Assembly (NCBI RefSeq): GCF_000761485.1
Contig: NZ_JPMX01000003.1
Location: 1-64,000, forward strand
Reading direction: 5' to 3'
Source of the DNA: Modestobacter caceresii
Lineage (GTDB): Bacteria; Actinomycetota; Actinomycetes; Mycobacteriales; Geodermatophilaceae
DNA: 64,000 nt
The notes beneath the pieces are model-generated. The model was not told where the DNA came from. It was given only the letters and a program-made list of their open reading frames with translations, and did no database searches. Both the position numbers and the translations under genes were made by a program. Of the stretch, positions 1 through 64,000 are shown piece by piece (within the stretch, counting starts at the first letter, position 1; each line of letters begins with the position of its first letter).

Positions 1-467
1 GGCGCGGGGGCGGGAGCCGGAGCCGGGGCGGCCTCGGGAGCCGGAGCCGGAGCCGGGGCGGCCTCGGGAGCCGGAGCCGGGGCCGGGGCCGGGGCGGGAG
101 CCGGGGCCGGGGCGGCTTCCGGGGCGGGTGTCACAGCCGCCTCGGGTGCCGGTGCGCCGTCCTCCAGGCCGCGGGCGAACCGCAGCTGCCCTTCGGAGCG
201 GGAGTCGGCACCCCCGCCGTGGAGGTCGCGGTTGCGCTCGTAGAGCGCCCGCCAGGACCCGCCGTTGGCCTCCAGGAGCGCGGCGATCGCGGCGCGCCGC
301 TCGACGGTCTCCTGGTCTGCCGGGACGGCGGCGGGTGCAGCGGCTGCTGCGGGTGGCGCGGTGGTGGTGTGGGCCTGTGCCGGGAAGGCCAGGAGCCCGA
401 GCGTGACGGCGGAGACGCCGGCCACGACGAGGGGGCGGACGAGACGAGGTGCAGAGTGCTTGGGCAT
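1..467 (-). CDS. Secreted Ala/Pro-rich protein under c-di-AMP riboswitch (partial, C-terminus off window)
   Basis: The reading frame starts at ATG 467 (GGAG Shine-Dalgarno about 7 nt upstream) and runs off the left edge. The N-terminus MPKHSAPRLVRPLVVAGVSA followed by a hydrophobic run and AQA-H is a typical Sec signal peptide. A short segment about residues 50-90 (LLEANGGSWRALYERNRDL) vaguely resembles the Trp-Arg-Ala-Leu-Tyr pattern of LysM or cell-wall hydrolase linkers, and then come PEAAPAPAP repeats to the edge. No catalytic domain is visible in the part present. Genes behind ydaO-type riboswitches in actinobacteria usually encode Rpf or NlpC/P60 cell-wall enzymes, so a secreted peptidoglycan hydrolase is the best inference. 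The missing C-terminus would decide. Confidence 0.75.
   Translation of the reverse strand, partial: MPKHSAPRLVRPLVVAGVSAVTLGLLAFPAQAHTTTAPPAAAAAPAAVPADQETVERRAAIAALLEANGGSWRALYERNRDLHGGGADSRSEGQLRFARGLEDGAPAPEAAVTPAPEAAPAPAPAPAPAPAPAPEAAPAPAPAPEAAPAPAPAPA
11..118. repeat. Low-complexity GGAGCCGG tandem repeat coding for PEAAPAPAP
   Basis: Irregular tandem copies of a unit close to ggagccggagccggggcggcc lie inside the secreted-protein gene and encode an Ala/Pro-rich linker. Length variation between strains would be expected. Confidence 0.7.
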
Positions 468-481
468 GGTGATCTCCGATC

Positions 482-612
482 ACCGCCTGAGGGGTTAGCT
501 GTCGGGTTCGGGCGATCGGTGCCCGGCCGGCGATGCCGGCTTCACCCCGAGACGAGCCGACTGGTGGTCGGCGCGTCGTGTGCGGTGGTTCCCCCACCCC
601 TGCCTTGACGAG
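482..612 (-). promoter_or_regulatory. ydaO/yuaA-type c-di-AMP riboswitch
   Basis: Read on the minus strand, the leader carries the conserved blocks of the actinobacterial c-di-AMP riboswitch in order: gggggaacc (about 596-588), ggggtgaa (about 548-541), and then CCGAACCCGACAGCTAACC followed by tcaggcg (about 512-483). It ends about 15 nt before the ATG at 467 of a secreted protein. In this family ligand binding turns expression off, typically by transcription termination, for cell-wall and osmotic genes. This is sequence-pattern recognition; no covariance search was run. Confidence 0.88.
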
Positions 613-896
613 TTGCGGATGACGGTCGGCAGGCAGGGTTGGGCGGGCCGGCGTCACGCCCACTGAGTCGGCGCGACGGGCACGTTATGGAAACGAGACC
701 GGCTTGTCCTCGTGACGCATCTCACGCCATCGGCGAGCCGCCGACGGCACGCCGACCCGGGGTCGGAAGTCGTGCCCGGTGGCGAGTCGGTCCGGACGAG
801 TCCGTCGCCGGTGGCCTCCGGTCGCTGTGGGGAAGGCCACGAGCCGGCCCCTGGCTGTCAGCGGTGCGTGCCGTCGGTGATCCGTAGCCTGGCGGA
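613..896. other. Intergenic, promoter region only
   Basis: Together with the riboswitch this fills the 430-bp gap between the divergent secreted-protein and ThrE genes. It should hold the riboswitch promoter on the minus strand and the ThrE promoter on the plus strand. No convincing gene is seen. Confidence 0.5.
885..890 (+). promoter_or_regulatory. -10 box TAGCCT of a probable leaderless thrE-like transcript
   Basis: TAGCCT ends 6 nt before the GTG at 897, so transcription would start at the start codon. No Shine-Dalgarno is present and no clear -35 is seen. Confidence 0.45.
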
Positions 897-2300
897 GTGC
901 CCTCCACGAGCCCCGGCCGCCGGCAGCACCTGACCCGCCTGCCGGACCGCGCGCGGAAGGCGATCTCGGGATCCGGGCCGCCGACGGCGCCCTTCGCGCT
1001 GCGTGCCCGGCCCAGCCCGGTCGACGCGGGCACCGCCCGCTCGGCGCTGGGTCTGGCCCTCCGCATCGGGGAGTCGATGATGGCGGTCGGGGCCTCGGCG
1101 GCCGACGTGACCGCCACGGTGCTGCGCGTGGCTGCCGGCTACGGGCTGACCGACTGCCAGGTCGACATCACGTTCACGTCGCTGACCATCAGCTACGACC
1201 CGGACGACGTCCCACCGCTCATGCTGATGCGGATCGTGCGCCCGCGGGGGCTGGACTACACCCGGCTCCAGGGCATCACCGACCTGGCGGCGGAGATCAA
1301 GACGGCCGGCCTGGGCCTGGAGGAGGCGCACCGTCAGCTGGACGACGTGCTGTCGGCGCCGCACCCCTACCGCCGATCGATCCACGCGCTCGGCTGGTCG
1401 GGCGTGGCGGCCTGTGTCGCCTTCCTGCTCGGTGGTGGCTGGCTCGTGGCCCTGGTCGCGGCGGTCACCACGGCCGCGATCGAGCAGACGATCCGCGCCC
1501 TCGACCGGCGCGGGCTCCCGATGTTCTTCCAGCAGGTGGCCGGCGCTGCGGTGGCCACCGGGGCGGCCGTCCTCCTCGTCGTCTGGGAGGTCGATGTCCG
1601 CACCTCGCTGGTGGTCGCCGCTGGGATCGTCGTCCTGCTGGCCGGCCTCTCCTTCGTGGGCGCCGCCGAGGACGCGATCAGCGGCTTCCCGGTCACGGCC
1701 GCGGCGCGGGCCTTCGAGGTGCTGACGTTGACCACCGGGATCGTCGTCGGCATCGCCGCCGTCCTGGACCTGGCGCAGCGGGCGCAGGTCCCGCTCCGCG
1801 TGCTCGACCCGGGAACGGCCGGCGTGCCGTTCGTCGTGACGCTGGCCGCGGCCGCCGGGATGGCCGGGGCATGGGCACTGGCCTCGCACGCCCGCCCGGC
1901 GGCCATCGGGGTCGCCACGGCGGCCGGCGCGCTGGCGTGGACGACGGCGTCGGCGAGCGCGGCCTTCGGTGCCGGTCCTGCGGTGGCGAGTGGGGCGGCG
2001 GCCATCGTCGCTGGGTTCTGCGGGGAGGCGCTGACCGATCGGCTCCGGATCCCGCCCCTGCTCGTCGCGGTCTGCAGCATCGTCCCGCTGCTGCCCGGGC
2101 TCACGATCTACCGGGGCCTCTTCGCGGTCGTCGTGGAGGCCGACGTCGCAGGCGGCGTGAACGCGCTCGTCGGGGCGGCGGCGATCGGACTGGCCCTGGC
2201 CGCCGGCGTCGTGCTGGGCAGGTACTTCGGCCGTCCACTGGGCAGCAGCCGCGATCGGTTCGACCGGCGGGTGCGGCGCCACGCGACCAGCTCCGACTGA
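897..2300 (+). CDS. Threonine/serine exporter family protein (ThrE-like)
   Basis: This 467-residue protein has the ThrE architecture: a cytosolic N-terminal DUF1212 domain (about residues 45-180, with ALGLALRIGESMMAVGASAA) followed by about ten hydrophobic segments forming the DUF1212/DUF3815 membrane part. Corynebacterium ThrE exports threonine and serine by proton-coupled antiport; the substrate here is inferred. The GTG start lies 6 nt after a TAGCCT -10 box, suggesting leaderless translation. It is monocistronic: the next plus-strand gene is 247 bp away, with a hairpin at 2322-2343 between. Confidence 0.88.
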   Translation: MPSTSPGRRQHLTRLPDRARKAISGSGPPTAPFALRARPSPVDAGTARSALGLALRIGESMMAVGASAADVTATVLRVAAGYGLTDCQVDITFTSLTISYDPDDVPPLMLMRIVRPRGLDYTRLQGITDLAAEIKTAGLGLEEAHRQLDDVLSAPHPYRRSIHALGWSGVAACVAFLLGGGWLVALVAAVTTAAIEQTIRALDRRGLPMFFQQVAGAAVATGAAVLLVVWEVDVRTSLVVAAGIVVLLAGLSFVGAAEDAISGFPVTAAARAFEVLTLTTGIVVGIAAVLDLAQRAQVPLRVLDPGTAGVPFVVTLAAAAGMAGAWALASHARPAAIGVATAAGALAWTTASASAAFGAGPAVASGAAAIVAGFCGEALTDRLRIPPLLVAVCSIVPLLPGLTIYRGLFAVVVEADVAGGVNALVGAAAIGLALAAGVVLGRYFGRPLGSSRDRFDRRVRRHATSSD

Positions 2301-2321
2301 GATCGGCCTGCTGACCGAGGG

Positions 2322-2343
2322 GTCCGGGCCGGGCAGCCCGGAC
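2322..2343 (+). terminator. Hairpin downstream of thrE-like gene
   Basis: Perfect 8-bp inverted repeat gtccgggc / gcccggac with a 6-nt loop, 22 nt after the ThrE stop. There is no U-tract, so its strength is uncertain. Confidence 0.35.
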
Positions 2344-2547
2344 GGGTGCGCGAAACGGCGAGATCGGGTGCACGCGGTGGTCCTCGGCCACCGCGGATGG
2401 GACCGAGGGTCTACCGAACAGCTCACCGCCGCCGGGTGATGCCGTCGGCGGAGCTCGCTCCGGTCACCATCCCCGCGGGACCAGTCCCGGGGTGGCCGGG
2501 CTCCGTCCGGTCCTGACGCCGTCCCCTCTGCAGAGAACGAGGCCCTC

Positions 2548-3549
2548 ATGTCCGCACGCCGTCATCGAGCCACCGCCGCCGTCGTCGCGCCGCTCGCGGT
2601 GACCCTGGCGCTGACCGGTTGCAGCACCACGAGTGAGAGCGGCACCGTCGCGGCCACCCCTGCGGGCGGCGACACCGAGGTCGACACGATCCTCTTCGAC
2701 TTCCCCTTCACCTCGCTGCCCATCTACTCGGTGCTCAGCCAGCAGATGCAGGACTACGCCGAGGAGCAGGGCGTCACCGTCGAGTTCACCAACGACAACA
2801 GCGACCTGTCGACCCAGGTGTCGAACCTGACCACCTACCTCAACAGCGACGTGGACGCGGTGGTGTCCTTCCCGATGGACCCGGCCAGCATCGACTCGAT
2901 CGCCCAGCAGTACCTGGACGCCGGCAAGTACTGGGTCACCTACGGCGGCGACCTGGAGAACCAGAGCAGCACGCTGCAGTTCAGCTTCACCGAGTCCGGG
3001 CGGATGCTCGGGGAGGACGCCGGCCGGTGGGCGCAGGAGGACCTCGGTGAGCCCCCCACGGTGCTGGTGCTGGAGGACCAGCTGACCCAGATCGGGCAGG
3101 AGCGGACCAACGGGATCCTCGAGGGACTGCGCAACGCCGCTCCCGATGCCGAGATCGTCGCCCAGCAGCAGGCGGTGACCCCGCAGGAAGCGCTGACGGT
3201 CACCAACTCGGTGCTGGCCGCGAACCCCGACGTGGACATGGTGCTGGCGGCCGTCGGTGACGCCGCCCAGGGCGCCTACCAGGCGCTGCTGTCCTCCGGC
3301 CGGGCGGCGGACGACCCGGAGACCTACGTCGGCGGGCTCGACGGCAACCTCTCCCTGTTCCAGGCGATGCAGGAGGGCGACTTCGTGCGCGGCGTGGTGA
3401 CCGTCAAGTCCGAGGACATCGTGAAGGCGACCATCGACATCCCGCTGGCCCTGGGCCGCGGGGAGGAGCCGGAGACCGACGTCCCGGTGTACCTGGTCAC
3501 CCCGGACAGCCCCGACCTGCAGGAGTACGTCACCGCCTTCGGCGGCTGA
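2548..3549 (+). CDS. Sugar-type ABC transporter substrate-binding lipoprotein
   Basis: The 333-residue product begins with a lipoprotein signal (hydrophobic core, then LALTGC with the lipidated Cys near residue 25). It continues as a type I periplasmic-binding fold of the Peripla_BP_4 (ribose/xylose-binding) type, including GGDLENQSSTLQFSFTESGR and a C-terminal GGLDGNLSLFQAM. It should capture a small sugar-like ligand outside the membrane and deliver it to the permease encoded at 5050-6123. It is the first gene of a three-gene operon: the ATPase begins one base after its stop. The ligand cannot be read from sequence; the flanking SDRs and amidohydrolase suggest a polyol or modified sugar. 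Confidence 0.9.
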   Translation: MSARRHRATAAVVAPLAVTLALTGCSTTSESGTVAATPAGGDTEVDTILFDFPFTSLPIYSVLSQQMQDYAEEQGVTVEFTNDNSDLSTQVSNLTTYLNSDVDAVVSFPMDPASIDSIAQQYLDAGKYWVTYGGDLENQSSTLQFSFTESGRMLGEDAGRWAQEDLGEPPTVLVLEDQLTQIGQERTNGILEGLRNAAPDAEIVAQQQAVTPQEALTVTNSVLAANPDVDMVLAAVGDAAQGAYQALLSSGRAADDPETYVGGLDGNLSLFQAMQEGDFVRGVVTVKSEDIVKATIDIPLALGRGEEPETDVPVYLVTPDSPDLQEYVTAFGG

Positions 3550-3550
3550 C

Positions 3551-5050
3551 ATGACCGTCTCCGTCCGTGGCCTCACCAAGAGGTACGGCCCGACCCTGGC
3601 GCTCGACGACGTCGACCTGGACGTCGCCGCCGGTGAGGTGCACGCCCTGCTCGGGCACAACGGCGCCGGCAAGTCCACGGTGATCAAGTGCCTGGGCGGG
3701 GGCACCGCGCCCAGCGCCGGCTCGATCACGATCGGTGGGACGACGCACGACGCACTGGACCCCCGGTCCTCCATCGCCGCGGGGATCGCGGTGATCTACC
3801 AGCACCTGAGCCTCATCGACCGGCTGGACGTCACCGAGAACCTCCACCTCGGTCAGGAGACGACGACGGCGGGGGTCTTCCTGCGCCGGGCCGACCAGCG
3901 GGCGCGTGCGGTGCGCCTGCTCGAGCGGGTGGGCCTGGACGTCTCCCCGGGCACCCCGGTCCGGCAGCTGACCATCGGCCAGCGGCAGCTGGTCGAGATC
4001 GCGAAGGCGCTGAGCCGGGACGCGCGGTTGCTCGTCCTGGACGAACCGAGCGCCGCGCTGTCCCCGGTGGAGTCACGCCGGCTGGCCGACCTGGTGCGGC
4101 TGCTCAAGGCCGACGGGATCGCCGTCCTGTACGTGACCCACCTGCTCAACGAGGTGGTCGAGCTCGCTGACCGCACCACGGTCATGCGGGACGGGCGGGT
4201 CGTGTGGTCCCAGCCGATGGCCGGGGTGAGCAAGACCGACCTGGTGACCGCGGTGAGCGGCCGCGCGCACGGGGCGGCCGTGGCGCCGCGGCCGGTGGAC
4301 CCGGACACGCCCCCGGCGCTGGCCATCGAGCACCTGCGGGCACCGGGCCTGCACGACGTCTCCCTGGTGGTCCGGCCCGGGGAGATCGTCGGCCTCTACG
4401 GGCTGGTGGGGTCCGGCCGGTCGCGGCTGCTGGAGACCCTCTTCGGTCGCCGGCCGGCCACCTCCGGGACGGTCGCCGTGGACGGGCGCCCGGTGCGCGT
4501 CCGCCGTCCCGACGACGCCCTCCGTGCCGGCCTCGCACTCGTCCCTGGTGACCGGCTCCGGCAGGGGCTCTTCGGCTCCCTCTCGTCGGGGGAGAACACC
4601 GTGCTGCGGGTCATGTCGCTCACCGCACGTGCGGGGTGGCGTCGGCCCCGGGCGGAACAGGAGGTCTTCCGGAGCACCGCCGCCGCGTTCGGCCTGCGCC
4701 CGGCCGACCCGGCGGTGCCGGTCTCCCGGCTGTCCGGCGGCAACCAGCAGAAGGTGCTCATCGCCCGCTGGGTCAACGACCGGGCCGGTACCCGGGTCCT
4801 CCTGCTGGACGACCCGACCCAGGGCGTCGACGTCGGCGCCCGGGCCGAGATCTACGACGTCCTGCGGCAGGTCGCCGCCGACCAGGGGCTGGCGGTGCTG
4901 TTCGCCAGCAACGACCCCGACGAGGTCGTCGCGCTGGCACACCGCTGCCTGGTGATGCGCCAGGGCCGGGTCGTCGACGACCTCGACATGCGCGACACCG
5001 ACGAAGAGCAGCTGCTCGACCTCATCCACAGCGAGCTGGAGCCCTCCTGA
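3551..5050 (+). CDS. Sugar-type ABC transporter ATP-binding protein (two ATPase domains)
   Basis: The 499-residue protein contains two fused ABC domains as in RbsA/XylG/MglA. The first domain has Walker A GHNGAGKST (residues 35-43), signature LTIGQRQLVEIAKAL and Walker B LLVLDEPS. The second has a degenerate Walker A GLVGSGRSR, signature LSGGNQQKVLIARW and LLLDDPTQGVDVGA. A degenerate second P-loop is usual in this class. It powers uptake through the permease encoded next. Its stop overlaps the permease start (TGATG at 5048-5052), indicating translational coupling. Confidence 0.93.
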   Translation: MTVSVRGLTKRYGPTLALDDVDLDVAAGEVHALLGHNGAGKSTVIKCLGGGTAPSAGSITIGGTTHDALDPRSSIAAGIAVIYQHLSLIDRLDVTENLHLGQETTTAGVFLRRADQRARAVRLLERVGLDVSPGTPVRQLTIGQRQLVEIAKALSRDARLLVLDEPSAALSPVESRRLADLVRLLKADGIAVLYVTHLLNEVVELADRTTVMRDGRVVWSQPMAGVSKTDLVTAVSGRAHGAAVAPRPVDPDTPPALAIEHLRAPGLHDVSLVVRPGEIVGLYGLVGSGRSRLLETLFGRRPATSGTVAVDGRPVRVRRPDDALRAGLALVPGDRLRQGLFGSLSSGENTVLRVMSLTARAGWRRPRAEQEVFRSTAAAFGLRPADPAVPVSRLSGGNQQKVLIARWVNDRAGTRVLLLDDPTQGVDVGARAEIYDVLRQVAADQGLAVLFASNDPDEVVALAHRCLVMRQGRVVDDLDMRDTDEEQLLDLIHSELEPS

Positions 5051-6123
5051 TGACGACCGCCCCACCTCCCACCGTCGACGGCGCCGACCGTCGTCCCCCG
5101 TCCACCGGTCACGCCGCCGCGGCACCGTCCCCGGTGGCCGCCGCCGCGGGCTGGCTGGTCCAGAACCCGCTGCTGGTGCTGCTCGTGGTGATGGTGGCCG
5201 GCGTGCAGCTGGCCACCGGGGCGCAACTGGGCTGGGGCAACCTGCGGGGCGTCTTCCTGGACGCGGCGGTCATCGCGATCGTCGCCGCCCCGGTCGCGAT
5301 GCTGGTGATCGCCGGCTACATCGACCTCTCGGTCGGGTCGACCCTGGCCCTGGGCGGGGTGGTGGCCGGCAAGGTGGCGCAGTCCGGTGGGTCCCCGCTG
5401 GTCGCCGTCGGGGCGGCGCTGCTCGCCGGCGCCGCAGTCGGGGTGGTCAACGCGGTGCTGGCGACGGTGTTCGGGCTGTCCTCCTTCATCGTGACCCTGG
5501 GCATGCTCACCGCCGTCCGGGGCGTCGCCCAGCTGGTCAGCCCGCTGCCGCTGAGCAACTTCGGGGAGGCCTTCGGCTTCCTGGGCATCGGCAACATCGC
5601 CGGGATCCCGCTCCCGGCGCTGCTGGCCGTCGCCGTGCTGCTGACCGCCGGGGTGTTCCTCACCCGCACGCCGGCCGGGCGGCACCTCTACGCGATCGGG
5701 GTGAACCGGGAGGCCGCCTACCTGTCCGGGGTGGACACCCGGCGGATCCCGTTCCTGCTGTTCGTCACCAGCGGCGCCGCGGCCGGGCTGGCCGGCGCGA
5801 TCACCGTCGCCCGGCTCAACAGCGCCCCGGCCGGCCAGCTCGGCGGCGGCTTCGAACTGGCGGTGATCACCGCGGTGCTGCTCGGCGGCGTCGCGCTCAC
5901 CGGCGGCGAGGGCAGCATGGTCGACGTCCTGGTCGGGGTGCTGTTCATGGGGCTGCTCCGCAACGGCCTCACCCTGCTGGGCGTCACCACCTTCTGGCAG
6001 AACGTCGCCAGCGGCCTGGCGCTGGTGGCGGCGATCGCCATCGCCGCAGCCACCCACGTCGTCCGCGGGAAGATGCGGGCCCGGGAGGCCCACCGGCTCG
6101 ACGACGCGGCCCCCACCGGCTGA
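5050..6123 (+). CDS. Sugar-type ABC transporter permease (RbsC-like)
   Basis: A 357-residue membrane protein with 8-10 hydrophobic helices and the BPD_transp_2 hallmarks GYIDLSVGSTLALGG and GRHLYAIGVNREAA. The open frame extends further upstream, but the ATG at 5050 overlaps the ATPase stop and gives a normal-length protein, so it is taken as the start. It forms the translocation pore, probably as a homodimer, with the SBP at 2548 and ATPase at 3551. A GC-rich hairpin follows at 6130-6159 and faces the convergent SDR gene. Confidence 0.92.
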   Translation: MTTAPPPTVDGADRRPPSTGHAAAAPSPVAAAAGWLVQNPLLVLLVVMVAGVQLATGAQLGWGNLRGVFLDAAVIAIVAAPVAMLVIAGYIDLSVGSTLALGGVVAGKVAQSGGSPLVAVGAALLAGAAVGVVNAVLATVFGLSSFIVTLGMLTAVRGVAQLVSPLPLSNFGEAFGFLGIGNIAGIPLPALLAVAVLLTAGVFLTRTPAGRHLYAIGVNREAAYLSGVDTRRIPFLLFVTSGAAAGLAGAITVARLNSAPAGQLGGGFELAVITAVLLGGVALTGGEGSMVDVLVGVLFMGLLRNGLTLLGVTTFWQNVASGLALVAAIAIAAATHVVRGKMRAREAHRLDDAAPTG

Positions 6124-6129
6124 AGCGCA

Positions 6130-6159
6130 CCCGGCCGGGGGCGACTGCCCTCGGCCGGG
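6130..6159. terminator. Bidirectional terminator hairpin
   Basis: 13-bp stem (cccggccgggggc / gccctcggccggg, one G-U type mismatch) with a 4-nt loop, in the 42-bp gap between the convergent permease and SDR genes. Confidence 0.6.
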
Positions 6160-6165
6160 CCCGGG

Positions 6166-6945
6166 CTACGGGGTGGGGTCGGTGGCGAACTCGTACGGCG
6201 GGACGGCGGGCCGGGCCAGGTAGCCGAAGTCGGAGACGACCGAGGTGCCGTTGATCGGGGAGCTCACCGGTGAGGCGAGGAACGCGGCGTGCCGGGCCAG
6301 GTCCGCCGGCTGCATGACGGGCAGGTCGCTGCCGGCGAACCCGTCGGGGCGGCCCAGGTCGGCCCGCGACATCGGGGTGTCGACGACCCCCGGGCACAGG
6401 CAGTTGACGCGCACCTCGGGGTGGTCGACCGACAGGGAGCGGGTGAGCATCAGCACCGCGCCCTTGGAGGTGTTGTAGGCGCTCATCCCCTCGAACGCCA
6501 CGAGTGCCGCATCCGAGGCGATCAACACGATGGTGGCGACCGGGCTGGAGCGCAGCGCGGGGACGGTGTGCTTGGCCAGCAGGAAGTTGCCGCGGACGTT
6601 CACCGCCATGACCTGGTCCCAGTCGGCGACGCTCACCTCCGCGGCCGGTGTCCCGGCCGGGCCGGAGATGCCCGCACACCCGAGGACGGTGTCCAGCCGG
6701 CCGAACCGGTGGAGGACGGCGGCGACGGCCGTGCGCACGTCCGCCTCGACCGTCACGTCGGCCCGGACGAACAGGGCGTCGTGGCCCCGGTCGCGCAGCA
6801 GTGCGGCGACCTCCTCGCCGGCCGGGTCACGGTCGAGGAGGGCGGTCTTCGCGCCCTCCTCGGCGAGCGCGTCGGCACACGCCCGCCCGATGCCGGAAGC
6901 ACCACCGGTGATCAGCGCGACCCGATCGCGCAGCTGCAGGTCCAT
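6166..6945 (-). CDS. SDR family oxidoreductase
   Basis: A 259-residue classical short-chain dehydrogenase/reductase. The nucleotide-binding motif TGGASGIG lies at about residues 14-21, D60-like acidic D/R at the end of beta-2 suggests NAD(H) use, and the catalytic Ser-Tyr-Lys appears as IASDAAL and SAYNTSKGAV. A MQ(P)ADLARHAAFLASP segment and C-terminal NGTSVVSDFGYL fit the family. It is the last gene of a minus-strand run (amidohydrolase, MoaF-like, SDR, SDR) and sits 18 bp after the upstream SDR, so the two probably act in one pathway on alcohol or keto groups of the imported compound. The substrate is unknown. Confidence 0.88.
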   Translation of the reverse strand: MDLQLRDRVALITGGASGIGRACADALAEEGAKTALLDRDPAGEEVAALLRDRGHDALFVRADVTVEADVRTAVAAVLHRFGRLDTVLGCAGISGPAGTPAAEVSVADWDQVMAVNVRGNFLLAKHTVPALRSSPVATIVLIASDAALVAFEGMSAYNTSKGAVLMLTRSLSVDHPEVRVNCLCPGVVDTPMSRADLGRPDGFAGSDLPVMQPADLARHAAFLASPVSSPINGTSVVSDFGYLARPAVPPYEFATDPTP

Positions 6946-6963
6946 GATCCGGTCCTCCTGTCC

Positions 6964-7782
6964 TCAGGGTCGGTCGACCGGGCGGCCGTCGACCGACACC
7001 CGGGGGTCGAAGGGCACCGTGCCCACGTCCACGGCCACCTGCCCGCCGTCGACCGGGACCACCGCTGCGTTGACGTAGCGGGCCTGGTCCGACAGCAGCC
7101 AGGCGATGCACGCGGCGACCTCGTCGGCGCCGGCCGGCCGACGCGCCGGGACCAGTGAGGTCACCAGCCCGTAGGCGGCGCTGGGGGAGAGGCCGCGCGG
7201 ACCGCCGAACTCCGCCATCTCCGCGTCGGCCATCTCGGTTGCCGTCCACCCGGGGCACACCACGTTGGCCCGGAGTCCCTGGGGGCCGTAGTCGACGGCG
7301 AGGGACTGGGTGAGCGCGGTGGCGGCCGCCTTCGAGGCGGCGTAGACCGACATCTCCGCGCTGGCCCGCAGGCCGGCCACCGAGGCGACGGTGACCACGG
7401 CGCCGCGTGACGCCAGCAGGTGCGGCAACGCGGCCCGGAGCACGTGGTAGAGGCCGCCGACGTTGACCCGCAGCGTCGCCTCGAACGCCTCGGGGGAGAC
7501 GTCCAGCAGCGCGCCGGGGTGCATCACCCCGGCATTGAGGACCAGGCCGTCGAGGCGACCGAAGTGGTCGACGGTGCGCTGCACGACCCGGGCGGCGTCC
7601 GCCGGGTCTGCGACGTCGCCGGCCACGGCGAGCCCGCCGGTCTCCTGCGCCGTCCGCTCCAGCGGTTCCGGCCGGCGACCGCAGACGACGACCCGGGTCC
7701 CGGTGCGCGCCAGCGTGCGGGCGGTCGCCGCACCGATGCCGGCGCCGCCGCCGGTGACCAACGCGACCCGGGGAGGGGTCAC
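6964..7782 (-). CDS. SDR family oxidoreductase
   Basis: A 272-residue classical SDR with TGGGAGIG near residue 10, NAG (LVLNAGVMHPG) and the active-site pattern VASVAGL plus YAASKAA. Its GTG start overlaps the stop of the MoaF-like gene (GTGA, 7779-7782), so the two are translationally coupled. It resembles the neighbouring SDR at 6166 in family only; the pair likely performs successive oxidations or reductions in the same catabolic route. Confidence 0.88.
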   Translation of the reverse strand: MTPPRVALVTGGGAGIGAATARTLARTGTRVVVCGRRPEPLERTAQETGGLAVAGDVADPADAARVVQRTVDHFGRLDGLVLNAGVMHPGALLDVSPEAFEATLRVNVGGLYHVLRAALPHLLASRGAVVTVASVAGLRASAEMSVYAASKAAATALTQSLAVDYGPQGLRANVVCPGWTATEMADAEMAEFGGPRGLSPSAAYGLVTSLVPARRPAGADEVAACIAWLLSDQARYVNAAVVPVDGGQVAVDVGTVPFDPRVSVDGRPVDRP

Positions 7783-8597
7783 GGCGTGGTGACCGGCGGT
7801 GCCACGGACAGGGGCTGTGCGTAGGCGCCCATCGTGAGGTCGACCAGCTCACCGCTGAACTGGTCGAGCGCGAACTGGATGCCCACCGAGCGCAGCTGGG
7901 TCAGGTCGACCAGCACCATGCCCTCGACGCCCAGCAGCTTCTCCAACCAGGAGAAGAGGTACACCCCTTCGCGGATCTTCCAGTGCACGCACCGCTCGGT
8001 GTCCGCCTCGCCCTGCTCGGCACCGCCCATGCAGACCCAGGTGAACAGGCGGTCGGTGAGGTAGACGTGGTCGTAGACGTCGTCGCTGCTGTAGCGGTAG
8101 CGGATCCGCCGGCCGACCAGTTCGGTGGTCGGCTGGTGGGGGTGCGGGTCCGTCCGCCCTCCGTCGACGGTCGCCTGGAACCACTGCTGCCGGGCGCGGT
8201 GCGGGTGCGGCTCCAGACCGAGCTGGGCCAGGGCCCCGGTCGCTGCGCCGTTGCGGAGGTCCAGCGCCATGGACGCTGCCTCGGGCTGGGGGAGGCCCTG
8301 CCACAGCTGGTGCACGTAGAACAGCTGGTCGGCCAGCTCGAAGGCCTGGTAGCCGGCGGTGCCGCTGCGCTCCGGGCGGTCGCCGACGCGCAGCACCCAG
8401 TCGAGCCGGCGGTCGTCGGTGAACCGCTGCTCGAGTGAGAACCCCTCGCCGCCGTCGGTCAGGGCGCCGGTCAGGGTCACGGTCCGGCCGACCAGGGCGC
8501 CGGACACCGGCGGGCGGAACTCGTCGAAGCCCTCGGCCATCTCGGTCAAGGGGGTCCAGGACTGCGCGTCCCAGGCGAAGTCGCCTCTGCCGCTCAC
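7779..8597 (-). CDS. MoaF-like protein (N- and C-terminal MoaF domains)
   Basis: The GTG start at 8597 is supported by GAGGAG 5 nt upstream and gives 272 residues; the open frame continues further upstream but without family similarity. Two related beta-barrel halves are visible: residues about 20-120 (LVGRTVTLTG, LDWVLRVGDR) and about 150-255 (LVGRRIRYRYSSDDVYDHVYLTDRLFTWVC; HWKIREGVYLFSWLEKL), as in MoaF/MoaF_C proteins. MoaF was named from the Klebsiella monoamine regulon; its biochemical role is not settled despite the 'molybdenum cofactor' label. Coupling to SDR and amidohydrolase genes suggests a small-molecule binding or isomerising role. Confidence 0.78.
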   Translation of the reverse strand: MSGRGDFAWDAQSWTPLTEMAEGFDEFRPPVSGALVGRTVTLTGALTDGGEGFSLEQRFTDDRRLDWVLRVGDRPERSGTAGYQAFELADQLFYVHQLWQGLPQPEAASMALDLRNGAATGALAQLGLEPHPHRARQQWFQATVDGGRTDPHPHQPTTELVGRRIRYRYSSDDVYDHVYLTDRLFTWVCMGGAEQGEADTERCVHWKIREGVYLFSWLEKLLGVEGMVLVDLTQLRSVGIQFALDQFSGELVDLTMGAYAQPLSVAPPVTTP

Positions 8598-8650
8598 GGT
8601 TCTCCTCGTCGTCGTGCTGGTCAGGTCGGTCTCGGCCCAGCCGAGTGGGG

Positions 8651-10327
8651 TCACGGGCGGGTGGTCGGCTCGTCGGCGGTGTGCACCAGTCGGCCGGCGA
8701 ACCAGGTGCGCAGCACCTGGGTGGCGTGCACCTGCGTCGGGTCCACCGCGAAGACGTCGCGGTCCAGGACGATGAAGTCCGCGGACCGGCCGGGGGTGAG
8801 CCGTCCGGTCACGTCGCCGAGCCCCATCGCCTCGGCCGGGTGCGTGGTGAAGGCGGTGACCGCCTCCTGCACGGTCAGCGCCTGCCCGGGGTTGAGCGTC
8901 CCGGGCACCGCGGGGTCGGGGTTGCGGCGGGTGACCATGGCCTCCAGCCCGGTCCACGGGTCGGGGGTGGGTGCGGCACACGGCCAGTCCGACCCGGCGG
9001 CGACCACCGCACCCGAGTCGAGGAGGTCGCGGAACGGCCAGGACGCCGCGACCACCTCCGCGGGCACGTGGGCGGCGATGCTGTCCTGGATCACGCCGGG
9101 GAACCAGATGTAGGGGGAGGCGTCGGCGACCACGTCGAGCGCGGCGAACCGGGGCAGGTCGTCGGGGTGCACGTACTCGGCGTGGGCGATCTGGAAGCGC
9201 GGCCCGGTCCCGCGGCGGGCGCGCACCTGCTCCACGGCATCGAGCACGAGCCGCACCGAGGCGTCCCCGGTCGCGTGGAACTTCGCGCCCAGGCCGAGGT
9301 CGTGGCACCGCTCCACCTCGGCGACCAGGTCGGGCAGGTCGTAGTACAGGTCACCGGTCGTGGCGGGCTCGCCGTGCCGGCACTGGTAGGGCTCCAGCAG
9401 TGCCGTCGTCCGGGTCATCGGGACGCCGTCCAGCACGATCTTCACGAAGTCCGGGCGCACCAGCTCGCTGCGCTGGGCCCGGGCCTCCGCGATGAGCTCC
9501 CCGCCGACCGCGCCGTCCTCGAGGAACGGGCGCACCGGGAGGGAGGCGACCACCCGCAGCGTCAGCTCACCCGCCGCCTCGAGCTCGCGCAGCGTGGCCA
9601 GGGGTGCGCCCATGGTCGCGGCCTCCTGCACGCTGGTGATGCCGTAGGAGTTCAGCACCCGGATCGCGGTGGCCACCGCTTCCCGCATCCGCGCCTGCGG
9701 ATCGGCGACCGACGCCGCGAAGGCCGACTCGGCCCGGGCGGAGGCCAGCTCGTGCAGCACGCCGGTGAGCCGGCCGGCGTCGTCCCGGACGTAGCGGCCG
9801 CCCTCCACGTCCGGGCTGTCCGGGCCCACCTCCATGAGCTCCAACGCCCGCGAGCTGACCCAGCGGTTGTGCATGGTGTCGTCGCGCAGCAGCACCGGCC
9901 GCCCGCCGCTGGCCTCGTCGAGGGCCAACCGGTGGCGCTCCTCGGCCAGCTGACCGAGGAGCGTGCTGCCGAGGATGCCGCCGACGACCCAGGCGTCCGG
10001 CTCCAGCCGGCCGGCCCACGCCCGCACCTTCGCCAGCACGTCGTCCAGCGAGTCGCTCGGCAGCAGGGGCAGCTCGAACGCCGCCTGGGCGCCGGCCAGG
10101 TTCAGGTGCACGTGCCCGTCGACCAGCCCCGGGAGCACCAGCGCGCCGGCCAGGTCGTGCACCTCCGTGTCCGGGCCACGGTGCCGGGCGACCTCGTCGA
10201 CCGTCCCGACGTCCAGCAGCAGCCCGTCCCGGACCGCCAGCGCCTCGGCCCACGGGCGCGCCGGGTCCGACGTCCAGACGCGTCCTCCGGTCACGACGAG
10301 GTCAGCGGCGAGCGGGGTGGGGGACAT
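8651..10327 (-). CDS. Amidohydrolase family 3 (YtcJ-like)
   Basis: Starting at ATG 10327 the product is 558 residues and begins MSPTPLAADLVVTGGRVWT, the standard amidohydrolase opening; the longer open frame upstream lacks similarity. The metal-binding HxH is in LPGLVDGHVHLNLAG, with later metal-ligand motifs KFHATGDAS and IAHAEYVHPDD and a C-terminal GLGDVTGRLTPGRSADFIVL. YtcJ-type enzymes hydrolyse amide or imide bonds, but substrates vary widely. It is the first gene of the operon leading to the MoaF-like protein and SDRs. A tandem repeat typical of AraC operators sits about 150-185 bp upstream. Confidence 0.88.
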   Translation of the reverse strand: MSPTPLAADLVVTGGRVWTSDPARPWAEALAVRDGLLLDVGTVDEVARHRGPDTEVHDLAGALVLPGLVDGHVHLNLAGAQAAFELPLLPSDSLDDVLAKVRAWAGRLEPDAWVVGGILGSTLLGQLAEERHRLALDEASGGRPVLLRDDTMHNRWVSSRALELMEVGPDSPDVEGGRYVRDDAGRLTGVLHELASARAESAFAASVADPQARMREAVATAIRVLNSYGITSVQEAATMGAPLATLRELEAAGELTLRVVASLPVRPFLEDGAVGGELIAEARAQRSELVRPDFVKIVLDGVPMTRTTALLEPYQCRHGEPATTGDLYYDLPDLVAEVERCHDLGLGAKFHATGDASVRLVLDAVEQVRARRGTGPRFQIAHAEYVHPDDLPRFAALDVVADASPYIWFPGVIQDSIAAHVPAEVVAASWPFRDLLDSGAVVAAGSDWPCAAPTPDPWTGLEAMVTRRNPDPAVPGTLNPGQALTVQEAVTAFTTHPAEAMGLGDVTGRLTPGRSADFIVLDRDVFAVDPTQVHATQVLRTWFAGRLVHTADEPTTRP

Positions 10328-10474
10328 CGGGCCTCCGGGTGGACGTGGGCGGGCGGGGGACGCGCGGTGCCCGGAGCCACCGGCGGGGCGGTCGGCTCGC
10401 CGAGCGGGGCCGGCCGGCCGGCGACGGGCTGCACCGACGCCGGTGAGTCCACGGCACCGCGGGGGAGGGGCTGA

Positions 10475-10512
10475 GCCATCCCGTGCACGGCCTGTCGCCA
10501 TCTCGTGCACGG
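10475..10512. promoter_or_regulatory. Tandem direct-repeat operator, probably for the adjacent AraC regulator
   Basis: gccatcccgtgcacgg (10475-10490) and gccatctcgtgcacgg (10497-10512) are 16-bp direct repeats differing at one base and spaced 22 bp, two helical turns. AraC/XylS regulators bind such paired direct repeats. The site lies between the regulator gene and the amidohydrolase it probably controls. Confidence 0.6.
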
Positions 10513-10529
10513 GACTGGTCGGCACCCGG

Positions 10530-11495
10530 TCAGGCGGCCGTGCTCTGCCGACGACGGAGCTGTGCCGGGGACTCGCCGAAGGCCGTGCGGAACTGTCGCG
10601 CGAGATGGGTGACGTCGAGGATCCCCCAGCGGGCGGCGATCGACGGCGTGCTCCGGCCGGCGAGCGTCGGGTCGAGCAGGTCGCGGCGGATGCGCTCCAG
10701 GCGGCGGCGCCGTATCCACGCGGCGGTGGTGAACCCCTCCTGGGCGCACATCTTGTGCACCTGGCGCACCGAGACGCCGAGGGCAACCGCGATCGACTCG
10801 ACGCCGAGGTCGGGGTCCCCGAGGTGGGCCAGCGCGTACGTGCGCACCCGGTCGGCCAGGGTGGGCCCGCTGCCCCCGGGCACCTGGGGGAGTCCGGCGT
10901 AGACGGCGAGCACCATCGACACGAGGGCGTCACCGAGGTGGCAGGCCGCGGGGGAGTCGCCCGAACCGGCGTCCTCGCACCTCGACAGTTCCTCCAGCAT
11001 CGAGGAGAGCGCGCGAGCGGGGCCGCTCGTCGCCGGGACGGGGACCGCGGTCCGCTCGCTGAATGGTCGGAGGTGCGGTTGCAGCCGGTCCCGCGGCACC
11101 GCGACGACGACCGCCTCCCAGTTCGTACCTGCGCTGTCCAGGTGGTACGGCCGGGTCGTCTCGTAGGCCACCAGGTCCCCGGGCCTGGCCTCCCCCCGAC
11201 GCCCGTCCTGGCTCAGCCGGCTGACGCCGGAGCGCTGCCAGATCAGCTTGAGGAACTCCGGGTCGGTGGAGCTGAGCAGGCGCCCGGTACGGGAGACCGA
11301 GTTGGGGCTGGTGCGCAGCGCGGTGACGAGCAGCCCGTCGGCGGTGGCACTGCGCAGCCGGCCGTGGAAGGCGACGCCCTCGACCGGCCGCACCCGCACC
11401 GGTGCGCAGGCGGAGGACACCGCCGCCTCGAAGGTGCCGAGGGCTGCCTCGGCGTCCAGCGGCTCGGCTGCGGGGCTGCGGGGCGTCGTGACCAC
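10530..11495 (-). CDS. AraC family transcriptional regulator
   Basis: GTG 11495 is preferred (GAGG 6 nt upstream), giving 321 residues; the frame is open to 11573. The N-terminal 200 residues match the AraC_binding_2 type ligand domain (VAYETTRPYHLDS, VVVAVPRDRLQPHL). The C-terminal 100 residues hold two helix-turn-helix units (ESIAVALGVSVRQVHKMCAQ and SIAARWGILDVTHLARQFRTAFGESPAQLRR). It probably activates the downstream amidohydrolase/MoaF/SDR genes through the paired repeats at 10475-10512, in response to the pathway substrate. That role is inferred from position. Confidence 0.9.
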   Translation of the reverse strand: MVTTPRSPAAEPLDAEAALGTFEAAVSSACAPVRVRPVEGVAFHGRLRSATADGLLVTALRTSPNSVSRTGRLLSSTDPEFLKLIWQRSGVSRLSQDGRRGEARPGDLVAYETTRPYHLDSAGTNWEAVVVAVPRDRLQPHLRPFSERTAVPVPATSGPARALSSMLEELSRCEDAGSGDSPAACHLGDALVSMVLAVYAGLPQVPGGSGPTLADRVRTYALAHLGDPDLGVESIAVALGVSVRQVHKMCAQEGFTTAAWIRRRRLERIRRDLLDPTLAGRSTPSIAARWGILDVTHLARQFRTAFGESPAQLRRRQSTAA

Positions 11496-11545
11496 AGGCT
11501 GCCTCGTTCCACTCGGAAAGCGAACGACATGTCCGTTAAGAGGGA

Positions 11546-11575
11546 ACGCTAGGTCATGTGTGACCTGCTGCACAA
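11546..11575 (-). promoter_or_regulatory. AraC gene promoter with overlapping palindrome
   Basis: On the minus strand TTGTGC (11575-11570), 18 nt, then TAGCGT (11551-11546) resembles a sigma-70 promoter about 50 nt upstream of the AraC start. The perfect palindrome AGGTCA-tgtg-TGACCT (11551-11566) fills the spacer, a repressor-like position. Confidence 0.4.
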
Positions 11576-11580
11576 CGATT

Positions 11581-11598
11581 GACCGTCCACGGACGGTC
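11581..11598. promoter_or_regulatory. Palindrome at the CoA-transferase stop codon
   Basis: gaccgtcc-ac-ggacggtc is a perfect 8-bp-arm palindrome that overlaps the TGA of the CaiB-type gene. The 2-nt centre favours a protein-binding site over a terminator loop. Confidence 0.3.
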
Positions 11599-12748
11599 AG
11601 TCAGTGGGAGTCGGGGCCTGGACCACCGTGCCGGCGGCCAGCAGTGCGTCGACGTCGGTGATGCCCCAGTCCGACAGTGCCGCCCGGGTGTGCTCCCCGG
11701 CGCGGGACGGCGACCGGTCCAGCGTGGCCGGGGTGCGGGAGAACCGCGGCGCGGGTGCCGGCTGCACGACGCCGTCCCGCTCGACGTAGGTCTGCCGCGC
11801 CGCCAGCTGCGGGTGGTCGCGGGCCTCGGCGAAGGAGAGCACCGGGGCCACGCAGGCGTCGCTGCCGGCGAACACCTCGGCCCACTCGTCGCGGGTCCGC
11901 CGGCCGATCGCGTCGGCGAACAGGCCGCGCAGCACCTCCGGGTCCGCCCCGGCCCGGTCCGGCACGCGGCCGGCCAGGCCGAGCCGGTCGACGAGCTCGG
12001 CGTAGAACTGCGGCTCCAGGGCGCCGACCGCCAGGTGCCGGCCGTCGGCGGTCTCGTAGACGTCGTACCAGGGGACGCCGGAGTCCAGCAGGTTCACGCC
12101 GCGGGTGTCCTGCCACACCCCGCCGGCCAGCATGCCGACGATCATGGTCGCCAGGTGCGCGCTGCCGTCGACGATGGCGGCGTCCACCACCTGGCCCCGG
12201 CCACTGCCGCGGGCCTCCAGCAGCGCGGCGAGCACCCCCACCACCAGGTACATCGCCCCGCCGCCGAAGTCGCCGACCAGGTTCAGCGGGACCTGCGGCG
12301 GCCCGCCCGCCCGTCCGATCGCGTGCAGGACGCCGGTGACCGCGATGTAGCCGAGGTCGTGCCCGGCCGTGGTCGCCAGTGGGCCGTCCTGACCCCAGCC
12401 GGTCATCCGGCCGTAGACCAGGCGGGGGTTGCGGGCCAGGCACTCCTGCGGCCCGATGCCCAGCCGTTCGGTGACCCCGGGCCGGAAGCCCTCGAGCAGC
12501 ACGTCCGCGCGCTCGGCGAGGCGCCGGACCAGCTCCGCGCCGTCCGGGTCCTTGAGGTCGACGGCCACCGACCGCCGTCCGCGGGCCAGCAGGTCGTGCT
12601 CAGCGGACGGCGTGGGCGGCCGGGCGCCGGGACGGTCGATCCGCAGCACGTCGGCGCCGAGGTCGGCGAGGAGCATCGCCGCGAACGGGGCGGGGCCGAG
12701 ACCGGTGAGCTCGACGACGCGCAGCCCGGCGAGGGGTCCGGTGGTCAT
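11597..12748 (-). CDS. CaiB/BaiF CoA-transferase family protein (alpha-methylacyl-CoA racemase-like)
   Basis: ATG 12748 begins MTTGPLAGLRVVELTGLGPAPFAAM, the standard class III CoA-transferase opening; 383 residues. LYGRMTGWGQDGPLATTAGHDLGYIAVTG-like and NLVGDFGGGAMY segments carry the His and Asp that act as catalytic bases in mycobacterial alpha-methylacyl-CoA racemase (MCR), so racemase activity on 2-methylacyl-CoA esters is a good guess, with CoA transfer as the alternative. It lies upstream of the AraC gene on the same strand, 100 bp away, and divergent from the phosphatidyltransferase gene at 12888. Confidence 0.88.
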   Translation of the reverse strand: MTTGPLAGLRVVELTGLGPAPFAAMLLADLGADVLRIDRPGARPPTPSAEHDLLARGRRSVAVDLKDPDGAELVRRLAERADVLLEGFRPGVTERLGIGPQECLARNPRLVYGRMTGWGQDGPLATTAGHDLGYIAVTGVLHAIGRAGGPPQVPLNLVGDFGGGAMYLVVGVLAALLEARGSGRGQVVDAAIVDGSAHLATMIVGMLAGGVWQDTRGVNLLDSGVPWYDVYETADGRHLAVGALEPQFYAELVDRLGLAGRVPDRAGADPEVLRGLFADAIGRRTRDEWAEVFAGSDACVAPVLSFAEARDHPQLAARQTYVERDGVVQPAPAPRFSRTPATLDRSPSRAGEHTRAALSDWGITDVDALLAAGTVVQAPTPTD

Positions 12749-12887
12749 CGGAGAACCTGACGGCACCGTGACGCCGGTCGTCAAGGGGCGGGTGCCGAGG
12801 GTGCCCCGGGCGACCGGCCGGTCGGCGGGGGGACCATGGACGTCGGGCACTAGCCTGACCCGCGGTGGACGGCGAGGTGGAGCTGCG

Positions 12888-13541
12888 ATGACGACGGCGG
12901 GCGACCGGGCGGCCGACGGTCCGGCCGACCGTCGGCGCGTGGTGCCGCGGAACCGGGACGAGCTGGGCGACCGGGTGCTGACGCTGCCGAACGTGCTGTC
13001 GGTCGTCCGGCTGCTGGGCGTGCCCCTGTTCCTCTGGCTGCTGCTGGGCCCGCACGCCGACGGCTGGGCCATCGTCGTGCTCGCGGTCTCCGGCGCCACC
13101 GACTGGCTCGACGGGAAGCTCGCCCGCGCGCTGGGACAGGCCAGCCGACTCGGCGCGTTCCTGGACCCGGCCGCCGACCGCCTCTACATCGTCGCGACGC
13201 TGGTCGCCTTCGTCATCCGGGACGTCGTGCCGCTGTGGGTGGTCGTCGTGCTGCTGCTGCGCGAGGTCGTGCTGGCCACGACCCTGCTGGTGCTCCGGCG
13301 CGCGGGCTGGCCGCCGCTGCAGGTGCACTACCTCGGCAAGGCCGCGACCTTCCTGCTGCTGTACGCCTTCCCCCTCCTGCTGCTGGCCGACGGCGAGGGG
13401 TCGGTGGCCGCGGTGGTCCAGCCGGTCGCCTACGCGCTCACCGTGTGGGGGGCGGCGCTCTACCTGCTCGCAGGGGTCTTCTACGTGGTCCAGGCCGTCC
13501 AGCTGCTGTCCGGGCGTCGCCCGGCCGGAGTGGAGGCGTGA
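12888..13541 (+). CDS. CDP-alcohol phosphatidyltransferase family protein (Rv1822/PgsA2-like)
   Basis: The 217-residue membrane protein contains the full CDP-alcohol phosphotransferase signature at about residues 67-93: D-W-L-D-G-K-L-A-R, G, D-P-A-A-D. Four to six hydrophobic helices follow. It would transfer a phosphatidyl group from CDP-diacylglycerol to an alcohol, making phosphatidylglycerol phosphate or a related lipid. ATG 12888 with gaggtggag upstream is chosen; the open frame extends further left. It starts the conserved actinobacterial block matching M. tuberculosis Rv1822-Rv1832, and its stop overlaps the next start (GTGA). Confidence 0.9.
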   Translation: MTTAGDRAADGPADRRRVVPRNRDELGDRVLTLPNVLSVVRLLGVPLFLWLLLGPHADGWAIVVLAVSGATDWLDGKLARALGQASRLGAFLDPAADRLYIVATLVAFVIRDVVPLWVVVVLLLREVVLATTLLVLRRAGWPPLQVHYLGKAATFLLLYAFPLLLLADGEGSVAAVVQPVAYALTVWGAALYLLAGVFYVVQAVQLLSGRRPAGVEA

Positions 13542-14512
13542 ACGCGCCCGCACCCGGGCGGCCACGTTCGCTGGGTGCCTCCCTGCTGGACCAGGTGCTG
13601 GCCGACACCCTGGACCCGGCCTACGCCCAGGTCGCTGCGGCCCGGGCGGCCCGGGCCGCGGAGGAGGCGACCGGACCGACGGCCCAGCCCGGTCCGGCTC
13701 CCCGCCCCTCCTGGCTGCAGCGCAACCGGGGGCAGCTGCTCGTCGCCGCCGCGATGCTCCTGGCCGGCCTGCTGGCCGCGGTGACCTACCAGGAGGCGGC
13801 GGCCGGCGCGCAGGGGCGTGAGGCGGCCCGGGAGGCGCTGCGCGACGACATCGTCCAGGAGTCCGCGACCGGCGACGAGCTGGCCGCCCAGCTGCAGGAG
13901 CTCACCGCAGAGGTCGCCCGGACCCGGCAGCAGGCGCTGGACACCAGCGTGGTCGGGCAGCGCGCGCTGAGCCGGCTCGCGGCGGCGCAGCAGGGCGCCG
14001 CCGCGGTGGCGGTCTCCGGGCCCGGGCTCCGCGTGACGGTCGGCAACGCCCCGCCGGCGGCGGACAGCGACCCGGTCGGCGGGTCCGACCAGATCGCACT
14101 GGCCGGCCGGGTCCAGGACGGCGACCTCCAGCTGGCGGTGAACGCGCTGTGGGCCTCCGGTGCCGAGGCGGTCAGCATCAACGGTCAGCGGGTGGGCCCG
14201 ACCACCGCCATCCGCCAGGCCGGAGACGCCATCCTGGTCGACTTCCGACCGGTGATGAACCCCTACGAGATCTCCGCGGTCGGCGACCCCGACGACCTGG
14301 CCCGCGCCTTCCTGGCCACCCCGGAGGCCAACGAGCTGGCGACGCTGACGAAGGACTTCGGTGTGGTCTTCGACTTCGCCCGGGCCGACGACCTCGAGCT
14401 GCCGGCCGGCAGCAGCGCGGAGCTGCTGTTCGCCGAGCCGCTCCTCGCACCCGAGGGACAGGGTGAGGCAGCGGCGCCCGCCACCCCCGACCCGCCCACC
14501 GACGGAGGCTGA
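13538..14512 (+). CDS. DUF881 family membrane-anchored protein (Rv1823-like)
   Basis: From GTG 13538 (overlapping the previous stop) the product has 324 residues: an Ala-rich cytosolic stretch of about 65 residues, one membrane helix (LLVAAAMLLAGLLAAVTY), a coiled-coil-like segment (DELAAQLQELTAEVARTRQQ) and a DUF881 domain with GPGLRVTVGN, ALWASGAEAVSINGQRV and NPYEISAVGDPDDLARAF. The family is tied to the division/sporulation-associated SBP-DUF881 gene group; biochemical function is unknown. It is one of two DUF881 paralogs flanking the small basic protein gene. Confidence 0.9.
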   Translation: MNAPAPGRPRSLGASLLDQVLADTLDPAYAQVAAARAARAAEEATGPTAQPGPAPRPSWLQRNRGQLLVAAAMLLAGLLAAVTYQEAAAGAQGREAAREALRDDIVQESATGDELAAQLQELTAEVARTRQQALDTSVVGQRALSRLAAAQQGAAAVAVSGPGLRVTVGNAPPAADSDPVGGSDQIALAGRVQDGDLQLAVNALWASGAEAVSINGQRVGPTTAIRQAGDAILVDFRPVMNPYEISAVGDPDDLARAFLATPEANELATLTKDFGVVFDFARADDLELPAGSSAELLFAEPLLAPEGQGEAAAPATPDPPTDGG

Positions 14513-14515
14513 CGC

Positions 14516-14848
14516 GTGATCCCGATCCTCGGACTCGCAGTCGGCGTGGTGCTGGGGCTGCTGCTCGACCCCAGCGTCCCGCTCTGGCTGCAGCCCTACC
14601 TGCCGATCGCGGTGGTCGCAGCGCTGGACGCGGTGTTCGGCGGGGTGCGGGCGCGCTTCGACCGGATCTTCGACGCCAAGGTCTTCGTCGTCTCCTTCGT
14701 CTCCAACGTCGTCGTCGCAGCGCTGATCGTCTTCCTCGGTGACCAGCTCGGGGTCGGCGCGCAGCTGTCCACCGCCGTGGTGGTGGTGCTCGGCATCCGC
14801 ATCTTCGGCAACGCCGCGGCGATCCGCCGGCACCTGTTCCGCGCATGA
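14516..14848 (+). CDS. Small basic family protein (DUF1290)
   Basis: A 110-residue membrane protein with three hydrophobic helices and the family core LPIAVVAALDAVFGGVRA and FVSNVVVAALIVFLGDQLGV. It is conserved in gram-positive bacteria between two DUF881 genes. Its function is unknown; a role with the DUF881 proteins in the envelope is inferred from strict synteny (Rv1824). The GTG start is 3 nt after the previous stop and the stop overlaps the next ATG. Confidence 0.9.
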   Translation: MIPILGLAVGVVLGLLLDPSVPLWLQPYLPIAVVAALDAVFGGVRARFDRIFDAKVFVVSFVSNVVVAALIVFLGDQLGVGAQLSTAVVVVLGIRIFGNAAAIRRHLFRA

Positions 14849-15738
14849 GCGAGGAGCCGACCGCCGATCGCCGGTCCGATGCCGCGTCTGCCGGTGCCGA
14901 CGACCCCGGGACGGGCTCCTCGGCGGCAGCGACCCCCGAGGCTGGCACCCCGGAGGCTGGCACCCCCGGTGCCGACGGGATGGGGGAGCGGGAGGCGGTC
15001 GGCCCGCCGGACGGTGCGGACGGCGCCGGGGCCACGCCGGTGGCCGGACGACGGCGCCGCGATCCGCTGGCGGCCTTCCTCATCGGCGTGCTCACCCTGC
15101 TGCTGGGCTTCGCCTTCGCGGTGCAGGTCCGCAGCACCGACACCGACCAGCAGCTGGCCGGCCTGCGCGAGGAGGACCTCGTCCGCATCCTCGACGACCT
15201 CTCCTCCCGGGAGGACCGGCTCCGTCAGGAGATCAACGACCAACGGGCGGCGCTGGCCCAGCTGGGCAGCTCCGACAGCGCCGCGGCCGCCGCGCTGGCG
15301 GAGGCCGAGGAGCGGGCCGAGGCGCTCGGCATCCTCAACGGCACCGTCGCCGCCCGCGGTCCCGGGCTCGAGGTGGTCATCCGTGATCCCGCCGACCGGG
15401 TCACCGCCGGCGTCGTGCTCAACGCCATCCAGGAGCTGCGCGGCGCCGGCGCGGAGACGATGCAGATCGACGGCGTCCGGATCGGCGTGAGCAGCGCCAT
15501 CACCGGCGAACCCGGTGCCCTGGAGATCGACGGGGAGCCGGTGGAGGCGCCCTACACGATCCGGGTCATCGGGTCACCCGAGGACATGGCCACCGCCCTC
15601 AGCATCCCCGGCGGGGTCTCCGCGATGGTCAACCAGCGCCGCGGCGACGTGGCCATCACCCCCTCCCAGGACGTCGTGGTGGACGCGTTGCGGCCACTGG
15701 ACACGCCTCAATACGCTGAGCCGGCCGAGGGGGACTGA
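14845..15738 (+). CDS. DUF881 family membrane-anchored protein (Rv1825-like)
   Basis: The 297-residue second DUF881 protein starts ATGA over the small basic protein stop. It has an acidic, repetitive N-terminus with EAGTPEAGTPGADG repeats, one membrane helix (AAFLIGVLTLLLGFAFAV, about residues 75-92), a coiled-coil stretch (REDRLRQEINDQRAALAQL) and the DUF881 core GPGLEVVIRDPADRV, QELRGAGAETMQIDGVRIG. It presumably works outside the membrane with its paralog at 13538. Confidence 0.9.
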   Translation: MSEEPTADRRSDAASAGADDPGTGSSAAATPEAGTPEAGTPGADGMGEREAVGPPDGADGAGATPVAGRRRRDPLAAFLIGVLTLLLGFAFAVQVRSTDTDQQLAGLREEDLVRILDDLSSREDRLRQEINDQRAALAQLGSSDSAAAAALAEAEERAEALGILNGTVAARGPGLEVVIRDPADRVTAGVVLNAIQELRGAGAETMQIDGVRIGVSSAITGEPGALEIDGEPVEAPYTIRVIGSPEDMATALSIPGGVSAMVNQRRGDVAITPSQDVVVDALRPLDTPQYAEPAEGD

Positions 15739-15852
15739 GGAAGGACCTCGGTCCTCCCAGACCTCGCTCTGCTCGGCCGGGCCCCTGCACCGAGGCCGGT
15801 GCCAGCACTGCAGCCAGCGACCCGGCCCTGATCCCGACACTGGAGATGCCGC

Positions 15853-16257
15853 ATGACCACACCCGATGACCGCCGTTACACCGACCAGCACGAGTGGGCG
15901 CTGGTCCAGGGCACCGAGGGTGCCGCGACGGTGGTCCGGGTCGGGATCACCGACCACGCCCAGGACGCGCTGGGGGACATCGTGTTCGTCCAGCTGCCCG
16001 AGGTGGGTGCGGAGGTGGCCCCCGGCAACCCGATCGGTGAGGTGGAGTCCACCAAGTCCGTCTCCGACGTCTACTCGCCGGTGGCCGGCGTCGTGTCGGC
16101 GGTGAACGAGGCCCTGACCGACGCGCCGGAGACGGTCAACAGCGATCCCTACGGTGCCGGCTGGCTGGTCGAGGTGCAGGTGACCGGGCAGGACGGCGAC
16201 CCGACCGCGTCGCTGCTGGACGCGGCGGCGTACCAGGCGGTCGTCCAGGGCTCCTGA
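15853..16257 (+). CDS. gcvH: Glycine cleavage system protein H
   Basis: A 134-residue lipoyl carrier of the glycine cleavage system. The lipoylated lysine is Lys68 in [12 protein letters not shown], and the fold is complete ([10 protein letters not shown] at the start; [13 protein letters not shown] at the end). It shuttles the aminomethyl group between GcvP and GcvT. The gcvP gene lies 3.3 kb downstream in the same block; no gcvT is visible in the window. It has its own 114-bp upstream gap, so it may have its own promoter. Confidence 0.96.
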
Positions 16258-16559
16258 GTCTGCCCTGACCGGGCCGGCCGGATCGGCCCGTCACCGTGCT
16301 GGCCCCCCGCCGTCCGGTCGGGGTGGTCGGCGATCACTATCATCACTGCGACGGTCGGCCGTGCGCTCCACGGCGTCCGACCCTCACCCTGTACGTGCGG
16401 TTGACCCTCGGGTCGGCCGCTGGTTCCATGACCCCCGGCCCGACCGTGATCCTGCGGTCGGCCGACCTACGACGGGCCGTCCGGTCCGTCGTCCGCCGGC
16501 CGACCGCGGCCCGTACCACCAGGCCCGCGGCGGTGCCGCCTGCACCGGAGGAGACAGAC
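16258..16559 (+). other. garA leader/promoter region
   Basis: About 300 bp between gcvH and garA without a convincing gene. TATCAT at 16338-16343 is a possible -10. The open frame upstream of garA continues through it but lacks family similarity. Confidence 0.35.
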
Positions 16560-17078
16560 GTGCTCTGCACTCGATGTGGCCACCAGAACCCAGAGGGCAG
16601 CCGCTTCTGCGCGCAGTGCGGGGCGGCGCTGAGCCCCGAGCGGGTCGGCGAGTCGACCAGCATCATCCCCAAGGTCGGCGGTGAGGACTCCGGCGAGCAG
16701 GCCGAGGTCGCCGAGTCGACCGCGGACGCGCACGCCGGCGCGGTCGAGTCGCTGCCGGCCGGGTCCGCGCTGCTCGTGGTGAAGCGTGGCCCCAACGCGG
16801 GCAGCCGCTTCCTGCTCGACCAGGAGGTCACCACCGCAGGCCGGCACCCCGACAGCGACATCTTCCTCGACGACGTGACGGTCAGCCGCCGGCACGTGGA
16901 GTTCCACCGCGAGGGCGGCGGGTTCACCGTCCACGACGTGGGCAGCCTCAACGGCACCTACGTCAACCGGGAGCCGGTCGACGTGGCCTCCCTCGCCGGC
17001 GGCGACGAGGTCCAGATCGGCAAGTTCCGCCTGGTCTACCTGACCGGGCCGCGGACGGGCGAGCCGGCCGGCGCATGA
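16560..17078 (+). CDS. garA: GarA/OdhI-type FHA domain protein with N-terminal zinc ribbon
   Basis: GTG 16560 is chosen because GGAGGAGA lies 6 nt upstream; 172 residues. Cys3, Cys6, Cys17 and Cys20 form a zinc ribbon (CTRCG...CAQCG). Residues 31-34 read ESTS, aligning with the ETTS phosphosite of mycobacterial GarA, then comes the FHA domain with AGRHPDSDIFLDDVTVSRRH and GSLNGTYVN. Known GarA inhibits 2-oxoglutarate dehydrogenase and adjusts glutamate metabolism; phosphorylation by PknB/PknG makes the FHA domain bind its own tail and switches it off. Here the position of PknG-target Thr21 is Ser32, while the PknB-type Thr is kept as Thr33. The zinc ribbon is absent from the M. tuberculosis protein. 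Confidence 0.93.
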   Translation: MLCTRCGHQNPEGSRFCAQCGAALSPERVGESTSIIPKVGGEDSGEQAEVAESTADAHAGAVESLPAGSALLVVKRGPNAGSRFLLDQEVTTAGRHPDSDIFLDDVTVSRRHVEFHREGGGFTVHDVGSLNGTYVNREPVDVASLAGGDEVQIGKFRLVYLTGPRTGEPAGA

Positions 17079-17121
17079 CCGCCATGTCGTGCACGGAGCG
17101 GGCCGAGAGCGGACTCCGGTC

Positions 17122-17898
17122 ATGACGGCGGTGCCCCAGCCCAGCCCCAGCGCTGACCGGGACACCGCCGACGCCCGGGACGCCGCTGACCGCGGAGACG
17201 CCGCGGACGCCAGGGACACTGCTGACACCAGGCCCCGGTTCACCATCGGCGAGGTGCTGTCCGCCCTGCGCGGCGACTTCCCGGACGTGACGATCAGCAA
17301 GATCCGCTACCTGGAGTCCGAGGAGCTGGTCCACCCGCAGCGGACGCCGTCGGGCTACCGGAAGTTCTCCGTCTCCGACGTGGCCCGACTCCGCTACGTG
17401 CTGGCCGCCCAGCGGGACCAGTACCTGCCGTTGCGGGTCATCAAGGAGCACCTGGACGCCCTGGACCGGGGGGAGCCGGTGCCCGGCGGCGGGACCGCCG
17501 GCGGGGTGGCCGGCCAACCGGTCGGGACCGCCCCCCTGCCCGGCCCCGAGTTCGCGGCGGCCGCCGGCCTGACGGAGGCCCAGCTGGCCGACTGCGTCCA
17601 GTTCGGGCTGCTCAACGCCGACTCCCAGGGCCGGCACCGCGTCACCGACCTGCCCGTGGGCCGCGCCGTTGCCGGCCTGGCCCGGCACGGCATCGAACCG
17701 CGGCACCTGCGGGTGTACCGGACGGCGGCGGAGCGGGAGGCCGCCCTGCTCGAGCAGCTGGTGGCCCCGGTGCTGCTGGCGCGCTCCGAGGAGGCTCGCG
17801 CCCGGGCCGGTGAGCAGCTCCAGGAGCTGGCCGCGCTGTCGGCACAACTGCACGGCGGGCTGCTGGAGTCGCGCCTGCGCGAGGTCCTCGGCGGCTGA
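17122..17898 (+). CDS. ftsR: MerR family transcriptional regulator FtsR
   Basis: A 258-residue MerR-like regulator, orthologous by sequence and position to Rv1828/FtsR. The N-terminal 35 residues are Asp/Ala/Arg repeats (DTADARDAADRGDAADARD), followed by the winged HTH FTIGEVLSALR...ISKIRYLESEELVHPQRTPSGYRKFS and a long C-terminal ligand/dimer region. In Corynebacterium FtsR activates ftsZ. ATG 17122 is preferred over GTG 17089, but neither has a strong Shine-Dalgarno. Confidence 0.88.
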   Translation: MTAVPQPSPSADRDTADARDAADRGDAADARDTADTRPRFTIGEVLSALRGDFPDVTISKIRYLESEELVHPQRTPSGYRKFSVSDVARLRYVLAAQRDQYLPLRVIKEHLDALDRGEPVPGGGTAGGVAGQPVGTAPLPGPEFAAAAGLTEAQLADCVQFGLLNADSQGRHRVTDLPVGRAVAGLARHGIEPRHLRVYRTAAEREAALLEQLVAPVLLARSEEARARAGEQLQELAALSAQLHGGLLESRLREVLGG

Positions 17899-18016
17899 CC
17901 CCTGGCGTACCGTTGCGGGGGTGCGGGCACCCCTGGCGCACCGGCCGGCCGCCGCGCGGTGGACGGTCGGGGAGCCGGCGGGTGACGACGGGGAAGTCAG
18001 CGGAGGGGAGCCAGAC

Positions 18017-18502
18017 GTGCAGGAGCTCAGAGTCGTCGGCGTCCGGGTGGAGCTGCCCGGCAACCAGCCCATCCTGCTGCTCAAGGAGACCCAGGGGGAG
18101 CGGTACCTGCCGATCTGGATCGGCGCGACCGAGGCCGCGGCGATCGCCTTCGAACAGCAGGGCGTCCGGCCGGCCCGGCCGATGACCCACGACCTGCTGC
18201 GCGAGGTCGTCACGGCCCTCGGCGCCACGCTGGAGGCCGTCCACATCACCGAGATGCGCGACGGCATCTACCTCGCGGAGCTGCAGTTCGGCGACGAGCG
18301 CACGGTGAGCGCCCGCCCGTCCGACGCCGTCGCCCTCGCCGTCCGCACCGGTGCGCCCATCTACGGCGCCGAGGCCCTGCTCGACGAGGTCGGGATCGAG
18401 ATCCCCGACGAGCAGGAGGACGAGGTGGAGAAGTTCCGCGAGTTCCTGGACAACATCAGCCCCGAGGACTTCGGCGCCGGGTCGGGCTCCGGCGGCAGCT
18501 GA
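18017..18502 (+). CDS. Bifunctional nuclease family protein (Rv1829-like)
   Basis: GTG 18017 has GGAGGGGAG upstream and gives 161 residues beginning VQELRVVGVRVELPGNQPIL. The Bfn (DUF151) core is complete: YLPIWIGATEAAAIAFEQQG, RPMTHDLLREVV, and SARPSDAVALAVRTGAPIY, followed by an acidic tail. The plant founder member has DNase/RNase activity; bacterial members are uncharacterised for the most part. It is conserved between the two MerR genes in actinobacteria. Confidence 0.9.
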   Translation: MQELRVVGVRVELPGNQPILLLKETQGERYLPIWIGATEAAAIAFEQQGVRPARPMTHDLLREVVTALGATLEAVHITEMRDGIYLAELQFGDERTVSARPSDAVALAVRTGAPIYGAEALLDEVGIEIPDEQEDEVEKFREFLDNISPEDFGAGSGSGGS

Positions 18503-18562
18503 GCCGCCGGCTCCCCGGAGCCACCCGCGCGGGTGAGTCCAGCGACACGCCGCGTCCCTCGG

Positions 18563-18591
18563 TTGACCGTGCCCCGGCCCCCGCCTACGGT
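18563..18591 (+). promoter_or_regulatory. Sigma-70 type promoter for the MerR gene
   Basis: TTGACC (18563-18568), 17-nt spacer, TACGGT (18586-18591): near-consensus actinobacterial SigA promoter in the 272-bp gap. The predicted start near 18598 leaves a 177-nt leader before GTG 18775. Confidence 0.65.
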
Positions 18592-18774
18592 CAGCGAATC
18601 ACGTGCGTGGAAGTCCCTGAGTCGCGCCCGTGACCGTTCCCAGCGACAGCACGGGAACGGCCCAGGTGCTGGGTGTCGGAGTCGAGGAGGCGCTGGAGTG
18701 AGCGGGCCCGCGATCGACGGCACGAACCCAGCAGCGCCGCGACCGCGGCAGATGAGCGCCAGCGAGGAGTGCCC

Positions 18775-19347
18775 GTGAGCGACCAGGACAACGGTTCACA
18801 GGGTCAGCTGTTCAGCGACGCAGCGGTGGGCGTCCCCTCCTACGACGAGGTCGACACCGACGTCGTCGGCTACCGCGGCCCGACGGCGTGCGCCGCCGCC
18901 GGCATCACCTACCGGCAGCTGGACTACTGGGCGCGCACCGGGCTGGTCGCACCGTCCGTGCGGACCGCCACCGGGTCGGGCACGCAGCGGCTCTACTCCT
19001 TCCGCGACATCCTGGTGCTCAAGGTCGTGAAACGGCTGCTGGACACCGGCGTCTCGCTGCAGAACATCCGCAAGGCCGTCGACCACCTGCGCACCCGCGG
19101 GGTCAAGGACCTCGCCAACATCACGCTGCTCTCCGACGGCGCCACCGTCTACGAGTGCACCTCGGCCGAGGAGGTCGTCGACCTGCTCGCCGGCGGCCAG
19201 GGCGTCTTCGGCATCGCGGTCTCCGGGGCCCTCCGGGAGCTCTCCGGGGAGCTCGCGGAGCTGCCGGCCGAGCGGCTGGACGGGGGCGGCTCCGTCGCCG
19301 ACGACGAGCTGTCCGCCCGCCGCCGCCGGCGCGCCGCCTCGGCCTAG
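18775..19347 (+). CDS. MerR family transcriptional regulator (Rv1830/ResR-like)
   Basis: GTG 18775 with GAGGAG upstream gives 190 residues, VSDQDNGSQGQLF. The MerR winged HTH spans about residues 28-100: GYRGPTACAAAGITYRQLDYWARTGLVAPS, then RLYSFRDILVLKVVKRLLDTGVSLQNIRKAV. The rest includes a conserved VFGIAVSGALREL segment and a basic RRRRR tail. The mycobacterial ortholog Rv1830 (ResR/McdR) influences growth and division. The longer upstream frame is dismissed because its N-terminus is unrelated. Confidence 0.9.
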   Translation: MSDQDNGSQGQLFSDAAVGVPSYDEVDTDVVGYRGPTACAAAGITYRQLDYWARTGLVAPSVRTATGSGTQRLYSFRDILVLKVVKRLLDTGVSLQNIRKAVDHLRTRGVKDLANITLLSDGATVYECTSAEEVVDLLAGGQGVFGIAVSGALRELSGELAELPAERLDGGGSVADDELSARRRRRAASA

Positions 19348-19518
19348 GCCACACCCCGCCGGCCTCGGCCCGCTCTCAGCTCCCGTCCGCAGGCGGCTCG
19401 ACCCTGCCGTGTGCGGCTCGACCCTCGGGCAGGCCGGCTCCGGCGTCGAGGTCGACCCGGCGCGGCCGCGGTCGAGCCACCTCGGCCTGGACGGCCCGAG
19501 CCGCTGACCTCGCGCTGG

Positions 19519-19524
19519 TACCGT
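19519..19524 (+). promoter_or_regulatory. Extended -10 TGG-TACCGT before gcvP, probable leaderless start
   Basis: TACCGT with an upstream TGG ends 7 nt before GTG 19532. There is no Shine-Dalgarno, so a leaderless mRNA is likely. Confidence 0.5.
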
Positions 19525-19531
19525 CCCAGCA

Positions 19532-22546
<3,015 letters not shown>

Positions 22547-22598
22547 CACGCCGGGAAGGGGTCGACGGCGCGGCCCGGAAGGTGCACGATCCCCGTGC

Positions 22599-23474
22599 AT
22601 GGGGACCCTGGTACGTCGGTCGTCGGTCGGTGTGGTAGCGCTCGTCGGGACGGCGGTCCTGACCTCCTGTGCGAGCCAGCTGGGCGCCGCCGGTCCCACC
22701 GCGGTCAGCGAGGCGGCCGCCTCCGGCAGCGTCGCGCCGGCCGCCGACGAGGCCGCCGCGGAGGAGCTGGCCGGCGCGCTGCTGCCGGAGTCCGCGTTCG
22801 GCCCGGACGCCACGGTGCTGCAGCTCCCGTCGGAGTGGGTCGGCCCCTGGTCGGGGTCCTGGGCCGGGCCGTGGTCGGGTGACGGGTCCTGGGGCGGCCA
22901 CCGCGGCTGGGGCGGCCACCACGGCTGGGGCGGCCACCACTGGTGGGGCGGCCACCACTGGTGGGGCGATGCGGACGGCACCGATGCGGACGGCACCGTC
23001 GAGGACGGCACGGCAGCGGAGCCGTCGGTCGAACCGGCCGCCTGCGCTGACGCGCTGGCCGCCCTCCCGACGCTCGAGGACGAGGAGATGCCGGCGGTCG
23101 CGGCCCAGGTGGCCGCCACCGATCAGCAGCGGACCTTCCAGGTGGTCGCCGAGGGGCCGGCCGTCGAGGGGCTGGAGCTGCCGGCCGACCAGCTCGTCCA
23201 GGCCTGCGCGGACGCGACCGTCGACGTGCCCTGGGGGATGCAGGTCGGGATCGGCCTGTCGGCGCTGGACGTCCCGGAGCGCGGGGACTCCGCTGCCGGG
23301 CTGGCGGTCACGATGACCCACCCGGTCGGCACGGTCTCGATGCTGGTCGCTGTGGTCACCGACGGCCCGCGCGCGGTCATGCTGAGCCAGACCGGCACCG
23401 CGGACGCTGCGCTGGACCAGGCCGCGTTCGTCACGCTGCTCACCCAGGCCGCCGACGCCGCAGGCGTGGGCTGA
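22599..23474 (+). CDS. Putative lipoprotein with Gly-His-Trp repeats
   Basis: From ATG 22599, 291 residues. The N-terminus MGTLVRRSSVGVVALVGTAV then LTSC is a lipobox, so the protein is probably lipid-anchored. Residues about 88-126 form a Trp/Gly/His tract: WSGDGSWGGHRGWGGHHGWG and two GGHHWWG units. A C-terminal 150-residue domain (two Cys, AACADALAALP and LVQACADATVDV, possibly disulfide-bonded) faintly resembles mycobacterial PknH-type extracellular sensor domains. The His/Trp tract could bind metal or heme. No function can be assigned; there is no strong Shine-Dalgarno. Confidence 0.72.
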   Translation: MGTLVRRSSVGVVALVGTAVLTSCASQLGAAGPTAVSEAAASGSVAPAADEAAAEELAGALLPESAFGPDATVLQLPSEWVGPWSGSWAGPWSGDGSWGGHRGWGGHHGWGGHHWWGGHHWWGDADGTDADGTVEDGTAAEPSVEPAACADALAALPTLEDEEMPAVAAQVAATDQQRTFQVVAEGPAVEGLELPADQLVQACADATVDVPWGMQVGIGLSALDVPERGDSAAGLAVTMTHPVGTVSMLVAVVTDGPRAVMLSQTGTADAALDQAAFVTLLTQAADAAGVG

Positions 23475-23484
23475 GCCGACCCGA

Positions 23485-23685
23485 TCAGCCGGCGGAGGCG
23501 CCGGCCAGGGCCCAGGGGCGGGTCAGCACGACCTGACCGTCCGGGAGCAGTTCGCCGTCGTCGTCGAACACGACCACGCCGTTGCACAGCAGCGTCCACC
23601 CCTGTTCGGGACGGCGGTGCAGCGGCACGGCCAGCACGCGGCCGTCTGCCGTGGGCGGGGGACAGGTCGAGGGGTGCGAGCACAT
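23485..23685 (-). CDS. DUF5999 family small protein
   Basis: A 66-residue protein MCSHPSTCPPPTADGRVLAV with the family core PEQGWTLLCNGVVVFDDDGELLPDG, matching the DUF5999 family common in actinobacteria. Function is unknown. It is easily missed because longer spurious frames cover it on both strands. It sits convergent to the lipoprotein gene, 11 bp from its stop. Confidence 0.85.
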   Translation of the reverse strand: MCSHPSTCPPPTADGRVLAVPLHRRPEQGWTLLCNGVVVFDDDGELLPDGQVVLTRPWALAGASAG

Positions 23686-23827
23686 CGGGGTCCACTCCAG
23701 GGGAAGCGAGGCAGGGTGCGGCCGCGGCGCTGCGGTGAGCCGAGTGTGCGCCGCGTCACTCTCGGCGGGCGGGGACGCGACCTCACGACGTCGGCGGGCG
23801 TGCTCGGCACTTCCTGCCAGCGGACGC

Positions 23828-24790
23828 TCAGAGCTTGCGCAGCAGCACCCGTCGCACGGAGTGGTCGGCGGCCTTCTGCAGCACCAGGCGCGCCCGGGAC
23901 CGGGTGGGGGCGATGTTGAGGCGGAGGTTCGGCTCGTTGACCGCCTCCCAGATCCCCCGCGCCGTCGTCGTGGCCTGCTCGTCGGTGAGGTCGGCGAAGC
24001 GGTGGAAGTACGCGCCGGAGTCCTGGAACGCCGTGCGGCGCAGCGCGAGGAAGCGCTCCACGTACCACTGGGAGATGTCGTGCTCGGTGGCGTCGACGTA
24101 GACGGAGAAGTCGAAGAAGTCCGAGAGGAAGACCTCGGGCACCCGGCCGTCGTTGCGCGCGCCGGCCTGCAGCACGTTGAGCCCCTCCAGCACCAGCACG
24201 TCGGGGGAGTCGACGACCTGCCGCTCGTCGGGGAGCACGTCGTAGTACTGGTGGGAGTAGAGCGGGGCGCTGACCGCCGGCTTGCCGGACTTCACGTCGG
24301 CCAGGAAACGCAGCAGCGCCCGCCGGTCGTAGCTCTCCGGGAAGCCCTTGCGGCCGAGCAGGCCGCGGGACTCCAGGACGGCGTTGGGCAGCAGGAAGCC
24401 GTCGGTGGTGACCAGGTCGACCCGCGGGGTGTCCGGGGCGGCGGCCAGCAGCGCCTGCAGCAGCCGCGCGGTGGTGCTCTTGCCGACGGCCACGCTGCCG
24501 GCCACGGCGATGACGAACGGGACCTTCGCGGTGCGCGCACCGAGGAACTGGGTCTGGGCGGCCCACAGCCGCCGGCTCGCGGTGACGTGCAGGTGCAGCA
24601 GCCGGGCCAGGGGCAGGTAGACGGTGGAGACCTCGTCCAGGTCGATCCGGTCGCCGAGCGTGGCCAGCTGCCGGACGTCGGCGTCGTCCAGGGGCAGCTC
24701 ACCGCCGGCAGCCAGCGCCCGCCACGACTGTCGGTCGAACGCGGTGAAGGGCGAGACCTGCGCACGCGTTCCGGCCGTCACGGCGCCCAT
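23828..24790 (-). CDS. coaA: Type I pantothenate kinase
   Basis: A 320-residue CoaA with [14 protein letters not shown] at the start, the P-loop [10 protein letters not shown] at about residues 97-106, and the substrate region TDGFLLPN and [17 protein letters not shown]. It phosphorylates pantothenate, the first step of coenzyme A synthesis in the cytosol. It is monocistronic, divergent from the GNAT gene at 24883. Confidence 0.96.
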
Positions 24791-24869
24791 GGTGCCGTCT
24801 GCCTGCCGAGCGCCCCCCGACCGGGTGGGTCGGGGACGGCTGCCGGCCCGTCCTCCACCGCGGGGCCGC

Positions 24870-24875
24870 TAGGGT
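24870..24875 (+). promoter_or_regulatory. -10 box TAGGGT, probable leaderless GNAT transcript
   Basis: TAGGGT ends exactly 7 nt before GTG 24883; no Shine-Dalgarno is present. Confidence 0.5.
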
Positions 24876-24882
24876 CCGGGGC

Positions 24883-25713
24883 GTGTCGTCGCCCGGGCTG
24901 CTCGACCGGATCGAGCGCTACTTCGCCCTCGCCCCGCTGACGGAGGCCCGGGTGCACTCCGTGGGTGCGCTGCAGGTGCCGATCGGTCCGCCGGAGTGGC
25001 CGCACTCCGCCCGGCCGCGGCCCGGCTTCGAGGGCGAGGTCGCGGTGGACGACGTCCGGGCCGCGATCGCCCTGCAGGAGCGGGCCGGCCTGCCGGCGTC
25101 GCTGGAGTGGCTCGGCGACCGCTGCCGCGGCCTGGCCACGGTGGCGCGGGCAGCGGGGCTGGTGGTCGACGAGCTGCCGCTGCTGGTGGCCGACGACCCG
25201 GTCGAGGTGCTGCTGCCCAGCGAGGTGCGGCTCTACCTGGTGGGCGCCGACGACCCGCGGCTGGGCCTGTACCAGCGGCTGGCCGCGCTGGCGTTCGCCA
25301 CGCCCGCCGGCGCACCGGCGGACGACGCCCCCCGGGACACCCCGGAGGTGGCCCGGGACGACCCCGGCCCGGCCGCCGTCCCGCCGACCGAGGTGCTGCG
25401 CGACCGCGTCGCGTCGGGCTCGACGGTGATGATGGTGGCCGTCGAAGACGGCGAGCCGGTCGCCATCGGCTCGCACCAGCCGGTGCAGGTCGACGGCACC
25501 GAGATCAGCGAGGTCGTCGGCGTGGCCACCCTGCCCCGGTTCCGTGGCCGCGGGCTGGGGGCCGGGCTCACCTCGGCCCTGGTCGAGCACGCCCGGCAGA
25601 CGGCCGACCTGGTCTTCCTCTCCGCCGGCGACGACGACGTGGCCCGGGTCTACGAGCGAGCGGGCTTCGCCCGGGTGGCCACCAGCTGCGTCGCGGAGCG
25701 TCCGTCCGGCTGA
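24883..25713 (+). CDS. GNAT family N-acetyltransferase
   Basis: A 276-residue protein. The C-terminal half carries the acetyl-CoA-binding GNAT motif: EVVGVATLPRFRGRGLGAGL (R-x-x-G-x-G/A), followed by VEHARQT and VYERAGFARVA. The N-terminal 110 residues (SPGLLDRIERYFALAPL...) are a divergent GNAT-like half, as in duplicated actinobacterial acetyltransferases. The substrate is unknown. Confidence 0.85.
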   Translation: MSSPGLLDRIERYFALAPLTEARVHSVGALQVPIGPPEWPHSARPRPGFEGEVAVDDVRAAIALQERAGLPASLEWLGDRCRGLATVARAAGLVVDELPLLVADDPVEVLLPSEVRLYLVGADDPRLGLYQRLAALAFATPAGAPADDAPRDTPEVARDDPGPAAVPPTEVLRDRVASGSTVMMVAVEDGEPVAIGSHQPVQVDGTEISEVVGVATLPRFRGRGLGAGLTSALVEHARQTADLVFLSAGDDDVARVYERAGFARVATSCVAERPSG

Positions 25714-25727
25714 GCCGCAGAGCGGCT

Positions 25728-25768
25728 GTCCGGCTGGGGCGGCCGGAGCCCCGCCGCCCCAGCCGGAC
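25728..25768. terminator. Strong bidirectional terminator hairpin
   Basis: Perfect 16-bp stem gtccggctggggcggc / gccgccccagccggac with a 9-nt loop, between convergent GNAT and PEBP genes. Confidence 0.75.
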
Positions 25769-25774
25769 GACGGG

Positions 25775-26314
25775 TCACTGCACCTCGTAGGTCGCCACCA
25801 GGGTGGCCCGGGCGAGGGTGTGGCTGAACAGGTTGAACCCCAGGTAGGCTGGGCTCGCCTCGGCCGGCACGCCCAGGTCGTCGGTGTCCAGCGCGTGGAC
25901 GACGACGAAGTACCGGTGCCGACCGTGCCCGGCCGGCGGGGCCGCTCCGACGTAGCCGGGGAACCCGGCGTCGTTGCGCAGCTGCACCGCGCCGTCCGGC
26001 AGCCCGCCGTCCGCGGCACCGCTGGGGAGCTCGGTCACCGAGGCCGGGAGGCCGGCCACCACCCAGTGCCAGAAGCCGCTGGCGGTCGGGGCGTCGGGGT
26101 CGTAGACGGTGACCGCGAAGCCGCGGGTCTCGGCCGGGAACCCGGACCAGCTCAGCTGCGGTGACCGGTCCCCGCCTCCGGGCACGCCCATCTTCCCGCT
26201 GACGTGCGGCTGGGGCATCGGCTCGCCGTCGGTGAGGTCGGCGCTGGTCACCTGGAAGGCGGGCACGGGGGGCAGGAACTCGTAGGGGTCGGGCGGGGTC
26301 GGTCGACCGGCCAT
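25775..26314 (-). CDS. YbhB/YbcL family Raf kinase inhibitor-like protein (PEBP)
   Basis: A 179-residue phosphatidylethanolamine-binding-like protein. Family marks are [56 protein letters not shown] (the DPDAP and WHW anion-site residues), and [11 protein letters not shown]. Bacterial members are cytosolic, with poorly known ligands. It is transcribed divergently from the HAD/GH65 pair; the shared 260-bp gap holds the 15-bp motif at 26445. Confidence 0.92.
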
Positions 26315-26444
26315 GCCGGGTCCTCCTCGGGTCGTCGGGCTCCCCGGCAGTCCCGCCGGCGAGCGGGGGCGTGGTGCCCGCCGCCGACCCTAGGCAGCCG
26401 CGCCCGCCGGCGCCCAGCGAGCTCCGCGACTCCGACGGTGGACC

Positions 26445-26459
26445 GTTATCCCCAACAAC
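26445..26459 (+). promoter_or_regulatory. 15-bp motif CCGTTATCCCCAACA, copy A
   Basis: In the divergent gap between PEBP and HAD-GH65. Identical copies occur at about 36995 and 58849 (reverse). Presumed binding site of an unknown factor. Confidence 0.45.
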
Positions 26460-26560
26460 GGCGCCACAAGACCAGCTCGCGTCCCCGGCCACCGTTCCCT
26501 CCGGGCACGGCTCAGCAAGGGAGGTGGGCCGCCCGAGAGGTCCTGTCGATCATCTCGCCG

Positions 26561-26566
26561 TAGCGT
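26561..26566 (+). promoter_or_regulatory. -10 box TAGCGT, decides the HAD start
   Basis: TAGCGT ends 7 nt before GTG 26574, which favours this start over GTG 26565 inside the promoter. Confidence 0.45.
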
Positions 26567-26573
26567 GTCGGGC

Positions 26574-27305
26574 GTGCTGGGACTCCCTGACGACATCCGG
26601 GCCTGCCTGTTCGACCTCGACGGGGTCCTGACGCAGACGGCCAAGGTCCACCAGGCTGCCTGGAAACGGACCTTCGACGAGTTCCTGCGCAGCCGCGACC
26701 CGGGGGCGGCGGAGTTCAGCGCCGACGACTACAACCAGTACGTCGACGGCAAGCCGCGCAAGGACGGCGTCCGTGACTTCCTGACCAGCCGGGGGATCAC
26801 CCTGCCCGAGGGCAGCGACGACGACCTCGCCGACGCGCCCACCGTGGCCGGCGTCGCGACGCGGAAGAACGAGCTGATCATGGCCGAGCTGGACGAGCAC
26901 GGCGTGCAGGTCTACGAGGGCTCGATGCGGTACCTGCGGGCGGCGCGGGACGCCGGCCTGGCCACCGCCGTCGTCACGGCGTCGGCCAACGGGGAGCACG
27001 TGGTCGCGGTCGCCGGGTTCGCCGACCTCATCGACGCCCGGGTCGACGGCGTGGTCGCCGCCACCGAGGGGCTGCGCGGCAAGCCGGCCCCGGACACCTT
27101 CCTGGCCGGCGCACGGGCCCTCGGCGTCGAGCCGGCGCAGGCCGCGGTCTTCGAGGACGCCCTCTCCGGGGTCGCCGCCGGGCGGGCCGGTGGGTTCGGC
27201 TACGTCGTCGGGGTCGACCGGGTGGGCCAGGCCGACGGGCTGCGCGAGCGCGGCGCCGACGTCGTCGTCACCGACCTGGACCAGCTCCTGGGGGAGACCC
27301 CGTGA
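26574..27305 (+). CDS. Beta-phosphoglucomutase family HAD hydrolase
   Basis: A 243-residue HAD protein with motif I CLFDLDGVLTQT (DxDGVLT of the PGMB group), motif II T/S in VVTASANGEHV, the conserved lysine in GKPAPDTFLAG and acidic motif VFEDALSGVAAG. Its partner, a GH65 phosphorylase, starts 4 nt before its stop (GTGA overlap). In such pairs the phosphorylase releases beta-glucose-1-phosphate and the mutase converts it to glucose-6-phosphate. Confidence 0.93.
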   Translation: MLGLPDDIRACLFDLDGVLTQTAKVHQAAWKRTFDEFLRSRDPGAAEFSADDYNQYVDGKPRKDGVRDFLTSRGITLPEGSDDDLADAPTVAGVATRKNELIMAELDEHGVQVYEGSMRYLRAARDAGLATAVVTASANGEHVVAVAGFADLIDARVDGVVAATEGLRGKPAPDTFLAGARALGVEPAQAAVFEDALSGVAAGRAGGFGYVVGVDRVGQADGLRERGADVVVTDLDQLLGETP

Positions 27306-29674
27306 CGGAGGGGCGCGCGCACTTCCTGGTCGAGCCGTGGTCGCTGACCGAGGTCGGCGTCGACCTGGCCTCCCTGGGGGTCCACGAGTCGGTGTTCGCC
27401 CTGGCCAACGGGCACATCGGGATGCGCGGCACGCTCGACGAGGGTGAACCGGTCATCGTCCCCGGCACCTACCTCAACGGCTTCTTCGAGGAGCGGCCGA
27501 TGCCCTACGCCGAGGCCGGCTACGGCTTCCCGGAGCAGGGCCAGACCGTGGTCAACGTGACCGACGGCAAGCTGATCCGGCTGCTGGTCGGGGACACCCC
27601 GCTGGACCTGCAGTACGGCGACGTCATCGACCACCGCCGGACGCTGGACCTGCGCAACGGGCTGCTGCGCCGCAACACCGAGTGGCGCGGGCCCAGCGGA
27701 CGTCAGGTGCGGGTCACCAGCACCCGGCTCGTCTCGCTGACCCGGCGGTCGATCGCCGCCATCGAGTACACCGTCGAGTGCACCGACGACCAGGGCGACC
27801 TCTACATCGCCCTGCAGTCGGACCTGCTGGCCAACGAGTTCGTGACCACATCCCAGTCCGGCGACCCCCGCGCCGCCTCGGCGATGACCCGGCCGCTGGA
27901 GTCGGAGCTGCACGTGGGTCGCGGCCGGCACGCCGTCCTGGTGCACCAGACCGCCCGCAGCCGGCTGCGGATGGCCGCCGGGATGGACCACGAGGTCGAC
28001 GTCCCCGACTCGGCCACCGAGGACCTGGAGGTCTCCCCGGACCTGGCCCGCTACACCCTGGCCGCCCGGCTGCCGGCCGGCTCGAAGCTGCGGCTGGTGA
28101 AGTACCTCGCCTACGGCTGGTCCAGCCGCCGCTCGTCGGCCGCCGTCCGGGACCAGGTGGAGGGGGCGCTGGCCACGGCGAAGCTGGCCGGCTGGAACCG
28201 GCTGGTGCGGGAACAGCGGGAGCTGCTGGACCGGCACTGGGACGAGGCCGACGTCGAGGTGGAGGGCGACGACGAGCTCCAGCAGGCGGTGCGGGTCGGC
28301 ATGTTCCACGTCCTGCAGGCGGGCCTGCGCGCCGAGCGGCAGCCGATCCCGGCCAAGGGGCTGACCGGTGACGGCTACGACGGCCACACGTTCTGGGACA
28401 CCGAGACCTACGTGCTGCCCGTGCTCACCTACACCGCGCCCGGAGCCGTGCGCGATGCGCTGCTGTGGCGGCACTCGACCCTGGACCTGGCCCGCGAGCG
28501 GGCCCGCGTGCTCGGCCACACCGGCGCCGCGTTCCCGTGGCGGACCATCCGCGGGGAGGAGACGTCGGGCTACTGGCCGGCCGGGACGGCGGCCTTCCAC
28601 ATCAACGCCGACATCGCCGACGCCGTCGCCCGCTACACCGCGGCCACCCTGGACGACGAGTTCGACCGCGACCACGGCACCGAGCTGCTGGTCGAGACGG
28701 CCCGGCTGTGGGCCTCGCTCGGCCACTTCGACGACGGTCGGGGCTTCCGGATCGACGGTGTCACCGGGCCCGACGAGTACACCGCCGTCGTGGACAACAA
28801 CGTCTACACGAACCTGATGGCGCAGCGGAACCTGCGGGAGGCGGTCGCGGCCGCCCACCGCCAGCCCGACACCGCGGCGCGGCTGCAGGTGGGCGAGGAC
28901 GAGCTGGAGCTGTGGGCCCGCGCCGCGGACGGCATGCGGGTGCCGTTCAACGCCGACCTCGGGGTGCACGAGCAGTCCGAGGGGTTCACCCACCACGAGG
29001 AGTGGGACTACGAGGGCACCCGGCCCGACCAGTACCCGCTGCTGCTGCACTTCCCCTACTTCGACATCTACCGCAAGCAGGTCGTGAAGCAGGCCGACCT
29101 GGTGATGGCGCTGCACCTGCGGGGGGACGCCTTCACGCTCGAGGAGAAGATCGCCGACTTCGCCTACTACGAGGCGCGGACGGTGCGGGACTCCTCCCTG
29201 TCGGCCGCGGTGCAGGCGGTGATCGCCGCCGAGACGGGGCACCTCGACCTCGCGCACGACTACTGGGGCGAGGCGGCCCTGACCGACCTGCAGAACCTGC
29301 ACGGCAACAGCGGGCACGGGCTGCACATCGCCTCGCTGGCCGGGGGCTGGATGGTCGCGGTCGGCGGGTTCGGCGGGATGCGCGACCACGGTGGCCGCCT
29401 GACCTTCGCCCCGCGGTTGCCCAGCCGGATCCGCCGGCTGCGCTTCCGGGTGGTGTTCCAGGGGAACTGCCTGTCGGTCACGGTGACCCCGGAGAAGGCC
29501 AGCTACCGGCTGGTCTACGGCGACGGACCGCTGGAGACCGCGCACCACGGGGAGCCGATCGTGGTCACCGCCGAGACGGTGGAGCGGGAGATCCCGCCGC
29601 CTCCCGACGTCGACCCGGTGCGCCAGCCGCCGCACGCCGCCCCCCGCCGCCGCAACCGCCCCACCAGCGACTGA
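27302..29674 (+). CDS. Glycoside hydrolase family 65 protein (disaccharide phosphorylase)
   Basis: A 790-residue GH65 enzyme with its three regions: N-terminal beta-sandwich (FALANGHIGMRGTLDEGEP), the (alpha/alpha)6 barrel with GYDGHTFWDTETYVLPVL, and a C-terminal small domain. The general acid is Glu492 in GPDEYTAVVDNNVYTN; the phosphate-site region is HGLHIASLAGGWM. GH65 enzymes phosphorolyse maltose, trehalose, kojibiose or nigerose to beta-glucose-1-phosphate; coupling to a beta-phosphoglucomutase fits. Trehalose or maltose is most likely but not provable here. Confidence 0.93.
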   Translation: MTEGRAHFLVEPWSLTEVGVDLASLGVHESVFALANGHIGMRGTLDEGEPVIVPGTYLNGFFEERPMPYAEAGYGFPEQGQTVVNVTDGKLIRLLVGDTPLDLQYGDVIDHRRTLDLRNGLLRRNTEWRGPSGRQVRVTSTRLVSLTRRSIAAIEYTVECTDDQGDLYIALQSDLLANEFVTTSQSGDPRAASAMTRPLESELHVGRGRHAVLVHQTARSRLRMAAGMDHEVDVPDSATEDLEVSPDLARYTLAARLPAGSKLRLVKYLAYGWSSRRSSAAVRDQVEGALATAKLAGWNRLVREQRELLDRHWDEADVEVEGDDELQQAVRVGMFHVLQAGLRAERQPIPAKGLTGDGYDGHTFWDTETYVLPVLTYTAPGAVRDALLWRHSTLDLARERARVLGHTGAAFPWRTIRGEETSGYWPAGTAAFHINADIADAVARYTAATLDDEFDRDHGTELLVETARLWASLGHFDDGRGFRIDGVTGPDEYTAVVDNNVYTNLMAQRNLREAVAAAHRQPDTAARLQVGEDELELWARAADGMRVPFNADLGVHEQSEGFTHHEEWDYEGTRPDQYPLLLHFPYFDIYRKQVVKQADLVMALHLRGDAFTLEEKIADFAYYEARTVRDSSLSAAVQAVIAAETGHLDLAHDYWGEAALTDLQNLHGNSGHGLHIASLAGGWMVAVGGFGGMRDHGGRLTFAPRLPSRIRRLRFRVVFQGNCLSVTVTPEKASYRLVYGDGPLETAHHGEPIVVTAETVEREIPPPPDVDPVRQPPHAAPRRRNRPTSD

Positions 29675-29682
29675 AGGAGGCC

Positions 29683-29724
29683 CCCCCTTCACCACCAAAA
29701 TGGCCATCTTGGTGGTGAAGGGGG
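29683..29724. terminator. Bidirectional terminator hairpin
   Basis: Perfect 16-bp stem cccccttcaccaccaa / ttggtggtgaaggggg with a 10-nt, itself palindromic loop, between the convergent GH65 and M50-like genes. It is the strongest hairpin seen. Confidence 0.85.
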
Positions 29725-30444
29725 TCAGAGGGGGGCGGTGTCGCGGAGGAGCCACCAGCCGCCGAGGAGCAGGGCACCACCGTCGACGAGCAGGAAGACG
29801 GCTACCCACACGATCCCCGGCAGCCCGGTGAGCCGGGCCAGCTGGTCGGCGTCGGAGTCCCGGGCCGTGCCCGAGCGGCGCTTGGCCTGGAGCTCCAGGA
29901 CGGTCTTCGGCGCGGCCAGCAGCAGGAACCAGGTGACGCCGGCCGCGAACGCCGACTGTCCCACCGCGGGCAGCCACCAGGTGGCGGCGAAGACCAGGGT
30001 GCCGGTGACGAGCACCGACCACAGGCCGTACCAGTTGCGGATCTGCACCAGCAGCAGGGCCAGCAGCAGCAACAGCGCCCACAGCAGGCCGATCGCGAAC
30101 CCGGCGGCCAGCAGCGCCGCCGCGCCCAGCCCGAACAGGGCCGGGCCGGTGTAGCCCGCGGCTGCGGTCAGCACCATGCCGGGGCCGGTGGGCCGGCCGG
30201 CCGACACCGTCACACCGGAGGTGTCGGAGTGCAGGCGGATGCCGGCCAGTCGCCGGCCGGTGACCAGGGCGGCCAGGCCGTGCGCGCCCTCGTGCGCGAT
30301 CGTCACCGAGTGCCGGGCCCGCTGCCACAGGGTGGGGGAGAGGACCAGGGCAGCGGCGAGCGCCGCGGTCAGGACGAGCAGCCAGAGCGGCAGCGGGGGA
30401 GAGGTCGCGGAGACCTGCTCCCAGAGCGAGCTGACGACGTCCAC
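29725..30444 (-). CDS. M50B-like zinc metalloprotease, integral membrane
   Basis: A 239-residue membrane protein. The zinc motif HEGAH lies in VTIAHEGAHGLAALVTGRRL near residue 48, and at least six hydrophobic helices follow, including LLWALLLLLALLLVQIRNWYG. This is the actinobacterial M50B/DUF-type peptidase family related to site-2 proteases; the substrate is unknown. GTG 30444 is the likeliest start; the open frame further upstream shows no similarity. Confidence 0.85.
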   Translation of the reverse strand: MDVVSSLWEQVSATSPPLPLWLLVLTAALAAALVLSPTLWQRARHSVTIAHEGAHGLAALVTGRRLAGIRLHSDTSGVTVSAGRPTGPGMVLTAAAGYTGPALFGLGAAALLAAGFAIGLLWALLLLLALLLVQIRNWYGLWSVLVTGTLVFAATWWLPAVGQSAFAAGVTWFLLLAAPKTVLELQAKRRSGTARDSDADQLARLTGLPGIVWVAVFLLVDGGALLLGGWWLLRDTAPL

Positions 30445-30552
30445 CCGGGCATCGTCGCCAGTGGACCTGTGCGTGAGGTCAGCGCCACGCCGCTGGACGC
30501 CCGGTGACCGACCCGACATCTCCGCGACATCCGCGCCAGGGATGCTGGGGCC

Positions 30553-31209
30553 ATGGAGAGCACTGTCCCGGTGCCGGCGCTCGCGGAGACCCCGCAGCTG
30601 CCGGTGACCGTCTCCTTCACCCGGCGGGCCGACCCGGCCCACACGGTGGAGATGACCGCCTGGATCCGGGCGGGACTGACGATGGCCGAGAACTTCCCCG
30701 GGTTCCTCGGCGGTGGCTGGGTCCGCCCACGCCACGACGCCGACGAGTGGCACATGCTGTGCCGCTTCGACTCACCGGCGACGATGACGGCCTGGGAGGC
30801 CAGCCCGGAGCGACGCTGGTGGCTCGGGTCGGCGCAGGGGCTGGCCGAGGTCACCCGCACCGAGCGGCGCACCGGCATCGAGGGCTGGTTCGACGCGCCG
30901 GCCGACGCGGCGACGGAGCTGCCCGCGTCCACCGCACCCCCGCGGTGGAAGCAGGCGGTCACCATCTGGCTGGTCTTCTTCCCGCTCAACCTGCTGGCCA
31001 CGGTCACCCTGGGTGCGCTGCTGACCGAGGCCCACGTCGTCCTCCGGGTGGCGGTGATGACGCTGACCCTCACCCCGGTGATGACCTACCTGCTGCTGCC
31101 CTGGATGACCCGGCGGCTGGGGTGGTGGCTCCGGAAGGACCCCGTCCCCCTCACCCCTCGCAAGCTCGGGGCGAGCCTCCGGACGGGGCCGAACTGGCGC
31201 GACCGCTGA
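30553..31209 (+). CDS. ABM domain protein with C-terminal membrane hairpin
   Basis: A 218-residue protein. Residues about 15-110 form an antibiotic-biosynthesis-monooxygenase-like ferredoxin fold (PVTVSFTRRADPAHTVEMTAWIR..., WHMLCRFDSPATMTAWEASP); residues about 135-195 are two membrane helices (IWLVFFPLNLLATVTLGALL). Such proteins are common in actinobacteria; enzymatic activity is unproven. ATG 30553 has GATGCT 6 nt upstream, a weak leaderless pattern. Confidence 0.82.
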   Translation: MESTVPVPALAETPQLPVTVSFTRRADPAHTVEMTAWIRAGLTMAENFPGFLGGGWVRPRHDADEWHMLCRFDSPATMTAWEASPERRWWLGSAQGLAEVTRTERRTGIEGWFDAPADAATELPASTAPPRWKQAVTIWLVFFPLNLLATVTLGALLTEAHVVLRVAVMTLTLTPVMTYLLLPWMTRRLGWWLRKDPVPLTPRKLGASLRTGPNWRDR

Positions 31210-31255
31210 GCCCGGTCGACCGACGTCCACCGACGGAGGGCAGGAGGGGCCGAGG

Positions 31256-31927
31256 TCAGACGAGGTCGGCGTCGTGGGTGAGCAGGGCGATCTGGACCCG
31301 GTTGGCGACGTCCAGCTTGACCAGCAGCCGGGAGACGTGTGCCTTCACGGTGGCCACGCTGAGGTACAGCTCGGCGCCGATCTGGGCGTTGGACAGCCCA
31401 CGCCCGACGGCGAGCGCCACCTCGCGCTCCCGGTCGCTCAGCAGGTCGAGCCGTGTCCGCGCGCGCGTCTGCCGGTCCTCGGCCGGGCCGGCCGGCCGCA
31501 CCGCCGAGACGTGCGCGATGAGCTGACGGGTCACGGTGGGGGAGAGCATCGGCTCGCCGGCCGCCACCCGGCGCACGGCCTCCAGGATCGCGACCGGTGG
31601 GGTGTCCTTGAGCAGGAACCCGCTGGCCCCCGCGCGCAGCGCCCGGAGCACCTGGTCGTCGGCGTCGAAGGTGGTCAGCACGATGACCTCGGGGGCATCC
31701 GGCGTCGCCTGCAGCAGCTCGGTGGCCGTCAGGCCGTCGGTGCGCGGCATCCGGATGTCCATCAGGACGACGTCCGGGGCGCTCGCCGCCACGGCGGCCG
31801 GCACCTCGTCGCCGTCGGTGGCCTCGCCGACGAGCTCCAGGTCCACCGCCCCGCCGAGCACCATCGCCAGCGCCGCGCGCACCAGCGGGTCGTCGTCCAC
31901 GACGAGGACCCGGACGGGTTCCCTCAC
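31256..31927 (-). CDS. LuxR-type response regulator (NarL family)
   Basis: A 223-residue regulator from GTG 31927: receiver domain with Asp11-Asp12-Asp13, phospho-acceptor Asp57 in VVLMDIRMP and Lys in FLLKDTPP, then a LuxR HTH (LSDREREVALAVGRGLSNAQIGAELYLSVATVKAHVSRLL). GTGA overlap with the upstream kinase gene indicates co-translation. The likely target is the divergent ABC exporter at 33358-35045. Confidence 0.94.
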   Translation of the reverse strand: MREPVRVLVVDDDPLVRAALAMVLGGAVDLELVGEATDGDEVPAAVAASAPDVVLMDIRMPRTDGLTATELLQATPDAPEVIVLTTFDADDQVLRALRAGASGFLLKDTPPVAILEAVRRVAAGEPMLSPTVTRQLIAHVSAVRPAGPAEDRQTRARTRLDLLSDREREVALAVGRGLSNAQIGAELYLSVATVKAHVSRLLVKLDVANRVQIALLTHDADLV

Positions 31928-33219
31928 GCCGTCTCCGGCCAGGGCAGCTCGGCGCGCAGCCGGAACTCCCCGTCGGGCGTCCAGCCGTGCTCCAGGTGCC
32001 CACCGCCCAGGCTGACCCGCTCCAGCAGACCCACCAGTCCGGTGCCGGCGCTGGGCAGCGGCGCGGAGTGCTCCCCGCCGGCCGGCGGCGGGTTGCGCAC
32101 CTCCACGGTGAGGCCCCTGCCCGGGCCCCCGGCCACGACGACGGCGGCCACCGTGCCCGGCGCGTGCTTGCGCACGTTGGTCAGGCCCTCCTGGACGACG
32201 CGGTAGGCGTTGCGCCCGGTGGCTGCCGGGGCCGAGCCGAGCTCGGGCACCCGGTACTCCGCCCGCACCCGGACCCCGGCCCGCCGGCACTCCTCGATGA
32301 GCGCGGGCAGGTCGGCCAGCCTCGGCTGCGGGCGGGTGCTCGGGTCGCCGTCCCCACCGTCGCGGAGCACCCCGATCACCTCCCGGAGGTCCTCCAGCGC
32401 CTGGCGGGCACTGGCCCGGACCACGCCGGCGGCCCGGGCCACCTCGGCCGCGGGGGCGTCGGGGCGGAACTCCAGCGCCCCGGCGTGCATGCTCAGCAGG
32501 GACAGCCGGTGGGCCAGCACGTCGTGCATCTCCCGGGCGATCCGGGTGCGCTCGAGGTGCCGGGCCTGTTCGACCCGCAGCTGCTGCTCGTCCTCGGCCC
32601 GCACCGCCCGTTCCCGCAACGACACCACCAGCTGACGGCGGGCACGGACGAACAGGCCCGAGGCCACGACGGCGGCGGTGAGCACGACGCCGAAGCCGAG
32701 CAACAGCGGCCACGGCATGTCCTCGGTCGGGCGCAGCAGGCTGTAGGTGACGACCGATGCGAGGTTGAGCCCCGTCACGGCCAGCACCGGCGGGAGCCGG
32801 CGGTGCACCGCGACGGTGAACAGCGCGATCAGCACCGCCGCGCCGCTCATGTCGGAGAAGCTGCCGATCAGCGCCAGCACCACGGCCACGCCGACCGGCC
32901 ACCGGCGCCGCCACCACAACAGCAGGCAACCGATGGACCCGGCCAGGACGTCGGCAGCGATCAGCGCATCCGGGTGCGGGCCCGGTTCGCTCAGGGTGAT
33001 GCCCACGATGACCATGCCGAAGGCGATCGCGAAGAGGAACGCCGCGACGTCGACCGCCCAGTCGCGGACCGAGCGGCGGACCCGGCGGCGTCGGCCCGTG
33101 CCGGACGTGGTGTCCGGGCTCCGCTCGGGCACAGCACCCGGGTCACCCAGGAGCTGGGCCGGCACCAGCGAGGGGTGTTCCACGCCGGGGGCGGACCCCG
33201 GTCCCGTCGCCACGCTCAC
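31924..33219 (-). CDS. Sensor histidine kinase (HisKA_3)
   Basis: A 431-residue kinase with about five N-terminal hydrophobic helices (residues about 55-190), a coiled-coil (RERAVRAEDEQQLRVEQARH), the HisKA_3 phospho-acceptor histidine in RIAREMHDVLAHRLSLLSMH, and an ATPase domain with RVVQEGLTNVRKHAPGT and GTGLVGLLERVSLGGG. It is paired with the response regulator downstream. Its gene diverges from an ABC transporter operon, the usual arrangement for envelope-stress or antibiotic-sensing systems. Confidence 0.94.
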   Translation of the reverse strand: MSVATGPGSAPGVEHPSLVPAQLLGDPGAVPERSPDTTSGTGRRRRVRRSVRDWAVDVAAFLFAIAFGMVIVGITLSEPGPHPDALIAADVLAGSIGCLLLWWRRRWPVGVAVVLALIGSFSDMSGAAVLIALFTVAVHRRLPPVLAVTGLNLASVVTYSLLRPTEDMPWPLLLGFGVVLTAAVVASGLFVRARRQLVVSLRERAVRAEDEQQLRVEQARHLERTRIAREMHDVLAHRLSLLSMHAGALEFRPDAPAAEVARAAGVVRASARQALEDLREVIGVLRDGGDGDPSTRPQPRLADLPALIEECRRAGVRVRAEYRVPELGSAPAATGRNAYRVVQEGLTNVRKHAPGTVAAVVVAGGPGRGLTVEVRNPPPAGGEHSAPLPSAGTGLVGLLERVSLGGGHLEHGWTPDGEFRLRAELPWPETA

Positions 33220-33357
33220 AGGAGGAGGCTACGGACGCCCGTCGGTCGCCGGAACAGACCAAGGTCTACGTCTGCGGCGTCGGTAGCCGGGGGGAGCGGG
33301 TGATCACCTACTTCTGGCCGATGCGCGGAGCCGGTCGGACAGAGCAGGGTCTGCACC

Positions 33358-34263
33358 ATGATCACGATCGAACACCTGACGAAGGCGTACGGCGGGCAGC
33401 TCGCCGTCGCCGACGTCTCCTTCTCCTGTCCGCCGGGCACCGTCACCGGCTTCCTCGGCCCCAACGGTGCCGGCAAGTCCACGACGATGCGCGCACTGGT
33501 CGGGTTGGCCGAGCCGACCAGCGGCACCGCGACCGTCGGCGGGCGCCGGTACCGCGACCTGCCCAACGCCGGTCGCTCGGTGGGCGTGCTCCTCGACGCC
33601 GGTGCCCAGCACGGTGGGCGCACCGGGCGGGAGGTGCTCACCCTGGCCTCCCGGGTCCTCGGCGTCGACCGTCGCCGGGTGGACGAGGCGCTGGAGCGGG
33701 TGGGCCTGGCCGGGCGGCCGGCCGGCAAGCGCGTCGGCCAGTACTCCCTCGGGATGCGGCAGCGGCTGGGCCTGGCGACCGCGCTGCTCGGCGACCCGCA
33801 GGTGCTGGTGCTCGACGAGCCGGCGAACGGGCTGGACCCGGAGGGCATCTTCTGGATGCGCGGGCTGCTGCGCGACTTCGCCGACCGCGGCGGCACCGTG
33901 CTCCTCTCCTCCCACCTGCTGCACGAGGTCGAGGCGGTCGCCGACCAGCTGGTGGTCATCTCCGGCGGGCGGATCGTCGCGCAGGGCAGCAAGTCCGAGC
34001 TGCTGGCCGGCACCGGCGGCACCTTGGTGCGCGGTCCGGACCGGGCCCTGCTGGCCAAGGCGCTGGAGGTGGCCGGCATCGGCATCTCAGCCGGACCGGA
34101 CGACGCCCTCGTGGCCGACGCCGAGGCCCTCGCCGTCGGTCAGGCGGTGGCCGCGGCGGGCGTCGTGCTCACCGAGCTGCGGGCCGCCGGGGGAGCGGGG
34201 CTGGAGGACCTCTTCCGCTCCCTCACCGGTTCCTCGCACGAGGTCCAGGAGGTGCAGGCATGA
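33358..34263 (+). CDS. ABC exporter ATP-binding protein
   Basis: A 301-residue ATPase with Walker A GPNGAGKSTTM near residue 38, a Q-loop-type LLDAGAQHGGRTGRE, signature YSLGMRQRLGLATALLG, Walker B VLVLDEPANGLDPEG and H-loop SSHLLHEVE. The C-terminal region is that of CcmA-like efflux ATPases. It is coupled by ATGA overlap to the permease gene and is likely controlled by the divergent two-component system. Confidence 0.94.
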   Translation: MITIEHLTKAYGGQLAVADVSFSCPPGTVTGFLGPNGAGKSTTMRALVGLAEPTSGTATVGGRRYRDLPNAGRSVGVLLDAGAQHGGRTGREVLTLASRVLGVDRRRVDEALERVGLAGRPAGKRVGQYSLGMRQRLGLATALLGDPQVLVLDEPANGLDPEGIFWMRGLLRDFADRGGTVLLSSHLLHEVEAVADQLVVISGGRIVAQGSKSELLAGTGGTLVRGPDRALLAKALEVAGIGISAGPDDALVADAEALAVGQAVAAAGVVLTELRAAGGAGLEDLFRSLTGSSHEVQEVQA

Positions 34264-35045
34264 GCACCGCGACCCTCACACCGGAACAGCCGCGCACGCT
34301 GGCGGACCACCCGGCGCCGTCCCTGCTCCAGCTGGTGCGGGTGGAGCTGCGCAAGTCCTACGACACCCGCGCCGGACGGTGGCTGCTGATCGTCATCGGC
34401 CTGGCTGTGCTCGCGGTGGTGGCGCTCTCGCTGTTCGTCGAGGACGTGCCCAAGACGTTCACCGACCACTTCGGCTTCACCCAGCTGCCGATCAGCATCC
34501 TGCTGCCGGTGCTCGGCATCCTGCTGGTGACGAGCGAGTGGTCGCAGCGCACCGCCATGACGACGTTCACGCTGGTGCCGCGCCGCTCCCGGGTGCTCGT
34601 CGCCAAGGTGCTCGCGGCCACGCTGCTGGCGGTGCTCGGGGTCGTCGTCGCGGCGCTGGCCTCCGTGCTCGCGACCGTGCTGACCCCGGTCTTCTCCGAC
34701 GCGGAGAGGGACTGGAGCCTCAGCGCCGCGCTGGTGGGCCAAGTGCTCGTCGTCCAGGTGGTGACCGTGCTGGCCGGTGTCGCGTTCGGCATGCTGCTGC
34801 TCAGCTCGCCCCTGGCGATCGTCCTGTACTTCGTGCTGCCTACGGTCTTCACCATCCTGGTCAGCCTGGTGGCGGCGCTGGACTGGGTGCGCGACTGGCT
34901 GGACCTGTCGACCACCTCGATGCCGCTGTTCGAGGACGGAGTGGATGCGCAGGGGTGGCTGCAGTTCGGCACCTCGGTGGGGCTGTGGGTGGCGTTGCCG
35001 ATGCTGCTCGGCTGGTTGCGCATCCTGCGGACCGAGGTCGCCTGA
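34260..35045 (+). CDS. ABC transporter permease
   Basis: From ATG 34260 (overlapping the ATPase stop), 261 residues with about six membrane helices of the ABC-2 type: VELRKSYDTRAGRWLLIVIG, then LPISILLPVLGILLVTSEWSQRTAMTTFTLVPRRSRVLVAK, a hallmark of this exporter group. The substrate is unknown. A hairpin at 35051-35084 ends the operon. Confidence 0.9.
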   Translation: MSTATLTPEQPRTLADHPAPSLLQLVRVELRKSYDTRAGRWLLIVIGLAVLAVVALSLFVEDVPKTFTDHFGFTQLPISILLPVLGILLVTSEWSQRTAMTTFTLVPRRSRVLVAKVLAATLLAVLGVVVAALASVLATVLTPVFSDAERDWSLSAALVGQVLVVQVVTVLAGVAFGMLLLSSPLAIVLYFVLPTVFTILVSLVAALDWVRDWLDLSTTSMPLFEDGVDAQGWLQFGTSVGLWVALPMLLGWLRILRTEVA

Positions 35046-35050
35046 CCCGA

Positions 35051-35084
35051 CGGTCGGCGGCGGGCGTCGTCCCGCCGCCGACCG
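35051..35084. terminator. Bidirectional terminator hairpin
   Basis: 14-bp stem cggtcggcggcggg / cccgccgccgaccg with a 6-nt loop in the 41-bp gap between the convergent permease and GH15 genes. Confidence 0.75.
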
Positions 35085-35086
35085 GC

Positions 35087-36877
35087 TCAGGCGTGCTCGC
35101 CGGGGACTCGCAGCGCCCCGCTGAGGTGCCGGGCGGTGTTGACCAGGCCGACGTGGCTGAAGGCCTGGGGGGTGTTGCCCAGGTGCCGGCCGGTCCGCGG
35201 GTCGTACTCCTCGCTCATCAGCCCGAGGTCGTTGCCCAGGCCCAGGAGCCGCTCGAACAGCTCCCGGGCCTCGGTCGTGCGGCCGATGCCGTTGAGCGCG
35301 TCGGCGAGCCAGAAGCTGCACAGCAGGAACGGCGCCTCCTCACCCGGCAGTCCGTCGACCCGGCCGTCGGCGTGGGTGTGGTAGCGGAGCAGGAAGCCGT
35401 CGGAGGTGAGCTCGCGCTGCACCGCCTCCACCGTGCCCACGACCCGATCGTCGTCCCAGGGCAGGAAGCCGACCTGGGGGATGAGCAGCAGGGCCGCGTC
35501 CAGGCCCTCGGAACCGTAGAACTGGGTGAACGTCCGGCGCTCGGCGTCATAGCCCCGGGCGCAGACGTCGTCGTGGATCCGCTGACGCAGGTCCCGCCAG
35601 CGCTCGACCGGCCCGTCCAGCCCGTGCCGCTCCACGGCCTCGATCGCGCCGTTGACGCCGGCCCAGGCCAGCACCTTGGAGTGCACGAAGTGGCGCGGCT
35701 CGCCCCGGACCTCCCACAGGCTGCTGTCCGGGGTGTCCCACACGCCCTCCAGGAAGGCCACCAGCTCCTTCTGGACCGCCCAGGCGTCCTCCAGTGGGGA
35801 CAGCCCGGACTCGCGGGCCAGGTGGAGCCCGTCGAGCAGCTCACCCCAGACGTCGAGCTGGAACTGACCGGCGGCGGCGTTGCCCACCCGCACCGGGGCC
35901 GAGCCCTCGTACCCGGGCAGCCACGGCAGCTCGTACTCCGGGATCCGCCGGGACCCGTCCAGCGCGTACATGATCCGCAGGTCGGCGGGGTCACCGGCGA
36001 CGGCGCGGAGCAGCCACTCCCGCCAGGCCCGCGCCTCCTCGAGGTAGCCCGTGCCGAGCAGCGCCTGCAGGGTGAACGCCGCGTCGCGCAGCCAGCAGTA
36101 GCGGTAGTCCCAGTTGCGGCTGCCGCCGAGCTCCTCGGGCAGGGAGGTGGTCGCGGCGGCGACGATCCCGCCGGTGGGCCGGTAGGTCAGCGCCTTGAGG
36201 GTGATCAGCGAGCGACGGACCGCCGGCCCCCACTCCCCGTCGTAGCTGCACTGGCCGATCCACTCGGCCCAGAACGCCTCGGTGCTCGTCAGTGCCTCCT
36301 CGGCGTCGACCGCCTCGGGCCGCGGCAGGTGCGAGGCGTGGTGGGTGAGCACGAACGGGACCCGCTCACCGGCAGCGACCTCGAACTCGGCTGCGGTGGT
36401 GTGGTCCTGCCCGTGCAGCTGGACCGGCGTGGCGAGGGAGACGGCGTCCGGGCCGGCGACGGCGACCAGGTCGCCGTCCACCGAACGCACCCAGGGCACC
36501 AGGTGGCCGTAGTCGAACCGGAGCACCAGGTCAAGCCGCATCGGCACCCGGCCGGACACGCCCTCGACGATGCGGACGACATCGGGGCTCTCGCCCCGCG
36601 GCGGCATGAAGTCGATGACCCGTACCGTCCCGGTCGGGGTCTCCCACTCGGTCTCCAGCACCAGTGAGTCACCTCGGTACCGCCGGCTGGTGCAGGTGCC
36701 CGCTCCAGCCGGCGCGAGCTGCCACCGGCCGTTGCGCTCGTCGCCCAGCAGCGCGGCGAAGCAGGCAGCGGAGTCGAAGGACGGCAGGCACAGCCAGTCG
36801 ATCGAGCCGTCCTTGCCGACCAGCGCAGCGGTCTGCAGGTCCCCGATCAGTCCGTAGTCCTCGATCCTGCTCGGCAC
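35087..36877 (-). CDS. Glycoside hydrolase family 15 protein (trehalase/glucoamylase-like)
   Basis: A 596-residue GH15 enzyme: N-terminal domain IEDYGLIGDLQTAALVGKDGSIDWLCLPSF, then the catalytic barrel with SRNWDYRYCWLRDAAFTLQAL and a C-terminal FSHVGLVNTARHL. Actinobacterial members of this type are trehalases (mycobacterial TreH) or glucoamylases. Presence of a GH65 phosphorylase 6 kb away, and the same 15-bp upstream motif, supports a glucan/trehalose role. Confidence 0.92.
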   Translation of the reverse strand: MPSRIEDYGLIGDLQTAALVGKDGSIDWLCLPSFDSAACFAALLGDERNGRWQLAPAGAGTCTSRRYRGDSLVLETEWETPTGTVRVIDFMPPRGESPDVVRIVEGVSGRVPMRLDLVLRFDYGHLVPWVRSVDGDLVAVAGPDAVSLATPVQLHGQDHTTAAEFEVAAGERVPFVLTHHASHLPRPEAVDAEEALTSTEAFWAEWIGQCSYDGEWGPAVRRSLITLKALTYRPTGGIVAAATTSLPEELGGSRNWDYRYCWLRDAAFTLQALLGTGYLEEARAWREWLLRAVAGDPADLRIMYALDGSRRIPEYELPWLPGYEGSAPVRVGNAAAGQFQLDVWGELLDGLHLARESGLSPLEDAWAVQKELVAFLEGVWDTPDSSLWEVRGEPRHFVHSKVLAWAGVNGAIEAVERHGLDGPVERWRDLRQRIHDDVCARGYDAERRTFTQFYGSEGLDAALLLIPQVGFLPWDDDRVVGTVEAVQRELTSDGFLLRYHTHADGRVDGLPGEEAPFLLCSFWLADALNGIGRTTEARELFERLLGLGNDLGLMSEEYDPRTGRHLGNTPQAFSHVGLVNTARHLSGALRVPGEHA

Positions 36878-36994
36878 GGGTGGTTCCTCTCGAGTGGGTC
36901 GGCCCGCGGGTCAGCCGCGGGTGGCACGCGGGAGGCGCCCTGCGCCCCCTACCGACCAGCCTCTCGCCGCAAACCCCTCCACCCGTTCGTTCGA

Positions 36995-37009
36995 CCGTTA
37001 TCCCCAACA
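36995..37009 (+). promoter_or_regulatory. 15-bp motif CCGTTATCCCCAACA, copy B
   Basis: In the divergent 282-bp gap between GH15 and isochorismatase, about 120 nt upstream of GH15. Same 15 bases as copies A and C. Confidence 0.45.
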
Positions 37010-37159
37010 CAAACGCGGCACTGGACAAGGGAAGGACCAGCTCCAGCAGGGGAGGGGGTGGCCCTGCCGCCGGTCGGTGTCGAAGCGGGGCCTCCTGTCG
37101 GTGGTCCGGTCTAGCGTTCCCGCTGTCGCACGAGCCGCTGACCAGCAGGGGAGACCGTC

Positions 37160-37714
37160 ATGAGCACGCTGCCCGACCGACCGCACACCGCACTCATCGT
37201 CATCGACGTCCAGCAGGGCGTGGTGGCCGAGGCGCCCCGCCGGGACGAGGTCGTCGGCAACATCGACGCTCTGGTCGAGAAGGCGCGCGGCGACGGGGTG
37301 CCGGTCGTCTGGGTGCAGCACTCCGACGAGGAGCTGGTGCGGGGGAGTGACGAGTGGCAGTACGTCCCCGAGCTGGTGCGGGCGCAGTCCGAGCCGTTGG
37401 TGCACAAGTCCTACGGCGACTCGTTCGAGGGCACCGACCTCGAGGACGTGCTGGCCGACCTCCGCGTGGGCCGCCTGGTCGTGGCGGGGGCAGAGTCCGA
37501 TGCCTGCATCCGGTCGACGATCCACGGGGCCTTCACCCGGGGCTACGACGTCACCCTCGTCGGCGATGCCCACACCGCCGGCGACAAGAGCGCCTGGGGC
37601 GCGCCGCCCGCGGAGCAGGTCATCGCGCACACGAACCTCTACTGGCAGTTCCAGGCGGCGCCCGGTCGCACGGCCGGGGTGGTGGAGACGCGGGACGTGA
37701 CCTTCTGCGGTTGA
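37160..37714 (+). CDS. Isochorismatase family cysteine hydrolase
   Basis: A 184-residue alpha/beta hydrolase: catalytic Asp in LIVIDVQQGVV, Lys in VHKSYGDSF, Cys in VVAGAESDACIRSTIHGAFTRGYDVTLVGDAHT. The triad is complete. Family members hydrolyse amide or vinyl-ether bonds (nicotinamide, isochorismate); the substrate is unknown. The start has GGGGAG 7 nt upstream; TAGCGT at 37112 may be its -10. Confidence 0.92.
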   Translation: MSTLPDRPHTALIVIDVQQGVVAEAPRRDEVVGNIDALVEKARGDGVPVVWVQHSDEELVRGSDEWQYVPELVRAQSEPLVHKSYGDSFEGTDLEDVLADLRVGRLVVAGAESDACIRSTIHGAFTRGYDVTLVGDAHTAGDKSAWGAPPAEQVIAHTNLYWQFQAAPGRTAGVVETRDVTFCG

Positions 37715-37745
37715 CCGGGTGGTGAACGACCGCTGCCACGACCCG

Positions 37746-37775
37746 TTGACACATGCAGGTGAACACCTGCATGAT
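37746..37775 (+). promoter_or_regulatory. ArsR-gene promoter with overlapping operator
   Basis: TTGACA (37746-37751), an 18-nt spacer, CATGAT (37770-37775). The palindrome catgcaggtg-aa-cacctgcatg (37752-37773) fills the spacer and overlaps the -10. The -10 ends 7 nt before ATG 37783, so the mRNA is probably leaderless and autorepressed. Confidence 0.7.
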
Positions 37776-37782
37776 CCTGTTC

Positions 37783-38628
37783 ATGGACGCCGAGGCGAGC
37801 GGGATGGACGCCGTCTTCAAGGCGCTCGCCGACCCGACTCGGCGGCTGTTGCTCGACCGGTTGCGGGAACGGAACGGCCAGACCCTCGGTGAGCTCTGTG
37901 CGCACCTGGGCATGGCCCGGCAGTCGGCGACCCAGCACCTCGACGTCCTGCAGCGAGCCAACCTCGTCACCGTCGTCCGGCGGGGTCGGGAACGGCTGCA
38001 CCACCTCAACCCGGTGCCGATCCACCAGGTCCAGGAGCGTTGGATCTCGGCGTTCGACCAGCCCCGGCTTTCCGCCATCAGCGCGATCACGCAGCAGGCA
38101 GAGGAGCAGGCCATGGCCACCAGCACGAGCACGTCCGGAGTTCCCGACTACGTCTACGTCACCTACATCCGCGCGAGCGCCGAGCAGGTGTGGCGCGCGT
38201 TGACCGACGCCGACCTGACCGCCCGGTACTGGGGGCACGCCAACGTGTCCGACTGGCAGACCGGGTCGACGTGGGAGCACCGACGCACCGACGGGTCGGA
38301 GGAGGTGGACGTCGCCGGGCGGGTGCTCGAGTCGGTGCCCCCGACCCGCCTGGTCATCACGTTCCAGGAGTCGGCGGCGGACGGCGACGAGGACCCGGTG
38401 GGGGAGCCGTCGGTCGTGACCTTCGCGGTCGAACCGCACGAGGGCATCGTCCGGCTCACCGTCACCCACGAGCGCCTCGCGGACCAGGCCAGCCACGACG
38501 GTGTCTCGCACGGGTGGCCCGCGGTGCTGGCGAACCTCAAGTCGCTCTTGGAGACGGGCGAGGTGCTGCCGGCCGAGCCGTGGCAGATGACGCCGGTGCG
38601 CGGCGCTCGTGCACACGCGGACGCCTGA
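37783..38628 (+). CDS. ArsR-type HTH fused to AHSA1/SRPBCC domain protein
   Basis: ATG 37783 is chosen from the promoter; earlier in-frame ATGs lie inside the operator. Residues 1-100 are an ArsR winged HTH (AVFKALADPTRRLLLDRLRE; LGELCAHLGMARQSATQHLDVLQRANLVTVVRRGRERLH). After a linker (AISAITQQAEEQAM) residues about 120-270 form an AHSA1/SRPBCC domain (VYVTYIRASAEQVWRALTDADLTARYWG; GWPAVLANLKSLLETGE). These are usually two neighbouring genes. An internal ATG at 38113 has GAGGAG 6 nt upstream, so a separate SRPBCC protein may also be made. Confidence 0.9.
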   Translation: MDAEASGMDAVFKALADPTRRLLLDRLRERNGQTLGELCAHLGMARQSATQHLDVLQRANLVTVVRRGRERLHHLNPVPIHQVQERWISAFDQPRLSAISAITQQAEEQAMATSTSTSGVPDYVYVTYIRASAEQVWRALTDADLTARYWGHANVSDWQTGSTWEHRRTDGSEEVDVAGRVLESVPPTRLVITFQESAADGDEDPVGEPSVVTFAVEPHEGIVRLTVTHERLADQASHDGVSHGWPAVLANLKSLLETGEVLPAEPWQMTPVRGARAHADA

Positions 38629-38636
38629 GCGACGTC

Positions 38637-39242
38637 GTGACCGAGCTGAGCCAGAGCCCACTCGGAGCGGACGTCGCGCTGGCGGCCCGAGCCGGTCGCT
38701 ACGCCCTGGACGAGGTCGGGGCGCTGACCATCGGCGACCTGGACCGGCCGACGCCCTGCGCCGACTGGGACGTCCGGTCCGTCGTGGCGCACCTGGCGGA
38801 CGTCGCCGATGCCCTCGCCGGCCTGCTCGCCACCGGTCGGCTGACCATGCCCGGGTCGCCGGCGCGGCCCGCCGACGACCCGGTGGCCGGCGCTCAGCGG
38901 CGGGTCCAGCAGTTGCTCGACCAGTTGCAGGCAGCCGGTGAGCAGGGGAGCGACGGACACCCGGCACCGTGGGCGGCCGAGGCGGCCCACGGTGCCGCGA
39001 TCGAGTTCACCGTCCACGGCTGGGACGTCGCCGCTGCACGAGGCCGGGCACACCAGATGCCGGCAGACCTCGCTGGGGACGTCCTGGCCCTGGCTGGTCG
39101 ACTGCTCGACGACTCGGCCCGCGGGGCGTCGTTCGCCGCCCGGGTGACCTCCGGACCGGACGAGTCACCTGTCGAGCGCCTGGTCGCCTTCATGGGCCGA
39201 GACACGGCGCGGTGGACCCGGTCGTTGACCGCCGGCGCGTGA
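38637..39242 (+). CDS. TIGR03086 family metal-binding protein (mycothiol-dependent DinB-like fold)
   Basis: From GTG 38637, 201 residues: DLDRPTPCADWDVRSVVAHLADVADALAGLL is the DinB/maleylpyruvate-isomerase N-terminal helix bundle with the metal-ligand His, and AAIEFTVHGWDVAAARGRAHQMP holds another metal His. Members are mycothiol-dependent or of unknown activity. It follows the ArsR-AHSA1 gene by 8 bp, so is likely in the same operon and repressed with it. Confidence 0.86.
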   Translation: MTELSQSPLGADVALAARAGRYALDEVGALTIGDLDRPTPCADWDVRSVVAHLADVADALAGLLATGRLTMPGSPARPADDPVAGAQRRVQQLLDQLQAAGEQGSDGHPAPWAAEAAHGAAIEFTVHGWDVAAARGRAHQMPADLAGDVLALAGRLLDDSARGASFAARVTSGPDESPVERLVAFMGRDTARWTRSLTAGA

Positions 39243-39272
39243 GGAGACCGATCGGGGTCTGCCGTCTCCACT

Positions 39273-39300
39273 ACTTGACATAATGTCGATTATCGGCGCA
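39273..39300 (-). other. dif: dif site (XerC/XerD chromosome dimer resolution)
   Basis: On the minus strand, the 28 bases match the published actinobacterial dif consensus at 27 of 28 positions: the left arm CGCCGATAAT, centre CGACAT and right arm TATGTCAAGT. It is outside any gene. XerC/XerD recombine here to resolve chromosome dimers, so the window spans the replication terminus. Confidence 0.9.
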
Positions 39301-39854
39301 CTGGAAGAGGCTGGTCGGAGGGGCTTCCTGAGCTTGTTGGCTGGTCCGAGACGCAACATGCGGCGGCGTGTGATCGCCTCGGCCCCGACCAGGTGATCGG
39401 TGTCGAGTCCCCAGGGTCCACGTCCGGTCGTCGGACCCGGTGAGCATCCCGTGGCGTGCTGCACGGGTCCGGCGCCGAGGGCCGGAATGCCATGTTGATC
39501 ATCTCGAGCCCGCTGACAGATCGGACGATCGTGATGGGTCTCCGGATCTGGACATGGCGGACGTTGTTCGTCGTCATCGGCGGCCGCGACCCCCTGCAGG
39601 CCCAGGTCCCCTGGTCCTGCTTATCAGGCTCCAATACGTCACTCTGACGGAATGACCGCGCTGCAGGGTCTCGGTCGACCATGATCATGCGCTCCGCATG
39701 GTCGCGCGGTGGGCCGCGGCACCCGAGTGCCGGCTCGGTCGCCCTCGCCCTCTCCGGCGCTGACCCAAGGAGGTTGTCCCGGCGGTTCGACGCGCACCCG
39801 TCGCGGCGCCGATCGAGGACCTGGGTGCCACTCCCCCTGGACCGAGTGTGCCCA

Positions 39855-39870
39855 GGTGACAAACGTCACA
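39855..39870. promoter_or_regulatory. CRP/FNR-like palindrome
   Basis: GGTGA-CAAACG-TCACA matches the mycobacterial CRP half-sites (TGTGA-N6-TCACA) at 9 of 10 bases. It lies about 45 bp from the stop of the zinc-finger gene, not in front of a known start, so function is doubtful. Confidence 0.25.
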
Positions 39871-39912
39871 GTGACGCATCGGCAGCCAACTCCTCGGTCG
39901 ACCGCCGGTGGC

Positions 39913-40422
39913 TCAGCCGGCGGCCTTGCCGTTCAGCCAGAGCCGGTCCAGCCGACCGGTCGACCGCACCAGCTCGGCCAGGGACCGCTCGAGCTCGGCC
40001 TTGGTGGGCTTCTCGGTGAGCAGCGTCTGGACGTCCTCGATGGCGCAGCGCAGTTGGTACAGCCGGTCCTGGAGGCCGTCCAGCTCTGCCCGGGTCACCA
40101 GGACGACGTCCGCGGACAGTCCGGCCTTCGCCGTCGCCGACCGCTGCTCGTACGCCCGCTGCCGGCACGCCTGGCCGCAGTAGAGCCGGGGCCGGCCGAC
40201 CGACTCCTGCGCCGGCAGGACGTTGCGGCACCAGCCGCACCGTCGCTCTTCGCCCTCGGGACGCCGCGTCCGAGGGACCAGACGGGCCTCGACGCCCTGC
40301 TCTACCGTCACGGCTGGGACGGTAGACGCCCGGCCCGCCCGTCCGCCGCGGACACGCCCGAGGCCGCTCCCGGCGGGTGGGCGCGTCGCCACCTGGACCA
40401 CCTCCGAGACGCTGCGGACCAC
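39913..40422 (-). CDS. Hypothetical protein with Cys4 zinc-ribbon
   Basis: A 169-residue protein, family unnamed to me. Residues about 60-95 carry a zinc-ribbon (RCGWCRNVLPAQ... YCGQACRQRAYEQRSA), typical of small actinobacterial DNA-binding-like proteins. The C-terminal half is helical, with a possible coiled coil (ELDGLQDRLYQLRCAIEDVQTLL). The start is uncertain: GTG 40422 gives the full frame, but an internal GTG near 40311 would remove a low-conservation N-terminus. It lies 18 bp from the divergent GDPD gene and is the closest gene to dif on that side. Confidence 0.6.
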   Translation of the reverse strand: MVRSVSEVVQVATRPPAGSGLGRVRGGRAGRASTVPAVTVEQGVEARLVPRTRRPEGEERRCGWCRNVLPAQESVGRPRLYCGQACRQRAYEQRSATAKAGLSADVVLVTRAELDGLQDRLYQLRCAIEDVQTLLTEKPTKAELERSLAELVRSTGRLDRLWLNGKAAG

Positions 40423-40427
40423 CGCAC

Positions 40428-40433
40428 TAGCGT
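40428..40433 (+). promoter_or_regulatory. -10 box TAGCGT, probable leaderless GDPD transcript
   Basis: TAGCGT ends 6 nt before GTG 40440; no Shine-Dalgarno is seen. Confidence 0.45.
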
Positions 40434-40439
40434 GGGGGC

Positions 40440-41216
40440 GTGCCGGGCTCGCGTTACGCCTTCCTCGACGGCCCGACCCCGGTGGCGATGGCCCACCGCG
40501 GTGGGGCGATCGAGCACCTGGAGAACACCCAGCCGGCCTTCGAGGCGTGCGTGGAGCTGGGCTACCGGTACATCGAGACCGACGTCCGGGTCACCTACGA
40601 CGGCGAGCTCGTGGTCTTCCACGACCCCACGCTGGACCGGGTCACCGACCGCACCGGCCGGGTCGACAGCCTGCCCTGGCGGGAGATGCGCACGGCGCTG
40701 ATCGGTGGCCGTGAGCCGATCATGCGGCTGGAGGACCTGATGGGTGCCTGGCCCGACGTCCGGTTCAACCTCGACATCAAGGCCGCCGGCGTGCTGGCGC
40801 CGCTGGTGCACAGCGTCCGGCGGCTGAAGGTCGAGGACCGGATCTGCCTCGGTTCCTTCTCCGACGCCCGCATCGCCGCGGCGCGACGCCTCTTCGGCCC
40901 GGACGTCTGCACCTCCCTGGGGCCCAAGGGCGTCGCCGCGCTCCGGCTGTCCTCCTACTCCCCGCGCGCCGCGGGGCTGGTCCGGATCCAGGCCGGGTGC
41001 GCGCAGGTGCCGCTGGCCCTGGGGGGCCGCCCGCTGGTGGACGAGCGGTTCATCGCCGCGGCACACGCCCGGAGCCTGCAGGTGCACGTCTGGACGGTCG
41101 ACAGCGAGGCGGAGGCCACCGAGATGCTCGACCTGGGCGTCGACGGCGTGATGACCGACCGGCCGGCCATGCTCCGCGACCTGCTGGTGTCCCGGGGGCA
41201 GTGGACCGGCGCGTGA
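40440..41216 (+). CDS. Glycerophosphodiester phosphodiesterase
   Basis: A 258-residue GDPD TIM barrel with the catalytic pair in MAHRGGAIEHLENTQPAFEACVELGYRYIETDV (HRG and E-x-D) and VVFHDPTLDRVTDRTG, then VHVWTVDSEAEATEMLDLGVDGVMTDRPAML at the C-terminus. It releases glycerol-3-phosphate from lipid headgroups. No signal peptide is seen, so it is probably cytosolic. Confidence 0.94.
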   Translation: MPGSRYAFLDGPTPVAMAHRGGAIEHLENTQPAFEACVELGYRYIETDVRVTYDGELVVFHDPTLDRVTDRTGRVDSLPWREMRTALIGGREPIMRLEDLMGAWPDVRFNLDIKAAGVLAPLVHSVRRLKVEDRICLGSFSDARIAAARRLFGPDVCTSLGPKGVAALRLSSYSPRAAGLVRIQAGCAQVPLALGGRPLVDERFIAAAHARSLQVHVWTVDSEAEATEMLDLGVDGVMTDRPAMLRDLLVSRGQWTGA

Positions 41217-41319
41217 GCGTCGTCCGCCAGGCGGCTGCGCACCGACCGGTCGGGCACGGCACGCACCGGCAGTCGGGCCGGTGCTGGACCGCCGTCCCCG
41301 CGCCTGGCACCCTGCGCCG

Positions 41320-42690
41320 GTGAGCGCCGCCCCGCAGGTCGACCCCGCACCGCCGCCGGACCAGGCGCTGCGCCGCGAGCGCGCCGGTTGGTACTCCTAC
41401 GACTGGGCGATGTCGGTCTTCAACACCTCGGTGACGACCGTCTTCCTCGCGCCCTACCTCACCTCGATCGCCGAGGCGGCCGCCGACGCCGAGGGCCGGA
41501 TCCACCCGCTGGGCATCAGCGTCCCGCCGGGCAGCTGGTTCGGGTACGTGCTGTCGCTGTCGGTCGTGCTGCAGGTGCTCGTGCTGCCGATCACCGGGGC
41601 CATCGCCGACCGCAGCGGCGCCAAGCGCCAGCTGCTGGCCACGTTCGCCGCCGTCGGCTCGCTGTGCACCATGTCGCTGTTCTTCGTCGCCGGTGAGCGC
41701 TACCTCCTGGGCGCTGCGCTGTTCATCGCGGCCAACCTCTCCTTCGGCGCGGCGACCGTCGTCTACTACTCCTGGCTGCCGGACCTCGCCGGGCCGGACG
41801 AGCGGGACGTCGTCTCCAGTCGCGGCTGGGCCTGCGGCTACCTGGGCGGGGCGCTGCTGCTGGCCGGCAACCTGGCGCTGTTCTCCCAGTACGAGGCGCT
41901 GGGCATGACCGAGGGCGAGGCGGTGCGGATCTGCCTGGCCTCGGCCGGGATCTGGTGGGCCGGGTTCACCGTGGTCAGCGTCTCGCTGCTGCGCAACCGG
42001 CAGCCGCGCGAGTCCGCCGTGGCGGTGCCACCCGGGCAGGGGGCGCTCTCCGGTGGCTTCCGGCAGCTCGCCGCGACGCTGCGCGACCTGCGGCGGTACC
42101 GGCTCACCCTGTGGTTCCTCGGCGCCTACCTGCTGTTCAACGACGGCGTGCAGACGATCATCGGGGTGTCGGCGCAGTACGGCGCCGAGGAGCTCGACCT
42201 CGACCAGTCGACGCTGATCTCGGCGATCCTGCTGGTGCAGGTGGTGGCCTTCTTCGGGGCGATCGGGATGGGCCGGATCGCCATGGTGGTCGGTGCCAAG
42301 CGCACGGTGCTGGGCAGCCTGGTGCTGTGGGTCGGCGTCCTGGTGGCGGCGTACTTCGTGCAGTCGGGCGCCGTCGTCCAGTTCTACCTGCTCGCCGTCT
42401 GCATCGGCTTCGTGCTCGGTGGCACCCAGGCGTTGTCCCGCTCGCTGTTCAGCCAGCTCATCCCGCCGGGCAAGGAGGCCGAGTACTTCGGCTTCTACGA
42501 GATCAGCGACCGTGGGACCAGTTGGCTCGGCCCGTTCCTGTTCGCCCTGACCTACCAGCTCACCGAGTCCTACCGGTACGCGATCTTCAGCCTCGTCTTC
42601 TTCTTCGTCGCCGGCGGCTGGCTGCTGGCCCGGCTGGACATGCGCCGCGCGATCGTCGAAGCCGGCAACACCCCTCCGGAGCGTCTGTGA
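41320..42690 (+). CDS. MFS transporter, UMF1/Atg22 family
   Basis: From GTG 41320, 456 residues with 11-12 membrane helices. It opens WYSYDWAMSVFNTSVTTVFLAPYLTSIA, the Atg22/UMF1 hallmark, and has GTQALSRSLFSQLIPPGKEAEYFGFYEISDRGTSWLGPF near the end. Likely an amino-acid or small-metabolite effluxer; substrate unknown. Its stop overlaps the thymidine kinase start (GTGA). Confidence 0.92.
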   Translation: MSAAPQVDPAPPPDQALRRERAGWYSYDWAMSVFNTSVTTVFLAPYLTSIAEAAADAEGRIHPLGISVPPGSWFGYVLSLSVVLQVLVLPITGAIADRSGAKRQLLATFAAVGSLCTMSLFFVAGERYLLGAALFIAANLSFGAATVVYYSWLPDLAGPDERDVVSSRGWACGYLGGALLLAGNLALFSQYEALGMTEGEAVRICLASAGIWWAGFTVVSVSLLRNRQPRESAVAVPPGQGALSGGFRQLAATLRDLRRYRLTLWFLGAYLLFNDGVQTIIGVSAQYGAEELDLDQSTLISAILLVQVVAFFGAIGMGRIAMVVGAKRTVLGSLVLWVGVLVAAYFVQSGAVVQFYLLAVCIGFVLGGTQALSRSLFSQLIPPGKEAEYFGFYEISDRGTSWLGPFLFALTYQLTESYRYAIFSLVFFFVAGGWLLARLDMRRAIVEAGNTPPERL

Positions 42691-43454
42691 CCCCCACTCC
42701 CCCCGCCGGTCAGCTCGCCGCCCTCGACGCCTCGCTGGACGTCGTCCCGGCCGCCGGCGACCGTCGTCGGCACCCGGCGCCCGCCCATCTGGTCTTCTTC
42801 CACGGGCCGATGGACTGCGGGAAGTCCACCCTCGCCCTCCAGGTCGACCACAACCAGAGTCGGCAGGGCCGGCACGGGCTGCTGCTGACCCAGGGCGACC
42901 GCTCCGGAACCCCGCAGATCAGCTCCCGGGTCGGGCTGCAGCGGGCGGCGATCGAGCTGCACGCCGACACCGACGTCCGGCTGCTGGTGCGCGACCGCTG
43001 GGCCGCCGGGCAGCGGGTCGACTACCTGATCGTCGATGAGGCGCAGTTCCTCACCGGCGCGCAGGCCGAGCAGCTGGCCGAGCTGGTCGACGAGTCCCAC
43101 GTCGACGTCTACGCGTTCGGGCTGACCACCGACTTCCGCACCCGGCTGTTCCCGGGCACCCAGCGGCTGTTCGAGCTGGCCGACGACGTGCAGCGGGTGC
43201 AGGTCGAGGTGCTCTGCTGGTGCGGCCTGCCCGGCCTGCTCAACGCCCGGGTGGTCGGTGGCGCCGTGGTGCGCGAGGGGGCCACCGTGGTGGTCGCCGA
43301 CACCGCTCCGGCGTCGCAGCCGCCGGCGGACGTCCCCGAGGTCGCGTCCGGCGGGGACGCCGCCGTCCGCTACCAGGTGTTGTGCCGGCGGCACTACTAC
43401 CGCGGCCAGCTGGGTCCGACGCCGACCGTGGCGGGGCAGCTGGCCCTGCGCTGA
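42687..43454 (+). CDS. tdk: Thymidine kinase (TK1/type II)
   Basis: From GTG 42687, 255 residues. P-loop GPMDCGKSTLALQ at about residue 41, the catalytic Glu in VDYLIVDEAQFL, and the zinc-lasso cysteines LCWCGLPGLLNARVV and VLCRRHYY. An N-terminal extension of about 33 residues is unusual. It phosphorylates thymidine in nucleotide salvage. It overlaps the MFS gene, so the two are co-transcribed. Confidence 0.93.
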   Translation: MTPTPPAGQLAALDASLDVVPAAGDRRRHPAPAHLVFFHGPMDCGKSTLALQVDHNQSRQGRHGLLLTQGDRSGTPQISSRVGLQRAAIELHADTDVRLLVRDRWAAGQRVDYLIVDEAQFLTGAQAEQLAELVDESHVDVYAFGLTTDFRTRLFPGTQRLFELADDVQRVQVEVLCWCGLPGLLNARVVGGAVVREGATVVVADTAPASQPPADVPEVASGGDAAVRYQVLCRRHYYRGQLGPTPTVAGQLALR

Positions 43455-43531
43455 GCCGGTCGGTTGCTCACCCGTCGGGGTGGTTGAGCGCTGATACATC
43501 ACCCCGTGCGATGATGTACGACTGACGACAC

Positions 43532-43558
43532 GGAATCTCTTTCCTTCATCTGTCGTTG
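43532..43558 (+). promoter_or_regulatory. SigR/SigH-type promoter of rbpA
   Basis: GGAAT (43532-43536), 18-nt spacer, then GTT (43555-43557; CGTT). This fits the oxidative-stress sigma factor pattern GGAAT-N18-GTT. S. coelicolor rbpA is a known SigR target. The leader to ATG 43650 would be about 85 nt. Confidence 0.6.
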
Positions 43559-43649
43559 ACCCCTGCGACACCCCGCACCGGATGCGTGAGCATGCGGCTG
43601 CCCGGGCAGTCCAGATCTGACCGACATCAGCACGAGAGGACGGTGTGCC

Positions 43650-43994
43650 ATGGGCGAGCGTTCGCTACGCGGAAGCCGACTGGGCAGCGTGAGCTATGAG
43701 ACCGAGCGCAACACCGCGCCCATCGAGCGGCAGTACGCCGAGTACCGGTGTGCCCAGGGGCACCTCGTCACGGTGCCCTTCGCCGATGACGCCGAGCTCC
43801 CCGACACCTGGGAGTGCAAGTACGACGGTTCGGCCGCCAAGCTGGTCGGCGGCGCGGAGCCGGCTCCCAAGAAGGTCAAGCCGCCGCGTACGCACTGGGA
43901 CATGCTCCTGGAGCGTCGTTCGGTCGACGACCTGGAGGAGGTCCTCGCCGAGCGGCTCGAGGTGCTCCGTGGTCGCCGGACCCGGGCGTCCTGA
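43650..43994 (+). CDS. rbpA: RNA polymerase-binding protein RbpA
   Basis: A 114-residue RbpA: N-terminal tail MGERSLRGSRLGSVSYETER, core domain with YRCAQGHLVTVPFADDAELPDTWECKYDG, basic linker PAPKKVKPPRTHWDM, and sigma-interacting domain LLERRSVDDLEEVLAERLEVLRGRR. It binds RNA polymerase and group 1/2 sigma factors and stabilises open complexes. It ends at a strong hairpin terminator. Confidence 0.97.
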   Translation: MGERSLRGSRLGSVSYETERNTAPIERQYAEYRCAQGHLVTVPFADDAELPDTWECKYDGSAAKLVGGAEPAPKKVKPPRTHWDMLLERRSVDDLEEVLAERLEVLRGRRTRAS

Positions 43995-44029
43995 GCGTCT
44001 TCGACTGAGCTCGCGCTGAGCTGAGCACG

Positions 44030-44065
44030 GCACGGCCCCGGTGGGAGTCCCCACCGGGGCCGTGC
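44030..44065. terminator. Bidirectional terminator hairpin
   Basis: Perfect 16-bp stem gcacggccccggtggg / cccaccggggccgtgc with a 4-nt loop between the convergent rbpA and fxsA genes. Confidence 0.85.
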
Positions 44066-44084
44066 TGTGTCCGGGGGCGGACGG

Positions 44085-44612
44085 TCAGGGGTCCGTGCGC
44101 TCCGGGGCGACCTCGCCCTCGATCACGCGGCTGGCCGGCCCCGCGCGGAACGGCTGGTCGGGGCCGGCGACCGGCTCGGTGCGGGTCGAGCGCACGTACA
44201 CCGGGCCGCGCAGCCGGTCCGGCAGTCGCCGCAGCAGGCCGCGGGTGATCAGCGCGCGGGGCAGGGCACGGGTGGCCGGCAGCAGGCACAGCAGGCCCAG
44301 CAGGTCACCCAGGAAGCCGGGCAGCACCATCAGCAGCCCGCCCAGGGCGACCAGGCCGGCGTCGCCGAGGGCCCGACCGGGGGCCCGGTGCTCCTCGGCG
44401 CGCAGCCGCAGCTCCCCGAGGGCCTTGGTGCCCTGCCGGGCCAGCAGCGCCCAGCCCAGTGCGCTGGTGGCCAGGGTGGCGAGGATCGTCCAGCCCAGCC
44501 CGATCCAGGAGGCGACCAGGACGTAGACGACGACCTCGGCCAGGGCGCCCAGCCCGATCGCCGTCCGCAGCCCCGACGACCTGCGTCGTGGGGCGGTGTG
44601 GCTGGTGGCCAT
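44085..44612 (-). CDS. fxsA: FxsA family membrane protein
   Basis: A 175-residue FxsA homologue with about four membrane helices (GLGALAEVVVYVLVASWIGLGWTIL; DAGLVALGGLLMVLPGFLGDLLGLLCLLP, the family signature) and a hydrophilic C-terminal tail. In E. coli FxsA affects phage exclusion by F plasmid; its actinobacterial role is unknown. It matches the Rv2053c position next to ppm1/rbpA. Confidence 0.92.
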   Translation of the reverse strand: MATSHTAPRRRSSGLRTAIGLGALAEVVVYVLVASWIGLGWTILATLATSALGWALLARQGTKALGELRLRAEEHRAPGRALGDAGLVALGGLLMVLPGFLGDLLGLLCLLPATRALPRALITRGLLRRLPDRLRGPVYVRSTRTEPVAGPDQPFRAGPASRVIEGEVAPERTDP

Positions 44613-44648
44613 GCGTTCTCCCTCCGCCCGCGGGGCGGTGGGTCCTCC

Positions 44649-45452
44649 CTACCGGAGGACCCTGGGCCGCCGCCCGTCCCGGGCTCGTGCTGGCACGGGC
44701 CGGGTCACCCGGCCCGGCAGCCGATCGGCCAGCCGGTCCAGGATGCCCCACCAGGTCACCCGTACCAGTGCTTCTCCAACGATCGAACCGCTCATCTTGC
44801 TCCGCCCGACCGTGCGTTCGCTGAAGGCGATCGGCACCTCGACCACCCGGGCACCGGCCCGGACCGCCCGCCAGGCCCAGTCGACCTGGAAGCAGTAGCC
44901 CTGACTGGCGACCGTGTCGAAGGGCAACCGGCGGACCAGCTCCATCCGGGCCGCCCGGAACCCGCCGGTCGCGTCGGCCAGCGGCAGCCGCAGCGCCCAC
45001 CGGGTGTAGAGGTTGCCCAGCCGGGACAGCGCCAGCCGGTGCGGCGGCCAGTCGAGCACCTCTCCCCCGGGCACGTACCGGGATCCCAGCACCAGGTCGG
45101 CGTCGGCGAGGGCGGCCAGCAGCGCCGGGAGCCGCTCGGGCGGGTGCGAGCCGTCGGCGTCCATCTCGACCACCACGCCGTAGCCGTGCTGCTCGGCCCA
45201 GCGGAAGCCGGCGACGTAGGCCGGGCCCAGTCCCGCCTTGGCGGTGCGGTGCAGCACGTGCACCCGCTCGTCGGCCGCGGCCCGGGCGTCGGCCAGCTCG
45301 CCGGTGCCGTCGGGCGAGGCGTCGTCGACGACGAGGGCGTGCGCGGTCGGCACCGCCGCGTGCAGCCGGTCCAGGACCGCCGCCAGGTTCCCGACCTCCT
45401 CGTAGGTCGGGACCACCACGAGCACCGGCCCGGGGGCCGCCGGGCCGGTCAC
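44649..45452 (-). CDS. Polyprenol monophosphomannose synthase (Ppm1 catalytic part)
   Basis: A 267-residue GT2 enzyme from GTG 45452. VLVVVPTYEEVGNLAAVLDR and VVDDASPDGTGELAD bind the nucleotide sugar, then MDADGSHPPERLP with the DxD, and GGFRAARMELVRRLPFDTVASQGYCFQVDWAWR. It transfers mannose from GDP-mannose to polyprenyl phosphate for lipoarabinomannan/glycoprotein mannosylation. It is a separate gene overlapping lnt, unlike fused mycobacterial Ppm1. Confidence 0.92.
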   Translation of the reverse strand: MTGPAAPGPVLVVVPTYEEVGNLAAVLDRLHAAVPTAHALVVDDASPDGTGELADARAAADERVHVLHRTAKAGLGPAYVAGFRWAEQHGYGVVVEMDADGSHPPERLPALLAALADADLVLGSRYVPGGEVLDWPPHRLALSRLGNLYTRWALRLPLADATGGFRAARMELVRRLPFDTVASQGYCFQVDWAWRAVRAGARVVEVPIAFSERTVGRSKMSGSIVGEALVRVTWWGILDRLADRLPGRVTRPVPARARDGRRPRVLR

Positions 45453-47074
45453 CGGCCGCGCTCGGCCCGGCGCCGGGCCAGGGCCGGGAACGCCACCGCC
45501 AGGACGGCGCCCACGCCCAGCGCCGTCAGCACCCACTCCGGGGCCGCGCCCAGCCGTTCGGCGACGGTCGAGGAGTCCCGCTGGGCGATCTCCTCGACGA
45601 AGGTGTCGGCGGTGAACAGCTCGGAGCGCTGCACGAGGGAGCCGTCCGGGGCGACGACGGCGCTGATCCCGCTGGTCGCCGCGACCACGACCGTGCGGCC
45701 GTACTCGACGGCCCGCAGCCGGCTCATCGCCAGCTGCTGCGCGCTCTCGTCGGTGTAGCCGAAGGTCGCGTTGTTGGTCTGCACGACCAGCATCCCGGCG
45801 CCGGCGTCGACGACGTCGGAGACCAGCCCGTCGTAGGCGACCTCGAAGCAGATGACGTCGCCGACCCGCGCCCCGCCGACGTCCAGGATGCCGACCTCGG
45901 TGCCGTGCACGAAGTCGGTGACCCGGTCCACGAGCGGGCTGAAGAACCGGAAGAACGGCCGGGCCGGCACGTACTCCGCCAGCGGCACGGGGTGCCGCTT
46001 GACGTAGGTGTCCCCCGGCCCGGTCACCGGGTCCCAGACGATGGCCGTGTTCGCCACGTACTCCCCCGGCAGCTGCACCACCGCGCCCACCAGGATGGGC
46101 GCGTCGATGGCGACCGCGGCGCGGGTGATGACCCGGGCGGCGTCGGCGTTGGTGTACGGGTCGATGTCGGAGCTGTTCTCCGGCCAGATGACCAGGTCGG
46201 GCTGCGCGGCCTCACCGCGCGCGACGGCTGCGGCCAGCTCGAGCGTCTGGTCCGCGTGGTTGTCCAGCACCGCCCGCCGCTGGGCGTTGAAGTCCAGCCC
46301 GGCCCGCGGCACGTTGCCCTGGATGACCGCCACCGTGCGGTCGGGCCCGCCCGCGGTCAGCGACGACCCCGCCAGCGGCAGCTCGGCCAGCACCGCGACC
46401 AGGGGGACGGCGAGCGCACCGACGAGCGCCAGGGCCGCTCCACGCCGTCCGGCTCGCCGCTCGCCGGGCCGGCGCGTGGCCCGGTGCAGGCCGACCAGGC
46501 CGGCGGCCAGCAGCGTGCCGGTCAGCGCGACCGCGAAGCTCACCAGTGGGACACCGCCGTAGGCCGCCAGCGCCGTGAACGGCCCGTCGGCCTGACTGAA
46601 CCCGAGCCGTCCCCACGGGAACCCGCCCAGCGGCTGCCGGCCGCGTAGCGCCTCGGCGCCCACCCACAGCGCAGCCGCCCACAGCGGCCAGGCCGGCAAC
46701 CGGGAAGTGGCGGCCAGGGCGCCGCCGAGGAGCGCGAAGTACAGCGCCTCGAACACCGCCAGCACCAGCCAGGGGAAGGCGCCGACGTAGATGCCGGTCC
46801 AGGACAGCAGGGGCACCAGGAAGACCAGGCCCAGCACCAGACCCAGCCACGCCCCGCTGCGCGCCCGTTCGCCGCGGACGGCGAGGGTGAGGGCGGCCGG
46901 CCCGAGCACGGCCAGCCCGGACAGGTCGTGCCCGGGGAAGGCGAGGTACATCGCCAGGCCACCGGCTGCTGCCACGCCGGTGCGCCAGGGCCATCGGCGA
47001 CGGGGGGCCGGGGGCTCCGCCGGGGTGTTCGAGGTGGCTGACTCCACCGTGCCGGTCGCCACCACTGCCGGCAC
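45449..47074 (-). CDS. lnt: Apolipoprotein N-acyltransferase
   Basis: From GTG 47074 (gaagg upstream), about 541 residues. Multiple membrane helices precede a nitrilase-like periplasmic domain with the Glu-Lys-Cys triad: WPENSSDIDPYTNADA, YVKRHPVPLAEYVPARPFFRF and GDVICFEVAYDG. It N-acylates the lipobox Cys of lipoproteins, e.g. the products at 2548 and 22599. In Mycobacterium Lnt and Ppm are one polypeptide; here the two genes overlap by GTGA. The start could lie a few codons either way (47062-47074). Confidence 0.93.
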   Translation of the reverse strand: MPAVVATGTVESATSNTPAEPPAPRRRWPWRTGVAAAGGLAMYLAFPGHDLSGLAVLGPAALTLAVRGERARSGAWLGLVLGLVFLVPLLSWTGIYVGAFPWLVLAVFEALYFALLGGALAATSRLPAWPLWAAALWVGAEALRGRQPLGGFPWGRLGFSQADGPFTALAAYGGVPLVSFAVALTGTLLAAGLVGLHRATRRPGERRAGRRGAALALVGALAVPLVAVLAELPLAGSSLTAGGPDRTVAVIQGNVPRAGLDFNAQRRAVLDNHADQTLELAAAVARGEAAQPDLVIWPENSSDIDPYTNADAARVITRAAVAIDAPILVGAVVQLPGEYVANTAIVWDPVTGPGDTYVKRHPVPLAEYVPARPFFRFFSPLVDRVTDFVHGTEVGILDVGGARVGDVICFEVAYDGLVSDVVDAGAGMLVVQTNNATFGYTDESAQQLAMSRLRAVEYGRTVVVAATSGISAVVAPDGSLVQRSELFTADTFVEEIAQRDSSTVAERLGAAPEWVLTALGVGAVLAVAFPALARRRAERGR

Positions 47075-47585
47075 CGCCGCCTTCGCGCTGGCCCGGGTCG
47101 AACCCGGGACGCCTCGGACCCGGCGTGCCGCGCGGACCCGGTCGTGGCACGGACGCCACGACCACGTCCAGCATCCCACTCCCGGCGGGGCGACCGCCGC
47201 AGCTCTCTCCGCCCGGCGTCCGTCCCCGGGGCACCCCGCGCCTTCGGGCCGGGACACCGGCCGCTGGCTGCGGCCGCTGCTCCGTTGTCTGGTGACGCGG
47301 GGCCCCGCCGGAGCGGACGTCGGGAGTGGGACGTGCACCCTCGGGTCCGCGGCTCCCCCTCGGCCTGGTGGGGACACGCAGCCGGCGACGCGAGGTGCGT
47401 CACCGGACTGCGTCACCGAGGGACGAGCGCGCGACTGTGCCGAGGGGGAAGCACACCCCGGTCTCCCGGGATGGGGCGACCCCGACCCTAGGCACCGACC
47501 CGACGTCGGGGAACCCCCTCAGCGCCAGTGGTTCGGAGCGTCACCGCAGTGGGACACCGGGTGGCGTGCAGATGTCCCGGCGGGG
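47075..47585. other. Intergenic 511 bp, no supportable gene
   Basis: No convincing start or domain on either strand: the lnt frame is open to 47416 but its translation there is shadow-like. The gap should contain the lnt promoter and the end of the kal operon. A ccgacgtcgg palindrome occurs near 47505. Confidence 0.5.
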
Positions 47586-47996
47586 TCAGGCGGGGCCGCC
47601 GGGGACGACGAGCGTCGCCACCGCCTCCACCACCCGCAGCGGCGGGTCGAGCACCTGGGCGGCCGAGGCGCTGCGGGAGGGGTCGGCGCGGGTGACCACG
47701 TCGGCCCAGCAGCGCAGCTCCCGGCTGCGGCGGCCGACCCGCACCACCTCGCAGGACGCCTCCAGCACGTCGCCGGCCTGCACCGCGGCGAGGAAGGAGA
47801 CCTCCGAGTAGCCGGCGAGCAGCCCCTCGTCGCCGTCGGTGCGGATCGCCACCTCGGTCGCGACGTCGCCGAACAGGCCGAGCGTGTAGGCCCCGTCGAC
47901 GAGCGAGCCCCCGTAGTGGGCGTGCGCGTACGGCACGTAGCGGCGGTGGGTGACGACCAGCCCCAGGCGGGGGTCGGTCACACGCGGGTCGGTCAT
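47586..47996 (-). CDS. kal: 3-aminobutyryl-CoA ammonia-lyase (hotdog fold)
   Basis: A 136-residue hotdog protein with RRYVPYAHAHYGGSLVDGAYTLGLFGDVATEVAIRTDGDEGL, closely matching the 3-aminobutyryl-CoA deaminase of lysine fermenters. It releases ammonia from 3-aminobutyryl-CoA to give crotonyl-CoA, the last step of the pathway encoded here. It overlaps kamE (stop/start ATGA). Confidence 0.9.
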   Translation of the reverse strand: MTDPRVTDPRLGLVVTHRRYVPYAHAHYGGSLVDGAYTLGLFGDVATEVAIRTDGDEGLLAGYSEVSFLAAVQAGDVLEASCEVVRVGRRSRELRCWADVVTRADPSRSASAAQVLDPPLRVVEAVATLVVPGGPA

Positions 47997-48802
47997 GCGG
48001 ATGCCTCCTCGGGGACGAGCGCGTGCACCAGGTAGCTGGCGACCTCGCCGGGCGTCGTCCCCCGGCCGAAGACCTTGTCGACGCCCAGGTCGGCGGCCAT
48101 CGCCGGGTCGAAGCGGGGGCCGCCGACGACCAGCAGCGGCCGGGACTCCCCCATCGCCTCGCGGAACGCCCCGGCCAGCTCGCGGGTGTTGCGCAGGTGC
48201 GCGTCCCGCTGGGTGACCACCTGGGAGACCAGGACGGCGTCGGCCTTCCGGGCCCGGGCGGCGTGCACCAGCTCCGGCACGCTGACCTGGGCGCCGAGGT
48301 TGGCCACCTGCAGCTCCCGGTAGTACTCCAGGCCCTTCTCCCCGGCGAAGCCCTTCAGGTTGAGGATCGCGTCGATGCCCACGGTGTGCGCGTCGGTGCC
48401 GATGCAGGCCCCGAGGACGACGAGGCTGCGCCGCAGCCGGGTCTTCACCGCGGCGTTGACCTCGCCCGGTGACAGCAGCGGGTAGGGGCGCTCCTCGACG
48501 TGGACGGCGTCCAGGTCGACCAGGTGCCGCACACTGCCGTAGACCACGAAGAACGTGAAGGCGGCGCTGTCGCCCGCCGCCCCACCCCCGGATCCGATGC
48601 CGTGCGAGTGCACCACCATCGCCGGCTCGATGCCCATCTTCTGCGCCAGCTGCAGCGCCGCGCCGTCGGCCTTGGGCCCGGGCGGGACGGGCAGCGTGAA
48701 CGACGTCTGCACCATCCCGTCGCCGGTGGTGTCCCCGTACGGCCGGACGACGCTCCCACCCGTTGAGGGGCCGAAGTCGCGATCTTGGCCCTGCTCAGGC
48801 AC
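47993..48802 (-). CDS. kamE: Lysine 5,6-aminomutase beta subunit
   Basis: A 269-residue B12-binding subunit. The base-off cobalamin motif is GTDAHTVGIDAILNLKGFAGEKG (D-x-H-x-x-G), and the Rossmann-like continuation PLLVVGGPRFDPAMAADLGVDKVFGRGTTPGEVAS closes it. With KamD it moves the 6-amino group of beta-lysine to C5. It overlaps kamD by 8 bp. Confidence 0.94.
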   Translation of the reverse strand: MPEQGQDRDFGPSTGGSVVRPYGDTTGDGMVQTSFTLPVPPGPKADGAALQLAQKMGIEPAMVVHSHGIGSGGGAAGDSAAFTFFVVYGSVRHLVDLDAVHVEERPYPLLSPGEVNAAVKTRLRRSLVVLGACIGTDAHTVGIDAILNLKGFAGEKGLEYYRELQVANLGAQVSVPELVHAARARKADAVLVSQVVTQRDAHLRNTRELAGAFREAMGESRPLLVVGGPRFDPAMAADLGVDKVFGRGTTPGEVASYLVHALVPEEASA

Positions 48803-50372
48803 GGGACACCTCGCGGGTGAGCAGTTCGGTGGCCGGGTCGTGGTGGTCGGGGGCCTTGCGGACGACGCCGTCCAGGCCCTTGCCGCCGTCCGGGGACCGT
48901 TTGGTGATGCCGAAGGTGCCGTCGGCGATCGCCTGGATCAGGCCCTGTGGATGGGCGGCGATCCGCTCCAGCAGCTCGACCGCCTCGGTCAGCACGGTGT
49001 GCGCCCGGCGGTCGATGAACCCGCCGGGCTGCGGGGCGAAGTCCTCGTGCAGGTTCCCGGCGGCCTCGAGCACGTAGCGGACGTTGCGCAGCGCCAGGTC
49101 GCGGTCGGACAGCCAGGGGGTGACCACGGCCTCGGTCATCATCCCGACCAGCAGGATGCCCTGGCCGGTCAGCGCCCCGGCCAGGTTGAAGAACCCGTCC
49201 AGCAGGTAGCCGCGGAAGACGTCGCCGGTCATGTGCTTGGTCGGCGGCATCCACTTGAGCGGCGCGTCCGGGAACAGCCCGCGGGCCAGCAGTGCGTGCG
49301 CCAGCTCCAGCCGGAAGGACTCGGGGACGGCCGGGTCGATCTCGAAGGCGTGCCCGAGGCCCAGCTGCCAGTCCTCGAGCCCGGCCTCGTGTGCGAGCCG
49401 CTCGTTCAGCAGCTGGCTGACGGTGACGGTGTGCGCCTCGTCGACGGCGTCGGCGGTGGTGAGGTAGTTGTCCTCGCCGGTGTTGATGATGATCCCGGCG
49501 CGGGCGTGCACCATCCGGCTGAACCGCTGGTCGACGAAGGTCCGGTGCGGGTTGATGTCGCGGAAGAGGATCCCGTACATCGCGTCGTTGAGCATCATGT
49601 CCAGCCGCTCCAGCCCGGCCAGGACGGCGATCTCCGGCATGCACAGCCCGGAGGCGTAGTTGGTCAGCCGGACGTAGCGGCCCAGTTCGGCGCTGACGTC
49701 GTCCAGCGCGGCCCGCATCAGCCGGAAGTTCTCCTGGGTGGCGTACGTGCCGGCGTAGCCGGTGCGGGTGGCGCCTTCGGGCACGTAGTCCAGCAGCGAC
49801 TGCCCGGTGGAGCGGATGACGGCGATGACGTCGGCCCCGGCGCGGGCGGCGGCCTGCGCCTGCGGGATGTCCTCGTAGATGTCACCGGTGGCCACGATCA
49901 GGTAGATCCACGGACGGCGCGGCGGGTCGCCGTGGGTGGCCACCAGCTCCTCCCGGCGGGCCCGGTTGGCGTCGATCCGGGCGATCCCGGCACCGACGGC
50001 CGCGCGGCTGGCCTCCCGGGCCCGGTCGGCGGCGGCGCCCTCGGGCACGGTGAACCGGGCGGTGCCGGCGCCGACCTGCTCGGCGAGGTCCTGCAGCGTG
50101 CCGCCGGAGCCCAGCGCGTGCCAGGCCGGCAGGGCGACGCCGTGCTCCAGCCCGACCTGGTCGCGGACCGCGTCCACCACGCGGTTCACCCACGGCACCT
50201 CGCCGTCGCCGTCCACCGGGTCGGTGCCGGTCAACCCGGCGAGCCGCAGCGTGGCCCGTTCCACCGAGACGGTCGTGTAGGTCGCGGCCAGGTCCACCAC
50301 CGGCGCTGCCGCCCGGGCGGCGAGCTCCCGCGCCCGCGCCACCAACGCCTGGTCCAGTTGCAGTCGGCTCAT
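48795..50372 (-). CDS. kamD: Lysine 5,6-aminomutase alpha subunit
   Basis: A 525-residue catalytic subunit opening MSRLQLDQALVARARELAARAAAPVVDLA, with the TIM-barrel core KWMPPTKHMTGDVFRGYLLDGFFNL. It converts beta-lysine to 3,5-diaminohexanoate with PLP and adenosylcobalamin (bound mainly by KamE). No reactivase gene (kamB/kamC-like) is recognised nearby. The amidohydrolase ends about 100 bp upstream of its start. Confidence 0.94.
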   Translation of the reverse strand: MSRLQLDQALVARARELAARAAAPVVDLAATYTTVSVERATLRLAGLTGTDPVDGDGEVPWVNRVVDAVRDQVGLEHGVALPAWHALGSGGTLQDLAEQVGAGTARFTVPEGAAADRAREASRAAVGAGIARIDANRARREELVATHGDPPRRPWIYLIVATGDIYEDIPQAQAAARAGADVIAVIRSTGQSLLDYVPEGATRTGYAGTYATQENFRLMRAALDDVSAELGRYVRLTNYASGLCMPEIAVLAGLERLDMMLNDAMYGILFRDINPHRTFVDQRFSRMVHARAGIIINTGEDNYLTTADAVDEAHTVTVSQLLNERLAHEAGLEDWQLGLGHAFEIDPAVPESFRLELAHALLARGLFPDAPLKWMPPTKHMTGDVFRGYLLDGFFNLAGALTGQGILLVGMMTEAVVTPWLSDRDLALRNVRYVLEAAGNLHEDFAPQPGGFIDRRAHTVLTEAVELLERIAAHPQGLIQAIADGTFGITKRSPDGGKGLDGVVRKAPDHHDPATELLTREVSRA

Positions 50373-50472
50373 CGCACTCCCCTGTGTCGGGTCGGCTCCG
50401 GTGCAGGAGGCAGAGGCCTCCTGCCGGGGACGACGACGCGGCTCCGCGCCGGCTGCGGTGTGCCCTGGCGGG

Positions 50473-51978
50473 TCAACACGGCTCCCCGGCGACGATCAGC
50501 TGGCGGCAGGTGGGGCGGGCACGGGCGGCGAGGACGGCGGAGAGCGTCAGCTCGGTCGCCCACAGCGCCAGGTCCGCCGGCGCACCGACCGCCAGCGGCC
50601 CCTCCGGGTGCTCCCCGCGGGTGGCGACCCAGCCGCCGTGGGTCGCCGCGTCGAAGGCGTCGAACGGGCGCATGCCGGAGCCGGGGGTGGTGTGGTCGAC
50701 CGCCGCGTGCACCCCGCCCCACGGGTCCAACGGGGTGACCGGGGCGTCGCTGCCGATGGCCACGGCCACCCCGGCGTCGACGAGGTCGGCCAGCGGGTTG
50801 CAGCCGGCGGCCCGCTCGACCCCCAGCCGCTCGGCGTACATGCCGGCCGGCCCTCCCCAGGCGGCGTCGAAGGCGGGCTGGACGCTGGCGACCATCCCCC
50901 ACCGGCGCAGCTGGTCGATCGCGGCGTCGCCGACCATCTCCACGTGCTCCAGGCGGTGCCGGCAGGCCCGGACGGCGTCCCGGCCCAGCTCCGCGACGAC
51001 CGCGCCGACCGCGGCCAGCACCTGGTCGACGGCGGCGTCCCCGATGCAGTGGAACCCGGCCTGCAGCCCGGTGACGGTGCAGGCGCGGACGTGCTCGACG
51101 AGGGCCGCGGTGTCGAAGCGCAGTGCGCCGGTGGTCTCCGGCCGATCGGCGTAGGGGCTGCTCAGTGCCGCGGTGTGCGAGCCGAACGCGCCGTCGCAGA
51201 ACAGGTCACCGCCGGCGCCGGCCAGCCGGAGCTCCCGGACGACGTCCAGCCCGCCACGCTCGGACAACTCGCCCCAGTACCCGACCACCCGCGGCCCGGG
51301 CGCCTCGGCGGCCAGCGTGAGCAGCGCGGCGAGGTCCTCGGCGCTGGACACCTCCGGGCCGGCCATCTCGTGCACGCTGCCGATGCCCAGTGCGGCCGCG
51401 GCGTCCAGGGTGGCCCGCTGGGCGCTGCGGCGCTGGTCCGGCGGCACCGACCCGTAGGCGGCCTGCCGGGCGGCGTGGTGGGCGTCGAGCCGGAGCCGGC
51501 CGTCGGGGCTGTACCCGGGCAGCTCGGTGATGCCGGGCACCCGGTCCAGCAGGGCGGTGGAGACGGTGGCCGAGTGCACGTCGACCCGGGCCAGGTAGGC
51601 CGGCCGCTCCCCCACCACCGCGTCCAGGTCGTGCCGGGTGAGCCCGCGGCCCTCGGGCCAGGCCGTCTCGTCCCAGCCGGTGCCGAGCACCGTGCCGGTG
51701 GGGGCGGCGGTGGTCTGGGCGGTGACGCCGGTCAGCGCGGACCGCAGGCTGTCGGCGCCGTGCAGGTCCAGCCCGGTCAGCGCCAGGCCGGTGGCGGTGG
51801 CGTGGACGTGGGCGTCGACGAACGCGGGGGTCAGCAGCGCTCCCCCGCCGTCCAGCACCCGGGCTGCCGTGGGTGCGTCGGCCGCGGCGCCCAGCCAGGC
51901 GATCCGCCCGTCGACGACGTGCACGGCACGGCCGGGCCGGTCGCCGACCGTCACGTCCCGGATGAGCAGCCCGCTCAC
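50473..51978 (-). CDS. Amidohydrolase family protein
   Basis: A 501-residue YtcJ-type amidohydrolase from GTG 51978. Its metal motif is LLTPAFVDAHVHATATGLAL; other family pieces are IGSVHEMAGPEV, GFHCIGDAAVDQVLAAV and IGSDAPVTPLDPWGGV. It lies between kdd and kamD with a GTGA overlap to kdd, in the place where other lysine-degradation clusters carry kce. It may deacylate an N-acyl-lysine or lysine-derived amide feeding the pathway; that is inference. Confidence 0.88.
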   Translation of the reverse strand: MSGLLIRDVTVGDRPGRAVHVVDGRIAWLGAAADAPTAARVLDGGGALLTPAFVDAHVHATATGLALTGLDLHGADSLRSALTGVTAQTTAAPTGTVLGTGWDETAWPEGRGLTRHDLDAVVGERPAYLARVDVHSATVSTALLDRVPGITELPGYSPDGRLRLDAHHAARQAAYGSVPPDQRRSAQRATLDAAAALGIGSVHEMAGPEVSSAEDLAALLTLAAEAPGPRVVGYWGELSERGGLDVVRELRLAGAGGDLFCDGAFGSHTAALSSPYADRPETTGALRFDTAALVEHVRACTVTGLQAGFHCIGDAAVDQVLAAVGAVVAELGRDAVRACRHRLEHVEMVGDAAIDQLRRWGMVASVQPAFDAAWGGPAGMYAERLGVERAAGCNPLADLVDAGVAVAIGSDAPVTPLDPWGGVHAAVDHTTPGSGMRPFDAFDAATHGGWVATRGEHPEGPLAVGAPADLALWATELTLSAVLAARARPTCRQLIVAGEPC

Positions 51979-53012
51979 GAGGCGCGGACCCGCGGCTCGA
52001 TCAGCGACCGCACACCCGGCGAGTGCCGGTAGAGGTCCATCGCCAGGGCTGCGTGCCCCGGCGTGTAGCCGTTGCCCACGAGCATCGTCACGTCCGCCGC
52101 CATCCCCTCAGCTCCCAGGGCCGCCGCCGAGAAGGACGTGGCCATGGAGAAGAAGACCACGGTGCCGCCGTCGGCCGTCGCGAGGACCGCCCCGTGCTCG
52201 GCGCCGGGGGTGTCGACGCACACGACGGTGACGTCGACCGGCTGGCCGACCGCTGCGGCGACGGCGAACGGATCGGTGGCGTCGGCCACGACCACCTCGT
52301 CGGCCAGCCGCGCCGCCCGCAGCGCCGTGGCCTCCCGCTCGTCGCGGACCACGCCGACCAGCCGGCCGGCGCGGGCGTCCCGGGCGGCGGCCAGGCTCAG
52401 GCAGCCGGACTTGCCGGCCGCACCCAGGACGGCGACCGAGGGCCGGTGACCCGAGCGGTGCACGACCCGTTCGGTGGCCGCCGGGGCGCCACAGACGTCG
52501 AGCACCGCCAGCGCCACCTCCTGGGGCAGGTCGTCGGGGAGGACGGCGGCGATGGAGCGGGCGAAGAGGACCGCCGTCCCGGCGGCCGGCACCTGCTCGC
52601 TGCGCCCGTCCCACTGCGCCAGTCCGTCGGTGATCCGCAGCGGGGTGAGCGTGAGGGAGACCAGGGTGGCCACCCGCTGGCCGGGTTCCAGGCCCAGCGG
52701 GGAGTCGTCGCCCACCTCGTCGACGACGCCGATGAGCATCCCGCCCGAGCCGGTGACCGGGTTGTGCATCTTGCCCCGGCTCCCGACGATCCCGAGGACG
52801 GCGGCGCGCACCCGGTCGCCGTCCCCGCCGTGTTCCTCGGCCAGCTGCCGGTAGGAGGCGGCATCGAGGTTGAGCCGGTGCACGGCGATGCGGACCTCGT
52901 CGGGGCCGATCCGCGGGTCGGGGTCCAGCCGGGCGGCCGCCTGGGGCAGCACGCCGGCCGGTTCGAGCACCCGGTGCACTCCGAGGCTGCGGTGCAGCGC
53001 GTTCATCGCCAC
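51975..53012 (-). CDS. kdd: L-erythro-3,5-diaminohexanoate dehydrogenase
   Basis: A 345-residue zinc-free MDR-type dehydrogenase: MAMNALHRSLGVHRVLEPAGVLPQAA at the start, GSRGKMHNPVTGSGGMLIGVVDEVG, then the nucleotide site VAVLGAAGKSGCLSLAAARDA. It oxidatively deaminates 3,5-diaminohexanoate to 5-amino-3-oxohexanoate. First gene of the minus-strand lysine operon, divergent from kamA. Confidence 0.93.
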   Translation of the reverse strand: MAMNALHRSLGVHRVLEPAGVLPQAAARLDPDPRIGPDEVRIAVHRLNLDAASYRQLAEEHGGDGDRVRAAVLGIVGSRGKMHNPVTGSGGMLIGVVDEVGDDSPLGLEPGQRVATLVSLTLTPLRITDGLAQWDGRSEQVPAAGTAVLFARSIAAVLPDDLPQEVALAVLDVCGAPAATERVVHRSGHRPSVAVLGAAGKSGCLSLAAARDARAGRLVGVVRDEREATALRAARLADEVVVADATDPFAVAAAVGQPVDVTVVCVDTPGAEHGAVLATADGGTVVFFSMATSFSAAALGAEGMAADVTMLVGNGYTPGHAALAMDLYRHSPGVRSLIEPRVRAS

Positions 53013-53136
53013 CGTCGTCCCTTCGTCGTCTCCGGCTCGACACCGGAGAACCTATCGTGATCTGCCCCTGATGCCGCACTTCTTCCCGTAGGGTCGCGGT
53101 GTCGTAGTCGAAGACGTCGCGCGGACAGGAGTTCCG
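53013..53136. promoter_or_regulatory. Divergent kdd/kamA promoter region
   Basis: 124 bp separate the two starts. TAGGGT at 53090-53095 (+) is a candidate -10 for kamA and TAGGTT (minus, about 53055-53050) for kdd; -35 boxes are weak. GGACAGGAG is the kamA Shine-Dalgarno. Coordinated control of both arms is likely. Confidence 0.4.
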
Positions 53137-54504
53137 GTGCTGGAGCAGCCCTACGAGTACACCGCCCGTGAGCTCATCGAGCCCGACTGGCGGCGGTTGC
53201 CCGGCTTCGCCGAGGTCACCGACGAGGACTGGCGCAGCGCACAGTGGCAGCGCGCGCACTGCGTGAAGAACGTGCGCCAGCTGCGCGGTGTGTACGGCGA
53301 CCTGCTGGACGAGTCGTTCTACGCCGACGTCGAGGCCGACCAGGCCGGGCGGGCGACGATGTCGCTGCTGCTGCCGCCGCAGATGCTCAACACGATGGTG
53401 CCCGCGGCGCTGCCCTCGACCGCCGCGATGCTCGCCGACCCGGTGCGTCGCTACATGCTCCCGGTCGCCTCCGACCGGCTGCCCGGCGACGAGGCGAGCC
53501 ACCCGCACGCGGCCCGCGACTCGCTGCACGAGCACGAGATGTGGGCCGTCGAGGGCCTCACCCACCGCTACCCGACCAAGGTGCTGGCCGAGCTGCTGTC
53601 CACCTGCCCGCAGTACTGCGGGCACTGCACCCGGATGGACCTGGTCGGCAACTCCACCCCGGCGGTGGACAAGCTCCGCTTCGACCTGAAGCCGGTCGAC
53701 CGGCAGGCCGAGATGCTCGCCTACCTGCGCCGTACCCCTGGCGTCCGGGACGTCGTCGTCTCCGGTGGCGACGTGGCCAACCTGCCGTTCAAGAACCTGG
53801 CCGCGTTCGTCGAGGGGCTGCTCGAGATCGACTCGATCCGCGACGTCCGGCTCGCCTCCAAGGCGCTGATGGGCCTCCCCCAGCACTGGCTGCAGCCCGA
53901 GGTGGTCGACGGGATGGGCCGGCTGGCGGCCATCGCGCGGGCACGCGGCGTCTCGCTGGCGGTGCACACCCACGTCAACGCCGCCCAGTCGGTGACCCCG
54001 CTGGTCGCCGAGGCCACCCGGGCGCTGCTGGCGGCCGGCGTGCGCGACGTGCGGAACCAGGGCGTATTGCTGGCCGGGGTGAACGCCACCGCCGGGCAGC
54101 TGCTGGACCTGTGCTTCGCGCTGCTCGACGGCGCCTCGATCACGCCCTACTACTTCTACATGTGCGACATGATCCCCAGCGCCGAGCACTGGCGGGTCTC
54201 GCTGGGCACCGCGCAGACCCTGCAGCACGACGTCATGGGCTACCTGCCGGGCTTCGCGACGCCGCGGATCGTGTGCGACGTGCCCTACGTCGGCAAGCGC
54301 TGGGTGCACCAGGTCGCCGAGTACGACCGCGAGCGCGGCATCTCCTACTGGACGAAGAACTACCGCACCGGCATCGAGCGCACCGACGCCGACGCCCTCG
54401 ACCGCCGCTACGCCTACTACGACCCGATCGCCGGCCTTCCCGCCGAGGGCCGCGCCTGGTGGGCCGCCCAGCGCGACCGCCAGCTCACCCCCGCCGGCGG
54501 CTGA
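53137..54504 (+). CDS. kamA: Lysine 2,3-aminomutase (KamA family radical SAM protein)
   Basis: A 455-residue KamA from GTG 53137. Radical SAM cysteines Cys157, Cys161 and Cys164 are in TCPQYCGHCTRMD; the PLP/substrate region VPYVGKRWVHQ lies near the C-terminus. It converts L-lysine to beta-lysine, the entry step for KamDE, and diverges from the kdd-kamD-kamE-kal operon across a 124-bp gap. Its family also contains other amino acid 2,3-aminomutases, but context strongly supports lysine. Confidence 0.92.
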   Translation: MLEQPYEYTARELIEPDWRRLPGFAEVTDEDWRSAQWQRAHCVKNVRQLRGVYGDLLDESFYADVEADQAGRATMSLLLPPQMLNTMVPAALPSTAAMLADPVRRYMLPVASDRLPGDEASHPHAARDSLHEHEMWAVEGLTHRYPTKVLAELLSTCPQYCGHCTRMDLVGNSTPAVDKLRFDLKPVDRQAEMLAYLRRTPGVRDVVVSGGDVANLPFKNLAAFVEGLLEIDSIRDVRLASKALMGLPQHWLQPEVVDGMGRLAAIARARGVSLAVHTHVNAAQSVTPLVAEATRALLAAGVRDVRNQGVLLAGVNATAGQLLDLCFALLDGASITPYYFYMCDMIPSAEHWRVSLGTAQTLQHDVMGYLPGFATPRIVCDVPYVGKRWVHQVAEYDRERGISYWTKNYRTGIERTDADALDRRYAYYDPIAGLPAEGRAWWAAQRDRQLTPAGG

Positions 54505-54538
54505 CGCCCCGGTCACCGCCCCCTCCCGCTCCACCGAC

Positions 54539-54561
54539 GGTGATCAGGTGACCTGATCACC
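54539..54561. promoter_or_regulatory. Palindrome pair, first copy
   Basis: ggtgatcaggt-g-acctgatcacc, arms of 11 bp. Its core gatcaggtgacctgatcac recurs with one change at 54605-54623; centres are 63 bp apart. It may be an operator pair or a terminator for kamA. Confidence 0.5.
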
Positions 54562-54604
54562 GGCTTTCCTCCCTCACCAGCGTTGGTGCGGGGGGACAGT
54601 TCTC

Positions 54605-54623
54605 GATCAGGGGACCTGATCAC
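54605..54623. promoter_or_regulatory. Palindrome pair, second copy
   Basis: gatcaggggacctgatcac, one mismatch from the first copy, 54 nt before the GNAT start at 54677. Confidence 0.5.
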
Positions 54624-54676
54624 TGCTGGGAGGGCGGCGGGGTTTCGACCGGGCGGACGGCGGTAGGCACCTCCGG

Positions 54677-55189
54677 GTGGAACTGCTGTGCACCGACCGG
54701 CTGCGGCTGCGGGCCTGGACGACGGACGACGCCGACCTCGCCCGCCTCGCCGACCTGTACAGCCGGGACGAGGTGACCCGCTGGCTGGGCGGTGCACCCA
54801 CGGTGTCGCCCGCTGAGCTCGTCGAGCGCTGGCGGCTGGTGCACCAGCTGGACCCGGCGCACGGGTGCTGGGCGATCGAGCCGCGCAGCGGCGGCCCACC
54901 GGCGGGCACGGTGCTGCTCAAGCCCCTCCCCCACGGCGTCGGTGAGGTCGAGGTCGGCTGGCACCTGCACCCGGACAGCTGGCGGCTCGGCTACGCCACC
55001 GAGGCGGCCCGGGCGGTCGTCGACCGGGCGTTCGACGACGGGCTGCTGGAGGTCTACGCCGTCGTCCGGCCGGGCAACGAGGCCTCGCTGCGGGTCTGCC
55101 AGAAGCTGGGCATGCAGGCGCTGGGCCGCACCACCCGCTGGTACGGCACCGAGCTGGAGGCGTTCCGGCTCGAGGCCCCGGCGGAGTGA
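54677..55189 (+). CDS. GNAT family N-acetyltransferase (RimJ/RimL type)
   Basis: A 170-residue acetyltransferase: ELLCTDRLRLRAWTTDDADLARLADLYS start, AGTVLLKPLPHGVGEVEVGWHLHPDSWRLGYATEAARAVVDRAFDDG with the acetyl-CoA loop (R/Q-x-x-G-x-A), and NEASLRVCQKLGMQALG. Substrate unknown. The twin palindromes sit just upstream. The next gene follows 12 bp later. Confidence 0.88.
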   Translation: MELLCTDRLRLRAWTTDDADLARLADLYSRDEVTRWLGGAPTVSPAELVERWRLVHQLDPAHGCWAIEPRSGGPPAGTVLLKPLPHGVGEVEVGWHLHPDSWRLGYATEAARAVVDRAFDDGLLEVYAVVRPGNEASLRVCQKLGMQALGRTTRWYGTELEAFRLEAPAE

Positions 55190-55201
55190 GCGGAGGCCAC
55201 C

Positions 55202-56638
55202 GTGGACTGGTTCGCCGACCCGGGCGCCTGGATGGGCCGCTGGGTGTTCACCCGGGGACTCGCGCTGGTCTACCTGATCGCGTTCGTCGCCGCGCTGCGG
55301 CAGGGACGGGCACTGCTCGGCACCCACGGCCTGACGCCGGCCCCCCGGTACCTGGAGCGGGCCTCCTGGAAGCGCGCGCCGAGCCTGTTCCACCTGCACT
55401 GGTCCGACCGGTTCTTCGCCGGCTGCTGCTGGACCGGCATCGCGCTCTCCGCCGCCGCTCTCGGCGGGCTGGCCGACCGGCTGCCGCTGGCCGGCTGGAT
55501 GGCGCTGTGGGCGGTGCTCTGGGCGCTCTACCTGTCGATCGTGAACGTCGGGCAGATCTGGTACGGCTTCGGCTGGGAGTCGCTGCTGCTGGAGGCCGGG
55601 TTCCTCGCCGTCTTCCTCGGCCCGGCGCACGTCGCACCACCCGTGCTGGGCATGTGGCTGCTGCGCTGGCTGCTCTTCCGGCTGGAGCTCGGCGCCGGGT
55701 TGATCAAGATGCGCGGTGACCGTTGCTGGCGGGAGCTGACCTGCCTGAACTGGCACCACGAGACCCAGCCGATGCCCAACCCGCTGAGCTGGTGGTTCCA
55801 CCGGCTCAGCCCCGGGCTGCACCGGGTGGAGACGCTGGCCAACCACGTCACCCAGCTGGTCGTCGTGTTCGGTCTGCTGGCGCCACAGCCGATCGCCGGC
55901 GCGGCGGCCCTGGTCATCGTGGTCACCCAGGGGTACCTGCTGATCAGCGGCAACTTCGCCTGGCTGAACGCGCTGACCCTGGTGCTGGCCCTGTCGGTGG
56001 TCGACGGGCGCTGGCTGGCCGCCGCGCTCCCTGTCGACCGCCCCGACGAGCTCTCCTCCCCCACCTGGTTCGTCGGCGTGGGGATCGGGCTGGCGCTGCT
56101 GGTCGCCGTCCTCAGCGTGGCGCCGGTGCGGAACATGCTGTCCCCGGGGCAGCGGATGAACACCAGCTTCGACCCGCTGCGGCTGGTGAACAGCTACGGC
56201 GCCTTCGGCTCGGTGACCAAGGTGCGCCGGGAGCTGGTGGTCGAGGCCACCGACGGCACCGGGCCGGACGCTGTGTGGCGGGAGTACGAGTTCCGCGGCA
56301 AGCCCGGCGACGTCCACCGCCGTCCGCCCCAGTGGGCGCCCTACCATCTGCGGCTGGACTGGCTGATGTGGTTCGTGGCCCTCTCGCCGGCCTATGGCCG
56401 GGCCTGGCTGCTGCCCTTCCTCGGCAAGCTGCTGGACGCCGACCCGGCCACCCTGCGGCTGCTGCGGTCGGCGCCCTTCGGCACCGACCGCCCCGCCGCG
56501 GTCCGGGTGCTCGTCTACCGCTACCGGTTCACCACCCGCCAGGAACGGCGGGAGACCGGTGCGTGGTGGCACCGCAACTATGAACGGGAGATGGTCGCCC
56601 CGCTCACCGCCGACGACGTCGGCGTGCGGGTGCGCTGA
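55202..56638 (+). CDS. Lipase maturation factor family protein
   Basis: A 478-residue membrane protein with 7-8 helices and LMF hallmarks: ALLGTHGLTPAPRYLERA, FRLELGAGLIKMRGDRCWRELTCLNWHHETQPMPNPLSWWFH, and C-terminal YEFRGKPGDVHRRPPQWAPYHLRLDWLMWF. In animals LMF1 matures lipases in the ER; the bacterial role is unknown. It is probably co-transcribed with the GNAT gene. Confidence 0.9.
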   Translation: MDWFADPGAWMGRWVFTRGLALVYLIAFVAALRQGRALLGTHGLTPAPRYLERASWKRAPSLFHLHWSDRFFAGCCWTGIALSAAALGGLADRLPLAGWMALWAVLWALYLSIVNVGQIWYGFGWESLLLEAGFLAVFLGPAHVAPPVLGMWLLRWLLFRLELGAGLIKMRGDRCWRELTCLNWHHETQPMPNPLSWWFHRLSPGLHRVETLANHVTQLVVVFGLLAPQPIAGAAALVIVVTQGYLLISGNFAWLNALTLVLALSVVDGRWLAAALPVDRPDELSSPTWFVGVGIGLALLVAVLSVAPVRNMLSPGQRMNTSFDPLRLVNSYGAFGSVTKVRRELVVEATDGTGPDAVWREYEFRGKPGDVHRRPPQWAPYHLRLDWLMWFVALSPAYGRAWLLPFLGKLLDADPATLRLLRSAPFGTDRPAAVRVLVYRYRFTTRQERRETGAWWHRNYEREMVAPLTADDVGVRVR

Positions 56639-56641
56639 GGG

Positions 56642-57508
56642 TCAGCGGCGGACGCGACCCAGCAGCGCCTTGGCCCGGGCCAGCGGGTGCGGGGCCTTGA
56701 CCCGCGTCCGGTTGCCGGCGGCGTAGTCGGCGTCGTTGATCGCGGCCACCTCCGGGGTCGGCGCGCTGCCGCCCAGGTGGGCCGGCTGCCACCAGCGGTC
56801 GCCGTCCCCGGCCGGCTGGTCCGGGTAGGTGCGCTGCGCCTCGTCGAGCAGCTCGACCATCGCCGCCTTGGTGCGCCGGAGCAGGGCCTGCGGCTTCTCC
56901 CCCGGCTCGGGGACGATCGGCTCGCCGATGATCACCGTCACCGGCACGTCCCGGCGCAGCACCACCTTGTGTGCCTTGGTGGCGATGCGCTGCCCGCCCC
57001 AGACGGCGGCGGGGACGATCGGCACCCCGGCCTCGACTGCCATCCGGGCTGCCCCGGCCTTGACGTCCTTGACGGTGAACGAGGTGCTGATCGTCGCCTC
57101 GGGGAAGATCCCGACCAGATGGCCGTCCTTGAGCGCCCGGACGGCGGCGTCGAACGCCGAGGCACCGGCCTTGCGGTCGACCGGGATGTGCTGCATGGCG
57201 CGCATGAAGGGCCCGGCGAACCAGTGCCCGAAGATCGCGGCCTTCGCCATGAACCGCACCAGTCGGTGCTGCGGCAGCGCGGCGAGCCCGAGGTAGGTGA
57301 AGTCGAAGTAGGAGACGTGGTTGCTGCAGATGACCGCGCCACCGGTGGCCGGGACCTGCTCGGCCCCGCGGATGTCGAACCGGAAGCGGAACAGCCGGAA
57401 GACGACCAGCACGATCCGGATCACCGACCGGTAGGGGCGGTCCCGAGGGTCCGGCTTCGGCCCGAACAGGTCCCGGCGGGCGACGTCGCCCCAGCTGGCC
57501 GTGTACAT
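56642..57508 (-). CDS. Lysophospholipid acyltransferase (PlsC-like)
   Basis: A 288-residue 1-acyl-glycerol-3-phosphate acyltransferase-like protein. NHVSYFDFTYLGLAAL holds the H-x4-D catalytic pair, GIFPEATIS the glycerol-phosphate-binding EGT-like block, and VPVTVIIGEPIVPEPGE the last motif. It acylates lysophosphatidate or a similar lipid in the membrane. It converges on LMF with 3 bp between stops. Confidence 0.91.
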   Translation of the reverse strand: MYTASWGDVARRDLFGPKPDPRDRPYRSVIRIVLVVFRLFRFRFDIRGAEQVPATGGAVICSNHVSYFDFTYLGLAALPQHRLVRFMAKAAIFGHWFAGPFMRAMQHIPVDRKAGASAFDAAVRALKDGHLVGIFPEATISTSFTVKDVKAGAARMAVEAGVPIVPAAVWGGQRIATKAHKVVLRRDVPVTVIIGEPIVPEPGEKPQALLRRTKAAMVELLDEAQRTYPDQPAGDGDRWWQPAHLGGSAPTPEVAAINDADYAAGNRTRVKAPHPLARAKALLGRVRR

Positions 57509-57552
57509 GGGCGGACCCTAACCAACCCGGGTCCGAGAGCGGCGCTCCGGCC

Positions 57553-58716
57553 TCAGTCGCCGTGGGTGGCGGCGACCGCGGCCCGGACGACGGCGGCCGG
57601 GTCGCCGGTCTCGTCGAAGACCTCGCGCTGCAGGATCGCCCCGGTGCCGCGGCGCAGGAGGTCGGCGATGCCCGCCTCGACCCGCTCGGTGTCGCCACTG
57701 TCACCCAGGGCCGGGCGGACGTGCTCGACCAGGGCGGTGACCACCTCGGCGGCCGGGGCCGGCTGGCCGGTCCGCGGGTCGACCAGGTCCCCGGTCAGGC
57801 CGGAGCGGCCGGCCCGCCAGCCGGCGACGCGGAGCACCTCGGTCCGCACCTCCGGCGCCGGGACGCCGGACCGCCACTCCCGGGCCGCGGTCTCGACCAG
57901 GCCGCGCACCAGCCCGGCCAGCAGGACGGCGTCCTCCACCCGCAGCGCGACGTCGGACACCCGCACCTCCACCGTCGGCCAGGTGGCCGAGAGGCGGGCG
58001 TCGAAGTAGACCATCCCCTCGTCGAGCACCGTCTCGGTCGCGACCAGCTCGGCGATCAGCTGGTGGTACCGGGCCGGGGTGCCGAACACGGCGTTCGGGC
58101 CGGCGGAGGGCCACCGGTTCCAGACCTGGGAGCGGAAGCTCGCGTAGCCGGTGTCCCGCCCGGACCAGAACGGCGAGTTGGTGGTCAGCGCGGTCAGCAC
58201 CGGCAGCCACACCCGGATGCGGTCGAGGACGGCGACCCCCTCCTCGTCGTCGTCGACGGAGACGTGCACGTGGCAGCCGCAGGTGAGCACCTCGGCGGCG
58301 GTGAGGCCGAAGACCTCGACCGTCTGCGCGTACCGCTCCCCCGGCGTCGTCTCCGGTTCCACGGCCACCGGTGAGCTGGCCAGGGCCGCCACCCGGGCGC
58401 CCACGGTCGCGGCGGCCGCATCGGCCCGGGAACGCCAGTGCCGCAGCTCCGCGGCCACCTCGTCGAGCTCCCGGCAGACCCGGGTGCCCAGCTCGATCTG
58501 CTGCTCCTTCAGCTCGGGCACCAGGCGTGGACCGGCCGGGGCCCCAGCGGCGTCGGTGTCGGGCGCCGCATCGGACTGCTGGGCCCGGTCGTGCTCTCCG
58601 ACCGTCTCCCCCTCACCGCGGCGGGCGGCCACCTCCAGCGCCTCCGGGGCCAGGGGCACCGGCACCCCCGCCGGATCGACGACCAACAGCTCTTCCTCGA
58701 CTCCGACGGTGCGCAC
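57553..58716 (-). CDS. Carboxylate-amine ligase YbdK / glutamate-cysteine ligase family 2
   Basis: GTG 58716 gives 387 residues starting VRTVGVEEELLVVDPAGVPV, the GCS2 opening. Other marks are QQIELGTRVC, GCHVHVSVDDDEEGVAVLDRIRVWLPVLTALTTNSPFW and SATWPTVEVRVSDVALRVEDAVLLA. It makes an amide bond with ATP; gamma-glutamylcysteine is only one possible product. An acidic insertion near residues 40-70 is unusual. Divergent from the gene at 58876. Confidence 0.88.
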   Translation of the reverse strand: MRTVGVEEELLVVDPAGVPVPLAPEALEVAARRGEGETVGEHDRAQQSDAAPDTDAAGAPAGPRLVPELKEQQIELGTRVCRELDEVAAELRHWRSRADAAAATVGARVAALASSPVAVEPETTPGERYAQTVEVFGLTAAEVLTCGCHVHVSVDDDEEGVAVLDRIRVWLPVLTALTTNSPFWSGRDTGYASFRSQVWNRWPSAGPNAVFGTPARYHQLIAELVATETVLDEGMVYFDARLSATWPTVEVRVSDVALRVEDAVLLAGLVRGLVETAAREWRSGVPAPEVRTEVLRVAGWRAGRSGLTGDLVDPRTGQPAPAAEVVTALVEHVRPALGDSGDTERVEAGIADLLRRGTGAILQREVFDETGDPAAVVRAAVAATHGD

Positions 58717-58848
58717 CGACCCATGATCACGGGCATCCCGGTCGTCGTGCTCGCTGGGCTCAGCCCCGGGTGGCGGCGTTGCTGATCCGCGCCCGGAGGG
58801 GCGCGGCGGGTGTCTTCGGCAGGTGACGACAACGATCTGTCGCGACAT

Positions 58849-58863
58849 TGTTGGGGATAACGG
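58849..58863 (-). promoter_or_regulatory. 15-bp motif CCGTTATCCCCAACA, copy C
   Basis: Reverse orientation, about 13 nt before ATG 58876 and just upstream of the -10 box there. Same bases as copies A and B. Confidence 0.45.
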
Positions 58864-58869
58864 TAGTGT
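58864..58869 (+). promoter_or_regulatory. -10 box TAGTGT, probable leaderless start
   Basis: TAGTGT ends 6 nt before ATG 58876; no Shine-Dalgarno precedes the ATG. The 15-bp motif abuts it upstream. Confidence 0.45.
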
Positions 58870-58875
58870 GCTGAC

Positions 58876-59721
58876 ATGCCAGGTGCATGGCAGCCGCCGC
58901 TGCCCGACATGCCTGCCCCTCCGCCGGCCCGCGCCTGGGCCCGGCTGCCCGTGCCGCCGGGGTACGAACCGCAGTGGCGGCGGCTGGTCGAGGCGGCCCT
59001 CGAGCAGGGGCTGGGGCCGGACGCGCTCGCCGAGACCGGCTTGGAGCCGCTGGTCGCGGCCCGCGACTGGAAGCCGGCCACCGTCGCCCTGTACAGCAAG
59101 GTCGCTCGCTACGGCGGGGTCGGGGTGCCGCGGGCCACCACCCCCGAGCCCGATCCGGTGACCCTCGACCTGCGGGAGCTGACCCGGGTGCGCAGCGAGG
59201 CGCCGGAGCACCTGCGCTCGGTCGCGTGGTGCGCGCTCGCGCTGGGCTGGCCGGCGACAGTGGGGCAGTTCCAGGGGTTGCGCCGGGACCAGGTGCAGGC
59301 GACCGGACGCCGCCTCGTCGTGGCCACCGAGGACGGCGAGTGGTCGGTGCCCGGGGCGCTGACCGCCTGGCACGCCTGGGAGGAGGTCCGCAGCCGGTTC
59401 CCCGGCCTGGCGGCGAGCCCGTGGGTGCTGCCGGCGCTGCGGCGGGGCCCGGGGCCGAACTCGCACGTCGGTGGGCAGCTGTCCACGCAGGCGCTGCAGG
59501 TGACGTTCGCCAAGCACGCCGTGCGCACCGCGACGGCGATGCGCGCCACGGCCCCGCCCAGCCGCCGTGCGGACGTCGAGGAGCTGGCGGCGGACTACCT
59601 GACGCTCTCCTACGACTCCTACCGTCGGCTGGCGCTGGCCGGTGGTGCGCCGCCGGTGGGCCCCCGCGGCGCCGTGCGGGCGTTGCGCACCGTGGGCCGT
59701 CGCGCCCGGCTGGCCGGCTGA
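58876..59721 (+). CDS. Uncharacterised protein, degenerate tyrosine-recombinase-like
   Basis: A 281-residue protein I do not recognise as a named family. A region resembling integrase box I occurs (AWCALALGWPATVGQFQGLRRDQV) but lacks the catalytic Arg of GLR; a helical AKHAVRTATAMRATAP stretch and LTLSYDSYRRLALAG occupy the places of box II and the active tyrosine. The N-terminal 110 residues look like a SAM-like DNA-binding bundle. It may be a non-catalytic DNA-binding protein derived from a recombinase; that is inference. No attachment site or integrase partner is seen. Confidence 0.6.
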   Translation: MPGAWQPPLPDMPAPPPARAWARLPVPPGYEPQWRRLVEAALEQGLGPDALAETGLEPLVAARDWKPATVALYSKVARYGGVGVPRATTPEPDPVTLDLRELTRVRSEAPEHLRSVAWCALALGWPATVGQFQGLRRDQVQATGRRLVVATEDGEWSVPGALTAWHAWEEVRSRFPGLAASPWVLPALRRGPGPNSHVGGQLSTQALQVTFAKHAVRTATAMRATAPPSRRADVEELAADYLTLSYDSYRRLALAGGAPPVGPRGAVRALRTVGRRARLAG

Positions 59722-59759
59722 CCCCGGCTCCCCTCCCCCGTGTCAGCCCGACGCCGGGT

Positions 59760-61904
59760 TCAGCACAGCGACAACTGCTCGGGCGCCTCGTCGATCGGCG
59801 CGACCTCCGGCCGTCGGGTGGGCAGACTGCCGGCGGGGAAGCCCACCGACTCGTCGCCGGGCAGGCCGAGGCTGCTGCCGGGGTCCACGCCGCGCGCCAC
59901 TCCCCCGCTCTGCCGGTCCAGGCCGTACCGGGCCAGCACCGGGGCCACCCGGCCGGCGAGCCAGCTGCGGTACTCGGCCGGCACGTAGGCGCCGCGGCCG
60001 TAGAGCTGGCGGTACCGGCCGACCAGGCCGGGGTGCTCCCGGGACAGCCAGGCGGTGAACCACTCCCGGGCGCCCGGGCGCAGGTGCAGCGGCAGCACGG
60101 TGACCCCGGTGGCCCCGGCCGCGGCGATGGCGCCGATCGCCGCCTCCAGGTGCTCCATCCGGTCGGTGAGGCCGGGCAGCACCGGGGCCAGGAAGACACC
60201 GCAGGGCAGCCCGGCGTCGGTGATCGCCCGCACCAGGTCCAGCCGCGCACGGGGCGTGGGGACGCCGGGCTCCAGGGCGGCGTGCAGGTCGTCGTCCCAG
60301 ATGGCCATCGACACCCCCATCCCGACCGGGACGTCGCGGGACGCGGCGGCCAGCCGGGGGACGTCGCGCCGGGCCAGCGTGCCCTTGGTCAACACCGAGA
60401 ACGGGGTGCCGGACTGGGCCAGGGCGTCGATGATCCCGGGCATCAGCCGGTAGCGGCCCTCGGCCCGCTGGTACGGGTCGGTGTTGGTGCCGAGCGCCAC
60501 GTGCTCCCGCTGCCAGGACGGTCGGGCCAGCTCGCGCCGCAGCACGTCGACGAGGTTGGTCTTGACCACGATCTGCTGGTCGAAGTCGGCCCCGCTGTCC
60601 AGCTCCAGCCACTCGTGCGTCCCCCGGGCGAAGCAGTTGTGGCTCACGACGCCGTTCGCGATGAAGTCGCCCGTGCCAGTGGTGATGTCGTACATCGGCA
60701 TCTCGAGACCGAGGTCCTGGACCTCGGTCACTCGTAGATCAGCCGTGCTCTTGATGGCTGTGCCCTGTACCTGGCACTTGCGGCGGATCGCCGGGTCGAC
60801 CAGGTGGATGAAGCGCAGGTGCTCCTTCAGCCCGCCGCGCAGACGAACGGTCCGTACCCGGTTCGCCAGGCGCCTGTCCTCCAGAACGCTGTCGAAGCCC
60901 AACGCGGTGAAGGCGGCACTCGTCCGTTCGAGCATCTCGTCATCGGCGTTGGTGACCCGCAGGACGTGCTGGCTCCGACTGCCCTCGGCGTCGAAGACGC
61001 CGGCCAGGAAGCCCCGCTGCCAGGCATCCGATGGCTGTTCCGGCCAGGCGATGAGCTGGAAGATCCGGGCCACGGAGGCGGCTGACGACGTCCTGATCGC
61101 GCTCATCGCTCGGCGCTCGGGGGTGACAGCGGAGAACTCGAACCAATCAGTCGACACCCCCGCCTGCGCCAAGTAGGCCTGAGAGCGTCGAAGACCCTCC
61201 TGGTCCGCCAACGCCAGCCGGAAACGGTGCACGTCCCCATGCACTCGCCCGGCTCGCTGGTAGCGATACACCTTGAGGTGGGCGTCGCCGCGGACCATGC
61301 CGGTCAGGTAGCCCCGCCGGTAGTCCTCGCAGGCGGCCACCGCCGGAGCCGAGCGGCCGAAGCCGAGCAGTTCGTCGTTCGTCGTCAGGTACGGGCGCTG
61401 ACCCGTTCCGCAGCTCGCGCCGGTGACGTGCTTCCAGCCACGCCCGGTGAGGAACCGATGGTCAGCGCTGGCGACGAGGACGGTGCCGTCGGCGAGCGTC
61501 ACCCGATGGGCTGGTTTGACCGTCGACCAGTGCGCCAGCACCTCGGTCTCGACGTACCGGCGGTAGCGGTCGCCCTTCTCCGTCCCGATGATCCGGTCCC
61601 CCACCCGCAGGTCCGCGATCGCCCGCTGAGAGCCGTCGGCCATGAGCACCTGCGTGTCTCCCGAGAGGCAGTACACGCACGCATGGGAGCAGCCCCGGTA
61701 GGGGTTGATCGTGTGGCCGAACGGCATCGCGGAGCCCTTCGGTACCGCGTTGAGTGCGCTCTTGGCCCGCACCTCGTGGAACGTCAGGCCCGGGAACTCC
61801 GGGACCTGCACGCTGCGCAGCAGGCCACGCACGTCGGGCAGCCCGGGCAGGGTGCTGGGCTCGTCGAAGTCCAGCCGCTGGGCGTCCCACCGCATGCCGA
61901 CCAT
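59760..61904 (-). CDS. Intein-containing Rv2578c-family radical SAM protein
   Basis: A 714-residue precursor. The extein matches the Rv2578c family: FHEVRAKSALNAVPKGSAMPFGHTINPYRGC, then after splicing the radical SAM triad is C-x3-C-x2-C (Cys72, Cys76, and the Cys right after the intein). Later extein parts are VALGTNTDPYQRAEGRYRLMPGIIDAL and MGVSMAIWDDDLHAALEPG. The family resembles spore photoproduct-lyase-like enzymes of unsettled reaction. An intein of 345 residues (79-423) interrupts it exactly at the third cluster cysteine. Extein length is 369, normal for the family. Confidence 0.94.
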   Translation of the reverse strand: MVGMRWDAQRLDFDEPSTLPGLPDVRGLLRSVQVPEFPGLTFHEVRAKSALNAVPKGSAMPFGHTINPYRGCSHACVYCLSGDTQVLMADGSQRAIADLRVGDRIIGTEKGDRYRRYVETEVLAHWSTVKPAHRVTLADGTVLVASADHRFLTGRGWKHVTGASCGTGQRPYLTTNDELLGFGRSAPAVAACEDYRRGYLTGMVRGDAHLKVYRYQRAGRVHGDVHRFRLALADQEGLRRSQAYLAQAGVSTDWFEFSAVTPERRAMSAIRTSSAASVARIFQLIAWPEQPSDAWQRGFLAGVFDAEGSRSQHVLRVTNADDEMLERTSAAFTALGFDSVLEDRRLANRVRTVRLRGGLKEHLRFIHLVDPAIRRKCQVQGTAIKSTADLRVTEVQDLGLEMPMYDITTGTGDFIANGVVSHNCFARGTHEWLELDSGADFDQQIVVKTNLVDVLRRELARPSWQREHVALGTNTDPYQRAEGRYRLMPGIIDALAQSGTPFSVLTKGTLARRDVPRLAAASRDVPVGMGVSMAIWDDDLHAALEPGVPTPRARLDLVRAITDAGLPCGVFLAPVLPGLTDRMEHLEAAIGAIAAAGATGVTVLPLHLRPGAREWFTAWLSREHPGLVGRYRQLYGRGAYVPAEYRSWLAGRVAPVLARYGLDRQSGGVARGVDPGSSLGLPGDESVGFPAGSLPTRRPEVAPIDEAPEQLSLC
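60636..61670 (-). mobile_element. LAGLIDADG homing-endonuclease intein
   Basis: Residues 79-423 of the radical SAM precursor. Block A CLSGDTQVLMADGS (Cys79), block B VLVASADHRFLTGRG, endonuclease motifs RRGYLTGMVRGDAHL (Asp207) and RGFLAGVFDAEGS (Glu307 in the catalytic spot), then block F/G MYDITTGTGDFIANGVVSHN followed by extein Cys. All splicing residues (Cys1, His-Asn end, Cys+1) are present. Confidence 0.93.
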
Positions 61905-61980
61905 CCGAACACATGTTCGATGCCCTGTCCACCGGCCCTCGCAGGCCCGCTGCGAGCCTGCGAGGGGCGGGGGTCCTCCC

Positions 61981-62463
61981 TCAGACCGGCGGACGGTCCT
62001 CGTAGAAGGTGGAGAGGACGACGGTGGTCCGGGTGGTCACGTTGGCCGCCGACCGGATCTCGTGCAGCAACGCCTCCAGCGCGTCGGGCGAGGCCACCCG
62101 CACCTTGAGGATGTAGCTCTCCACCCCGGCCACCGAGTGGCAGGCCTCGATGGCCGACAGGTGCGCCAGCCGGGTCGGCGCGTCGTCGGGCTGGGCGGCC
62201 TCGATCGGGGTGATCGAGACGAAGGCGGTGAGCGGCAGCCCGAGCGCCTTGGCGTCCAGCTGAGCCGCGTAGCCGGTGATCAGACCACGTTGTTCCAGCC
62301 TGCGGACCCGCTGGTGCACCGCGGACACCGACAGCCCGACGCGGTCGGCCAGTTCGGTGAAGCTCGCCCGACCGTCGCGGGCCAGGGCGCTCAGCAGCTC
62401 GCGGTCGACGTCCTGGGTGGCCGGCGGCCCGCCCGGCTCAGCCGGGGAGTTCGACGAGCTCAC
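61981..62463 (-). CDS. Lrp/AsnC family transcriptional regulator
   Basis: A 160-residue regulator: [43 protein letters not shown] and a RAM effector domain ([41 protein letters not shown]). Start overlaps the peptidase gene by 26 bp, so both are probably co-expressed. Such regulators sense amino acids, fitting a peptidase partner. Confidence 0.93.
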
Positions 62464-63583
62464 GGGGACCGTTGTTCAGGTTGCGGACGCCGTCGTCGGT
62501 GCAGACGACGATGTCCTCGATCCGGGCGCCGTAGCGCCCGGGCAGGTAGATGCCGGGCTCGACCGAGAAGGCCATCCCCGGCTCCAGCGGCAGGTCGTTG
62601 CCGGCGACGACGTAGGGCGCCTCGTGGGTGTCCAGCCCGATGCCGTGCCCGGTGCGGTGGATGAAGTGCTCACCGAAGCCGGCCTTGCTGATGACGTCGC
62701 GGGCGACGGCGTCGATCTGGGCGCACGTGACCCCGGGGCGCACCGCGGCGACGGCCGCCGCCTGGGCCCGCTGGAGGACGGCGAACCACTCGGTCAGGCC
62801 GCGGGCGGCGTGCCCGCCGACCAGGTAGGTGCGGGTGCAGTCGGAGCGGTAGCCGGTCGCCGTCTCCCCGCCGATGTCCACGACGACCATGTCCCCGGCC
62901 TCCACCACCCGGTCGGAGACCTCGTGGTGCGGGCTGGCGCCGTTGGGGCCCGAGCCGACGATCGTGAAGTCGACGCCGACGTGGCCCTCGGCGAGGATCG
63001 CCGCCGCGACGTCCGCGCCGACCTCGGCCTCAGTGCGGCCGACCCGCAGCCACTGGCCCATCCGGGCGTGCACCCGGTCGATCGCCGCACCGGCGATCGC
63101 CAGCTCCTCGACCTCGGCCGGCGTCTTCACCATCCGCAGCCGGTCGATGACCGGGCTGGCCAGCTCCAGCGCCGAACCGGGCAGCGCCCGCTGGATGCCG
63201 AGCGCGTGCTCGGCCCAGGTGCGGGACCCGACGGCCACCCGGACCGGCGCGCTGCCCAGCCGGGCGGTGACCGCCTCGGCCAGCCGGGCGAAGGAGTCGT
63301 CGGTCTCGTCCCAGGGCAGCACCTCAAGGCCCAACGACCCGGCCGGGGAGGCCTCGATCATCGGCGCCTCCAGCCGCGGCACCACCAGCAGCGGCTCGCC
63401 CCGGCGGGGCACGGCCAGCGCGGTCAGCCGCTCCATGGCGTGCGCGTCGTAGCCGCACAGGTAGCGCAGGTCGGAGCCGGGCGTGACGACGACGACGTCG
63501 ATGTCGAGCTCGTCGGCGAGAGCGCGGGCGGCGTGCACCCGGTCGATGGACACCAGCGGGGAGGAGGGAGAGACGGCGACCAC
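62438..63583 (-). CDS. M24 family Xaa-Pro dipeptidase/aminopeptidase P-like
   Basis: A 381-residue creatinase/prolidase-fold protein: N-terminal domain about residues 1-130, then the pita-bread domain with five metal ligands visible: [16 protein letters not shown] and TRTYLVGG (Asp, Asp), [17 protein letters not shown] (His), [11 protein letters not shown] and GARIEDIVV (Glu, Glu). It cleaves X-Pro dipeptides. GTG start at 63583. Confidence 0.92.
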
Positions 63584-63636
63584 GTCCGCAGACTAACCAG
63601 CGGGAGCGACAGCCCCGGCCGTCGTCATCGCACCGT

Positions 63637-63642
63637 TACCGT
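63637..63642 (+). promoter_or_regulatory. -10 box TACCGT, probable leaderless exonuclease start
   Basis: TACCGT ends 7 nt before GTG 63650, favouring this over GTG 63641 within the box. Confidence 0.45.
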
Positions 63643-63649
63643 GCCCGGC

Positions 63650-64000
63650 GTGACGACGATGCTCCTGGACGCCGCGAGCCTCTACTTCCGTGCCTTCTAC
63701 GGGGTGCCGACCAGCGTGACCGGCCCGCACGGCCGACCGGTCAACGCCGTCCGCGGCTTCCTGGACATGACCGCCCGGCTGGTCGCCGCCCACTCCCCCA
63801 CCCGGCTGGTCGCCTGCTGGGACGACGACTGGCGCCCGGCGTTCCGGGTCGCCGCGCTGCCCAGCTACAAGGCGCACCGGGTCGCGCAGGAGGGCGGTGA
63901 GGAGGTGCCCGACGAGCTCGGGCCGCAGGTGCCGGTGCTGGTCGAGGTGCTCGCCGCCGCCGGGCTGACCCGGGTCGGCGCCCCCGGCTACGAGGCCGAC
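63650..64000 (+). CDS. 5'-3' exonuclease (PolA N-terminal exonuclease family), partial
   Basis: Starts GTG 63650 and runs off the right edge (117 residues seen). [58 protein letters not shown] are the 5'-3' exonuclease N-terminal motifs with metal-binding Asp residues. Without the rest it is not certain whether a polymerase domain follows, but stand-alone exonucleases of this kind are common in actinobacteria. It removes RNA primers or flaps. Confidence 0.9.

Follow-up and report, generated by a model that had tools for sequence, protein, structure and literature searches.

A conserved palindrome and a candidate partner protein beside the predicted dif site of Modestobacter

Introduction

The window analysed here, the whole stretch of 64,000 nucleotides of Modestobacter caceresii DNA, contains a 28-base element in an intergenic gap. 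A sequence-only reading had taken this element for dif and had placed the window at the replication terminus. The locus raises two questions: is the element the chromosomal dif, and does the DNA in and beside the gap hold anything beyond a dif site?

The 28-base element is very probably the chromosomal dif

The element lies between two convergent genes. The gap had been put at 670 bp and measures exactly that (39243-39912). The features of the site are as follows.

38637..39242, plus strand: left neighbour, mycothiol maleylpyruvate isomerase-like (MDMPI_N), convergent to the gap, predicted start
39243..39912, no strand: convergent intergenic gap of 670 bp containing dif and both palindromes described below, flanking stops at 39242 and 39913
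39273..39300, minus strand: dif site, 28 bases, single-copy, consensus match
39290-39300: XerC arm of dif, TGCGCCGATAA, arm name after E. coli dif
39284-39289: dif centre, TCGACA
39273-39283: XerD arm of dif, TTATGTCAAGT, arm name after E. coli dif

The arm names are assigned by analogy with E. coli dif. On the minus strand, 39273-39300 reads TGCGCCGATAATCGACATTATGTCAAGT and agrees at 27 of 28 positions with the consensus TTCRCCGATAATVNACATTATGTCAAGT. The mismatch is at position 2, where the home dif has G for the consensus T, and is common to many relatives. The same consensus was reportedly given for actinobacterial dif by Hendrickson & Lawrence in 2007. The agreement claimed in the sequence-only reading was borne out in this form, on the minus strand. 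A pyrimidine-rich tract ~25 bp before the XerC arm (39301-39330) and AG after the XerD arm (39262-39272) are partly conserved in Modestobacter.

Copy number was examined at several levels. In the window, no other consensus match was found at ≤3 mismatches, and 0 of 100 shuffles contained any. From base composition alone, ~2e-10 sites per genome are expected at ≤1 mismatch to the consensus. The home dif sequence, for which a single-copy check had been proposed, is found only once in the 4.95-Mb genome (139 contigs, ≤3 mismatches). All 23 genomes of the genus, home included, have exactly one match to it at this threshold; family-wide, 60 of 112 genomes match it. The 21-base dif core (≤2 mismatches) was present in 108 of the 112 family genomes, with one site in 106, two in 2 and none in 4. 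The 26-base core of the home dif was found in 34 named stretches, mostly from Modestobacter and other Actinobacteria.

In six relatives with complete or nearly complete chromosome contigs, dnaA and dif are separated by 46.4, 46.7, 49.1, 49.5, 50.0 and 50.3% of the contig; four genomes that have the two on separate contigs, or a contig far smaller than the genome, are outside this sample. The home assembly comprises 139 contigs and carries dnaA and dif on different ones. The GC-skew inflection, also named earlier as a check, gave a weak signal. The home contig (145 kb) shows no sharp switch (+0.011 over the left 39 kb, -0.0015 on the right). In the relative G091 the change of sign is blurred: the skew is positive between -200 and -20 kb, mixed or close to zero between -20 and +80 kb, and lastingly negative only from ~80 kb past dif (+80 to +200 kb). 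Skew in 20 genome-wide samples was noisy. GC skew was rejected as a terminus anchor, being too weak.

Seven tyrosine recombinase matches were found in the home genome, one above the XerD cut-off and a strong second Xer-like one below the cut-off. The genome also has one FtsK-gamma match, which can be aligned to the solved gamma domains 2j5o and 2ve8/2ve9. XerC and XerD would bind the two arms of 39273-39300, FtsK would translocate to dif along polarised GGGGGAG signposts, and Xer recombination at dif would resolve chromosome dimers at division.

Plasmids and integrated elements are also known to carry dif-like sites, which in general allows the 28-mer to be a mobile-element copy of dif, or else a chance match. 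Here this is hardly credible: the site is single-copy, it lies opposite dnaA in the six relatives, the polarity of GGGGGAG switches at it, and one flank of dif carries a conserved gene cluster in all 11 family genomes examined (both described below). The first three of these points also uphold the placement of the window at the terminus. Judged from its sequence, 39273-39300 is very probably the chromosomal dif of Modestobacter, marking the terminus. Taken alone, this dif site is ordinary.

A polar GGGGGAG motif switches at dif

GGGGGAG derives from the octamers that are most strongly polarised in G091 up to 200 kb from dif. It was then tested in the home contig, where it defines two arms.

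1..38406, plus strand: left arm, GGGGGAG points rightwards to dif, 22 of 23 copies on plus, last copy at 38400
39831..64000, minus strand: right arm, GGGGGAG points leftwards to dif, 46 of 48 copies on minus (counted as far as 145 kb, where the contig ends), first copy at 39831

In the home contig, 68 of 71 copies point toward dif (22 vs 1 on the left, 46 vs 2 on the right), and the best switch point falls in a 1.4-kb interval (38401-39801) with dif inside. The motif ranks first of 4159 7-mers for polarity. Single changes mostly abolish the bias, while AGGGGAG retains it (11:0). Counted toward and away from dif with a crude gene caller, copies number 34:1 in leading-strand genes, 22:0 in lagging-strand genes and 12:2 outside genes. 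The bias is therefore not explained by gene direction. Hand-summed counts within 20 kb of dif came to 270:7 for ten genomes of the family and 152:6 for ten more distant genomes, with the motif sparse in the three genomes of family f2 (3:1, 6:0 and 7:1). In plain counts, the motif is denser near the terminus in G091, with 9-14 copies per 20 kb in the four stretches ≤40 kb from dif and 3-12 in the other stretches examined.

The E. coli KOPS, GGGNAGGG in PMC13342612, shows hardly any polarity in the home contig, with 24 copies toward dif and 14 away from it. GGGGGAG belongs to an already published type. PMC2830990 gives the Corynebacterium architecture-imparting sequences G(A/T/C)GGGGGA and (T/C)GGGGGAG, and PMC3022926 also has the motif as such a sequence of Corynebacterium. 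These sequences share with ours the GGGGGAG core, the strand bias toward dif and the switch at dif; the motif is found here in Geodermatophilaceae and other actinobacterial families instead. It presumably acts through FtsK.

A palindrome is conserved on the XerC side of dif

The sequence-only reading was silent on two conserved palindromes in the gap and on a terminus-linked gene beside it. The palindromes are the following.

39637..39649, no strand: dif-companion palindrome 1, CGTCA-CTC-TGACG, conserved, XerC side
39864..39876, no strand: dif-companion palindrome 2, CGTCACAGTGACG, the sole CGTCACWGTGACG in the home genome

The pattern CGTCA-N3-TGACG occurs twice in the home contig (39637 and 39864) and ten times in the home genome, where the reversed-pattern control occurs twice. 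Its flanks are AT-rich. Within Geodermatophilaceae, at least one strict copy was found within 1.3 kb of dif on the XerC side in 21 of 21 loci. A wider set of 125 loci was reduced to 98 by dropping 6 without a recognised core and 21 that had a flank below 1 kb or were duplicates. In this set, 57 of 98 loci have a strict palindrome within 1 kb of dif on the XerC side, compared with 2 of 98 for the XerD side. By family, the XerC-side palindrome was found in 38 of 41 loci of the home family (f1), 10 of 11 of f2, 3 of 4 of f57, 2 of 4 named Nocardia, 3 of 9 of f65, 1 of 5 of f58 and 0 of 24 of the remainder, which includes other orders. The three other home-family loci have no strict palindrome on the XerC side. 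At one home-family locus (L173, genome G006) the XerC side has no palindrome and the XerD side has two, possibly owing to a local inversion.

Six control palindromes were found in 0-1 of 98 loci on the XerC side and 0-2 on the XerD side. When all 5-bp arms with a 3-base spacer were ranked, CGTCA came first with its 57 loci, and the runner-up reached 8 of 98. CGTCACWGTGACG was present in 22 of 25 whole genomes, most of them chosen for having the palindrome, vs 3 of 25 for the reversed control. Of its 38 copies, 23 are no more than 1 kb from dif by hand count; all but one of the remaining 15 belong to f2 genomes, the exception being in G079 (f1). As a conserved feature of the sequence the companion palindrome is real, far beyond chance. 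No report of it was found in the literature searched, which took in a minority of subscription papers. A 12-bp variant without the central base, CGTCACGTGACG, was seen near dif in three loci where the 13-bp palindrome is absent: L213 (G349), L221 (G397) and L228 (G409).

Palindromes in a convergent gap could be hairpins of transcription terminators, or of other RNAs, serving the two convergent genes, and 39864-39876 ends 36 bp beyond the minus-strand gene's stop. Perfect arms extend to 13-15 bp in 9 of 95 sites, the outer arms show more complementarity than shuffles (405 vs a mean of 312) and than slid pairings, and in f2 a copy stands closely behind parB. However, no terminator-like site was found at 38700-40500, and there is no T-run after the palindrome because A stands at +8 in 71 of 95 sites. 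It is the core letters that recur, not pairing alone, given that no arm other than CGTCA exceeds 8 loci. The arm is limited to 5 bp in 59 of 95 sites and to 4 bp in 11 of 95, and the excess of pairing is nearly gone in 44 representatives that are <70% identical (0.36 vs 0.34 when slid by one). In addition, upstream or divergent regions hold a small number of the off-dif copies. Hairpins of this kind are an unlikely explanation, and a less likely one than binding of the palindrome by a protein.

A terminus-linked gene adjoins the gap

A candidate for such a protein is encoded at the right edge of the gap.

39913..40422, minus strand: dif-linked protein gene (working name), 169 aa, predicted start, candidate palindrome reader
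40440..45536, no strand: genes for GDPD, ATG22-like MFS, thymidine kinase, RbpA, FxsA and family 2 glycosyltransferase, a conserved terminus cluster adjoining the dif-linked gene

The dif-linked protein has two Cys pairs (CGWC...YCGQAC), a basic stretch (CRQRAYEQR) and a predicted long helix. The Cys pairs and the basic stretch are invariant in 13 close relatives, home protein included. The protein matched no Pfam (E up to 0.001) or NCBIfam family, with two non-significant Pfam hits at a lax limit. Only weak matches were obtained against PHROGs (best E 0.0093), and FosW (E 0.65) was the sole hit by sequence against the PDB. The AlphaFold model is all-helical, at low confidence (mean pLDDT 63.6). 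A viral kinship was considered and set aside; viral relatives came from one locus, matching at 51% over 41 residues.

In the home family, the gene lies 0.6-1.7 kb from dif in 26 of 26 genomes. A search of 150 genomes across the order gave a match in 105 (E≤0.001), of which the weakest are short and probably unrelated. Among 24 genomes with dif and the gene on one contig of ≥3 Mb, which excludes G310 (1.77 Mb), the distance to dif was within 11% of half a chromosome in 22 and within 5% in 20; outside the home family, it was within 11% in 19 of 21. The outliers, G372 and G344, have the gene >1 Mb from dif. In f2 the distance is 4.8-271 kb (14 genomes with both on one contig). The dif-linked gene itself is terminus-linked across the order.

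In each of the 11 family genomes examined, the cluster 39913-45536, dif-linked gene included, keeps to the XerC side of dif; in two of them the last cluster gene had no match in the stretch searched. Cluster members lie ≤18 kb from dif in 5 of 10 more distant genomes. The opposite (XerD) side is variable. A 190-aa ORF inside the gap (39290-39862, minus strand) was considered as a gene and set aside; it is probably not one, because it has neither a Pfam match nor relatives in 21 dif regions. At the far left of the window, a c-di-AMP riboswitch (ydaO/yuaA leader) lies at 469-627 on the minus strand, above the Rfam gathering score.

The palindrome and the protein occur together

Among 26 chosen genomes, all 13 that have the palindrome beside dif also have the protein (E<1e-14), against a single one (G391) of the 13 that lack the palindrome there. 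Eleven of the palindrome-bearing genomes have the strict form; G409 and G136 were counted by a short-spacer variant. Outside the home family, with looser and 12-bp variants admitted post hoc when the data were already known, the palindrome stood beside dif in 26 of 32 genomes with the protein vs 1 of 15 without it (Fisher 1.4e-6, which is overstated since the genomes are related; classes assembled by hand, five loci without a recognised dif core excluded). By our own count, the strict pattern alone gave 19 of 32 vs 0 of 15. Six of the 32 protein-bearing genomes have no palindrome beside dif.

Within genus g142, G361 has neither protein nor palindrome, G370 has both, and G321 has the protein without the palindrome. 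Beyond the order, G136 and G297 carry a 39%-identical protein beside dif, with CGTCA/TGACG repeats of shorter spacer nearby; in G297 the XerD arm of the dif match contains a mismatch, and the repeat stands on that side of dif. The link between palindrome and protein is supported by these two lines of evidence, co-occurrence and location. In f2 the palindrome stands at dif (10 of 11) and the gene is 4.8-271 kb away, so the palindrome does not simply serve to control the dif-linked gene.

Palindrome copies away from dif

In f2, an off-dif palindrome was found directly behind a parB-like gene in G140, G393, G254 and G402, all of them ascertained through the pattern itself. In an unbiased check of f2, a parB-side copy in the looser form GTCACAGTGACG was present in 3 of 3 genomes (G411, G417 and G274); the stretch from G217 held no parB and stands outside this count.

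Stretches with the palindrome behind a parB-like gene (f2): L236, L240, L241, L245, L262, L263, L266

In f58, the palindrome lies ~230 bp behind the parB match in G370 and is lacking there in G361. The parB-side palindrome was found in 0 of 8 home-family genomes and was absent from the one f3 genome examined. A 199-kb contig of G140, probably a plasmid, has palindromes at 4082 of L235 and at 4812 and 5652 of L234, one of them beside a parA-like gene. Other off-dif copies in f2 stand beside genes resembling thyX and an ArsR regulator; the labels parB, chromosomal parA, thyX and ArsR were read from translations by eye. According to a crude gene caller, some further off-dif copies fall within coding sequence; these may be chance.

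These neighbours would suit palindromes that are operators of another regulator, with the 39913-40422 protein near dif merely via conserved gene order. The conservation of the cluster from 39913 onward beside dif in all 11 family genomes favors this reading as well. However, the occurrence of the protein follows that of the palindrome throughout the order and also between G361 and G370 of g142 (with G321, protein only, as the exception), and beyond the order G136 and G297 again combine the protein beside dif with the shorter-spacer repeats. We consider operators of another regulator rather unlikely.

The location at the terminus would also fit polar barriers, Tus/Ter- or RTP-like, at which replication forks are trapped close to dif. 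The sites are biased in orientation: in 37 of them TGACGT is present only in the dif-facing half, and in 11 only in the other half. Against such barriers, the palindromes are nearly always on one side of dif, often number one or two, and in f2 have copies beside parB; moreover, the palindrome core is symmetric. Fork barriers are a very unlikely explanation.

Discussion

The dif call anchors the contig and is routine. The palindrome recurs in several families on one side of dif, and a specific protein is a candidate partner for it. On the simplest reading, a dimeric protein would bind the palindrome at dif, with terminus anchoring, help to Xer/FtsK or regulation as possible effects. As the likeliest role of the pair, palindrome and protein may form a protein-DNA complex, sequence-specific in its binding, by which the dif/terminus region is marked or organised, a reading that we regard as a serious possibility just short of probable. 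Likewise tentative, with close to an even prospect, is the proposal of an undescribed terminus-marking system in the Geodermatophilaceae/Nocardia-containing order: the Cys-pair/helical protein would bind CGTCACNGTGACG on the XerC side of dif, in f2 also behind parB, and would link or organise both chromosome poles for segregation or Xer resolution. We know of no terminus-organising protein for this actinobacterial clade. If binding is true, the pair offers a testable handle on terminus handling in these actinobacteria and, in f2, a hint how origin and terminus might share a factor.

The dif site differs from the actinobacterial dif/XerCD system by one mismatch to the consensus. The home genome resembles that system in carrying an XerD match above the cut-off and an FtsK-gamma match. 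Further likeness to the system described by Kono et al. 2011 (PMC3025954) lies in the 28-bp site, the arm layout, the single copy and the terminus position.

The proposed pair shares with Tus/Ter and RTP/Ter short sites near the terminus with a dedicated protein, here a candidate. The sites differ in being one-sided and adjoining dif, in their symmetric core and in the f2 copy near parB. In outline the pair also resembles MatP/matS of enterobacteria, in which a small dedicated DNA-binding protein (here a candidate) likewise goes with a 13-bp palindrome that is concentrated at the terminus. matS is GTGAC-N3-GTCAC, with about 20 sites over 800 kb, and MatP is a ribbon-helix-helix protein. In contrast, the arms of CGTCA-N3-TGACG are inverse to those of matS, the sites number 1-2 as a rule (up to 3) within ~1 kb of dif, and the candidate is a Cys-pair/helical protein without a Pfam match, not ribbon-helix-helix. 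The matS arm GTGAC was outside the eight commonest 5-N3-5 arms on either side of dif in the 98 loci, and the dif-linked protein, the only one searched for this, had no match to the MatP family in Pfam. Because the site arrangement differs and the family match is lacking, the candidate pair, judged at the sequence level, is MatP/matS-like in broad terms and not a member of that system.
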